This document shows positions 1 to 64,000 of a stretch of DNA of 64,000 bases, piece after piece. Numbering within the stretch: position 1 is the first letter of the stretch; each line of letters starts with the position of its first letter. Made by a program: the position numbers and the translations under genes. This stretch comes from Sipunculus nudus. Lineage: Eukaryota; Annelida; Sipuncula; Golfingiida; Sipunculidae. Location of the stretch: contig CM049314.1 of the NCBI GenBank assembly GCA_026874595.1, positions 76,772,300 through 76,836,299 on the forward strand, in the 5' to 3' direction. Under the pieces are notes generated by a model. That model was not told the origin of the DNA and ran no database searches. It worked only from the letters and a program-made list of their open reading frames with translations.

Positions 1-70
1 TTTCATTTTATGGTATGACCACTGAAATTTTTTTTTCAAAATTGAAACTTTCAATATATTTATATTTCAG

Positions 71-138
71 AGGAACATCAGAGGTTATCAGATTGCTCGA
101 CTTTATATGGAAGTGAAGGAATATGACTTGGCCAAAAA
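71..138 (+). CDS. RANBP2: RANBP2 exon: N-terminal TPR helix, first exon in window
   Basis: Acceptor tttcag, donor gtaag, phase 0 in and 2 out. It encodes RNIRGYQIARLYMEVKEYDL and AKK, matching the vertebrate segment near residue 25 that ends KEYDLAKKY. The initiator Met and about 20 residues must lie upstream of the window. Confidence 0.93.
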
Positions 139-3100
139 GTAAGTTGTTCAACACAAGTTATTGTTGAAGTAGAAATTGAACTACTGGTAGCTTCATTGGT
201 CTGTTGTGGTAGAGCACAGGACTCAGAACCAGGAGATAATGAGTTTGAATGTTAAATCTCAGTCAAGGAGTACACGTAGTGAAATTTATCAGGGTCAGCT
301 TCCACCAAAGGTAATGCTTTTTAGACTGAATGGAAAAGGATTGTTTGGTGGTTGTGAATAATTCACAGACATCTGGGACTTTGAAGGGTACTTCAGTGTC
401 ATGATCCAGCAATGGGGATGATAACAAACGCTTGACCCACAGGTTCACTTGGCTTGGTTAAGGCAAGGATATAAGTGTTTGCTTTTGCCTTGTCACTTTC
501 CAAGCTTAATAGGGTTTCTGTTACATCTATTTGTGTATTAAGTTGGTATTTTAAGAATGGAGATGGTAACAACAGCAAAATCTAGAAATAAAGGATTTAA
601 ATTCTGGTAGAATAGCACAATTAGCATTTTGAACATTTCAAAACATTTTGTCTTCTTTAAATAGAGCTATTGCCTCTGAATCCAAATGAGAAGGTACCAT
701 GTAAAGTAAGTACTGTAACTCTATCTTATATATCAAGTTAATATCATCTGAGAAATTCTAGGTATAGTTTAATAATTAATTGACCACTTATTGAACTGTG
801 TTGGCTCAGATGATAAGAAGCATAGTAAGTGCCAGACCACATGAAATTTCATACAGAATTGGTAATTTCTGGCACCAGATCCTGTTTCTGGTGAGTTAAA
901 TAGTTAATTAACTGACTCTGGTCAGTTAAATAGTTAATTTCATCCACTTATCTATATTGGTTACTGGTACATGATATATTAAACCAGAGATTGAATCTTA
1001 TTATTGTTGAGAAAGTTGACACTACAATATTTAATGTCTATAGGTACATTCCCAAATCATTTCAATTTACCTTGAAATTTAAACTTTATTTATTTTACAT
1101 GGATTGAACAACTAGTTATAATAACTAATACGAGTCACTCACCATGGCACGGATGTTGGTGCTCAGTAGTCGGTAAGGGTGGAGGAAACCGGAGGACCTG
1201 CAGAAAACCACCTACCTTGGACGGGCCACTACAACCCACTCTCATAGCCTACCTGGAATCATACCCCGGTTGCCAGCTTTTATTTTTAGGCAACAGACTC
1301 AGGAGTAAGCCTTGTGGACATTTCAATTTACACTATTTAAGTGTTTCAGATAATAGGCATTTGGCTGTTGAATATATCAGATGATATTTATCTGCAGATA
1401 TCTAGCTGGATTTCTTCGTGAGCAGGACCAGTTTGCTCCGGCGTACATCCTTCTAGGACAGATCCAGGAGGCCAAAGGTGAAAAAAAGGAGGCCATCAAA
1501 GCGTACAAAAGGTCAGTCATACAACTAGAGGTACACATTATATATATATATATATAAACACATTATATATAAACAAGTAATACAAGCCTTGGCCTTGTGG
1601 ACATTCACTTTTTCAGCCCACATTCTAAGTAACATTTGTGCATGTGCTCCTGGATGACTTTCTTGAATGCGGGATATGTGCCGGATCCCCAAGGAAATCT
1701 AATCTTCCTTGGCCCTTTCTAAAAGTGCCCTTGAAATCTCGTGAGATTCCGTTCATGAATGCTGGAGTTTAATTGTGAACAAGCACAGAGACAAACAAGG
1801 GTGAGCACATACCCTCCTGGCGAAGCAATTACACTGATTTAGTCAACCACCACTGGATGAAAGTGAGTATTGTTTATAGATAAAAGCTCCCTACCGTATC
1901 AGATGTCTGTCCTGTCCCAGACATTGAAACAGTTATGTCTCTTCCCCCCCCCCCCCCCCCCCCCCCCAGTGCTTGGTATGTCTTCGGCGTCAGCCTCTGT
2001 GTTTCCACTTGGGGTTTTTGTTTTTAAGCCACTGTGGCTAAAGGGTGTCTGATTTTTTTTTAGCCACACCAAATTAACTTTACCCACACATTTGGCAACA
2101 ATTTTGTCTGACCGAATGCCACTCGTGTGGTGAACATGCTTGGTTTTCAACAAATACCATTGAATTAAACCATCTATCATACAATGTTCAGCATTCTCCA
2201 CAAGATAAAGAAATTTGTTTCTGCATTTTAGCAAAGTAAATGTTCAAAGAAAAAAAAACAATAAATAGATTGTATTACTGTTTTAGCAAAATGCAGATGA
2301 AAAATAAAAGCACAAACACCTGGAGAAAATGGTTTAAAGAAATAAGAATTAAAAATGAAAATTACTTTCTGTTAAACAGATTATATTTTAGGCATTGTAA
2401 ACACTGTATAAATTAACACTTGAACTGACGCTCGGACATTTGCAGGAGTAAAAACGAACGATAAAATGAAAGTTTGACTGTCATATAACAAAAAGTTTAA
2501 CGCAAATTTGGCGGTAACATATGGTAATCATAGTTTTTTATGGTGGGAGGGTACTTATTTATAACGGTAGTAAAAAATGAGAGCATAGGCTACAACGGCG
2601 ATGTCAAATTCTGTGAGGGCAGCGCGCTGATGTACTTCTCATGTAAAAAAAAAAGATGTATGAATTATTATACTTTTCCAACAATGTTTAAGCCCTGTTT
2701 TGCTGCATAGATGGCCACCCACAGGAAGTGAATCGGGCAGCGAAGAAACTTTAAGACATGTCCAAACTTTCCCCGCGTACCACATGGCCACAGTTGGCGA
2801 CCTAGTTGCATATAATTATAGACCACCTGGCCATTGGATTTTCATGTCCAGACATCGTTATGTATGGTTATTTTACTGTTTGTAAAAGTCAACAGAGGGC
2901 AGTTATAATCATGACATAACATTTCCTCAGTTACTGTGTATGAAAGACTATATGTCTTTCATGAGTCTTGAGTGTAATAAAGTTCTGTGTTCTGAGTTAA
3001 AAAGTCAGGATGACCTCCGACCTCAGAAAGCTGGCCTGGTTTTGTCCGAAATATCGCCCCCTGTATCTGTTTCATGGCTCGCATAAGACAGGAACCGAGA

Positions 3101-6100
3101 AGCCATATTCCATCTTCACTTGTAGAGAAAATTCTTTAATTTAAATCGGCTGCATAGAAATACATCGTTATTGTTTTGCCTGTTACAATCTTTACGTTCT
3201 CACAACAAAATCGGTTCTAGCTTGTGTACCGCACATGATCGCAGTCCAAAAAAAAAAAACCGCGATATTCCCTTTGATTCGACACCGACATTGACGAGTT
3301 AACCAAGACAACAACACCCGCACGCTTAGTTATTTACAAACACTTTATTTGAAGTGACTAAATATATAGCAAAATCAACCACGAAATAATCATTTGCAAG
3401 TGTGACATTATTTTACGTTCAGCCTTTCATTGAGCAGTCATCAGATATGATTGTAGCAGGAAAATTCATTTTCGCCATCTTGGCTAATGCTGGTGAACAA
3501 ATTTTCGCCACACACAATTTTTATTAGCCATTTGCGATGTGGCGAATGGCTGGCGGAAACACAGACTCTATGTCATATTTTGATTTTGTGAACGTGATTG
3601 ATTTTGAACGACTCAACATTTTGTCATTATATTTTAGATTTAAATTGTTTCTTCCAAAATCTGTGACAAGTTGAAAAAACCGATAATCTCCACCTTCATC
3701 ATCTAGGTCAAATAGGCTGAATAGAATTTTTGGACGAACCCTGTTACTTTTAAAGAATTGCATATTTTCCCCTCAAATTTGAAACATTCATTGTATTGAT
3801 CAAGTTCTTTGAGGAGCTTGACAATTAGTGACCTTGACCTGTGTCCTCAAGGTCAAATCAGCCAGAATAGATATAAATTGTGAATGCTATAACGTTTGAA
3901 CCCTCTGACATTTTTCTTGAAATTCAACTTTTGTAATGTCTCCACCAATATCTCTAAAAAGTTTTTAAAAAACAATGACTTTGACCTTCATCATTAAGGT
4001 CAAATTGGGTGAGATATAATTTTTTTTGTGAAGCCCATAACTTTTGATGTATCTCATAGTTTTTCCTCAAATTCAGAACACTCATTCTTTTTTGTATCAA
4101 GTTACTTCAGGAGCTCAAAAACTGGTGATCTAGACATGCTTATTCAAGGTCAAATAAGCCCGAACATAAATTATTTTTGAACCACTTGATATATTTTCAT
4201 GAAATTATACTTGTGAAATGTCTACCAGTATCTCGTACAAATAAAAAAATCTTGTGACCTTGACTTTCATCATCAAGGTAAAATTGGATGAATAAAAATT
4301 TTTGGGGAACCCCATAACTTTTGAAGTTTCACATATTTTTTCCTCAAATTTGAAACGCTTATTGTTTCAATCAAGTTCCTTGAGGAGCTCAAAAACTGGT
4401 GACTTTGACCTGGATCTTTAAAGTTAAATCAGCCAGAAAAAAATCCCAAGATCAGTTCATAACCGGGTCACCTTGATCATCATCATACAAGGTCAAATCT
4501 TTAGAAATTCAGGATTTATGTAAACACCAAAATTTTGAAGGGGTCCATTTTTTCCCCTCAAATTTGGGAAAGTGAGGCCTGTAGTCAAGGGAGACCTAAT
4601 TGTTTTGTATCACAAAAACCAGGTCCTCTAGTATTTAACTTGATCTATCATCTATTTTGTATTCATGTTCATTATTAGTTTTGCTTAATTTTTCCAGGTG
4701 CTTGGAGATTGATGACCAACAAAAAGGTGTACTACTGAAAGGTAACAGAAATCAGCTTTTCATAAAAAAGTACACAGTAAATACTAAGTTAACATAGTGA
4801 GTGTTTTGGAAATCAAACTAAGGATTTAATGGATGATATATTGAGCTGGAGTTTCTTTTGACAAAAAATATACTTTGTCCAGGCTTCCAGCTATACTTTT
4901 GTGAAAAATAATGTTCACCTCTATGCTTAAAATATAACAAATGTAATGTTAATATATATTTGCTTAAAATGTAGCAAATCTGACATTCAAATATTGAATT
5001 GTTGTTGGAAATAAATATCTTTGGAATAAATGATGTAGAACCATTTGAATAAGAACAGGGTTGTTATGTACCTTTCTTTACAGTTTGTGAGCTTCAGCTG
5101 AAGACTGATATTGACCCTGAAAGAGCACGGGTAAGACCTGTGTTTTTCATTATTTATACATTTAATTAGAATATTTTTAACACTTATATAATGAGAAATC
5201 TTGATACCAGGTAAACTAGCTTGAGACTTTTGGGTAAATGATGAGCTCCAAACAAGATATTTTAGTCATGTTTTGATATATTATAAGGAAATGGTACCTG
5301 TACACACTTTGGTCCTTCTTGATAAGCTTATATATGCGGTCTCACATCTGGTTGATATACTTTCTTGGCCAACATAATATGTTCAGTATTAAAGTTCTTT
5401 GCATATACAATCTTTATATTTCAGTATTGGGCAGAACGTGCTGAGAAGCATTTCCCAAACCATGAGCTTGTTTTCAAACTCAAGGTGAGACACAACACAG
5501 ATAATTTTTTAATTGACAAAGTTCATGTGGCCATCATACTCAGTTGTGCATTGCTTCAAAACAGTATGTTATAAAATAGAAATTCTTTATGTAGCAGTCC
5601 TCATTTTAAAGCAAGGCTTTCATCTTTTTTCATATTGATATATCAGTACTGTGTTAATAGCTTCATATATCTTCAAACTTTGTTCCCAGAATTGTTTGTA
5701 AAATTCAGCTTTATGAAAATTAAATATTTTGTATAATGGAAATCATTTAATCCTTATTTCTTGCATGCTTAAAGTAGCAAGTGTTTACACTTGCATGCGT
5801 TTCTGCCTTGTTGTAATGACTTCATATTCTTGCTGTCTAGATAACAAGTTTTGTTTACTTCAGGAGAAAGCTTGTTCCAATCATAATGGTGGAGGCACCT
5901 CAGAAGACCTGGAAGGACTCATAGCAGCAGAACTAGTGAGTACTGAGTGGATGCTGTCAGAGAACTGTCTCAGTCAGTCTGAGCCTGGACATCATATCTG
6001 TTAACATTTGTTGTTTAAATTTTTATATACAATTCAGTTTCTTCTAGAGGTCTTTAAAGCCTGCTATTCATTCTCATTTTCTTTAGTATTAATGTGATTT

Positions 6101-9100
6101 CTGGATTACTTTGCATACATATTAATGACTTTTTAGCAATTTCTGTCAGGAAAAACAATCATATAAGTAATTTGATGCCTCTGTGGTTGATGTACACAGG
6201 CTTGTTTATCAACAAGCTGTTAGTAAACACACCAAGGCTGACAAACAGAAAAACCATGTATTCTAAGGCTGTTTGTTGCATATATACAGAAATTGATTGA
6301 TCAGTAGATTCAAAAAATCCTTGCAAAACCATGATTTGCTGACAGATGTTTCTTTGTTGAATGTGCCCCACTTTTTGTAAATGTTTTGATATAAACAATA
6401 CAAACAGCTTGTGTTTTATGGGATCAGGATTTTCTGGCAGATTTTTATAGAAGGTTCAAGGGATAATCTTTAGACATTGGATATCAGAGTATGGCCTTTA
6501 ATCTACAAATGGACTGTAAAAATCTTATTATTTTGTCCAGGCAAAGAATCCTCGGGATGTGAGGCTGAGGGGCCGCCTGCTGCAGCTGTACTTGGACACA
6601 GGGCGTGTGAACGAGGCATACACCCATGCTATCGAGGTGGAAAGCAAGGGACAGTACTGTGACAGTCTGGAGTGGTACAGGAGTATGCTGCAGGTCTTTC
6701 AGGTGTGCATTCTCTTTTATATGCTTTGGTTTATTTATTTATTTTTTTTTTAGGAAAAGGTATGTCAAACTTAAATAACATTTATTTATTTTTAGGAAAG
6801 AACAGCAAGCAGTGTAACAGTAATTTCAGACAGTGTCAGTCTGCATAGACCCATCTATATGGCCCCTATTTATACCCTAGTATCTCCACAGTTTTATCCA
6901 CAGATACTTCAATGACTGTTCATACTATGGGCAGCCTAAATATCGGAGGCAGTAATCACTCACATACCTGATGTTTCAGGGATTTCTACATCTACATGGC
7001 TTTGATTCAGGGATCAACAATTTGCACTGTCCTGGTGTACTGCAAATGCTTAAAGAAAACTTGAAAAATATTATTTGACTACAGATCATTTGCTGTCATG
7101 TGAATGTCTTATATATAATCAGCACACCTTCACTGCCATAAGCTGTTGTCGTAAGATTTTAAAGATATGGTCTTCTCAAATATTTTAGTTTAAACCTTGT
7201 ATTACCTACAAATGTGACCTTTTTGCTGTTTGTAGAAATAGGCCATTTTCATTAATATTGAACAATTCTCAAGGCTGTTAGTAATTAAATGAAACTATAA
7301 ATGACACATTTCTCATTCTTTATTTCATGTAATACTTGTGTTGTATGTAATACAGAGTTACAGAGAGGAGTCTGGGAGTAACATCAACGGTTCGTTCCAC
7401 ACACACTACTTGATGTGTCAGACTCATCTGATAGGACTCTCCCTCGAGGAAGCCAGTGTGGGAAGCTGTGTCGAAGTGCTGCTGGAGTAAGTCAACCAGA
7501 ATCTTGTAAAATACTCCAGTATTTAGCTCATGGCTCTTTGGCAATAACATTAATATTGTACAAGACTTAAGCCTTGTAGCAGGCCTAAACACCATTGTTA
7601 CAATTATGACATCATAATGGTTACCACAGTAAGATACAGATAACGTTTGGCGTAAGACACCTAGCTGACTTAAGTTTACTTTATTGCAACAGACCCCAGG
7701 TTTATTGTATTAAATCATTAATAAAGTCAGTCATGCCCGGTTGCATGCTCTCCTTCCGTATCTTTCAGTCTGGTTTTGTAATTTTTGTCCCCCACTCCGG
7801 ACTTTGATTTGGGTTTTTCTGTCAGTCTGTCTCTCTGTCCGTCTTTCAGGTTTTTTTTTCATTTCCGTGCGATAACTTTCCTAAATTTTCTCCGATTTCA
7901 TTCAAATTTGGGTCACTGATTGCTCTCATACCTACCTTGGTGAGGAATTAGATTTGGAGTGTCTGGCTTCTGTCTGTCTGTCTGTCACTTTGTCAGGTTT
8001 TCGTTTCCCTGCGATAACTTTCCTAAATTTTATCTGATTTCATTCAAATTTTGGTCAGTGATTGCTCTCATGCTTACCTTAGTAAGTTTGGTTTTTGAGA
8101 GTCTGTCTAAAAAATAATTCTCTCCAGCAAAAAATAAATTTATCAAATTTGGGTCCAGTATTTCAATGTGTTTTAGTTTTTATGTTCACCTAAGATGTCT
8201 CCACATGTCATAGTGCATCTGTTTAATTTTTCATGTGCCCTCAAGATTTTCTCCTCATATCATAATTTTTGTTGCTTATCTAGCATGAAAGACAACCAAA
8301 TCCCAAAGCAGGGGACATTTATTCTATGAATTTGCTTGTTTTTTAGCTCTCTTAGTTCTAAGTTATATGAACCTAATCATGTACTTTTCCCTCGTAGCTG
8401 AAACAGTCACAAACTGAAAAGAAGGTTAATCACATTCTGCATCTTATCTAATCCTGCTTTTATCTGAAGTTCAGGTTAACTGAAAATCTTTACGTAATAT
8501 TTAAAGTATTAACCTAATTGTGGAAACTTATGTAAGTCAGTATCCTGTGTCCATTAACACATGATGTATTATCTATGTGGGTGATGTTTTTGTTTTACAG
8601 AATGGATAATACTCTTGGGAAGCTGTCATCAAAACAGTGGGGACCTGAGTGGAAAACCTTTGTTACTGAAATGGAAGCCCAGTACTTCTATCATTTAGGG
8701 TCCTTGGTCTTGAAGAGGGCTTTGAAGGTAACAGATCAAATTTAAATATATACATAAACCCCTGTGCATGTGCTTTCAACAGGATAATTTTCAGTTTAAA
8801 TTTGATACCCTTTGAAGAGTCTATACTCATCCATTACCTGTTGTCTGTAAATTGTTTCAAATTGGTCATACAATCATTGCTGGGCTTTTGAAATACATTT
8901 TGACTCGTCTTAATTAATAAATGGTTTGTTAATAGGAAATAATGCTGACATCAGCATCATTTAACATTTGTTATCAATTTTTTTTTCATGTGAAGGTTTT
9001 GTCATTGACGTTTTACTATACAGCTGTCAATTTTAAGGGTTCAGTTTTGTATTGTAAAGCTCAGATTGCAAATCTTTACTTACCCATACAGTCTTATCAA

Positions 9101-12100
9101 CAAAAATAAGATTTTCAATCTTTTAAAATTTTGAGAATCATCAGTTTATTTTATTTAAAAAAAAAATTGTTGAAATAGTCTTGAGTTCTTCATGGTATTT
9201 GTTGTATGTAAAAAAAAAAAAAACAAGATTATTGCAATGAGGCAAAAATAATATCTTGAAGAATGTGACATTTTGTACATAGATGTGCAACTTACATTTA
9301 TTATGTTCACAAAAAAATATCAAAATATTAAAAAATGTTTTGTACAAGTCCAATTAATATTTTGTTGCTTGGTTCATATCATTCATAGTGTTGTATATCT
9401 GTCTGAATCCATAATTTCTACATTTATAAAAGCAGCATTGGGTGACTTTTCGTTTTCTTCAGGGTCCTGTTCCCTGGGCTGAAGCCTGCGAGATGGCAGC
9501 ATCGTGCTACCTGATGAGTTATGCCACAGACGTCCTTGACCTTGAATCAGCATGGTGTGTGAAAGCAACGGCACAAGCCAAGAAAATATACCAGCGTCTG
9601 AACCTGCTGGCTAACCACAGAGCAAGCCAATCAGGTATTAAAGTTCTAAAGTCCTTCTGGTGATAATAACATTTCATATTTAAAATCTGTCTACAATCAT
9701 AAATAGACAATGTAGCTGCTTAATTCTGATATTATCTCTATCTATAGTTGGCTATCTGACAAGGAGTTGATGAACCATGCCAGATTAAAACCAAAAATTG
9801 TCAGTTATTGTCAGAAACATGAGGAAGAACATACATAATAAGTCAATAGTTAAGGCTGTTGCAAGTTATGCTTCCGGAGGTTATCACCAAACCAGATTCA
9901 GCCTCACGTAGACCAGTGTTCAAAATTCTGAATTTCTATGACTATTACTAGCAATGAAACCCTGTGACATAAAGAAAGACTCATGTAAAGATTGGCATGA
10001 AACTTAATTGGTTCATATGAAATACAGTAAAATCTTGTGGCAAGGTCGAAGGGACTTGTATTAAAGCTTAGACTTATCCAAGGTTTGAAACATGCAGGTT
10101 TTATATTATATGGTAATAATTAAACCAAGAATATTGAGCATAAAACTTTAAATTTAGTGGGATATTCATTTTAACAAGCTCAACACAACAAGATTTTATT
10201 GGATATTTAGTTCAGTTTGCATATTTGTATGCTGTGTTATGTTTTTAGCTCAGCTGACTTTCAGTCATGCTGGGCTATAGCGATGGGTCTTTGTCCGTCA
10301 TCCTTCCGTCTGTCCATCCGGCCGGCCGGCCGGCCGGCCGTCCGTTAGCAGGGCACAAATCGTAACCGTAGGGGCTAGGGCCATGAACCCTATGCAGTCT
10401 TAGAGGTTATAAAAAGATCTCCTTGCAAACCTGAAATAAGGTCACTGCGACCTATATTCTCGAAGTTATGGGGTGTGTTTGCACCCCCCAGAAATAACTC
10501 TTTGAGACAAAATTTTCATCCCAAACCTTCCATCTTTCACATACAGCTCACCTACCAACAGGGGAACCACTATAATTTTTTTGAGGTCAAAAGGTCAAAG
10601 GTCAAGGTCACAGGAGCCTCTTCTTTGAAAAGCCTGTGGATGCATTTTAAGCCAACCCTTTCATCCCAATTCTTTGATCTTTCACATATAGCTCACCTAC
10701 TAAGTTGGAGAAGAATCCTATAGATTTTGAGGTCACAAGGTCAAAGGTCAGGGTCACAGGATCCACTTCTTTGAAAAGTTTGTGGACACTTTTCAAGCTA
10801 GACTTTTCATTCCAAACCTTCCAGCACTGATATCACTTCTCTGCCAACAGGGGAAAAGACCTGTTGATTTTGAGGTCAAAGGTCAAGTTCACAGCACCCA
10901 CTTCTTGCGTGGAGTCATTTTCAGGCAAACTTTTCAATCTGTACCTTCCCTCTGTCATATATGGCTTACCTACCAAGAAGGGAAGAAGCCTTTTGATGTT
11001 GAGGTCAAAAAGTCAAAGGTCAAGGTCACAATATTTAATTGTTCTAAATGCTTGTGAGCATATTTCAAGTGTAACTGTTCAACCCAAACCTTCAGTCTTT
11101 CACATATGCCACATCTATGCATCACTCAGTTTGACTCAAACTTCATATTTATGGGTCTTTTTGCTTGAATAAATAACTTATTGATTTTGGGGTCAGCTGG
11201 TCAGCAGGTTAAAGGTTGCAGGTCAAAGTTATTCACCCATTGGTTGCCAAGTAATTACACCAGATTTAAGTGGTTAGTAGTTACCCATCATTTAGAAAGA
11301 ATCCAGTTGATATATGGGCAAAAGGCCAAGGTCATAGGTCAGGGATGTTCACAATTACTTATTTTATAGACCATCTCTATTTTTCTTGTATATATAACCA
11401 TCCCACTCCAGCTGGTACATCTCCCTGTGTTGCTGTAATTGTGAGTGACACTGGTGACATATGACTCCCTTTTGTATCAGCCTATTAAGTGATAAGGCTC
11501 AGTGATAAGTACCTCGTTACTTCATAACAAAAACACTGTTGTCAGAATGCTTCAGCCAGGCATTAAGACTATGAGAGTATAGTATCAAGGTTTAGCTACT
11601 GATTTATAAGATGATGGGAACATTTTGCAGTTTATTTTATGGAATCCTAGCAATAAACTTAGTTTCCTAGATATCTGAATATTTTAATATATATCACCAC
11701 ATATAAAAGCAAGTGTTTGTTCTCATAATATGTGGATGTGTACCTTGATTTAGGATGGCTTTTTGTTTCATTTCAAGACTCATAGTCATGCTTTCTGCAT
11801 TTCTTTTCTTTCAGGTTTGGCAGTTTACCTACCCTGCTGACCCCATTGAAAAGCAGAGTGATAATAAAAAATATTGGACTTACACTTTTTACAATTGCAT
11901 ATCTATAAATCTGATATGAGGGCCTGGACATGCCTTTTGAATTATTTTGGGCATTCATTACTGGATAATTTGCCCCAAGTTTGGTCTCTTATTGGAGAAT
12001 GTGGGATATCAAATGTCATACTTGTCAGAAATCCATTATGTCTGCCAGTTAGCCACCTTAGAAATTCTTTCTTCAGTGCAGTTTCAGTAATTTTTCTTTA

Positions 12101-15100
12101 ATGTTTGGTCTGATTTAGAGAATGTTTGTTGTCTGATTTCAGACTTGTCAGAAGTCCAATATGGCCACCAGGCAACCATCTTTTAATTCCTTTTGATCAT
12201 ATTATCTCAAGAACAGTTAAAGTGAATGCAGCTGGATGTATATTTATGTAATCTTGTAAAGGATTGGGTCAAATATTTCTGAATAAATATTACCATCATT
12301 TATAAAAGTGCAGTACAGTTGGCTTGTATTGAATAAAAATTCATACAGAAGCACCTGTTTCTCAATAATTCTTGCATGTATTTCCTTGATTTTTGCTATA
12401 TATTTTGATCTTATATTTGCCCTTTGTGGTGTTCCTTTTGAGACTGACAGGTTTCAAGCAAGCTGTTGGAATAGTTCCTGATAGCTTAACAATCATGCAT
12501 TTTCCTCAGACCATCAGTTCACTGTGTTTTAACCAGACATAGGTGATAAATATTTCTGTTGTCATAGAAAATTTTCAACAAATTGGCAAATTGGTTCTTC
12601 AAAATTTGACTGGAAGTTGTGAATCTCAGTCCATGATGTCACAGGTAATGCTTGGCAGCTGAGCGTCATGACCCATGGGTCACTTGTTTCTTTTTTATAC
12701 ACAAGCAGAATTTAATGTCTTATAGTTCCCTGAGCTGATTTAAATTCTTAAAAATATCACAGCATTTTTTTTAGTAATTGGTAATTTTAACTGCTGCATG
12801 AGTATAAATCAATAATTATACCTTCTTATCTTAATTTATGAGATCATTAAATGTTTATACAATTAATTATATTTTTCAATGATTTTTACTTTAACTAATG
12901 TTTGATTCTACAGGTCACATGCTCAAGTATTTACAACAGGGAAGTTTTGACAACACGAAAGAGACATGGCAGGCACATTTCTCCTCACGTGATGTAAATT
13001 TTGCTTTTGTTAATATTGCAAAAAATCATGAAATAATTCTGATCTATCATTGTAAAATAATTCTGTTATCTCTCCAGAACACAACTAGTGAGTCATAGTT
13101 TTTTCATAATTTTTTTTTTCATATCAGGACTCCTTCAGATTCCTGTATTTCTCATATTTTCCAGTATTTCCCATATTTTCCTGTATTTCCTATGTTTTCA
13201 TGTATTTCCTGTATTTTTATGGAAAAAAATGTTCACCTATAATTTCCTATATTTTTTAAGCATTTAGACCATAATCTCGTATATATTCATTTATTTTTTT
13301 CACAATAAGTTTTCCAGTATAACAGTAAATTGTTGTTATATAGATCTGTTATTATTGAAAACAATAAGTTCATTTGTAGAACTGTACCTTTAAGTGTACA
13401 AGTCATACAAGTGCAGTCATTGTGACCAGTTATGTACACCTTTATTTGTTGCTCCAAGAAATGATGGTCATTGTAAGTGACCAAGTAAAACACCATGGTG
13501 CAGTAAAAACTATATTTTCCTACATTCTCCTATATTTGTTTCACAAGAACCAATATTTCTTCAGGAACCAGTTATAGTGATGACCAATGGCTTTGTATAG
13601 ATTTGCCAAGCAAGTATGAAAAATATATATACAGTGAAACATCGTTGTGTAGAACTCACTTAAGTTGAATACCCCACTTTACGTCGAAGTTACACACTTG
13701 ATATTTGGGACAACTCTGGTAAAATTATTACCAAATTAAACCTGTTTGTGTCAACTTCAGACTTGTCGAAGTTTTCTGAGGGTCCCTTTGACCTCGACAC
13801 AACGAGGTTTCACTGTATATTTTCCTTTGACTGTATCAGAGGCCGGACATGTTTAATTTTATGAATTATAAAATAAACGTTTGTCTTTACCAGGGGAGAG
13901 AAGGATTGTACCGGTCCGTGTTTGGGGTGAGGAATGTAGAACAGGCCACCAGGTCATCTTTCCTGATTGGCTACGGCAAACAAGAATCATTGACAATCCG
14001 TCAGCCGAGAAAACAACAGTTACAAGAATATGATAAAGGTAGCATGAACTTAACCAGGAGATTGTAACAGTATAATATAATAATGATCTGTTAATTATCA
14101 CATTTTCATCAATACATAGATATACGTAAAAACTGTATTATAATAATGCTGGTGGGATGACGAGACAACTCTTACAAAAAGCATGATAGGTCAGACTAAT
14201 AATTTGGATTTTCGTAAGTTTGAGACCTAAAGCTTTTATACATGAACTTATTTTATTTGACCACATCCAAACCTAAAAGGTTCTGATGTATTTAAGAGCT
14301 CAGTATACAGTTTGCAGGTATTTATCTGTGGGTTATTTTCAGTCCTCTTTGTATGGAAGATAATCAGAAAGGCTTTTTACTTGAGGAGGAAAGTATTAAG
14401 AACAAAGACTTTACTATGTTTCATATTTTTAACCATTATTATATATTTCAGAAATATTCATATTTTTTTAATATATTTGTATTTTTACCTATATCCTTAG
14501 TTGCGTACCAACTCTTTCCAAACCAGCTTGACAAACTCACGTGGTTAGGAGTTCAGTATCACGAGACGCTGGAGAAACCACAACCAAACTGTGAGTACTC
14601 TGTCCAACATGTCACTGTGTGAGTACTCTGTCTAACATGTCACTGGGTCAGCACTCTGTCCAACATGTCACTGTATGAGTACTCTGTCTAACATGTCACT
14701 GTGTGAGTAATCTGTCTAACATGTCACTGTGTGAGTACTTGTCTAACATGTCACTGTGTGAGTACTCTGTCCAACATGTCACTGTGTGACTCTGTCCAAC
14801 ATGTCTCTGTGTGAATACTCTGTCAAACATGTCACTGTGTTAAAGAAATACAAACTGTGAGTACTCTGTCCAACATTTTACTGTGTGAATACTCTGTCCA
14901 ACATGTCACTGTGTGAGTACTCTGTCCAACATGTCACTGTGAATACTCTGTCCAACATGTCACTGTGTGAGTACTCTGTCTAACATGTCATTGTGTGAGT
15001 GTTCTCTCCAACATGTCACTGTGTGATTACTCTGTCCAACATGTCACTGTGCGAGTACTCTGTCCAACATGTCAATGTGAATACTCTGTCCAACATGTCA

Positions 15101-18100
15101 CTGTGTGAGTACTCTGTCTAACATGTCACTGTGTGAGTACTTGGTCCAACATGTCACTGTGTTAAAAAAATACAAACTGTGAGTACTCTGTCCAACATGT
15201 TACTGTGTGAATACTCTGTCCAACATGTCACTGTGTTAAAGAAATGCTGGGTTTTGTATATAAGTTATCACCCATCTGCATGAGGTTGTTTCTGTATCAA
15301 AGTGAACATCTTCAAGTTAGGCACTGTTAGTGGCTGGGCTACCCTACTTGTCTCACCTGTCAAACTTCAAGAGCAAATTTTGTCACAATTCAAGAAAAAG
15401 CTGTTTACACTGGTTACATGCATGCTTGCCAGATATTAAAAATTCCATGAAGTCCTAACCACAAAACATTCATGATCAGTTTGCCTTGAAACCATTCATA
15501 TCCAACATCTTTTATCAGACGACATTGCCCTCTTCACAACATTTAATTAATGCCTCGTGTATTTAAAAGCCCAGTATTTAAGGTACTAGAATACAGCAGA
15601 TTTCAAGGTATAATGGATAATACATAAAATACTTGATTAATAATACATCATCAGTCAGTTTATTGTTCAGTCATTGATTATGATTTTAAAACCAATTCCT
15701 ACTACTATATTACCCCATGTAATTTTACTTTGAGTGGAGTAAGATGGATTCAGTAAGGAAACCCTTTAATGCTGTGTATCTGCTGCAATTAATTAGCAGC
15801 ATTATTTGTGGTTATAATTAATTGGGATGTTGACAGCAAAATTTAAATGGTTACATGGCTATAACATTGGTTAATTTCTTGGAGAGATGTTTTACCCATG
15901 GCAAAAATAAAAATGGCTCTTCTTAGAAGATTGACTAATCTGAAAATGCAGAAATAAATTATCATTATGATTAATAACAAGCAAAAGTGTAAGTCAGGTA
16001 AGTTTATAAACATTCATAAAGATAGTGAAAATAAGAGATTATTGTATAATTAGTATTCAGAAAGCTTAACCTATGGCACTTTCCTGTGAATCAGAGACTG
16101 GTCTACACATGAATGGTCTCAGTACTTTGTTCTGGTTGTTGTAGATGAGTTTAACGTCTTCAGCGACATTCAGTTTAGTACTAACAGTCTGAACCATGCA
16201 GTGACAGAAACCTTCAGCTACATGGATGCACAGGTAAGCATTGAGCAGTTTGATTTATAATTAAAACTATACAGAACCTTAACATCATACTGAAGAATTC
16301 ACACTTAATTCTGCTAAGGAGTTACTATAATGTGATTAGCAAGAGGATATATACGTTACCTATTTGTTCTGATATTTTAATGGTTGTTTACTATACTCAA
16401 TACAACAAAAAACACCTGACACCACAGTATCATGACCACTTGTCTAGGACGACCACTTAATATGATCCGGACCTGTAAATATTGATATAAAACCTCCTTA
16501 CAATACCAGCCTGTTAACATAGCCATTTATCTTGTCCTTCCGGTGGTCATGTTAGAGTGATTATACTGTACTTACAATGGCAGCAGTCAACCAGTAAATA
16601 CCTCAGCATGCATACTGCTCTTCATTTGCCTTGACTCATCCTTAATCTTTTGCGGTCAATCATTTGGTCACAAGTCAGTGAAAGACAAAAGATTTCTTTG
16701 CACTTTGAGCCGTTATTGTTAATGCTGACTTTAATTAATATTGAGTGGCAATATTAACAACCTGAATTAATCTACTGTCAGAATTGTTTTACCACATTAA
16801 TTTCCACATTTAAATATCAAGAAAACCTATCAAAATATAAATGCTTGGACTGATGATTTATCATGTGTTTTTTGTAGGTTTTCTTGTTTGCTGCCGTGGC
16901 AACAGCTGCCAAAAATCACAAGACAGCATCGCAACAGTTGTTGTCAAGGCAACCTAACAGGCCTGAGATGTTACCAGCGTGTTTAACAGAACAACTGTGT
17001 ACAGCAGAACAAAGCAATTGGTGGAAGACGGCGTACAGCATCCTTACAAAGGAAAAAAGGTAAAGCAAGGTTAAAGTTACTCAAGGTCAGTGTTATCTAA
17101 GGTATGGGTCACCCAAGGTCATGGTTAACAGCGTCAAGATTAACCAGATTGAATCAGTTTCAAATTAATTCAGATTCCAAGTAGGCATGGCATTATCATG
17201 AAACATGGCACATCAGATTTCCCTTCAAATTGATGTTTTAGCATAATATATAAATTGAATGAGCCCAAACATCTATTCCTGAACCAGGATTGTGCTTTTG
17301 CTGTTCTTTTCTCTGAATTTTAAATGCAGTGTGCTATTTAAATATCAGCTTTAATGAATGATAAAACTTGCATATCCAAATGTGATATCAATTTATATCT
17401 AAAAACTGATGTAATCTTTGCTTTTTTGCACCATATAATAAAATTATATTTTAGACATATCCACTCTATATTCCAAGGCCATAATATTTATATGGAAGAT
17501 TGATCCTGTGTAGTGAATTTGAACGGAAAAATACTTTTCATCATAGGAGGAATCTTGATTCCTCTAAGAATATTCATTTACCAATGGAAACTTGAAGAAT
17601 ATATGATGAAACCACATGTACAGCATATCATATATCGCAGCAGAAAAAACAGCTTTTTATTTTAGACGACACAGCCAGTACTGAACCTCATGAATGGAAA
17701 AATTAGTCATTGGGATGCCAACGAGGTGTCCCCACTCACCCCTGATATAACTTATGTATTACAACATATAGCTTATAGAGCTTAAGAGGTAATAAAAAGG
17801 AAGAGGGAAAGAAGTTAGTGAAATAATAGACCTACTATCTCTGCTATATGAAACAAGAATTCAGGTAAGGAATTGGTAAGTTTTATACAATTCATAAAAT
17901 GGTTGACTGAAGAAATCTTGATTCTTTTTAACTTCAGCATCAACATATCCAAGCAGAGGCTGGTCCTGCAGCATGGACTGGAGGTGGTGCGTCTCCGAGG
18001 GAATCATGGGATTGATGCGGTGCTGGTGATGCATGTTGCACAATGTCTGGAAAACATGGTAAAAACTTTTCCAATAGAATTTCTTTCCTGAATTACCTTC

Positions 18101-21100
18101 TCATAAAAATTCTCACATTTAATGAGGTCAGAGTTCACCAGATACACAACAAGGAAGAATACAGACTCTTAACTTCAATATTCCTTATTTGTATCATTAT
18201 AATTACTTACCACAAAGTATTGTGATTTTATTATGGGATAATGTATTGCTACAGCTGTAGTCAGATTTGTTGTTCTTTACTTTCTGTACAAGATTTTTAC
18301 AAATAAACATTTAACTCTAATTTAATATGAACCACATTTATGAATCAGCAAGTGTTTTAGCTAAGTACATGTATTCTGGTTGTTGTAGATGGCCTCCTAC
18401 AGAGAGGGGACAGAAGAGAGGGGTTACTGTGAGATGTGGACAGTTCATTATTATGACACTGCTGTGAAAATGTTAGAGAGACTGGCCAGGTAAGGAGCGT
18501 ATAGTTCAAGGGGAGTTGTAAAAAGTTTGGCACCTGATGTTAAATTTCCATACTATGAACATTCATAATCCTTTGAGCATAAATGTTCAGAAAAAGTTTG
18601 ATGGACAATTACCTTTAAAGTTATTTTAAGGTCACTGTATATATTTTCATGGGAAAAGTGGTGTTTCAATATTTTTTTAAGTTTGTGTGCATAGATTCTT
18701 CTGAAATCAATAAAATCCAATAGGTTTGAAGGGAATTCAACATAATACCACAATTTTGAAGTACCTGAGGCTTTAGTATTTTGGGTCCATTCGCAACCAT
18801 TTTGAATATAAATTAATGGCCAGCTGACAGATGTGTCAGTATGTTAACCTGGACACATACTGAGGGAAGGACAAGCCCATGACATTTTCCATTTTACCCT
18901 CGCATCCTTGTTTATTTTCAGGACTTGATATGTTTTATTTTATATTATTAGCAACCGAACTATACCCACTCCACGTCACCGTATGTTTGACTGGCAAGAC
19001 TCCAGCATTACTCCAGCGGAAATCAAGCGACACATGGAGAAAGGGCAGTACTTCCTGAGCACACATGCCATGGATCGCGGGGACTATGAGCAGGCGCTGG
19101 ATTTGTTATCAGGACTGAAGGATCCAAATGCTTCCTACCGCCAGGCTCAGGTAAGACGGCTCACAAAGTTGTCACAAAACTTATCCTCAAGATTTTGAAA
19201 ATTTTTATCCCCCATATCCAACTTCAGATGTTTGGGATAATACATGATTTCATTGTATCCCCAAAGTCGGGGGATACTATGTTTTCATACCAGTCCCGCC
19301 GCCGCCACATATAAATCTTGTTGGCACTATAACCCAAAAAATGTTTCACGGAACTCTACCAAACTTGATTTATGTATAGATATGGGTAAGAGGATGACGC
19401 CTACTTAAAATGAGGTCATGACCTTTACTAGGAGAGTGTCCTTGACCTTGAATAGGTCCAGTTTTGGGGAAAATCACACAAATTCTTTAATATCTCAAGA
19501 AATCTTGCATGGATTTATCCCAAAATCAAGTTGATGGAAGATCATGGATAGGGTTGTCATGTTCCAGAAACTGGTGGCGCCACCTAGTATTCTTTACTTG
19601 TTTTTGTGCCGTTTAATACCCCCAAAATTGCCACCTTACAGTACTGTAAGCATTATAAGTAAAAAACTAATGGACAGATTTCTTTTATATTATGCATATA
19701 CATAGGTATGGGTTATGGGATGATGTTTATTTAAATTGGGGTCATGACCTTTCCTATGAGAGTGTCCTTGACATTGAATATTGCCATATTTGGTGAAAAT
19801 CACACACCTCATATGATATCTCCAGTGTTGATAGCCATATGGATTTCAAACATGACTTATGTATGGCCCACCACTAAAGTAAGAAACCTATAGGTTCTAG
19901 GGTCATGAGGTCAAAGGTCAAGGTCACTGGACTGGCATCTTAAAAGATACTGTGGATGCATTTAAGCCAAACTTTCATCCCAGGTCTTCCATCTTTAATA
20001 TTTAGCTCACTTGCCATTAGTGGATAATCCATGTCAATTTTGGGATCACAAGGCCAAAGGTCAAGGCCACAGGAGCTATCTGTCCAAAAATTAGTTTCTG
20101 GATGATTATTCCTGCTTTTATTGATGTATTGATTTCAAACTTGACTTATATATGTCTCATTGAAAAAGCAAGACTGATTTTGGGGTCATGAGGTCAAAGG
20201 TCAAGGTCACAGGACACATCTTTAAAAAGGTTGTGGATGCATTTTCAGCCAAACATTTCATCTCAGACCTTTCATCTTGCACATAGAGTTCATCTGCCAA
20301 TAGAGGTAGACCCCTATCAATTTTGAGGTCACAAGGTCAAAGGTGAAGGTCACAGGAGCCATCTGTCAAAAAATTAGTTTCTGGATGATAATTCCTTCTT
20401 TTATTGATGTATGGATTTCAAACTTGACTTGTATTTGACCCATTGGAAAAGCAAGACTCTAATTGATTTTGGGTTCATGAGGTCAAAGGTCAAGTTCACA
20501 GGAAACATCTTTAAAAAGATTGTGGTTGCATATATCAGTTGAACAATTCATCTCAGATCTTTCATCTTGCACATATAGTTCACCTGCCAAGAGTGGAAGA
20601 CCCCTATCAATTTTGAGGTCAAAGGTGAAGGTCACAGGAGCCATCTGTCCTAAAATTAGTTTCTGGATGATAATTCCTGCTTTTATTAATGTATGGATTT
20701 CAAACTTGACTTGTATATGTCCCATTGGAAAAGCAAGACCCAAATTGATTTTGGGGTCATGAGGTCAAAGGTCAAGGTCACAGGACACATCTTTAAAAGG
20801 ATGTGGATGCATTTTCAGCCAAACATTTCATCTCAGATCTTTCATCTTGCACATATAGTTCATCTGCCAAGAGAGGAAGAACCCTATCAATTTTGAGGTC
20901 ACTAGGTCAAAGGTGAAGGTCACAGGAGCCATCTGTCCAAAAATTAGTTTCTGGATGATAATTCCTTCTTTTATTGATGTATGGATTTCAAACTTGACTT
21001 GTATTTGACCCATTGGAAAAGCAAGACCAGAATTGATTTTGGGGTCATGAGGTCAAAGGTCAAGGTCACAGGAAACCTGTTTAAAAAGATTGTGGATGCA

Positions 21101-24100
21101 TTTTCAGCCAAACAATTCATCTTAGATCTTTCATCTTGCACATATAGTTCACCTATCAAGAGAGGAAGAACCCTATCAAATTTGAGGTCACAAGGTCAAA
21201 GGTTAAGGTCACAGGAGCCATCTGTCCAAAAATTAGTTTCTGGATGATAATTTCTGCTTTATTGATGTATAGATTTCAAACTTGACTTGTATATGTCCCA
21301 TTGGAAAAGCAAGACCGGAATTGATTCTGGGGTCATGAGGTCAAAGGTCAAGGTCACAGGACACATCTTTAAAAAGATCAAAGACACAGGACCAACATCT
21401 TCAACAAGATTGAGGATTGATAGATGGAAGAAACAATAAATATCCCAAGTGTCAGTATATGCTGCTAAAAATGGGGGCCTATTCTTAAAGGGGGGGGGGG
21501 GGGCTACTATGTCTGGGGATACTCTGGCACCTGCGGTGCAAGAAATGTCTAGTTCATACTTGGAATAACGGTTGCCTAAAGAGTAATATACATTGGCTGC
21601 TTTTTTAAATGTCAATCTCTCTAAGAAGAAAACTCGCCAGAATATTAATCATTCAAATCAATACCAACAGTTCCCCTCATAAATAACCAATACCACTCTC
21701 TCTTCACAGTTCTTAAAGTGTTTATTTTTGCTGCCAAAAGTGTATGTTCTGAAGAACAAGCATTATACATATACTGTTAAGCTACAATATTTAAATCTAT
21801 CATTTATACCAAAGAATTATTGTATCCATCAGTTTCTTGAATAAGATCTTTCACAAAATTATGAAAACTGATCCACATGAATGTTACCTGTCATACAAAA
21901 GTTATCACCTGGTGAATCATAAGAAAATGTTCCTTTCATAATCAATAAATATTTTAACAAAGTTATTTTTTACATCTCATATGTGAACTAAACCACACTT
22001 TATATCAGGTAAAGCAGAGTAAAATATGCTACATGCCAATAAAAAAAATTGTTTGATTTGCAGATCTATAAAAAGATGGCAGAAAACGAGGGAGCTGGCC
22101 AGAGCGAAGCTGGCATGACCTCACCCTTGTCAGTTCGTAACACATTGAAACAGAAAGCACACGAGTCTCTGCTGCTAACGCTGGATCGCATCAAGGGCGA
22201 TCGTACTCATGTAAGTAGGATCTTCTTTGTGATCACTTGTCTGAGTTATTTTCATATTCAATTTTCAGTTATTTCTTAAAGCTCCGGGTGTTCCAAATAA
22301 TGTTTTCTTTTATGTTTTTATAACATCATGTTTTTTATGGTATGTGGGTGCACATACATATGTGTGAATAAATTTTATTTTAGTAAAGAAAGATAATTCA
22401 GGATTAACCAGTTATTAAGAATTAATGAAGACAGTTTTCCCCTTGGTTTTTCATAACATCTGGTATGCCATGAAAAAGTTAATGCCTATATGTTGCACAA
22501 TTACATAGAGATAGTGATTTAATATTTTGATATGTATGTACTTGCTCGTCATATATGTGGATTGAAACAAGTAATATAAACAGATACATCTTTTGCAGTC
22601 CTTGTACCATGGTCATACAAATTTAGTTAGTCCCCTGCCATAAGGAGGGAGGACTTCTTAAATAGTGTCTGTCTGTCTGTCCATCAAGCCCCATTACTGA
22701 TGCCACACATTCCTAGTAAAATCATATGGCGGGGAACCATTTGTGCCTCTAGGCCCTTGTTTATAATAAAAATTATTGTTAGTTCTCCAGAAGAGAAAAC
22801 TAAAATTATGTACATTATTGTTTCCATGCACACTTCCATCTTATCATTTACTTAGTTGCATTTTGGCTCATTGGCCAGTTAAGCTGCATCACTTGTAAAT
22901 GTGAATTTTTCAGTTTTTCAGTATTAGTTTGAATTTTGACAAAATTGAAATTATATTCTTTCATGAGGCTGACCTTAGGCTTATTTTATATGATAGGCCA
23001 TAGATATCAAGGTACTGATGGAGTTCATACTGGTTAAGGGTACGATGCCACTCTCTGGGTTTGTGTATTCTAATGCAAATTTTAAGAACTTTGCATTGAC
23101 ATGTGATCATTATATTTTTCTTTCTGTAGCCTTTGAACAAAGTCCTGGCAGATGAATTAGCTGAGCTGGAAGATGGAACCAGTACAAATGTCCATGGTAA
23201 GTCAAATTTATCTTTTTTACAGAATATTTCATAAGTATTCCCCCTTTCCTCATATTTATCTGTCTATAACTTTGACCCATCTGTTACTGATGTCTATGTA
23301 CATGTGATGGTATCTGTGTAGCTTTAAGTTTAATTTGCATGCAGTACCTCAAGCATATTACCAAATTAAACAGTATTTTGTTCATAGTCTACTTGATTGC
23401 ATGTTTCTCATGTAGTATTCAGCAAATATTGATGAAAGTTAAGTAAAGGCAAAGAACAGTCCTTGTTACATACATGGAAGCTGACACTTTATGTAGCTGT
23501 GTGTGGGCTTTCATTGGAATTTTCAATTTTTACTGCTGATGTGATAACATATTGAGAATTCACTTTCCAGATATATCAAGGGCTTCCAGTGAGGAGTTTG
23601 TGGATGCTGAAGACAAGGTCAGCGATTCTCCATCCAAGAATGTGACGTCTACTGTACCACTCACTCACAGCACACCAGCCAGGGGACTGGCTACATCTCT
23701 GTTTGGAGAGAACATTCCGGTATGTTTTTAATTTTTATTCATTTTGCGAGACCTCTTTTTTAAGTTGTATTCAGATTACAACAGCCATGTGTATAGATAA
23801 GCAGCAAGGTTGAAAAGGCTTTCTCACAGTGTTTCTCACAACAAGTTAATAATGATATAAACTTTTTTCTAGATGAAATCTTAATGATTCTGTTTATATG
23901 AATATGTCCCAATGATTCACATCTCAGTATTACTAGATGTGTTTAATATGTAACTTTATCTTCCATTTTAGAGACTATCATAGTAATGGTCACTCAATGT
24001 GAGCAGATTGACCACATATGACAGCAGTTTAACAATATGAACACTCTCTGCAGTAGGGCCTTCAGTGACTCTTAATAGCAAACTTTACAAGATATATGGT

Positions 24101-27100
24101 GACAGATTTCTTGAAAGAAAATTAAACATTAATAGGGCTGCAATGATATATTTTCTCATGATATGTAATACTGTGATACTTTGCTCACAGTTTGATACAT
24201 GATGCGATACATATGTGCTGTATAATTAGAGTCCAAGCATAAATTTTTCATGTGTATGAACATGTAAATGACCTTATCGGCCAAAGATATTTCCAACCCT
24301 TAAATAAAATTTATTTCTAAATGATAAGCCGACTTATTCTTATCAATAGCCTTTCACCTTTGATGTATTGCATGATGCTAAGAGACTTTTAAATGATGAA
24401 TCATAAAATCAGATGATTCTGTATCGTACATACTGGTACAGGGTCATCTGACAGTGCTGATGTGATTAATGCCTGTGAATCGCAATGTGTCGGGTCCTTG
24501 TTAATCATAAAAACCCTAATGTGTTGACTGTAAAAAAAAATGCTCATTGAATAAATTAATAAATTGGAGCTTCCCTTTTTTTTACGACCAGAGCACCCGT
24601 CTGCAGCCCAGTCCTGAGCGTTTACACGCAGAGATTCGACGTTTGGGAATCTCAGTGCAGCAGCTGGTGGAGCAGAACGAGCAGATCCTAAAGCAGCACG
24701 ATGATCAGCAGAAAGCCATGACGTCTATGAAGAAAGAGTTTGAAAAAGTCAAGGTAACTTATTGAGAGTCGTTCATTTTCAGAATTTCAGCGTAGATTAT
24801 CCAGATGTGAAGGGTTTCCCTTGAGATGGGGCCAGCTTGTCACTGGCCCAGTAAACCAGTAGACCAATCAGATATGCACAAATCAAACGTGACTGATGAG
24901 TTTAGTTGCCATTGAAAGGGTTACTTTAAGCAGGGCTAACTTCTTAAAGTTTTATCCATGATTACTTGTTGTGAATAAACTGAGATATATACTAATATTG
25001 CTAACAAAATCTAAAAACATGCACATCTTATACATTTGAATGTGGGTATACACCATGTCATATATCTTGCCCTTTTTATCACAGTTATTGTTTTTACCCA
25101 TTGATTTGTTTCAGTACAATTCGATACATTTATTTGGGTTTTTCAGGCTGAGCTTGAAGATTTAAGAAAACGCAGTGAAACAACCGCAGGGCAGCTACCA
25201 CCAACAAGACCACGTGATCCTAGACGAGCACCTCCGTTGATGCCTTTCCACAGCCAGTACCCGAGCTTCGAGCATGACATCCTGCCAGCATTGTCTCCCA
25301 TGCAAGGCTACCCCATCTACCATCAGCCTCCTTTCATGTACCCTCAGGGGATGCCCCATGATCCTCTAGCTGCCCGCCAACCGGACCTTGGATCAGCTGT
25401 TTATGGGCTGGGGGAAGATTTTCCTGATGATCTCGAGGATTTGGAAAACATTGGGCAACCCCAGCAGAGCCATGTCCCGACAGCACTTCCTGATGCCCAT
25501 CTGACACCGGATTGGCCGTACGGCAACAATGTCAGTTTAGAAGGCAAATCCACGCTGACATATGCACCACCTCAGAGACAACCCGGGTATATGTTTGATT
25601 CGCTGCGTCCACAGTTAGGACAGCCCCAGCAGATGTTCACACCAGGTTCACAGCAGATAATGCCAGGTCCTGGATATTTCTCACCCCGCAGACCTGCTGG
25701 TCAGGTATCAGGTCGCTTCCATAGTCCTGCAAATATGCAAGGAGTACCGTTGACAATGGCACAAGCCCAACCAGTTGGACCTGCAGCGAGGGTCGCAGGA
25801 GGTATGCCTCATGAGGTGCAACCTTGTCCCAAAGATCCCCACCATGGGGCATCCATAAGTGCAGGAACACCAGGCTTGGCTGCAGCATCTAAAGTAAATA
25901 CGTCTTTCCCCATCAGCCTGCCTGAAAATAAGCAATCATCTGCTCCAGATATATACAATGTTGCTCCACAGATTGTACCAGAAGTGACTGATTTGGCAAC
26001 ACCAGATACTACATCAGTCCAAGTAGACAAACCTGCTCAGGTGCTTACTCCTACTGAGGCAGAGGCCAAAAATGGAGAAAGTATTCAGTTTGAAAACAAG
26101 GCAGATTTGTTGTTTCAGAAACCAGAATTGCTTAATAGAGGCCAGGGTCAGATGAGAGTGTTGTTCAATTCACAAAATCAAACAGGAAGGCTGATCATGT
26201 GGGACACCAGGACTGCACAGGTGCTTCTTCAGCATAACATCACCACCACAATGGTTGTAAATCAGCGAATCCCCGACAAAAAATCCCTCGACTGGAAGAC
26301 TCCAGCTGGTACTGATGGCAAAGAACAGACAGTAATCTGCATATTCCAGGATCTGCAGAGTGCAGAAGAGTTTCTTAAACAAATCCAGAAGATCCAGACA
26401 CAGATGAAGGTAAAGGAAGCCAGTGCTTCTGTACCATTTTCTGTTGGTGGTTTTTCTATGCCAGCATCAGAGTCATTGAAGAATATGGCACAACAAGCAC
26501 AGCAGAATGCAGGCAGCAAAGACACCCAGCCTAAGGCACTTTTTGGTGGATTCAGCTTCTCTAGTAAACCAGTAGTTGCTCCTGCAGCACCAGAAACCAA
26601 ACCTGAACCAGCTAAACCAGCCAAGAAACCACAGGAGGCTGAAAAACCTAAAGCGAGTCCTTTTGCTGGCTTCTCATTCACATCCCCTGGGGTAGGTGCA
26701 AGCAGTGATCAGACAACAAAAACTGGAGGAATATTTGGTTTAGGGCAGGGTTCTGGAGGCAGTGGATTGACTTTTGGAAATCTTGCTAAACAGGGAACAC
26801 CAGTTCAGGCATCCCCAAAAGCGGAGACCAAGACCGGATTCACTGGCGCAAAGATGTTCAGTGAAGCTGAGAGTAAAGATGCTACCGAAGCTGGAGATGA
26901 TGAAGGGGATGCTGGGAAGGGCCCAGATGATAGTTTTGAACCGACAGCTGATTTCAAACCACTTGTTTCATTGCCTGAGGTAGATACTATCACAGGAGAA
27001 GAAAATGAAATTCAGTTGTTTTGCCACCGTGCCAAACTGTATCGTTATGATAATTCCAGCAAGGCATACAAGGAGAGAGGACTTGGTGAACTTAAGATCT

Positions 27101-30100
27101 TGAAAGAAGACAAAAGTGGAAAGTATCGCATTGTTATGCGACGTGAACAAGTCCTGAAGGTATGCGCTAATCATTACATCACTCCAACAATGCAACTGCT
27201 TCCTCTGAAATCATCTGCCAATGCCTGGGTATGGACTGCTCAAGACTTCTCTGATGGTCAGCCAAATGTTGAACAACTTGCGGTAAAATTCAAAACTGAA
27301 GAGATTGCTGGTGAGTTTGAGAAGACATTTAAACAGTGTGTAGAAGAAACTTCTAAAAAACCAACACCATCAGAGAGTGTTCCACCTATGTCCCAAGTGG
27401 AAACTGTAGGACCTGGGGCCTCCCTTTCAGCAGCGTTCAAACCAGCTGCAGGAAGCTGGGAATGCAGTTCTTGTTACATCACCAACAAGCCTGGTACTCT
27501 AAAATGTGTTGCTTGCTCTGCAGCTCAGCCTGGAAGTGAGACAGCAAAGTCAAAACCAGCTCAGACCGCCCCTAAACAAGTATCAGCAACCTCAACTACA
27601 AAAGGGGTGTCACTCGCGGAAAAGTTCAAACCCAAAGAAGGCAGCTGGGAGTGTGCTGTGTGTTACATACAGAACAAACCTGACGCCAAGTCCTGCCTGG
27701 CCTGCCAGACACCAAAACCTGGATGTGAGGCAGAAGTTGCGGAGGAAACAAAAGCTTCTCAGCCTACTTCAGGGCCTATATTTGAGTTTGCCACAGGGTC
27801 AACTTGTGGGAACCAACCAGCATTCAGCTTTGGACAAGGTGGAGGATTTCAAATTGGTGGCAGCGGTGGGTTCAAGTTCGGAACAAGTCCTGCCACATCA
27901 GCGACAGCTACTGCAGCCAGTGCAGGTGGTGGCTTTTCATTCAGCACTTCATCTACTTCAACTTCAAACATTACCTTTGGAAGTGGTGCTGGAGGTTTTA
28001 CTTTCCAGTCATCTACTCCGGTGGATTTGTCGACCCCAAAGAAAGGACCTGAGACTATCGCAAAAGACGGCACTACAACTCCACCAAAAGAAGGACAAAC
28101 TGGGTTTTCATTCGGTTCTGACTCAACATTTACATTCAAAGGGGTGACTCCTACTAAAGATGGCAAAACCAGTGTGATGTCACCAAAATCACCTTTGTCC
28201 CCCGAGGGAGATTACTACAAGAATGAGGAAGGTGAAGACTCCCATATAATGTTTGAACCTGTCATCCCACTGCCTGATAAAATTGAAGTAAAAACAGGGG
28301 AAGAGGATGAAAATGAGCTGTTCTCATCTCGAGCAAAATTGTTCAGATATGTGACTGGTGAATGGAAAGAACGAGGAATTGGTAATATCAAGATTCTGGA
28401 GAACAAAGAGAGTAAGAAAGTCCGATTGTTGATGAGACGTGACCAGGTCTTAAAAATCTGCTTGAACCACTACCTGACACCAGATATGATGCTCAGACCA
28501 GCAGCTGGTTCTAATGGGAAAGGATGGGTTTGGTATGCAGATGACTTTTCAGAAGGAGACACGCAGCATGAACAGTTCGCTGTCAGGTTTAAAACACCAG
28601 AGATTGCAGAAGATTTCAGAAAAGCATTTGATACACACAAAGGTGGTGTAAAACAAGAAACCACAGAACCCAAAACACCAATGGAAGAGAAGAAAGAGGA
28701 TAAACCATTTGGTGCTCAAGGTTTTACATTTAAACTCCCAGGTGATCTGCAGAAATCTACCACAAGTGGCGCTGCTGGGTTTTCATTCAAACCATCATCT
28801 GGAACAGCAAGGAGTCCCCTGCTAAGTCAGCTACTGGACGGTCAAGGTGGGTTGAGGATATTTTTGTTTTTCTTTTATATCTTGAGTTCAGTCTTTATTT
28901 GCATTTGCTAATGTGAGTACTTATTTGGTGGTATTATGTAATTGTCTTGTCTCATAGTCATCATTAAATAAAAATGTACACCTAGGCAGCATAAGAAGAT
29001 ATCTTATTTTCAACTGGTTTGTGTATTCATATGTTCCTCTGTGTATCAGTAGTACTGGTTGAAACCCTCCAAATGTGATCTTTCTTCCGCATGAAAAAAG
29101 TTCCTTACATGTTTTTCCAGTGGAGGTGTTCAAGCCTCAAGTGCATTCTCTGATGATTTTAGCTGAAAGCATATTTTTTAATTTTCCTTCTGTTTGCTTC
29201 TGCCTCAAATGATCTATAATTGTATCCGCCAAAACGAAGTTTTGTGGATACTGTTTTTGACCGGGTTCCGCCGCCGCGTTCATTTCCAGAGAACTCCTCT
29301 GAGACTACCGGACGGATTTTTCCGAAACTTACACCAATTATTGGGTCACATGTGAACTGGTGCCTAACCAATTGGCCTTGACCTCTGACCTTTCCTCTCT
29401 GCCCAGTGTCCGTTTGTGCGTCTGTTTCCACACATAAACCCACATATCTCGGGAACCGTTTGAACGATAAGGAAAAAAATTTTGTACAAATGTAGCTCTA
29501 GGATAGCTCTATAACATACACAAAAAATGGTGGCGTCACCTACAACCATGTTTGCACAGTGTCCATCTGTTCATCTGCCTTGGGTTAAAATCACTCATAC
29601 CTCTGCAGTGGTTTGACTAATTCACCTGAAATTCGGTATGCATATACATCCTGGATTGCTTTCTTGATTTTATGACAGATGGCGCCATCTACATTCACGT
29701 TCACGCTGCAGACATTAATGCTTATATCTCCGGACTCGTTTGACCAATCAGAAAAAAAATTAAGAAATATGTAGCCCTTGGACAGCTATATAACATACAC
29801 AAAAATGGTGGTGCCACTTGCAGCAATTTTTGCACAGCGTCCATCTGTTTGTCTGCTGTGGGATAAAATCACTCATATCTCTGCAGTGGTTTGACGTTTC
29901 CACCTGAAATTTTGCATGTGTATACATCTTGGATAGTTTCTCGTTCAAATAACAGGTGGCACCACCTACAACCATGTTTAAGTGGCAGACATCCATTCTA
30001 ATATGTAACACCTGTAACTCTATTTCCCCTTGCCACTCAATCCATGCCTCACTTCACCTGTCGTACTCTGATTTTGGCGAATAGTCCAATAGTTGACAAA

Positions 30101-33100
30101 GTTTTTAAATTACCTTTGGGTCGAAATTTTTGATATTCCTGAAAAATGTGCATTGAAAACCATTAGGAAGAATCCTATGTAAATGTATATGAAAAGTATC
30201 TCACTGCTCACTTTGGTTGGTACATGTCACTAGATTTTGAACATAATACACAAATACTAACGTTTTACAGAGGTTGAAGGGGACAATGACGATGTTACAA
30301 TCATTGATGAGGTGCTGCCCTCTGACGAGCTTGTGAAGAAGGCTCTGGACTTACAATTACCAAAGAGTTTCTACAACTATATGACTGCTAAACCTTGCCC
30401 AGGATGCATAGGATGCAACAGTGATGATTTTGACTTTGGGGACATAGGAAAAGCAAAAACAATGACAGGTTTGTATAATATGTCCTTATGGTTGCCCAAG
30501 TTGAAGCAATCATGGACAGATTGGTGAAAAGAAAAGCTTTGTAAAATATACGCACTTTGTCCACTGGTTGATAATGTTTTTTAAGGTAGATATATATCAG
30601 TGAGATGTGACAGAGAATATTTAAAAATGAAAAATTTACCTAGGCACCATTGTAACATTCTTATTTTTATATGATAATGGGAAATATTTCATAGATAAGG
30701 ACAGAATGAATACCTTATATATATGCTTAATATTAAACAAATATGGCATCTTTATGTATCTTATATTTAAAGAAATATTTCTTTTTTAATAATGACAGAA
30801 TGAATTCTTAAATTGATGTGCTCATGGGAAATACTGTAAGAATTCATTAATAAAGAATGTGCTTGAATAACTTTGTCAACGATGAGGTTTCATTCCACCT
30901 TTTGTCCTTTTGCTGGACAGCCTGATACATGGACAGTTGCAGTATTTTAGCTCAGCTGACTGAAAGTCAACTGAGGTATAGGGATGGCACTTTGTCCGTC
31001 ATCTGTTCATTCGTCCATGTGTCTGGCTGTCTGGCCCTCCATTAACAGGGCACAAATTGTAACCATTTACCCTAGAAACTTGTAACTGAATATCCAGGTA
31101 GGTTAAAAAAAGTCTCCTTTGACACCTGAATTTAGGTTACTGCAACCTTTATCCCCCTGGCTATGGGACTCGTAAGTACCCCCCAGAATAATTAAAAATT
31201 TGACACAAAACCTCCAGTAACATGATAATTAATCCATGGATTGCCATGAATCTTGCCTTGAATATTGAACATGACTAGTTTTGTCAGTTCCTGAAAACTG
31301 GTGGCTCCACCTGTATTTTTCTATTGTTTACAGTTTTTGTTCTTTTTTTCAGACCATCAAATGGCAGCAGTTATGTCAGTTTATCACCTGTGGTTTTTAT
31401 CGAATGTCGTTAAACCCAGTGTGTTTATTGATTATGATTGGTTTCTTCAGTTCCTGAAGACATGTAGACCCCTGTAATTTTTCTATTTTTGATGCATATT
31501 TTCCTTTATTTTGAGACTGCAAAATTGTGCTGATGCTGTCAGATTCGAAACTTTTGTTTCACCTGTGTTCTGAAACCTTTTATGTTTATTATTAGGGCCC
31601 CATTTGAATAAGAGAATGCCCCATGTTCAACTTCCTGTATGTCAAAATTGTTTCCTGATGACAACTCCAGTATAGATTGACATATCGATTTCAAACTTGA
31701 CATATATGGCCCAACTCTTATGCAAGAAAATTATTGATTTTGGGGTCAAGAGGTCAAGGTCTCAGGACCCACTTATTTAAAAAGGTTGTGGATGCATTTA
31801 AAGCCAAACTTTTCATCCCAAACCTTCCATCTTGCACATATAACTGACCTGCCAAAAGGGGAATAACCTGAATGATTTTGGTGTCACAAGGTCAAGGTCA
31901 CAGGGGCAATATGTCCACACATTGGTTTCCGGATGACAACGCCAGGTTGGGTTGACATATTGATTTAAATCTTGACTTATATATGACACAAATAATGGAA
32001 GAACCCTTTTGATTTTTGGGTCATGAGGTCAGAGGTCAAGGTCACAGGACCTGCTTCTTTAAGAAGATTGTGGATGTATTTTGAGCCAAACTTTTCATCC
32101 ATATATTATCACCTGCCAAAAGCAGAAACAACTGATGGATTATTGGGTCACAGGGGCCATCTATCCACATATTAATTATTAGATGATAACTAGTTTGTTT
32201 AGACAGGTTGATCCAACCTGATTATATGACCCATATTTTGAAATAGCTCATAAACATATCCTTATAAAAGAATTCAGCTGAGCATCAAGACCCATGGTTC
32301 CCTAGTATATTTTTGCCATTTCAAGTGGAATTTTGTTTTAGTGTGAATATGAGAAACATCTTATTTTTCATTCACAGGTGCTGAATTTAAAGTATCCAGT
32401 TCTCAACCTGGTAAGTCTGTCAGCTTACCTGGTTTTACCCATTTAACTGTCAGACTAAGAGAAAAATTGTGATGTTTAACTGACAGCCTTCATGAAATCC
32501 ATATAATGAATTTAAGATGAAATATGACAAAAAGATCTATTATATTGCCACATTTTACAGACAGGCCAAATAACTGTTCTGATATGAGATCCATTTAGCA
32601 GTAGAAAAACAAGAAGTCAGTGCTGTAACCCTTTATTTTTGTATTTGACACATTCGGGTGAACTCTAGATTGATGTACCTACTTCTCCCCCGTATCTCTG
32701 ATAAATATCCATTTTTTTGTTTTTGTTTTCCAGACAAGTCATCAATCACAGGATCTGGTACGGAGGCTGTCTTTGGCGGCGTTAATTTCTCAGGCATGTC
32801 ATTCTCATCTCTGGCCTCTGGTGGTTCTGCTTCACCTTTTGGACAATCAACAGGTAATTACCTATCAACTTTTGGACAGTCAACAGGTAATTACTTATCA
32901 ACTTTTGGACAGTCAACAGGTAATTACTTATCAACTTTTGGACAGTCAACAGGTAATTACTCATCAACTTTTGGACAATCAACAGGTAATTACTTTTCAC
33001 CTTTTGGACAATCAACAGGTAATTACCTATCACCTTTTGGACAGTCAACAGGTAATTACTTATCACCTTTTGGACAGTCAACAGGTAATTACTTTTCACC

Positions 33101-36100
33101 TTTTGGACAGTCAACAGGTAATTACTTATCACCTTATAGACAGTCAACAGGTAATTACTTATCACCTTTTGGACAATCAACAGGTAATTACTTATCACCT
33201 TTTGGACAATCAACAGGTAATTACTTATCACCTTATAGACAGTCAACAGGTAATTACTTATCAACTTTTGGACAGTCAACAGGTAATTACTTATCACCTT
33301 ATAGACAGTCAACAGGTAATTACTTATCACCTTATAGACAGTCAACAGGTAATTACTTATCACCTTTTGGACAATCAACAGGTAATTACTTATCACCTTT
33401 TGGACAATCAACAGGTAATTACTTATCACCTTATAGACAGTCAACAGGTAATTACTTATCAACTTTTGGACAGTCAACAGGTAATTACTTATCAACTTTT
33501 GGACAGTCAACAGGTAATTACTTTTCACCTTTTGGACAGTCAACAGGTAATTACTTATCACCTTATAGACAGTCAACAGGTAATTACTTATCACCTTTTG
33601 GACAATCAACAGGTAATTACTTATCACCTTTTGGACAATCAACAGGTAATTACTTATCACCTTATAGACAGTCAACAGGTAATTACTTATCAACTTTTGG
33701 ACAGTCAACAGGTAATTACTTATCACCTTATAGACAGTCAACAGGTAATTACTTATCACCTTATAGACAGTCAACAGGTAATTACTTATCACCTTTTGGA
33801 CAATCAACAGGTAATTACTTATCACCTTTTGGACAATCAACAGGTAATTACTTATCACCTTATAGACAGTCAACAGGTAATTACTTATCAACTTTTGGAC
33901 AGTCAACAGGTAATTACTTATCAACTTTTGGACAGTCAACAGGTAATTACTTATCAACTTTTGGACAGTCAACAGGTAATTACTTATCAACTTTTGGACA
34001 GTCAACAGGTAATTACTTATCAACTTTTGGACAATTAACAGGTAATTACTTATCAACTTTTGGACAGTCAACAGGTAATTACTTATCAACTTTTGGACAG
34101 TCAACAGGTAATTACCAATCACCTTTTGGACAGTCAACAGGTAATTACTTATCTCCTTTTGGACAATCAACAGGTAATTACTTATCACCTTTTGGACAAT
34201 CAACAGGTAATTACCTATCACCTTTTGGACAGTCAACAGGTAATTACATTTCACCTTTTGGACAGTCAACAGGTAATTACTTATCTCCTTTTGGACAATC
34301 AACAGGTAATTACTTATCATCTTTTGGACAATCAACAGGTAATTACTTATCACCTTTTGGACAATCAACAGGTAATTACTTATCACCTTTTTGACAATCA
34401 ACAGGTAATTACTTATCACCTTTTGGACAATCAACAGGTAATTACTTATCACCTTTATGACAATCAACAGGTAATTACTTATCACCTTTTGGACAATCAA
34501 CAGGTAATTACTTATCACCTTTTGGACAATCAACAGGTAATTACTTATCACCTTTTGGACAATCAACAGGTAATTACTTATCACCTTATAGACAGTCAAC
34601 AGGTAATTACTTTTCACCTTTTGGACAGTCAACAGGTAATTACTTATCACCTTTTGGACAATCAACAGGTAATTACTTTTCACCTTTTGGACAGTCAACA
34701 GGTAATTACTTATCACCTTTTGGACAATCAACAGGTAATTACTTTTCACCTTTTGGACACTCAACAGGTAATTACTTATCTCCTTTTGGACAATCAACAG
34801 GTAATTACTTATCACCTTTTGGACAGTCAACAGGTAATTACTTATCACCTTTTGGACAATCAACAGGTAATTACTTATCACCTTTTGGACAGTCAACAGG
34901 TAATTACTTATCACCTTATAGACAGTCAACAGGTAATTACTTATCAACTTTTGGACATTCAACAGGTAATTACTTATCAACTTTTGGACAGTCAACAGGT
35001 AATTACTTTTCACCTTTTGGACAATCAACAGGTAATTACTTATCACCTTATAGACAGTCAACAGGTAATTACTTATCAACTTTTGGACAGTCAACAGGTA
35101 ATTACTTATCACCTTATAGACAGTCAACAGGTAATTACTTATCAACTTTTGGACAGTCAACAGGTAATTACTTATCAACTTTTGGACAGTCAATAGGTAA
35201 TTACTAATCACCTTTTGGACAGTCAACAGGTAATTACTTATCTCCTTTTGGACAATCAACAGGTAATTACTTATCACCTTTTGGACAATCAACAGGTAAT
35301 TACCTATCACCTTTTGGACAGTCAACAGGTAATTACTTTTCACCTTTTGAACAGTCAACAGGTAATTACTTATCACCTTTTGGACAATCAACAGGTAATT
35401 ACTTTTCACCTTTTGGACAGTCAACAGGTAATTACTTATCACCTTTTGGACAGTCAACAGGTAATTACTTTTCACCTTTTGGACAGTCAACAGGTAATTA
35501 CTTTTCACCTTTTGGACAATCAACAGGTAATTACTTTTCACCTTTTGGACAGTCAACAGGTAATTACTTTTCACCTTTTGGACAGTCAACAGGTAATTAC
35601 TTTTCACCTTTTGGACAGTCAACAGGTAATTACTTATCACCTTTTGGACAATCAACAGGTAATTACTTTTCACCTTTTGGATATCAACAGGTAATTACTT
35701 TTCACCTTTTGGACAATCAACAGGTAATTACTTTTCACCTTTTGGACAGTCAACAGGTAATTACTTTTCACCTTTTGGACAGTCTACAGGTAATTTCTTT
35801 TCACCTTTTGGACAGTCAACAGGTAATTACTTTTCACCTTTTGGACAATCAACAGGAAATTACTTATCACCTTTTGGACAATCAACAGGTAATTACTTAT
35901 CACCTTTTGGACAGTCAACAGGTAATTACTTATCACCTTATAGACAGTCAACAGGTAATTACTTATCAACTTTTGGACAGTCAACAGGTAATTACTTATC
36001 AACTTTTGGACAGTCAACAGGTAATTACTTTTCACCTTTTGGACAATCAACAGGTAATTACTTATCACCTTATAGACAGTCAACAGGTAATTACTTATCA

Positions 36101-39100
36101 ACTTTTGGACAGTCAACAGGTAATTACTTATCACCTTATAGACAGTCAACAGGTAATTACTTATCAACTTTTGGACAGTCAACAGGTAATTACTTATCAA
36201 CTTTTGGACAGTCAATAGGTAATTACTAATCACCTTTTGGACAGTCAACAGGTAATTACTTATCTCCTTTTGGACAATCAACAGGTAATTACTTATCACC
36301 TTTTGGACAATCAACAGGTAATTACCTATCACCTTTTGGACAGTCAACAGGTAATTACTTTTCACCTTTTGGACAGTCAACAGGTAATTACTTATCACCT
36401 TTTGGACAATCAACAGGTAATTACTTTTCACCTTTTGGACAGTCAACAGGTAATTACTTATCACCTTTTGGACAGTCAACAGGTAATTACTTTTCACCTT
36501 TTGGACAATCAACAGGTAATTACTTTTCACCTTTTGGACAGTCAACAGGTAATTACTTTTCACCTTTTGGACAGTCAACAGGTAATTACTTTTCACCTTT
36601 TGGACAGTGAACAGGTAATTACTTATCACCTTTTGGACAATCACCAGGTAATTACTTTTCACCTTTTGGATATCAACAGGTAATTACTTTTCACCTTTTG
36701 GACAATCAACAGGTAGTTACTTTTCACCTTTTGGACAGTCAACAGGTAATTACTTTTCACCTTTTGGACAGTCAACAGGTAATTTCTTTTCACCTTTTGG
36801 ACAGTCTACAGGTAATTACTTTTCACCTTTTGGACAGTCAACAGGTAATTACTTATCACCTTTTGGACAGTCAACAGGTAATTACTTTTCACCTTTTGGA
36901 CAGTCAACAGGTAATTACTTATCACCTTTTGGACAGTCAACAGGTAATTACTTATCACCTTATAGACAGTCAACAGGTAATTACTTATCACCTTATAGAC
37001 AGTCAACAGGTAATTACTTATCACCTTATAGACAGTCAACAGGTAATTACTTATCAACTTTTGGACAGTCAACAGGTAATTACTTATCACCTTATAGACA
37101 GTCAACAGGTAATTACTTATCAACTTTTGGACAGTCAACAGGTAATTACTTATCAACTTTTGGACAGTCAATAGGTAATTACTAATCACCTTTTGGACAG
37201 TCAACAGGTAATTACTTATCTCCTTTTGGACAATCAACAGGTAATTACTTATCACCTTTTGGACAATCAACAGGTAATTACCTATCACCTTTTGGACAGT
37301 CAACAGGTAATTACTTTTCACCTTTTGGACAGTCAACAGGTAATTACTTATCACCTTTTGGACAATCAACAGGTAATTACTTTTCACCTTTTGGACAGTC
37401 AACAGGTAATTACTTATCAACTTTTGGACAGTCAACAGGTAATTACTTTTCACCTTTTGGACAATCAACAGGTAATTACTTATCACCTTATAGACAGTCA
37501 ACAGGTAATTACTTATCAACTTTTGGACAGTCAACAGGTAATTACTTATCACCTTATAGACAGTCAACAGGTAATTACTTATCAACTTTTGGACAGTCAA
37601 CAGGTAATTACTTATCAACTTTTGGACAGTCAATAGGTAATTACTAATCACCTTTTGGACAGTCAACAGGTAATTACTTATCTCCTTTTGGACAATCAAC
37701 AGGTAATTACTTATCACCTTTTGGACAATCAACAGGTAATTACCTATCACCTTTTGGACAGTCAACAGGTAATTACTTTTCACCTTTTGAACAGTCAACA
37801 GGTAATTACTTATCACCTTTTGGACAATCAACAGGTAATTACTTTTCACCTTTTGGACAGTCAACAGGTAATTACTTATCACCTTTTGGACAGTCAACAG
37901 GTAATTACTTTTCACCTTTTGGACAGTCAACAGGTAATTATTTTTCACCTTTTGGACAATCAACAGGTAATTACTTTTCACCTTTTGGACAGTCAACAGG
38001 TAATTACTTTTCACCTTTTGGACAGTCAACAGGTAATTACTTTTCACCTTTTGGACAGTCAACAGGTAATTACTTATCACCTTTTGGACAATCAACAGGT
38101 AATTACTTTTCACCTTTTGGATATCAACAGGTAATTACTTTTCACCTTTTGGACAATCAACAGGTAATTACTTTTCACCTTTTGGACAGTCAACAGGTAA
38201 TTACTTTTCACCTTTTGGACAGTCTACAGGTAATTTCTTTTCACCTTTTGGACAGTCAACAGGTAATTACTTTTCACCTTTTGGACAATCAACAGGAAAT
38301 TACTTATCACCTTTTGGACAATCAACAGGTAATTACTTATCACCTTTTGGACAGTCAACAGGTAATTACTTATCACCTTATAGACAGTCAACAGGTAATT
38401 ACTTATCAACTTTTGGACAGTCAACAGGTAATTACTTATCTCCTTTTGGACAGTCAACAGGTAATTACTTTTCACCTTTTGGACAATCAACAGGTAATTA
38501 CTTATCACCTTATAGACAGTCAACAGGTAATTACTTATCAACTTTTGGACAGTCAACAGGTAATTACTTATCACCTTATAGACAGTCAACAGGTAATTAC
38601 TTATCAACTTTTGGACAGTCAACAGGTAATTACTTATCAACTTTTGGACAGTCAATAGGTAATTACTAATCACCTTTTGGACAGTCAACAGGTAATTACT
38701 TATCTCCTTTTGGACAATCAACAGGTAATTACTTATCACCTTTTGGACAATCAACAGGTAATTACCTATCACCTTTTGGACAGTCAACAGGTAATTACTT
38801 TTCACCTTTTGGACAGTCAACAGGTAATTACTTATCACCTTTTGGACAATCAACAGGTAATTACTTTTCACCTTTTGGACAGTCAACAGGTAATTACTTA
38901 TCACCTTTTGGACAGTCAACAGGTAATTACTTTTCACCTTTTGGACAATCAACAGGTAATTACTTTTCACCTTTTGGACAGTCAACAGGTAATTACTTTT
39001 CACCTTTTGGACAGTCAACAGGTAATTACTTTTCACCTTTTGGACAGTGAACAGGTAATTACTTATCACCTTTTGGACAATCACCAGGTAATTACTTTTC

Positions 39101-42100
39101 ACCTTTTGGATATCAACAGGTAATTACTTTTCACCTTTTGGACAATCAACAGGTAGTTACTTTTCACCTTTTGGACAGTCAACAGGTAATTACTTTTCAC
39201 CTTTTGGACAGTCAACAGGTAATTTCTTTTCACCTTTTGGACAGTCTACAGGAAATTACTTTTCACCTTTTGGACAGTCAACAGGTAATTACTTATCACC
39301 TTTTGGACAGTCAACAGGTAATTACTTTTCACCTTTTGGACAGTCAACAGGTAATTACTTATCACCTTTTGGACAGTCAACAGGTAATTACTTATCACCT
39401 TATAGACAGTCAACAGGTAATTACTTATCACCTTATAGACAGTCAACAGGTAATTACTTATCACCTTATAGACAGTCAACAGGTAATTACTTATCAACTT
39501 TTGGACAGTCAACAGGTAATTACTTATCACCTTATAGACAGTCAACAGGTAATTACTTATCAACTTTTGGACAGTCAACAGGTAATTACTTATCAACTTT
39601 TGGACAGTCAATAGGTAATTACTAATCACCTTTTGGACAGTCAACAGGTAATTACTTATCTCCTTTTGGACAATCAACAGGTAATTACTTATCACCTTTT
39701 GGACAATCAACAGGTAATTACCTATCACCTTTTGGACAGTCAACAGGTAATTACTTTTCACCTTTTGGACAGTCAACAGGTAATTACTTATCACCTTTTG
39801 GACAATCAACAGGTAATTACTTTTCACCTTTTGGACAGTCAACAGGTAATTACTTATCACCTTTTGGACAGTCAACAGGTAATTACTTTTCACCTTTTGG
39901 ACAATCAACAGGTAATTACTTTTCACCTTTTGGACAGTCAACAGGTAATTACTTTTCACCTTTTGGACAGTCAACAGGTAATTATTTTTCACCTTTTGGA
40001 CAGTCAACAGGTAATTACTTATCACCTTTTGGACAATCACCAGGTAATTACTTTTCACCTTTTGGATATCAACAGGTAATTACTTTTCACCTTTTGGACA
40101 ATCAACAGGTAATTACTTTTCACCTTTTGGACAGTCAACAGGTAATTACTTTTCACCTTTTGGACAGTCAACAGGTAATTTCTTTTCACCTTTTGGACAG
40201 TCTACAGGTAATTACTTTTCACCTTTTGGACAGTCAACAGGTAATTACTTATCACCTTTTGGACAGTCAACAGGTAATTACTTTTCACCTTTTGGACAGT
40301 CAACAGGTAATTACTTATCACCTTTTGGACAGTCAACAGGTAATTACTTATCACCTTATAGACAGTCAACAGGTAATTACTTATCATCTTATAGACAGTC
40401 AACAGGTAATTACTTATCACCTTTTGGACAATTAACAGGTAATTACTTATCACCTTTTGGACAGTCAACAGGTAATTACTTATCACCTTTTGGACAGTCA
40501 ACAGGTAATTACCAATCACCTTTTGGACAGTCAACAGGTAATTACTTATCTCCTTTTGGACAATCAACAGGTAATTACTTATCACCTTTTGGACAATCAA
40601 CAGGTAATTACTTATCACCTTTTGGACAGTCAACAGGTAATTACATTTCACCTTTTGGACAGTCAACAGGTAATTACTTATCTCCTTTTGGACAATCAAC
40701 AGGTAATTACTTATCATCTTTTGGACAATCAACAGGTAATTACTTATCACCTTTTGGACAATCAACAGGTAATTACTTATCACCTTTTTGACAATCAACA
40801 GGTAATAACTTGCACCCGGAAAATACATTTACAGTGTCTCATAAAGTAGAGTGAAATCTCACCTGACATCCACCCTGCTATGACGACCACCCTCGCTAAG
40901 AAGACCTTAGGTCCCGGACACTTGTAAATCATCATAAAAACCTCATGCTTACACAACCATTTTAGCTGGTCCCGCAGGTGGCCAAGTCAGCGAGGTTTCA
41001 CTGTATTTACAGTTTGAAATATTATTTTAAAAAAGACTTTAGTTCTCAGAATTTAAAAATTCCCCTGACCCTGATCAGTAATGCCCAGAGAATTTTCAAT
41101 TCACATAACAGATTTATTAACTTCCCAGCCAGCTTAGACACCTGCAGGGTTTGGAGATTCACATAGATTGATGACACCAACGTTATATCAAAGCAGTGAT
41201 TATCATGATTTCAACTATTTCATTAACACAATCTATCCCACTGCAGTTTCCACATTGTTTGTTCCCTACTCAGCCATTGATCTTTCTCAGGGTTCGGTGG
41301 TTCTCCAGGATGGAGTGGGGCAGGATCCAAGCTCTTTGGCGGAGTGAAAGATACGGAAGGTGATGAGGATGACGGAGATGAAGACGAGGCCCCAACTAAT
41401 GATGACATCCATTTTGAACCAATCGTGGATCTGCCCCCTTTACAAGACACCAAAACAGGTTGAATGTTTGATCTATTCAATGACGCTGTCAATCTTACAG
41501 TCTAATTTAAAATCATAAGAATTCCTTTTTTTTGCCTGAATTTAATTTTATCATGTATAGTTGTTGCCTGGTTTCAAACCAAGAAATTAGTTTACTCGAT
41601 AATAAAATCATGGAATTATAATTCTGAGAATTTGTAATAAGTAAATTTTTACTTATTTAAATATGTCAAACCTGGCTGTTACAACAAAGCCCCATATGTT
41701 ATTACTCGTAAATATTCTTACTGGCCATTTTATGAAGAGTTTCCCCAATAATTTAAAGGACCCTTTTACTGCCCCCCCCCCCCCCCACCTCATGAGGATA
41801 ATTTATTTTGTAAATAATTGTTATAAGGTGAGGAGGGCATGGAGAAACTCTTCAGCCACAGAGCTAAGCTGTACAGATGGACAGATGGTACATGGAAAGA
41901 GAGAGGGATCGGAGAAATCAAGGTGTTACGGGACCCACAGTCTGGTATGTACTGTACAGTGTATCACTGTATTAGTCTATTCATTAAAATCTTTTAAGAT
42001 TTTACCTTTTAAAATCAATTTGTATCATACTGATTACATTTGTTAATTAAGTTAACATCTCTTTTCAATGGCTTTACAAGAGTAACTAGTTAAAAAAAAT

Positions 42101-43238
42101 ATGTCAAATTTATACTACCATATCATGAAGCAGATATACCATTAAAGGTAATAGATTTTCTATACTTTCTTGAATGATACACAATCTCTGTGTGAGCCTC
42201 CAGGTTCTCTTGTGTGTATTTTCTGAGATCCACTGAGACACTTTCAGCTCTTACAAACATTCAGGAATGAATGAGACAGAGTTTGAAAAATATATATACA
42301 GTGAAACCTGAACCAAGCAACTGCCGCCGCCAGCGACCGTCTGTGACTTATGACCTAAAACTGAATGCACTGAGCTTAATTACTCTTTAATGCCTCTGTG
42401 TTGAGCGACCGATCGTGGTACGCGACCACAGACCGCTCAAATGTGGCTGGTCGCTGGTCTTTACCTCCGTTAAGCGACCGCCTGGTGTAGCGGTAGTGGC
42501 ACCTCGCGTCCTATGTTGAGACTAAAAAGACAATGCCATTGACCGTCACTCGAGTGTGCAAGTGGCAGTGGTGACCTACTTTCCCCGCAGTGATTTGGAT
42601 ATCAATTTGCAATACCCCTCCAGGTGTCAATTGCCCAGAGCCCGCGTGGTTTTAATCGTTCTCCAAAAATGAAAATTCCGCGAATATTGCAAAGGGAACA
42701 TGTAAAACGACGCAATTCTTTAATTCAGATGCCTGTTTTCTGATCACTTTTTTTTAACACAGCCTATCTTTGAACACAGCCTATTTGTTTTAAAGATTGT
42801 CTAAAACATCTTTACAGTAGAGGATCACGTGCTCTAGGGGAAATCCCTCATTAATATTCATGGAACAGAAATTCCGAACCGCGGTCGTTGACTGGAGTTC
42901 ATAACTTGTTTTAGCAATGTGTAAATAACATTTGCGCGGATTAAAAAAAGTGAGTCATAAAAGTAACTTTGTAAGTAACGTAAGTGATCAACTGTCAAGT
43001 AATTATCCATTGCTTTATCACACACATTAATTCGCTGTTTGTGTTTGTGCAATATGACAAACAGGCTCTTCAAAGTCTTGTTTAATAAAGTTATAAGAGG
43101 ACTTTCTTTGATAATTATAAACAAGATTCCCTTTGTTATTTGTTAAACAGAGCAAGAATGATTCATTGTTTTAAGTGAATGTTGTTAACTTGTAAATATT
43201 GTTGTGAATATCTTGATTATTTTGATATAAATTAATAA

Positions 43239-43269
<31 letters not shown>

Positions 43270-46200
43270 CAGTATGTATTTGTATAATAAATAAATAAAT
43301 GTTTACATAGACATATATGCCTTGGTTTTCTTTGTTCACTTCATGCTGAGACTTAGACCACCCAAGACTTAAGACCACCTGAGTTTTACTGTATATATAT
43401 ATTTAAAATATGAAAGAACACTTTAAATGCTCTTGGTCATGACCATTCTAGGAAGCAATCTCATGATATCCAGATTAACTTTCTCCATGTTAATGTATTG
43501 CATCTACATGTGGTGGGTCTGTATGTTTTAGCTGCTTTATTAAACTTCTACAGAACCTTGGTGATCTTTCCCACATGACACTTGAAGAAATGTTCCACTG
43601 AGTGCATATTGGTGAATCTGTTGTCCACACCACAATCCTTGTTAATCTGATCACTCGATGAATTAAGTATAATTAAGTTGGCAATGAGACATTAAACCTT
43701 GGGCAACATAATGCTGGGAATAAGCTTTAATACTATCCCCTGCCCTTCGTATAAATAAATACCTTCTAATTACAAAATCTCCATAAGCATGTCATGGTAC
43801 CGTATTCATCATAACCTGTTTGACAGTAAGCTGACTGTCAATCATTGTATGAATAAAAGGGTATTTTCAAAGAGTGTGGGAGTTTGGCTTTCTGACACAT
43901 GCGACCTTTGATGAATTGGCAGTGCCTTGAAATGTATAAGCTCCCTCATCTAAAGATGACAGAAAACACACACCAAAGTGTATGAAAATTATGATTATGA
44001 CAGCTATTTTCTGACCTCTGACCAGCTATCATTGAGTGTGTTTTGTATTGTTTAGGTAAGGGTCGGTTATTGATGCGACGTGAGCAGGTTCTTAAGCTCT
44101 GCTGTAATCATTACATCACGCCTCAGATGAAGATGGATCCACTCAGCACGTCTGAAACATCGTGGATCTGGCACGCAATGGACTATTCTGAATCCGAACC
44201 CAAACATGAACGATTCGCTATCAAATTCAAAGTGAGTGAATTCAAACTTGGGAGTTTACCTGTCAGTTTCAAAATAAGGGTTAATATTAATATACAAATA
44301 AATATATAAATGCAGCATTAATTGGTTGGCATCTATTTATCATTGTGATAATAATGCTTATGGATGTTGGTTGCACTAGCCTGGGTTTAGTACCGCCATG
44401 ATGAACATTAGAGCGGTACCTATCACTGGATTTGATCAGTATCACAGAAGTTTGCTCAGACTACACACTCAGATCCAGCTTTCAACTTTCCAACAAATCT
44501 TTCATTTTGAAATTGCTTACTTCAGGTTTGCACAGAATTGGTTCCAGTGAACTTCAGGTGCGTCCCTCTTGATCATAAATGTACCTTTTATGTCTGTTTG
44601 TTATACATGATAAAGTGTTGAGACTTATGTGTTCTTAGGTTAAGTCATTTAGTTATTTAAACTGCACAAATAAATCATTTATATTTAGCAGCCAAAGTTT
44701 CATATAAAAATAGAACTTGGTCATGCCTTGCAGACGGTGGAGTTGGCAACACAGTTCAAGGAAAAGTTTGAAGAGTGCAAGAATCCAGTGGCGCCATCTG
44801 CCCCATCAGGTAAACACTTACATAACCTCAGGTGCCACAGTTTTCGTAACTCTGTAACAATCTACCATGCATTTATTGTGTAGCTCAGTGAATCCTTGAA
44901 TATGTGTTAACATACAAAACATCCCTTGAAAATCCACATGATTTATCTTGTGATAGCAACTTTTTTTCTGGTGCCATTTTGTTCCTCTGACATTGAAATG
45001 ACAGTCCCTTGCTTTGGTTTAATAGGGACCACCGTGTAAGGCTTGTTGTGGATGCAGATATTTTCATTATTTATGACAATGCCTCTTGACCTACAGGTTC
45101 ACTGTCACTTAAAATAAACCAGACAAATTGTAAGTTTTTTGTGTAATTTTTGACAACAACTACCATGTGTTAGAAAAAAATCCCCTTATAACTCTGTATA
45201 TTGATAAATCCTTTACATGTTTGTTTAATTTCTGAAAACATGAATACAAGCATGGCTCGCAAGGGTTAAGAGAACTCCTCTGAGACTACTGGACGGATTT
45301 TTCCAAAACTTGCACAAATTATCGGGTCACATGTGAACAAGTTCCTAACCAATTGGCCTTGACCTCTGACCTTTCCTCTCTGCCCAGCGTCTGTTTGTGC
45401 GTCTGTTTCCACACATAAACCCACATATCTCGGGAACTGTTTGACCGATCAGGAAAAAATTTTCAACAAATGTAGCCCTGGGATAGCTTTATAACATACT
45501 TAAAAAAAGGTGGCCCAACCTGCAATCATTTTCGCACAGCTTCCATCTGTTCATCTGCATTGGGTTAAAATCACTCATATCTCTGCAGTGGTTTGACTAA
45601 TTCACCTTAAATTCGGCATGCGTATACATCCTAGATAGCTTTCTTGATTTTATGGCAGGTGGCGCCACCTACATTCATGTTCTTGCTGCAGACATCCAAG
45701 CTCATATCTTGGGAACCGTTTGACCGATCAGGAAAAAATGTTTACACAAATGTAGCCCTTGGATAGCCATATAACATACACAAAAATGATGGCGCCACCT
45801 GCAGCCATGTTTGCACAGCGTCCATCTGTTTGTCTGCCTTGGATTAAGATCACTCATAGCTCTGCAGTTATTTGACCAAATTGCTTGTAATTTGGCATGC
45901 CTATACATTCCACATAGCTTTCTTGATTTTATGACTGGTGGCGCCACCTACGTTCATGTTCATACTGCAGACATCCAAGCTCATATCTCAGGAACCGTTC
46001 GACCAATCAGGAAAAAAAATTTACACAAATATAGCCTTTGGATAGCTTTATAACATACACAAAAATGGTGGCGCCACCTGCAGCCATTTTTCGCACAGCG
46101 TCCATCTGTTTGTCTGCCTTGGGTTAAAATCACTCATATCTCTGCAGTGGTTTGACTAAATTACCTGAAATTCAGCATGCGTATACATCCTGCATAGCTT

Positions 46201-49200
46201 TCTAGATTTTATGACAGGTGGCGCCACCTACATTCACGTTCTTGCTGCAGAAATCCAAGCTCATATCTCAGGAACTGTTCGACCAATCAGGAAAAAAAAA
46301 TTTTCACAAATGTAGCCCTTGGATATCTTTATAACATACACAAAAATGATAGCGCCACCTGCAGCCATATTTGCACAGCGTCCATCTGTTTGTCTGCTGT
46401 GGGTTAAAATCACTAACATCTCTCCAGTGGTTTGACTTTTACACATGAAATTTTGCATGTTTATACATCTTGGATAGTTTCTTGTTCATATAACAGGTGG
46501 CGCCACCTAAAATCATGTTTATGTGGCAGAGATCCATTCTAATATGTAACACATGTAACTCAGCATTTCCCCTTGCCACTCAATCCATGCCTCACTTCAC
46601 CCGTCCTTCTCTGATTTTGGCGGATACACATAGTCGCTTGTCGACAACCCGTATTCTAGTTTTCTCTTTTTTTGTGTATTCTTTTGTGTAAATTCATCAC
46701 TTCTAGCCTAATGTTAAGATATTAGCTGTTCACCACATTATCAATTCAATAGATTTGTGTTCTATGTTATCAGCCATCACGTGTCTGTAACTATTTTCTA
46801 TCAGCAGTGACTTGCCTGATTTATAAAATATATTATAATGTGTGAATCTTGATGAAAACCTACTGCACTGTAGCTAAGGTAGTGCCACCTACATTTCGGG
46901 CAATACAGGATGGATACGTTCCAACTACAACATTATCTAGTTTAGGAATGTGTTAACATTATGGGCATTTTATATTTTTACATACAATCAGTTTATATGG
47001 GCAGTAAAATATTCTAAGTATAAAAATATTCTAAAATGAAATGTTTTATATAATGAAATCAAATTCAATATTGAAAAGTTTCTTTAAAAATGAAAACCCA
47101 AGTATTAAACCTAAATTTATATGGTTTATGTTGCATTGTAATGATTTCTTTGTTACTTAATTGACAGACTCTATGACAGCGAAGATAGAGTCACTGATTG
47201 TATCCCAGGTGACATCTTCCAGTGGTAACCAAGGAAACTTTACATTCTCCACTCAGACAAGTAAAGGAGCCACAGGTAAGAAACACACTCCAGCAGATAC
47301 TCTTTAATAATCCTACATATAGCCTAGTGTGACATGATGGCAGGCCTGGCAAATTTCTCGTTTTAAAAAGTCACTTTTTTAGGATTTACTGAAAATGACG
47401 CTAATGACTCTTTTTTATTCACTTTATTTAGCAGCACTCTTATCTTTACTCTTTTTTTTTTTCATTGAAAAAAATTGCCATATTTTCTCCTCAGCTTAAA
47501 CAGTCCAGTTTGAACAAAAAAGAAACTTTTTGTGTGTGTTATTGTCCAGCATGTGTCACAACGTGTGGATAATGCCCTTATGTACATGCAGAGGGATGTG
47601 CAAGGTGTATTTCTGACTTTTGGAGAGATATATATACACTTACTTAGTAAGTGAAGCACATCTTTATTCAGTTCTTGGTAAAATCATGGGGAAGGGACAC
47701 TTATTTTTCTTTTTTTCACTCTTTATTTCATGGAAGGCTTCTCTTCTTTTTACCGCAGCACCTACACTTTTTTGGTCATTTGTCTTTGGCAGGCCTGTGA
47801 TGGATTCAAAATTCTGTTGACATGAATCAAAGGTCAAATTTACTCCCTCGTCTTGAAGTAGAGACTGAATCAGGGGTCTAACTTTGGTGTTAGGAATTGG
47901 TTGTTGAAATATGTCAGTGATAGTTAGACAAAACAACAGATGACCATTTATTGATCAGTTATTACATGAATTACTCTTGTTATTACTTTTGAAGTCTGAA
48001 GAACCATCTCAATTTTAACAGAATTAAAGCAATTTGGTATTTTGAAAATTGACAGCTACTCGATCTGATTGGTCCAGAATAAAATTGTTAGTCAAGAATA
48101 AAAAAAATGGATATTCCTCGTATGTTTCAGGGTTACAAAAAGAAAGCCTAATCATTCCAAAACTGGCAACTGTAACAGGAGATAAGGGCAACCCTTACTA
48201 CGCAGCAGAGCTACAGGCAGCCGCTGAAGATTACGAAGACGAGGAGGAACAAGAGGATGATGTAGAAGATGATGACGATGATGATGATGAGTATGAAGAT
48301 GAAGCCACAATACTTTACTCCAAACGGGCAACAATGTTTTATGGCCAAGACGGAAAGTGGCATGTAAGTTGAGAGTTTACAATATGTCAAAAATCTATAT
48401 GCATACTTTGTGATAATCTTTCAACTGTTTAGCTGCTTTTAGAATTATTCAGGGTTTCTAAATATTGAATGGGATTTGGAGTCATACTGCATGGTCTTTC
48501 CATAAAGTACTAAAGTGTAAAAACCAATCTGATCGTCAAAAGCAGTCACAATGTTTAAAGATGTAAACTTATGAAACAATTAACACTCTATTATTTATTC
48601 ATATTTTTTTTATTGTTACAGAATAAGGGTATGGGAGAGCTGATGGTTCTATATGAGGAAGACCTGGCGGCGTTTAGAGTGAAAATGATGTTGGACAACC
48701 AGGATGTTATCTGCAGCCATGTTGTGTGCAGCGAATACAACGTCATGAAGTAGGAGCATTTTTATTTAATTTCAAATTATTCCTGGTTTTTAAATATCAG
48801 CAAAACCACCCTTCTACTATTAGATATTTTTTTAATTGGCTGATTTTGTCATTAAAATCTTTTAAAGGTAAATGTGAAATTTTATTTTTAAAATCAATAT
48901 CAGTATTAAAACATTTAAAATATCATGAAAAACTTAAGAAATATGATTTTCCAATGGGTCTCATCAATAAGATCATTCTGTAATGAAATTGGAAGTGAGA
49001 AAAAGATGGTATATACAACCTCTGTGTGTAGACAGTAAAATGTTGTGAAATACAAAAGTTAAAATCTCTGATGAATGTCAACAAGGAAATATGTCATTCA
49101 AAGTTCATACTTTTTATTATACCCCTGTCTGAGACTTGACATATCATGGTATACCTATGGTCCATCCATTGGCTGATATTTGTCGCTGTGATAACTTACC

Positions 49201-50720
49201 AGGGCTTTGATTGATTTTCATGAATCCCACTATAACTACATAATAGATGATCTTGCCTGGGTTTGATTCTAGGCAAAATCCATCAATGCATGTTCAAATG
49301 AAGTCAAAGGTCTCCATTATTTAGTAGTGCCATGATGACTTACTAAAAGCTGGTGGCTTTTCATGAAACTCATTATAAATATTTACCAGTAGTTTCTCAC
49401 TTGAACTAAATTTGAGGCAAAATCCATGCATATTAAAAGAGGTCAGAGGTCACAAGACATAAGGTGGGAATATGATGCACTCTTGTGGTGCTCTTGTTAA
49501 TGAAATGAGAAAATGTAATGTTGATCTTCTTAAGTTAAAGTGTTTGATTTATTTTTGTTTTACATATCATTTGAAGACCTGTGTCTAGGTCTAGCATGAG
49601 AACATGAAATGTTGATCTTCTTTAAATGTTGGATTTTTTTTTAAAACATATTATTATTATAAGACATGTGTCTAGGTCTAGCATTGATCCAGTGTATATA
49701 TATACTGCAGAGTATAGCAATATAGTGAAATTGAGAGCAACATACACAGAACTTTTTGTTTGTATTGTACAGCATATACACACTTTATTTTGAGCACTGA
49801 TTTCCACAGAGATGAAAAGAAGAGGTTCTGTCAGTGGTCAGCCCAGGATTTTTCAACTGACGACCCAATTAGAAGACAGTTCAAGGTCCAGTTCAGTTCA
49901 GCAATGGCTGCAAATGAATTTGCTGAAAAGTTTATGGAGGTAAGACTTCACAGCAGTTGAGTTCTTGATTTTCTATTTCAGCTTCTTCACTTTCATACAT
50001 TTACAGGATATCAGCTGATGGTGTAACCTGTTTATACTTTTGGGGAAAGAATATGTCATGTATTTGTGTGTTATCAGGTAAGTAATACTTAATACTGCGT
50101 AAGTAATTATAGATTATTGATGGTAGCAGAAGTTGGATATGTTTCATTCATAGACTTGTTTCATTTCTGTAAACTGTGCAGTGATATTATACAAAACTTT
50201 ATTATAAAATACTGATATCAGAAATACAAGTATTACCTTATGTTAAGAATTTGATCGTTTATGTACCATAATTGTTTTAAATGAATTCAATTATTTAAAA
50301 AAAATGATGCTATGTTTTATTAAGGGCAGAATCCTTAACATTCTACAAGCCAGAATTGTCTGCATATGAAAAGTTTTGCAGTCTTTTCTCCACCTTTTCT
50401 AATAAAATACAGTCCCGCAAATAATATTGTTTATGATTTATTAACAGAAATAGTCATGTATAACTTTTAGTGTATAGGTCTTGCCTTTCAGTTTTGGATT
50501 GGCAAATTGTCTTTCCCTATTCCAACTTTGCTTTTACTGACATTAAAAAAAAATATTTCTGGTTTATAGTTATAAAAACTCTGGGTGTGAAGCCTTGTAT
50601 AATTTCAGTCCCAGTGTATACATTCTACATATTCTCATATTCCTGACATGTTTATCTTTATAGGGAGTGGCTCTAGCCAAGCAGTCACAGATATATGAGA
50701 AAAAAGATGGCTTCTCATGA
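71..50720 (+). CDS. RANBP2: RANBP2/NUP358 nucleoporin, 35 coding exons, 5' end outside window
   Basis: Seen: 35 exons with AG/GT borders and phases that close throughout, at 71-138, 1398-1511, 4698-4741, 5084-5130, 5425-5484, 5864-5935, 6541-6702, 7356-7486, 8601-8727, 9463-9634, 12914-12993, 13894-14038, 14501-14590, 16145-16233, 16878-17059, 17938-18058, 18389-18489, 18952-19150, 22064-22210, 23130-23196, 23571-23719, 24592-24753, 25147-28846, 30271-30468, 32378-32410, 32734-32853, 41291-41458, 41828-41944, 44056-44231, 44734-44809, 47168-47275, 48131-48363, 48622-48749, 49810-49939 and 50664-50720 (TGA). They encode about 2590 residues; the human protein is about 3224. Known: RanBP2 forms the cytoplasmic filaments of the nuclear pore, binds Ran-GTP through RanBDs, and binds SUMO-RanGAP1/Ubc9 through IR motifs. 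Seen: TPR region, coiled coil, three good and two degenerate RanBDs, two zinc fingers, one IR-like module, no cyclophilin domain. The missing N-terminus is about 20 residues by comparison with vertebrate RanBP2. Splicing is predicted by eye; the donor of exon 32734-32853 is ambiguous because of the minisatellite. Confidence 0.96.
139..1397 (+). other. RANBP2 intron; one dispersed-repeat-like patch
   Basis: An AT-rich intron. The only distinct segment is a GC-richer patch at about 1135-1290 containing GGAGGAAACCGGAGGACC, a motif seen in dispersed repeats of many aquatic animals (from memory). Nothing else recognised. Confidence 0.6.
1398..1511 (+). CDS. RANBP2: RANBP2 exon: TPR motif
   Basis: Acceptor ctgcag, donor gtcagt, phase 2 to 2. 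It encodes a TPR hairpin (AYILLGQIQEAKGEKKEAI then KAYKR) with the TPR pattern of small and large residues, equivalent to the RAxxLLGxLYEL...KAVxCYRR repeat of vertebrate RanBP2. Confidence 0.93.
1944..1967 (+). repeat. Poly-C homopolymer, 24 bp
   Basis: An uninterrupted run of 24 cytosines in an intron that is otherwise AT-rich. The complement is a G-run that could fold as a G-quadruplex. It is also a likely place for a sequencing length error. Confidence 0.9.
1985..3570. mobile_element. Possible inverted-repeat-bounded element in RANBP2 intron
   Basis: The left end (about 1987-2070) reads CTGTGTTTCC, then TTAGCCACAC. The right end (about 3505-3570) is an imperfect inverted copy, CCACACACAAT to GGAAACACAG. 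The roughly 1.6 kb between has no coding capacity I can recognise. This fits a non-autonomous DNA transposon with long degenerate TIRs. The right end runs close to the 280-bp tandem region that follows. Confidence 0.35.
3765..4575 (+). repeat. Tandem repeat, ~280-bp period, rich in GTGACCTTGACC
   Basis: Three diverged units start near 3765, 4065 and 4339. Each opens with TTTTCCTCAAATTTGAAAC-like sequence, then a CAAGTTCxTTxAGGAGCTxAA block, and carries GACCTTGACCT with CAAGGTCAAAT (the reverse complement of the AGGTCAAGGTCA motif found in other intronic repeats here). Non-coding in appearance. Confidence 0.65.
4698..4741 (+). CDS. RANBP2: RANBP2 exon: short TPR-region exon
   Basis: A 44-bp exon, acceptor ttccag, donor gtaaca, phase 2 to 1. 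It encodes CLEIDDQQKGVLLK, equivalent to the RSVELNPTQKDLVLK stretch of vertebrate RanBP2. It joins its neighbours in frame. Confidence 0.88.
5084..5130 (+). CDS. RANBP2: RANBP2 exon: short TPR-region exon
   Basis: A 47-bp exon, acceptor tttacag, donor gtaaga, phase 1 to 0. It encodes VCELQLKTDIDPERAR, matching the vertebrate helix ending DGRAKYW once joined to the next exon. Confidence 0.88.
5425..5484 (+). CDS. RANBP2: RANBP2 exon: TPR motif
   Basis: A 60-bp phase-0 exon, acceptor atttcag, donor gtgaga. It encodes YWAERAEKHFPNHELVFKLK, closely matching vertebrate YWLERAxKLFPxxxxIYKLK, one of the best anchors for the gene assignment. Confidence 0.93.
5864..5935 (+). CDS. RANBP2: RANBP2 exon: TPR linker
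   Basis: A 72-bp phase-0 exon, acceptor acttcag, donor gtgagt. It encodes a poorly conserved linker with an NHNGGGTSEDLE loop and a GLIAAEL helix, in the position of vertebrate KLFDLIQSEL. Confidence 0.85.
5936..6540 (+). other. RANBP2 intron, nothing recognised
   Basis: A 605-bp AT-rich intron. Short ORFs here have no codon bias or recognisable motif. Confidence 0.7.
6541..6702 (+). CDS. RANBP2: RANBP2 exon: TPR motif (helical)
   Basis: A 162-bp phase-0 exon, acceptor gtccag, donor gtgtgc. It encodes NPRDVRLRGRLLQLYLDTGR, then a helical hairpin ending SLEWYRSMLQVFQ. It matches the vertebrate RPDDVHVNIRLVEVYRSTKR ... RSSLEW segment. Confidence 0.93.
6703..7355 (+). other. RANBP2 intron, nothing recognised
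   Basis: A 653-bp AT-rich intron without repeats or ORFs that I can interpret. Confidence 0.7.
7356..7486 (+). CDS. RANBP2: RANBP2 exon: N-terminal helical domain
   Basis: A 131-bp exon, acceptor tacag, donor gtaagt, phase 0 to 2. It encodes SFHTHYLMCQTHLIGLSLEE and VGSCVEVLLE, the position of vertebrate NTDLLLAYANLMLLTLSTRD...ELLQSF. Confidence 0.9.
7770..8110 (+). repeat. Dispersed repeat with internal ~170-bp duplication
   Basis: Two diverged copies of a segment with TGCGATAACTTTCCTAAATT, followed by ATTCAAATTTxGGTCAxTGATTG, preceded by CTGTCTGTCTGTC simple sequence. It has the look of the non-coding repeats in the other introns of this gene. No superfamily assigned. Confidence 0.55.
8601..8727 (+). 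CDS. RANBP2: RANBP2 exon: N-terminal helical domain
   Basis: A 127-bp exon, acceptor ttacag, donor gtaaca, phase 2 to 0. It encodes WKTFVTEMEAQYFYHLGSLV then LKRALK, matching vertebrate ATFLEMKGHFYMHAGSLLLKMGQ. Confidence 0.93.
8728..9462 (+). other. RANBP2 intron, nothing recognised
   Basis: A 735-bp AT-rich intron with poly-A and poly-T runs only. Confidence 0.7.
9463..9634 (+). CDS. RANBP2: RANBP2 exon: N-terminal helical domain
   Basis: A 172-bp exon, acceptor cttcag, donor gtatta, phase 0 to 1. It encodes PWAEACEMAASCYLMSYATD and a following helix, corresponding to vertebrate QWRALSELAALCYLIAFQVP. Confidence 0.93.
10023..10204. mobile_element. MITE-like element, TACAGTAAAATCTTGT ends
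   Basis: The left end TACAGTAAAATCTTGTGG and the right end CAACAAGATTTTATTGG are inverted copies about 180 bp apart. The terminus resembles the TACAGTGAAAC ends of other short elements in this window, so it is probably a degenerate member of that family. Confidence 0.5.
10243..12686 (+). mobile_element. Non-autonomous transposon, TTTTAGCTCAGCTGAC 5' end, hairpin 3' end (copy 1)
   Basis: The 5' end TTTTAGCTCAGCTGAC is followed by a GTCCGTC/CCGG-rich stretch. The 3' end has CAGCTGAGC, then the perfect palindrome GACCCATGGGTC, then CTTGTTT. GCTCAGCTG and CAGCTGAGC are inverted subterminal repeats. The interior includes 10580-11040 with four GAGGTCAAAGGTCAAGGTCAC-like blocks. Two further copies share these ends (30945-32306 and, reversed, 56938-59565). 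Short inverted subterminal repeats plus a 3' hairpin and a CTWG-like terminus resemble Helentron/HINE elements; this is inference. It lies wholly inside a RANBP2 intron. Confidence 0.6.
12914..12993 (+). CDS. RANBP2: RANBP2 exon: N-terminal helical domain
   Basis: An 80-bp exon, acceptor ctacag, donor gtaaat, phase 1 to 0. It encodes GHMLKYLQQGSFDNTKETWQ, matching vertebrate SGHMLLNLSRGKQDFLKEIV. Confidence 0.92.
13630..13818. mobile_element. MITE with 20-bp TIRs (TACAGTGAAACMTCGTTGTG)
   Basis: The left end TACAGTGAAACATCGTTGTG and the right end CACAACGAGGTTTCACTGTA are near-perfect inverted repeats 189 bp apart, flanked by TA/AT sequence. This fits a TA-inserting non-autonomous element of the Tc1/mariner or pogo type. 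There is no transposase. Confidence 0.75.
13894..14038 (+). CDS. RANBP2: RANBP2 exon: N-terminal domain
   Basis: A 145-bp exon, acceptor taccag, donor gtagca, phase 1-compatible (0 in, 1 out). It encodes GREGLYRSVFGVRNVEQATR and a basic, glutamine-rich tail. Same position as vertebrate SALYDALFSSQSPKDTSFLG. Confidence 0.9.
14501..14590 (+). CDS. RANBP2: RANBP2 exon: N-terminal domain; its donor founds a minisatellite
   Basis: A 90-bp exon, acceptor ccttag, donor gtgagt, phase 1 to 1. It encodes LFPNQLDKLTWLGVQYHETL, matching vertebrate GSLQHLTWLGLQWNSL. The exon ends CAAACT; directly behind it begins a ~28-bp tandem repeat whose units start with this same GTGAGTACTC donor. Confidence 0.93.
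14591..15240 (+). repeat. Minisatellite of 5' splice sites, ~28-bp unit, ~22 copies
   Basis: Units read GTGAGTACTC, TGTCCAACAT, GTCACTGT with scattered changes (GTGAATACTC, GTCAGCACTC, TGTCTAACAT). The first unit begins at the first base of the intron, so the genuine donor GTGAGT is unit 1 and many later units keep GTGAGT. Two interior sites (about 14855 and 15177) also carry CAAACT in front of GTGAGTACTC, which recreates the exon end. The period is not a multiple of three, so use of a later donor would usually shift frame. Confidence 0.92.
15241..16144 (+). other. Rest of RANBP2 intron, nothing recognised
   Basis: AT-rich sequence after the minisatellite, without repeats or coding signals that I can identify. 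Confidence 0.7.
16145..16233 (+). CDS. RANBP2: RANBP2 exon: N-terminal domain
   Basis: An 89-bp exon, acceptor ttgtag, donor gtaagc, phase 1 to 0. It encodes EFNVFSDIQFSTNSLNHAVT and ETFSYMDAQ, the position just before the conserved VFLLGV helix of vertebrate RanBP2. Confidence 0.88.
16400..16575. mobile_element. Degenerate MITE-like remnant
   Basis: It ends TTAGAGTGATTATACTGTA and contains GACGACCACTTAATATGATCCGG. Both features recall the element at 40847-41005 (GACGACCACC, GGTCCCGGAC, end in CACTGTA). The left end is unclear. Confidence 0.35.
16878..17059 (+). CDS. RANBP2: RANBP2 exon: N-terminal domain
   Basis: A 182-bp exon, acceptor ttgtag, donor gtaaag, phase 0 to 2. It encodes VFLFAAVATAAKN ... 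LPACLTEQLCTAEQSNWWKT, matching vertebrate VFLLGVVYTSHLQ ... LPVCKQLCTERQKSWWDAV. A strong anchor. Confidence 0.94.
17060..17937 (+). other. RANBP2 intron, nothing recognised
   Basis: An 878-bp AT-rich intron. A few CAAGGTCA-type words occur near 17080-17130, but there is no repeat structure. Confidence 0.65.
17938..18058 (+). CDS. RANBP2: RANBP2 exon: N-terminal domain
   Basis: A 121-bp exon, acceptor cttcag, donor gtaaaa, phase 2 to 0. It encodes KQRLVLQHGLEVVRLRGNHG and AVLVMHVAQCLENM, matching vertebrate KLRLLVQHEINTLRAQEKHG and ALLVHWAECLQ. Confidence 0.94.
18389..18489 (+). CDS. RANBP2: RANBP2 exon: N-terminal domain
   Basis: A 101-bp exon, acceptor ttgtag, donor gtaagg, phase 0 to 2. 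It encodes CEMWTVHYYDTAVKMLERLA, matching vertebrate REYIGRSVHYWKKVLPLLKI. Confidence 0.93.
18490..18951 (+). other. RANBP2 intron, nothing recognised
   Basis: A 462-bp AT-rich intron with no signal beyond its splice sites. Confidence 0.7.
18952..19150 (+). CDS. RANBP2: RANBP2 exon: C-terminal part of TPR/helical domain
   Basis: A 199-bp exon, acceptor attag, donor gtaaga, phase 2 to 0. It encodes PRHRMFDWQDSSITPAEIKR and a TPR-like helix pair with DRGDYEQALDLLSGLKDPN, equivalent to vertebrate LFKHFHSVDIQASEIVEYEE and NGNIEDAVTAFESIK. Confidence 0.94.
19255..21522. mobile_element. GTATCCCCA/TGGGGATAC-ended element with ~284-bp internal tandem repeats
   Basis: The left terminus forms a hairpin, GTATCCCC-AAAGTC-GGGGGATAC. 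The right terminus reads TCTGGGGATAC, the inverse of the left end. Inside, units with AAAAATTAGTTTCTGGATGA recur at about 20084, 20370, 20653, 20939 and 21226 (period ~284 bp), each with one or two blocks of AGGTCAAAGGTCAAGGTCACAGG. A CCGCCGCC patch follows the left end, as in the related 29222-30084 element. There is no transposase ORF. It is probably non-autonomous and sits in a RANBP2 intron. Confidence 0.6.
22064..22210 (+). CDS. RANBP2: RANBP2 exon: linker after TPR domain
   Basis: A 147-bp phase-0 exon, acceptor ttgcag, donor gtaagt. It encodes IYKKMAENEGAGQSE and SVRNTLKQKAHESLLLTLDR, corresponding to vertebrate IFHRKAEDIEN ... EECKNYLRKTRDYLIKIID. Confidence 0.93.
22211..23129 (+). 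other. RANBP2 intron with a short dispersed repeat
   Basis: A 919-bp intron. About 22625-22760 holds GTCCCCTGCCATAAGGAGGG and CTGTCTGTCTGTCC, a short repeat-like module. Otherwise nothing recognised. Confidence 0.5.
23130..23196 (+). CDS. RANBP2: RANBP2 exon: linker
   Basis: A 67-bp exon, acceptor ctgtag, donor gtaagt, phase 0 to 1. It encodes PLNKVLADELAELEDGTSTN, an acidic helix similar in position to vertebrate SVKEMLNSVMQELEDYSEGG. Confidence 0.9.
23571..23719 (+). CDS. RANBP2: RANBP2 exon: disordered Ser/Thr-rich linker
   Basis: A 149-bp exon, acceptor ttccag, donor gtatgt, phase 1 to 0. It encodes a Ser/Asp-rich, probably disordered segment (ASSEEFVDAEDKVSDSPSKN) ending in a LFGENIP motif with a single FG. 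Vertebrate RanBP2 has a similar S/T-P linker here. Confidence 0.9.
23720..24591 (+). other. RANBP2 intron, nothing recognised
   Basis: An 872-bp AT-rich intron with no clear repeat or ORF. Confidence 0.65.
24592..24753 (+). CDS. RANBP2: RANBP2 exon: coiled coil
   Basis: A 162-bp phase-0 exon, acceptor gaccag, donor gtaact. It encodes an amphipathic helix, IRRLGISVQQLVEQNEQILK then QHDDQQKAMTSMKKEFEKVK, that continues into the next exon. It matches the vertebrate SLLKMICQQVEAIKKEMQEL helix. Confidence 0.94.
25147..28846 (+). CDS. RANBP2: RANBP2 giant exon: PH-like, RanBD, 2 zinc fingers, FG motifs, RanBD
   Basis: A 3700-bp exon, acceptor tttcag, donor gtgggt, phase 0 to 1. In order: the end of the coiled coil; a Pro/Gln/Tyr-rich disordered region (25200-26070); a degenerate RanBD-like fold (26074-26409: GQMRVLFNSQNQTGRLIMWD, then QSAEEFLKQI); FG/FxF motifs (GGFSF, IFGLG, LTFG); a canonical RanBD (26929-27345: HRAKLYRYD, KERGLGELKIL, MRREQVLKVCANHYITP, VWTAQDFSDG); two RanBP2-type zinc fingers (27451-27540, 27640-27723: GSWEC, then CxxC with N between); more FG/FxF motifs; and a second canonical RanBD (28230-28650: FEPVIPLPDKIEVKTGEEDE, WKERGIGNIKIL, LMRRDQVLKICLNHYLTPDM). 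Known: RanBDs bind Ran-GTP with high affinity, and the zinc fingers of RanBP2/NUP153 bind Ran-GDP. Vertebrate RanBP2 usually has about eight fingers; here there are two. Confidence 0.97.
26074..26409 (+). other. RANBP2: Degenerate RanBD/PH-like domain (within giant exon)
   Basis: The order matches a RanBD: a beta strand (GQMRVLFNSQ), a GRLIMWDTRTAQVLLQHNI block in place of GxxRLLMRREQVLKxCxNH, a W-containing strand (DWKTPAG), and a final helix (SAEEFLKQIQKIQ) in place of the E-AxxFxxxF helix. It lacks the FEP...LPE entry, the RAKLYR strand and the WKERG motif, so Ran binding is doubtful. It has no counterpart I know of at this place in human RanBP2. Confidence 0.6.
27451..27723 (+). other. 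RANBP2: Two RanBP2-type zinc fingers (within giant exon)
   Basis: Finger 1: GSWECSSCYITNKPGTLKC then VAC; finger 2: GSWECAVCYIQNKPDAKSC then LAC. Both show W-x-C-x2-C-x3-N-x6-C-x2-C, the RanBP2 type. Each is preceded by a SL(S/A)xxFKP linker, as in tandem nucleoporin fingers. Confidence 0.95.
28847..29221 (+). other. RANBP2 intron, 5' part, nothing recognised
   Basis: AT-rich intron sequence before the element at 29222. Confidence 0.6.
29222..30084. mobile_element. GTATCCGCCAAAA-ended element, copy 1 (two ~280-bp internal units)
   Basis: The left end is a hairpin, GTATCCGCCAAAAC-GAA-GTTTTGTGGATAC. The right end TTTTGGCGAATAG is a decayed inverse of it. The interior has two ~280-bp units (about 29440 and 29719) with CATATCTCGGGAACCGTTTG, then GTGGCGCCACCT-like palindromic sites. 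A second, longer copy lies at 45268-46626. Confidence 0.65.
30271..30468 (+). CDS. RANBP2: RANBP2 exon: single SIM/IR-like SUMO E3 module
   Basis: A 198-bp exon, acceptor ttacag, donor gtttgt, phase 1 to 1. It encodes VTIIDEVLPSDELVKKALDL then QLPKSFYNY, aligning with the human IR motifs (VVIVYELTPTAEQKALATKL then KLPPTFFCY; CIIVWEKKPT ... LPPTFFCGVC). Known: the IR1-M-IR2 segment of RanBP2 binds SUMO-RanGAP1 and Ubc9 and has SUMO E3 activity. Only one such module is visible here. It is followed by CPGCIGC and an acidic tail, recalling the CxxC after human IR2. Confidence 0.88.
30945..32306 (+). mobile_element. Non-autonomous transposon, TTTTAGCTCAGCTGAC family (copy 2)
   Basis: It has the same 5' end as 10243 (TTTTAGCTCAGCTGAC, then TATAGGGATGG and GTCCGTCAT) and the same 3' end (CAGCTGAGCATCAAGACCC, ATGGTTCCCTAG). 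The interior carries GATTTTGGGGTCAAGAGGTC and AGGTCAGAGGTCAAGGTCAC blocks. It is 1.36 kb and lies inside a RANBP2 intron. Confidence 0.6.
32378..32410 (+). CDS. RANBP2: RANBP2 33-bp micro-exon
   Basis: Acceptor ttcacag, donor gtaagt, phase 1 to 1. It encodes GAEFKVSSSQP. Support comes from good splice sites, matching phase with both neighbours and position. It could be skipped without changing the frame. Confidence 0.7.
32734..32853 (+). CDS. RANBP2: RANBP2 FG exon; end point of the 33-bp donor array
   Basis: A 120-bp exon, acceptor ttccag, phase 1 to 1 if the first donor (CAG|GTAATT, GT at 32854) is used. It encodes DKSSITGSGTEAVFGGVNFS, then GMSFSSLASGGSASPFGQST, resembling human VSFGFGSSTGLSFADLASSN. 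Joining to 41291 restores frame (GFGGSPGW). The last ~22 bp of the exon plus the first 11 bp of the intron form the repeat unit of the 8-kb array that follows. Any of the next 46 donors would also keep frame. Confidence 0.88.
32734..34394 (+). CDS. RANBP2: Possible read-through extension of FG exon into the array
   Basis: From the FG exon the frame stays open for about 46 more 11-residue units (SPFGQSTGNYL, STFGQSTGNYL) to a TGA at 34392-34394, created by an extra T (CTTTTTGAC). About 10 of the units read SPYRQSTGNYL and lack FG. If RANBP2 pre-mRNA is spliced from donor k of the array, the protein gains 11 x k residues, up to about 506. Expression of any of this is unproven; the default model uses the first donor. 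Confidence 0.35.
32832..40805 (+). repeat. 33-bp minisatellite of exon-end/5' splice site units, 242 donor positions
   Basis: The unit spans TCACCTTTTGGACARTCAAC, then AG|GTAATTACTTA. The GT of the first unit is at 32854 and of the last at 40802. The distance, 7948 bp, equals 241 x 33 minus 5, and I find exactly five 32-bp variant units (GGATATCAACAG at 35679, 36668, 38119, 39108 and 40064). At least 3 units have lost the GT (AACAGGAAATT near 35855, 38295 and 39250). Common variants: TTTTGG to TATAGA (FG to YR codons), TTATCA to TTTTCA, CACC to AACT, and TCAATAGG at 35191, 36213, 37169, 37631, 38653 and 39609. There is no spacer between units. Confidence 0.97.
35191..40071 (+). repeat. Higher-order duplication in the array, 2440-bp offset
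   Basis: Rare marker variants recur at exactly +2440 bp: 35191/37631, 36213/38653, 37169/39609 (TCAATAGG) and 35679/38119, 36668/39108 (GGATATCAAC). 2440 is 74 units of 33 bp minus the two 1-bp deletions contained. Within each block there are further sub-periods near 956, 989 and 1022 bp. Confidence 0.92.
40847..41005. mobile_element. MITE-like element next to the end of the array
   Basis: The left end TAGAGTGAAATCTCACCTGA and the right end TCAGCGAGGTTTCACTGTA are inverted copies (compare the 13630-13818 ends). It begins about 40 bp after the last array unit. The interior holds GACGACCACC and GGTCCCGGAC. Confidence 0.6.
41291..41458 (+). CDS. RANBP2: RANBP2 exon: acidic lead-in to third canonical RanBD
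   Basis: A 168-bp exon, acceptor tctcag, donor gttgaa, phase 1 to 1. It encodes GFGGSPGWSGAGSKLFGG, an acidic run, and [13 protein letters not shown], matching human [21 protein letters not shown] before RanBD4. Confidence 0.95.
41828..41944 (+). CDS. RANBP2: RANBP2 exon: third canonical RanBD, part 1
   Basis: A 117-bp exon, acceptor ttataag, donor gtatgt, phase 1 to 1. It encodes LFSHRAKLYRWTDGTWKERG and IGEIKVLRDPQSG, with the RAKLYRW strand and WKERGIGEIKVL motif typical of Ran-binding domains. Confidence 0.96.
42299..43392. mobile_element. TACAGTGAAACC-ended element, ~1.1 kb
   Basis: The left end TACAGTGAAACCTGAACCAA and the right end ACCTGAGTTTTACTGTA are imperfect inverted repeats flanked by (TA)n. 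The interior is unusually GC-rich, with repeated GCGACCG words near 42330-42480, and includes a (TA)n run at about 43240-43270. There is no ORF resembling a transposase. Probably a larger or composite member of the same family as the short elements. Confidence 0.45.
43393..44055 (+). other. RANBP2 intron remainder, nothing recognised
   Basis: AT-rich intron sequence with no signal beyond the acceptor at 44055. Confidence 0.65.
44056..44231 (+). CDS. RANBP2: RANBP2 exon: third canonical RanBD, part 2
   Basis: A 176-bp exon, acceptor tttag, donor gtgagt, phase 1 to 0. It encodes GKGRLLMRREQVLKLCCNHY, then ITPQMKMDPL ... WIWHAMDYSESEPKHERFAI, the core of the RanBD fold. Confidence 0.97.
44734..44809 (+). 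CDS. RANBP2: RANBP2 exon: third canonical RanBD, C-terminal helix
   Basis: A 76-bp exon, acceptor ttgcag, donor gtaaac, phase 0 to 1. It encodes TVELATQFKEKFEECKNP, the conserved last helix (compare human KEVADCFKKTFEECQ). Confidence 0.96.
45268..46626. mobile_element. GTATCCGCCAAAA family element, copy 2 (about four ~280-bp units, 5' truncated)
   Basis: It begins inside the family consensus (AGAGAACTCCTCTGAGACTA, shared with 29290) and ends TTTTGGCGGATAC, the exact inverse of the GTATCCGCCAAAA terminus of copy 1. Units start near 45421, 45702, 45983 and 46262 (period ~280 bp). Each unit has two GTGGCGCCAC-type palindromes and GGTTTGAC / TTTGACCGATCAGGAAAA. It lies in a RANBP2 intron. Confidence 0.7.
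46627..47167 (+). other. RANBP2 intron remainder, nothing recognised
   Basis: Very AT-rich sequence ahead of the acceptor at 47167. Confidence 0.65.
47168..47275 (+). CDS. RANBP2: RANBP2 exon: linker after third RanBD
   Basis: A 108-bp exon, acceptor ttgacag, donor gtaaga, phase 1 to 1. It encodes DSMTAKIESLIVSQVTSSSG and NFTFSTQT, a Ser/Thr-rich linker with an FTF motif. No domain. Confidence 0.88.
47276..48130 (+). other. RANBP2 intron, nothing recognised
   Basis: An 855-bp AT-rich intron. ORFs on either strand lack recognisable motifs. Confidence 0.65.
48131..48363 (+). CDS. RANBP2: RANBP2 exon: acidic run and start of degenerate RanBD
   Basis: A 233-bp exon, acceptor tttcag, donor gtaagt, phase 1 to 0. 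It encodes ESLIIPKLATVTGDKGNPYY, a long Asp/Glu run (about 48220-48300), then ILYSKRATMFYGQDGKWH, equivalent to the LFxxRAKLYRxxxxxWKERG start of a RanBD with WKERG changed to WHNKG across the junction. Confidence 0.93.
48622..48749 (+). CDS. RANBP2: RANBP2 exon: degenerate C-terminal RanBD, middle
   Basis: A 128-bp exon, acceptor ttacag, donor gtagga, phase 0 to 2. It encodes NKGMGELMVLYEEDLAAFRV, then KMMLDNQDVICSHVV, which follows the xGxGxIKVL ... RLLMRRDQVLKxCxNH pattern but lacks the RR pair. Confidence 0.9.
48750..49809 (+). other. RANBP2 intron with a dispersed-repeat fragment
   Basis: At about 49115-49500 lies a segment with ATACCCCTGTCTGAGACTTG and later AGGTCAGAGGTCACAAG, resembling the other AGGTCA-type repeats. 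It is followed by a short local duplication (GTGTCTAGGTCTAGCAT at 49581 and 49669). Confidence 0.5.
49810..49939 (+). CDS. RANBP2: RANBP2 exon: degenerate C-terminal RanBD, end
   Basis: A 130-bp exon, acceptor ccacag, donor gtaaga, phase 2 to 0. It encodes CQWSAQDFSTDDPIRRQFKV, then FSSAMAANEFAEKFME, matching the WxAxDFSDG ... FAxxFKTxExAxxFxxxF end of a RanBD. Confidence 0.93.
49940..50663 (+). other. RANBP2 intron, nothing recognised
   Basis: A 724-bp AT-rich intron. Confidence 0.65.
50664..50720 (+). CDS. RANBP2: RANBP2 last coding exon with stop
   Basis: Acceptor tatag, phase 0. It encodes GVALAKQSQIYEKKDGFS and TGA at 50718-50720. The protein ends right after the degenerate RanBD, without the cyclophilin A-like domain of vertebrate RanBP2. 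A donor (ATAAG|GTAGCT, GT at 50757) follows 36 bp after the stop. Confidence 0.92.
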   Translation, partial: GVALAKQSQIYEKKDGFS

Positions 50721-51429
50721 GTCTGAACATACGGTGGATCTCAAGATCTGGATAAGGTAGCTCTCAATACATCAAGAACCATTTATATACTACAACAAAT
50801 ACTAATGATAATAAGGATGTTGTTGTTATTGTTTTATTTTGCAAAATGTAAAATCCATATTGATATGATTCTGAATTATTTTAAAAGCAAGCAATTTACA
50901 ACATTCAATATGTATAGAAAAAAACTATGAATAGAGATGCAAGACTGAATTTAACATACAACAACAAGATGAAAGAATGTAATGCCTTGAAATGAATTTA
51001 TTGCTCTTTAATGTGACAAAAATTCTAAAAAAAAATAAAACATAAAGGTGAGCCAAGTTTATAAAAATAATGCATAGAAATAAACACTGTCAGCAAGAGA
51101 ATCATGCACAGTCTGCAATCACAGGATGTCAGAATGTTGCATGGATAAGGATGTCTTGAGCCTGTTTTTAATAGTGGCAAAATTTTAGAAATCTCCACAG
51201 AAACTCACTCCTTTCAATGGCCTTTTGTCATAACCACAGACTAACTACCAGTATAGTTTATACATAATGGAAGCTTGTTTATAGTCACTGACAATGTGTG
51301 TCTGATATCACAGTTCTCATCTGACTTCAGCTTCCTAGTCTATCAGGCTGTTTCATTCTTGTAGCTTTTCTCAGCTACCTTTGGAGCATACAACCAATGC
51401 AACAATAACAGACACTATTAGGCTATTCA

Positions 51430-51612
51430 TTCTACATTTTGTCTGCTGCCCATGCAAGACCAGTACCGGTTGACTCCCTGGGTGGAGAGGGTACACCCTT
51501 CTGGTAAAGACTTTGGCCAGGAGGCTTGGCATGGAAGGCAGTCTGATTGGGACTCAAACCCACAACCCTGCTGTCACAAGCCAGCATCCTTACCATTATG
51601 CCACCATGCTCC
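51430..51612 (-). mobile_element. tRNA-derived SINE, minus strand
   Basis: On the minus strand: box A TGGCATAATGG (51593-51603) and box B GGGTTTGAGTCCC (51549-51561), with tRNA-like spacing. This is the internal Pol III promoter of a tRNA-derived head, followed by an unrelated body toward 51430. It is not a functional tRNA: no clean cloverleaf or CCA-side acceptor stem. Confidence 0.7.
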
Positions 51613-51778
51613 ATAGCCACAGTGAGGTTTAGATTGTCTAACCAGTGTTACGGAAGTTTACAATAACATGTAGATCTCATCATACAGTGCTCCTGAGAGA
51701 GTGGCATTGCAGGTCATGAACATATCAGGAAAACTATATTTGATGGAATTAGAATAAGGTGCCCATATAAGGTACCAA

Positions 51779-52090
51779 GGGGGCAGTGGTGTAATGGTTA
51801 AGGTGCCCGGCTCAAGATCAAGAGGTCATGAGTTCTAATTCCAGTCAGACCCCTATTGTGCCAAGACTTTGGGCAAGGTCCTAACCGCATGTGTGCCTCT
51901 GTCCACCCAGCAGTAGAAATGGGTACCAGTAATACTGGGAAGGTATTAAACCTGGGCTAGACTAGTGTCCCATCCAAGAGGAGTTTCTCCGAAGCTGCTT
52001 CACGCTTCAGAAACCGGGATAAGCTCCGGCCTGATGAAGCAGCAGGCACTGGTGTAAAAGATAAACAGACTCGACCTTACCTTTATAAAA
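51779..52090 (+). mobile_element. tRNA-derived SINE, plus strand
   Basis: Box A TGGTGTAATGG (51788-51798) and a box B-like GAGTTCTAATTCC (51830-51842) head a ~310-bp element. The central part has GTCCACCCAGCAGTAGAAAT and GGGTACCAGTAAT, a core I associate with SINEs of marine invertebrates (from memory). It ends near CCTTTATAAAAGG. It lies head to head with the minus-strand SINE upstream. Confidence 0.72.
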
Positions 52091-52202
52091 GGGGACACTT
52101 CAAGTCTGTTGAACAATTTGGATATTTCTACTTTTTTTCACATTTTCATATGATTTATGATTTGACATTTTATTAAGAGACTTGTATTTTTTATATTTTC
52201 AG

Positions 52203-53180
52203 CTATTATAAGTCCATGTAAATAAATGGAGGAGTAAAACCAGAGAAAAGAAGACACTGACACCACACCAACCCTCGTCAGCTGATCAAAGCTGAAACTG
52301 CTATCTTATAAATACACAGACTGGGTGATAACAGTGCACTGTATAAGATATAACAGTTTTCCAAGTGGCTATTGACTAAACCAGTATATACTCTGTTTGG
52401 AATAATCATTTTCTGACAAATACAAGATTTTTTTTAACCCTGTTTTGTTTATTTTATGAAGAAACAACACTTTAGAAATTGCAGTAGAGGAAAAGTATTG
52501 CAATTAAGATGCAGTTGGTAATTGAAGTATACCTAACAGGTAATTTAAAAAATAAATCATGCTCTGTTTAATGTCAGCAAAACATGTTCTACATTTGTGT
52601 GTAATCTGAAAAGTCCGAGGCTCTTCATGTATCAGTTAAACATTGAGCTGGTGGCCCAGTTGTGCTTGTTGTACTAATCGTTGCTTTATGATATTTGGCT
52701 AATATTACAGTAATTTTTATACCTAAGTAAAGTATATTTAATAGAATTATAGGAGTTAAAATATGGCATCAGTAAAGGATTTTAAGGTTCAGAATAAGGT
52801 CAATGACAGCAAAAGGTCAGTTGGAACAGCTAAGAGTACAACCAGTAAATACACACACACACATACATATATATGTAATCAGTAGATGATTGATGAAGAT
52901 ATCCTGCTGAAGCTGAATCTGATCAAGTGTTTGAAAAGGAAAAACATTTTAAAATGGGAAATATACTGCTTGTTAATCATGAATACACAATATATAATGT
53001 ATGCAGGAAGGACAGGCTACATTCCAAGTTTGTTTTTGGTTGAGTTTTCGATTTTGCTTGCTGCAGAGTCTGCATGATAAACATACGGGATTTACCTAAC
53101 AACCAAGGGGATTTGTTGTGCCAGAAATAACCTTTATTTACAATAAATATTTCACTGACAAACTGTCTGGAAATAAAGAG
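52203..53180 (+). other. RANBP2: Probable RANBP2 3' UTR exon
   Basis: Starts after acceptor TTTTCAG. It has no coding capacity of note. AATAAA-type signals occur at about 52220, 52546, 53141 and 53172; the last two form a plausible end. The extent is a guess. Confidence 0.4.
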
Positions 53181-55565
53181 ATCATGATCTTAATTCAGGT
53201 GGGAGCTTTGATCATAAACCCTGATTGTTTGTAACCCTCTGTGTTCGGATTCATCAGTTAATTGATACAATGATTTTCAAGTGTCTACATCATATAATAC
53301 CTTATGTAGTACAGGTAAAAACAGCGACATATTTTTCAGTTACTGGTTGGTTCAAAAATAAAAACTTTTAGGTGGACATTTGTGTAAAATTGATATTCCT
53401 TATTATTAATTTGTATATGTATATATGCATAGGTTTAATAGATTACCTGTTTGTTTCCAAAGGATCTGGAAAATGTACATCAAATAATAACAGTTGTGGT
53501 TATAATGAATGGAAAATTAATTTTTTATTGCATTTATGAAGATCTCAGATACTATTTTTCTATTATCCCTGTGAAATACTTTTAACACATATTTGCATTT
53601 ATGTATATTGCTCAATGAAGTTTTACTGGTTATGGTACGTTCCACAAAGAGATGCCTGTTGAAACCAGCATTGGTTATGTTTAGATATCATTGGTTTTTA
53701 TTGCAAAATTATACCAGATGGATCCTTTAATTAACATAATGCTAGTTTCCATAAGTTGCTGGAGTTAGATGTTCATCTGCCTGTACGCCGGGCTGTCTTG
53801 CTTTGTCCAGTGTGCTTGTAATTTTATTAATTGTTACAATTAAATCCAATATATCAAGAGTTAACTGTGCACTGTAGTCAATGATATTCACGCTGCATTA
53901 ACAAGAACACATGCACTGGAAACTTGTCAGGTTTACAAATGTTTATAGGATTGGTCAGAATTATTTTATTCTGGCATTTCAAAAACAGCAGCAGGTTTGT
54001 TTTGTTCAGTGTGTACAGGAGTGTCAGGAGGCAATTAATTGGTTGAGTTTTTTTTTGTTCATGATTCATGTAATCCCACTGTAATTTGAGGATTTTGGTA
54101 TGGGCCAAAAAAGCGTTATTCCACACAAAAACATTGCCAGTACACGCCACCAGACTCTCTCCGCAGACAGAGCTGTACTGTGCTTTTGCTTCCTTTATCC
54201 TTATCAAACCCTTATTGACAGGTTCATTTCTCCCAGTTACTTGAAACTGCTTGTGGGGGCTGCCTTTTGAATACACACTGACACCTACATACATGTCACA
54301 GGTTGTCAAAATTATACATTTACTATTGTTGAATGAAATTGCAGGTAAAGGCAAATTATATTAGAAGCCTGGTTTTATGGAAAACGGCCTATGCCTTTAT
54401 AAATTATTCACACTTGATTGTATGCCTCTTGTTTTTTTTGTCACTATGGTAAAACTTGTGCTGTAAGGCCTTTGGTTAAATATAATCATATTCTGATATA
54501 AATAATGTTGGTTTACTAATGACCACAGACAACATGTAAAACAGACAGATAACCAGCCACTCTGTAAACTAATGTGAAAATAAAATCATTTACCTTACGT
54601 CAGTGACTTGTTGTTCATGTTACATTCAAAGGATGTATCTACTGGTAGCCCTGATTTAGGGTTTGTGATGTACTTGTACACTGTAGTACACTACGCTTAC
54701 ACAACGAGTATGTGATAATTCAATGTATATGTAGTGTTAATCGTCTGATCTAGTTTTAATCATCTGATCACATATTTTATCGCAACATTTAACTATTATC
54801 CTTTAACCAAGTATAACAATAATGAATAAGGAACTGCTTAATTTTATTACCAGTGGTTTTATTTATGAACAATGAGCTGGTTATGCTCGAACATTTACAG
54901 TCATGATAGTAATTACATATAGAGAATGCACAATGTGATGATATAACTGTTCCTTAGTTTGAACAAATCTGTGCTTCTGGTGAACTATATACATTTCATT
55001 AATCAATACAGAGGTGCAATGGTGACTTCACTGTGATCCCTGAAGGAAAGCCCACATTTCATAATATGATTCCATACAAAGCAGTTTGACCATTCTGAAC
55101 TAGACTTCTGTAACTGTCATGGGACAGTCCCTGATTTGCCACCCTCTCCATGCCTATCACCGAATCTCCCACAGATCTTTTTAACTACCTGTTACATTTT
55201 TAGAAACAACTATAGTTCTGTAAAACAAGTGAAATTTGGCCGTTGTTTCTTGTGTTTTCAGAAATGAGCTAAAATGTTATATACATTTTGTTATGAATAT
55301 ATCCACAGTAAGTATGAATCAAATCAGGCAAAAAAAAGTGGCAGAATAATAAGTAAAAATACTACGAATAATAATGCAAAAAACAAATTCTTGGATTGTC
55401 CTGACAAGTATGTATCAACCTCATAAGATCTGTGACAAAGACATTCTGCATAACATCAATATCCTGGTCCCCTAAGCAGTTATTGAAAATACATCTAAAG
55501 TGAAGTCATGATTAATTTTATATTTTTTTTTTATTAATTTTATATTTTATTGATTAACTACTATT
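53181..55565. other. Intergenic region between convergent RANBP2 and GSR; GSR 3' UTR likely at right
   Basis: AT-rich, tail-to-tail spacer. On the minus strand AATAAA signals lie at 54858-54863 and 54843-54848 (seen as TTTATT on +), about 700 bp after the GSR stop and suitable as its polyadenylation signal. A minus-strand open frame at 53878-54354 is listed separately. Nothing else recognised. Confidence 0.5.
53878..54354 (-). other. Unrecognised minus-strand open frame, 158 codons
   Basis: The frame opens with TTG; the first ATG gives about 138 residues (MYVGVSVYSKGSPHKQFQVT onward). It is the longest non-repeat open frame outside the two genes. I recognise no domain, signal peptide or splice structure, and it lies in the convergent 3' region, so it may be chance or part of a UTR. 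Confidence 0.15.
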
Positions 55566-63835
<8,270 letters not shown>

Positions 63836-64000
63836 CTGAAGTAATCAACATAAACTGATGCCTGGCAAAATGTCAAATTCGAATTTATTTTAATTTTCCT
63901 AGACTTCTTTTATTCAGTTTTAGATTACAAATTTTGACACTATTTATTATGCTCAAGTCTACAAAGACGTTTACTGTAAAACAAACCTAGAATGATACTC

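Follow-up and report, generated by a model that had tools for sequence, protein, structure and literature searches.

On sequence grounds, the intron behind a 120-nt RanBP2 exon of Sipunculus nudus opens with a derived, junction-spanning minisatellite, in which the 5′ splice site of the exon itself is the repeated element. In the window, that is, the stretch of 64,000 nucleotides analysed here, the array occupies positions 32832..40811 of the plus strand. TRF gives 32832-40811 with a period of 33, 242.0 copies and 94% matches, and unit-by-unit alignment likewise yields 242 units of 33 bp. Each unit, TCACCTTTTGGACAGTCAACAG|GTAATTACTTA, is made of the final 22 nt of the true exon and the first 11 nt of its intron, and the last 22 nt of the exon are themselves the start of unit 1. 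Both the copy number and this composition of the unit had been read correctly from the letters by the sequence-only reading, whose span of 32832-40805 has the right start and ends 6 bp short of the TRF end. It had also placed CAG|GTAATT in every unit, a few having lost the GT. The exact motif is present in 230 of the 242 units; the others carry TAG|GTAATT (6), CAG|GTAGTT (2), CAG|GTAATA (1) or CAG|GAAATT (3), so that GT is kept in 239 units and the few losses are three.

The gene is RanBP2/Nup358. Its giant exon lies in a frame open from stop to stop (25105..28911, +) that encodes three RanBP1 domains and two zinc ribbons; Pfam Ran_BP1 is matched in three stretches (E 7.3e-103) and Zn_ribbon_RanBP at E 1.4e-14, and PDB chains of Nup358 match the gene at E 3.4e-17. 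The joined translations of the N-terminal exons match RanBP2 chains as well, in the N-terminal helical region (E 1.6e-9). Upstream of the array there is a 33-nt exon (32378..32410, +) with a phase 1 donor, CTG|GTAAGT. It is followed by the 120-nt exon (32734..32853, +), which is in phase 1 at both ends, ends in ...SASPFGQSTG and carries the donor CAG|GTAATT; this exon is supported by its sequence, frame and joins, and by a homologue in the paralogue L001. Past the array, the remainder of the intron (40812..41290, +) ends in the acceptor CTTTCTCAG, and the next exon, of 168 nt (41291..41458, +), starts with GFGGSPGWSGAGSKLFGG and matches the phase of the donors in units 1-47. Taken together, the 120-nt exon and the next exon align to an FG-type stretch of Nup358. 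In L001, the homologous exon has a single donor, CCCACAG|GTAATTC, and what comes after it is unrelated; therefore, the array is derived and the donor of unit 1 ancestral.

The coding exons on either side of the array, compared with paralogues, give dN/dS values of 0.05-0.33 with no stops in 7/7 comparisons, these being pairwise values from which the constrained copy cannot be told. A dead gene is disfavoured by these values, and the RanBP2 copy carrying the array seems to be working.

The array is neither a chance pattern nor a dispersed satellite, since a 24-mer of the unit (at most one mismatch) has 178 matches in the window and the same 178 in the whole 1.43-Gb assembly, while 100 shuffles of the window gave none; the identity of the two counts rules the dispersed satellite out. 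What is found is a minisatellite, with tandem units of tens of bp, interspersed variants and duplicated blocks. The near-perfect homogeneity once ascribed to it was an overstatement: there are 37 unit types, the most frequent making up 42 of the 242 units, and the homogeneity is segmental. When the array is compared with itself offset by 2440 bp (74 units), identity is 98.7-100% in eight 300-bp stretches covering 35100-37499 and falls to 58% or less in two 300-bp stretches past 37499. An identical 1-bp deletion recurs in five units, and 1-bp deletions occur from unit 87 onward. Of the recent or ongoing amplification or conversion that had been proposed, what is borne out is an amplification, partly recent and segmental.

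The array had been taken as purely intronic. Its units, in fact, are FG-repeat coding sequence in the frame of the exon: 33 nt are 11 codons, and the unit reads SPFGQSTGNYL. Units 1-47 (32832..34382, +) are all open in that frame, all have CAG|GTAATT, and keep FG in 37/47, with YR in its place in the other 10; every one of their 47 donors joins the exon at 41291 in frame, and the unit length is such that later donors among them add residues. The frame is first closed in unit 48 (34383..34415, +), by a TGA at 34392-34394, and donors 48-242, including 192 of the 239 intact ones, are consequently unproductive, leading to premature stops. The whole array as a single coding exon is ruled out by the stop in unit 48, by later stops and by the 1-bp deletions.

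The 14 unit types among units 1-47 include none with a stop, which is weak evidence of coding because only 3.8 of 40 events would be expected to be stops. Over the 37 unit types, the 40 inferred substitutions comprise 12 synonymous, 23 missense and 5 stop changes, where 8.9, 27.2 and 3.8 would be expected if the protein were not under selection (P of at least 12 synonymous = 0.15). Thus, the substitutions look non-coding, and the array as a whole gives no sign of being coding. The donor positions hold 5 of the 40 events where 10.9 were expected (P = 0.02, one-sided), a shortage that could mean that later donors matter.

We propose that the array arose when a 33-bp segment lying across the 5′ splice site of the exon was duplicated in tandem, and that local and segmental (74-unit) duplications would then have extended it into the intron. 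Probably, the later units are near-neutral decoy donors behind a first donor that is used, perhaps with minor in-frame FG isoforms. The exon-side donor would still serve most transcripts, since exon definition would pair the acceptor of the 120-nt exon with the donor closest to it; we infer both the dominance of the first donor in RNA and exon definition as its reason. With the later units mostly decoys, the array would be close to neutral. Occasional use of donors 2-47 would just add 11-residue units, mostly FG repeats, given the 11-codon unit and the phase 1 donor, whereas use of donors 48-242 would yield a premature stop. As this gene is apparently functional and in-frame joins come only from donors 1-47, early donors should take most of the splicing. 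If donors were picked uniformly at random, just 47 of 239 choices would be productive, and this, together with the frame-breaking units of arrays elsewhere, makes the three splicing options that had been raised (first-donor choice, random choice, several donors in turn) unequal and favours the first. A contrary indication is that, in some experiments with duplicated donors, the one closest to the acceptor is reportedly preferred; here this would favour the last units of the array.

An alternative, which we regard as unlikely, is that the array is a selected generator of FG repeats, donors 1-47 being used in a spread to give RanBP2 proteins with 1 to 47 SPFGQSTG(NYL) units. The open frame, intact donors, in-frame joins and largely kept FG of units 1-47 are what such a generator would need, and the alignment of the two exons to an FG-type stretch of Nup358 is in line with it. 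However, the substitutions have no synonymous bias, stops set in at unit 48 and deletions at unit 87, and YR replaces FG in about a fifth of the very units concerned. Somewhat less probable still is that the array impairs the exon, with skipping or mis-splicing into premature stops lowering the output of this copy while paralogues compensate. Skipping would keep the frame, the exon being in phase 1 at both ends, and the paralogous copy L002 is without the exon, its alignment leaping from 32447 to 41046; the preponderance of intact donors past the first stop also fits. Against this stand the low dN/dS and the absence of stops in the neighbouring exons. Moreover, L002 may not be a full substitute for the array-bearing gene, since the 5.8 kb that separate the final matches of the neighbouring copy from the first of L002 (window position 25508) contain a single 37-bp match to the window.

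Ratchet (recursive) splicing, in which the AG directly before each GT would let the intron be removed stepwise with the first-donor product as the outcome, is very improbable: the juxtaposed CAG|GTAATT of 230/242 units would allow it, but the 20 nt before the GT (ACCTTTTGGACAGTCAACAG) show no clean pyrimidine tract by eye, units with G at position 15 have an extra AG 7 nt upstream, and, as 33 nt would not suffice for an intron, the steps would need to be long. We give as little credence to an assembly artefact, for example a 2440-bp block joined twice into a shorter array; its near-identical copies are compatible with this, but some sites distinguish the blocks, the contig around the array runs to 79.8 Mb, and a shorter array would alter nothing in kind.

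Nor is the array the singular oddity that it had been taken for, as two more junction-spanning arrays lie in the window and others elsewhere in the genome. An N-terminal RanBP2 exon (14501..14590, +), with ...NQLDKLTWLGVQYHETLEKPQPN and the end ACCAAACT|GTGAGT, has weak homology (E 0.0036 jointly with the neighbouring exon, none when alone), and exactly at its donor begins a second donor-spanning array (14590..15236, +) of about 23 units of 28 bp, 12 of them with exact GTGAGT. On the minus strand, an array of 16.6 units of 56 bp (55687..56613) spans an acceptor, the unit containing TTTTCAG and the first 29 nt of the exon; 14 acceptors are recognised. Directly after its exon-side acceptor comes the last exon of a glutathione reductase gene (55566..55715, −; 49 codons and a stop), which matches Pfam Pyr_redox_dim at E 1.1e-15 and PDB glutathione reductase at E 5.8e-25. 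Neither unit length keeps the frame (28 mod 3 = 1; 56 mod 3 = 2). Among 22 donor-bearing arrays sampled elsewhere in the genome, 12 start at the end of a coding exon, a call made by eye for which database support is strong for L012 and L010 only and weak for L009. The unit length is a multiple of three in 4 of these 12 and breaks the frame in 8, including PKA RI-alpha at 38 bp. Harm would be expected from such frame-breaking arrays if the exon-side site did not win, and unit lengths that ignore the frame at other genes argue that it is this site that is used.

The first unit has exact AGGTAAGT in 11 of the 12 exon-anchored arrays, which were themselves chosen by exact AGGTAAGT, where 7.9 would be expected of a unit no different from the rest (P = 0.03); with L011 counted as out of register, the figure is 10/12 (P = 0.085). 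For GT alone, again with L011 out of register, there is no excess in the first unit (11/12 against 10.5 expected, P = 0.61). A genome-wide count of the AGGTAAGT triple, 223 + 500 = 723 against 308 + 281 = 589 for the reversed control, does not demonstrate enrichment of donor arrays. The control matches listed cluster into three arrays, all within the initial 7.6 Mb of C1, where the donor pattern has none; this contrast speaks, if anything, against junction hot spots, and it is recurrence that we claim, not enrichment. We advance only tentatively the idea that splice junctions are preferred birthplaces of minisatellites in this genome, straddling duplications at donors and acceptors growing away from the exon into the introns of many genes, shielded by a rule that the exon-side site wins, whereby a single splice choice would give the RanBP2 protein access to as many as 46 additional in-frame repeats, most of them FG. 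The companion junction-array loci elsewhere in the genome include PKA RI-alpha and ABCC exons. A survey of ABC-transporter exon edges gave 25 loci that look bacterial: they lie on the small contigs C61-C137, and most have long open frames.

The closest known system is the human IFI6 (G1P3, 6-16) minisatellite, a 12-bp unit in some 26 copies, whose unit length keeps the frame so that later donors add residues. The reference for this system is Turri, Cuin and Porter 1995 (NAR 23:1854). In both cases a minisatellite would supply several splice donors to one transcript, and the RanBP2 array, too, begins at an exon end (unit 1) with a donor per unit. For IFI6, PMC4526556 reports three mRNA species from two downstream repeat units serving as donors, a precedent in favour of the reading proposed here; use of later donors, reported there, is no more than possible in RanBP2. 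The RanBP2 array also differs in having a 33-bp unit, 242 copies, FG coding and a frame blocked from unit 48, and its genome in having further such arrays, one of them at an acceptor. Intron gain can proceed by tandem duplication of a stretch containing AGGT, one duplication making one new intron. The founding event would be the same, the duplication of a stretch with AG|GT, but here there are hundreds of copies within an intron that already existed, none of them long enough to form an intron itself. With ordinary intronic minisatellites or VNTRs the array shares its 33-bp unit, segmental blocks and interspersed variants, but, unlike them, it was founded by a unit that includes a working splice junction. 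Among the literature matches listed, as far as their excerpts go, we recognised no equivalent arrays at exon–intron junctions and nothing equivalent for mollusc RanBP2 FG repeats.

The array offers a natural test of spliceosome choice, with 239 near-identical 5′ splice sites 33 nt apart, in which the reading frame marks productive (1-47) from unproductive (48-242) choices. The companion arrays, namely the 28-bp donor, 56-bp acceptor, PKA RI-alpha and ABCC ones, would show whether the winning of the exon-side site is general. Any use of donors 2-47 would mean that splicing noise alters the number of FG repeats in a nuclear-pore protein.

The array in the RanBP2 gene consists of 242 tandem 33-bp units at 32832–40811, as found by TRF and unit-by-unit alignment, which agrees with the size given in the sequence-only reading. 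Unit 1 is the genuine end of exon 32734–32853, 22 nt of exon followed by GTAATTACCTA, confirming that the unit is a copy of the exon end with its 5′ splice site. The same alignment bears out that few units lack the GT: the donor GT is intact in 239 of 242 units, and 230 have the exact CAG|GTAATT. The energy of the duplex with the U1 5′ end is −8.1 for CAG|GTAATT, against −8.8 for the donor of the preceding exon; the full consensus gives −11.8, and units with a lost GT give −4.5. The array donor is ordinary in strength, and its copies are near-equal.

The units fall into 37 types, and segmental blocks make up part of the array. The largest block repeats after 74 units: units 98–120 and 172–194 form 23 consecutive units with an identical type order, and the identity of the 74-unit repeat is 98.7–100% in eight 300-bp stretches of 35100–37499. 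A 24-mer probe from the unit has 178 matches in the whole assembly, the same number as in the window.

In the exon frame, the unit reads SPFGQSTGNYL. When all 242 donors were joined in silico to the exon at 41291, 47 joins, those of donors 1 to 47, were open; the first in-frame stop is in unit 48. FG is found in 37 of units 1–47, with YR instead in 10. By a parsimony count across the 37 unit types of the whole array, purifying selection for protein is not visible (12 synonymous, 23 missense, and 5 stop substitutions vs. 8.9, 27.2, and 3.8 expected). The 9-base donor took 5 of the 40 changes, with 10.9 expected (one-sided P = 0.02); this hints weakly that donor positions may matter, with the caveat that repeated changes in such a count may reflect recombination, not new mutation.

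The gene assignment rests on a giant exon at 25105–28911 with three RanBP1 domains and two zinc ribbons, on the joined array and 41291 exons, which match Nup358 chains (E 3.4e-17), and on the N-terminal exon translations, which match RanBP2 chains (E 1.6e-9). The 41291 exon is coded at three places in the assembly (E ≤ 0.001), and three RanBP2 copies lie on contig C9 at 76.8, 78.49, and 78.51 Mb. In the paralogue L001, a homologue of the array exon is present with one donor; the same intron holds an unrelated minisatellite (39 bp × 23.1, L001 4120–5018) some 340 bp from the exon. Many of its units contain TTTTGCACAG and CCTGTTAGT or CCTGTAAGT, which are acceptor-like and donor-like words. The paralogue L002 is without the array exon: the alignment skips from 32447 to 41046, and, by eye, TCAGA is common to both sides of the break. 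L002, the third of the RanBP2 copies, may be partial, since it starts to match the window only at 25508, and the preceding 5.8 kb has just one 37-bp match. The dN/dS of the window exons against the copies is 0.046–0.33 in seven comparisons with zero stops, pairwise values that do not distinguish a constrained copy from its partner.

Each of the three window arrays that reach five copies of a 20–100-bp unit, the 33-bp array among them, spans a splice junction, by a cut-off chosen after these arrays were known. A 28-bp donor array (14590–15236) starts exactly at the donor of RanBP2 exon 14501–14590; ACAAACT|GTGAGT, resembling the exon end, is also seen at two later places. Taken with its neighbour, this exon has a match to RanBP2 chains no better than E 0.0036, and by itself it has none. 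On the minus strand lies a 56-bp acceptor array (55687–56613) with 14 recognised acceptors; its unit includes the acceptor of a glutathione reductase gene's last exon, along with that exon's first 29 nt. Against the junction pattern, the L001 minisatellite sits mid-intron; a scan of L002 found zero arrays of that size (at least five copies, 20–100-bp unit). At another locus, L003, about 14 units of 37 bp with CACAGGTCATCTGT form an array at 6517–7029, and the unit has an apparent single copy in the window near 54274.

A pattern of three AGGTAAGT has 723 matches in the assembly, and the first matches listed gave, by our own clustering, 22 arrays on contigs C1–C4, all retrieved (L005–L026). By eye, 12 of the 22 begin at an apparent coding-exon end (L006, L007, L009–L013, L017, L022–L025), nine were judged not exon-anchored (L005, L008, L014–L016, L018–L021), and the start of L026 is beyond the retrieved sequence. 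L023 and L024 are alike, so perhaps 11 anchored arrays are independent. These two (C3, 73.79 and 73.83 Mb) are similar exons 37 kb apart, each with a 22-bp donor array, which may be older than the duplication or may have had two separate origins.

Pfam searches, run on upstream ORFs for 15 of the 22 arrays, matched four (L009, PH; L010, ABC_membrane; L012, cNMP_binding; L013, GGL) at best E values of 0.0012–0.016, all falling short of the curated cut-offs, and 11 had no match at E ≤ 1. Among five loci queried against PDB, L012 matched PKA RI-alpha (E 2.6e-24), L010 ABCC2 (E 1.4e-6), and L009 SKAP55 chain 1u5d (E 9.6e-4), with no match for L013 and L023. For 18 of the 22 arrays (L008, L011, L015, and L026 were left out, the flank being too short or beyond the retrieved sequence), open-frame runs have a median of 44 codons upstream vs. 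19.5 downstream (P = 0.003), though the upstream runs are not clearly longer than those of the same flank read antisense (32; P = 0.18).

A reversed control pattern gave 589 matches vs. 723 for the donor pattern. The control matches listed fall into three arrays, all within the first 7.6 Mb of C1, a region with zero arrays of the donor pattern. Therefore, by pattern counts and listed places, donor-bearing arrays are not demonstrably commoner than control arrays, and this single control does not favour junctions as preferred array sites.

Elsewhere in the assembly, contigs C61–C137 (loci L029–L053) are small and carry ABC-transporter genes, mostly in long open frames; ten places on nine contigs have equal scores, and nine of the ten have equal frame lengths. 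Given these features, the contigs are probably bacterial DNA, from a symbiont or contaminant.

Which donor would be used? The unit length is a multiple of 3 in 4 of the 12 anchored arrays (L009, L010, L011, L025), as by chance; in the other eight, a second donor would shift the frame. The exact AGGTAAGT is in the first unit of 11 of the 12 vs. 7.9 expected (P = 0.03; P = 0.085 before the test was corrected), and GT alone shows zero first-unit excess in these 12. From the frame-shifting units and the first-unit AGGTAAGT excess, we infer use of the exon-side donor, with the remaining units as tolerated decoys. Exon definition, on general grounds, would be the likely reason for this choice; duplicated-donor experiments sometimes favour the donor closest to the acceptor.

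The closest known system is the human minisatellite of IFI6 (6-16), for which one account (PMC4526556) describes two downstream repeat units that act as donors, with three mRNA species as the outcome. IFI6 is the precedent for minisatellite-borne donors. The interpretation in the sequence-only reading was partly right: the RanBP2 array is of the IFI6 kind, as a new variant and a very large one, and it is one among several junction-spanning arrays of this genome.
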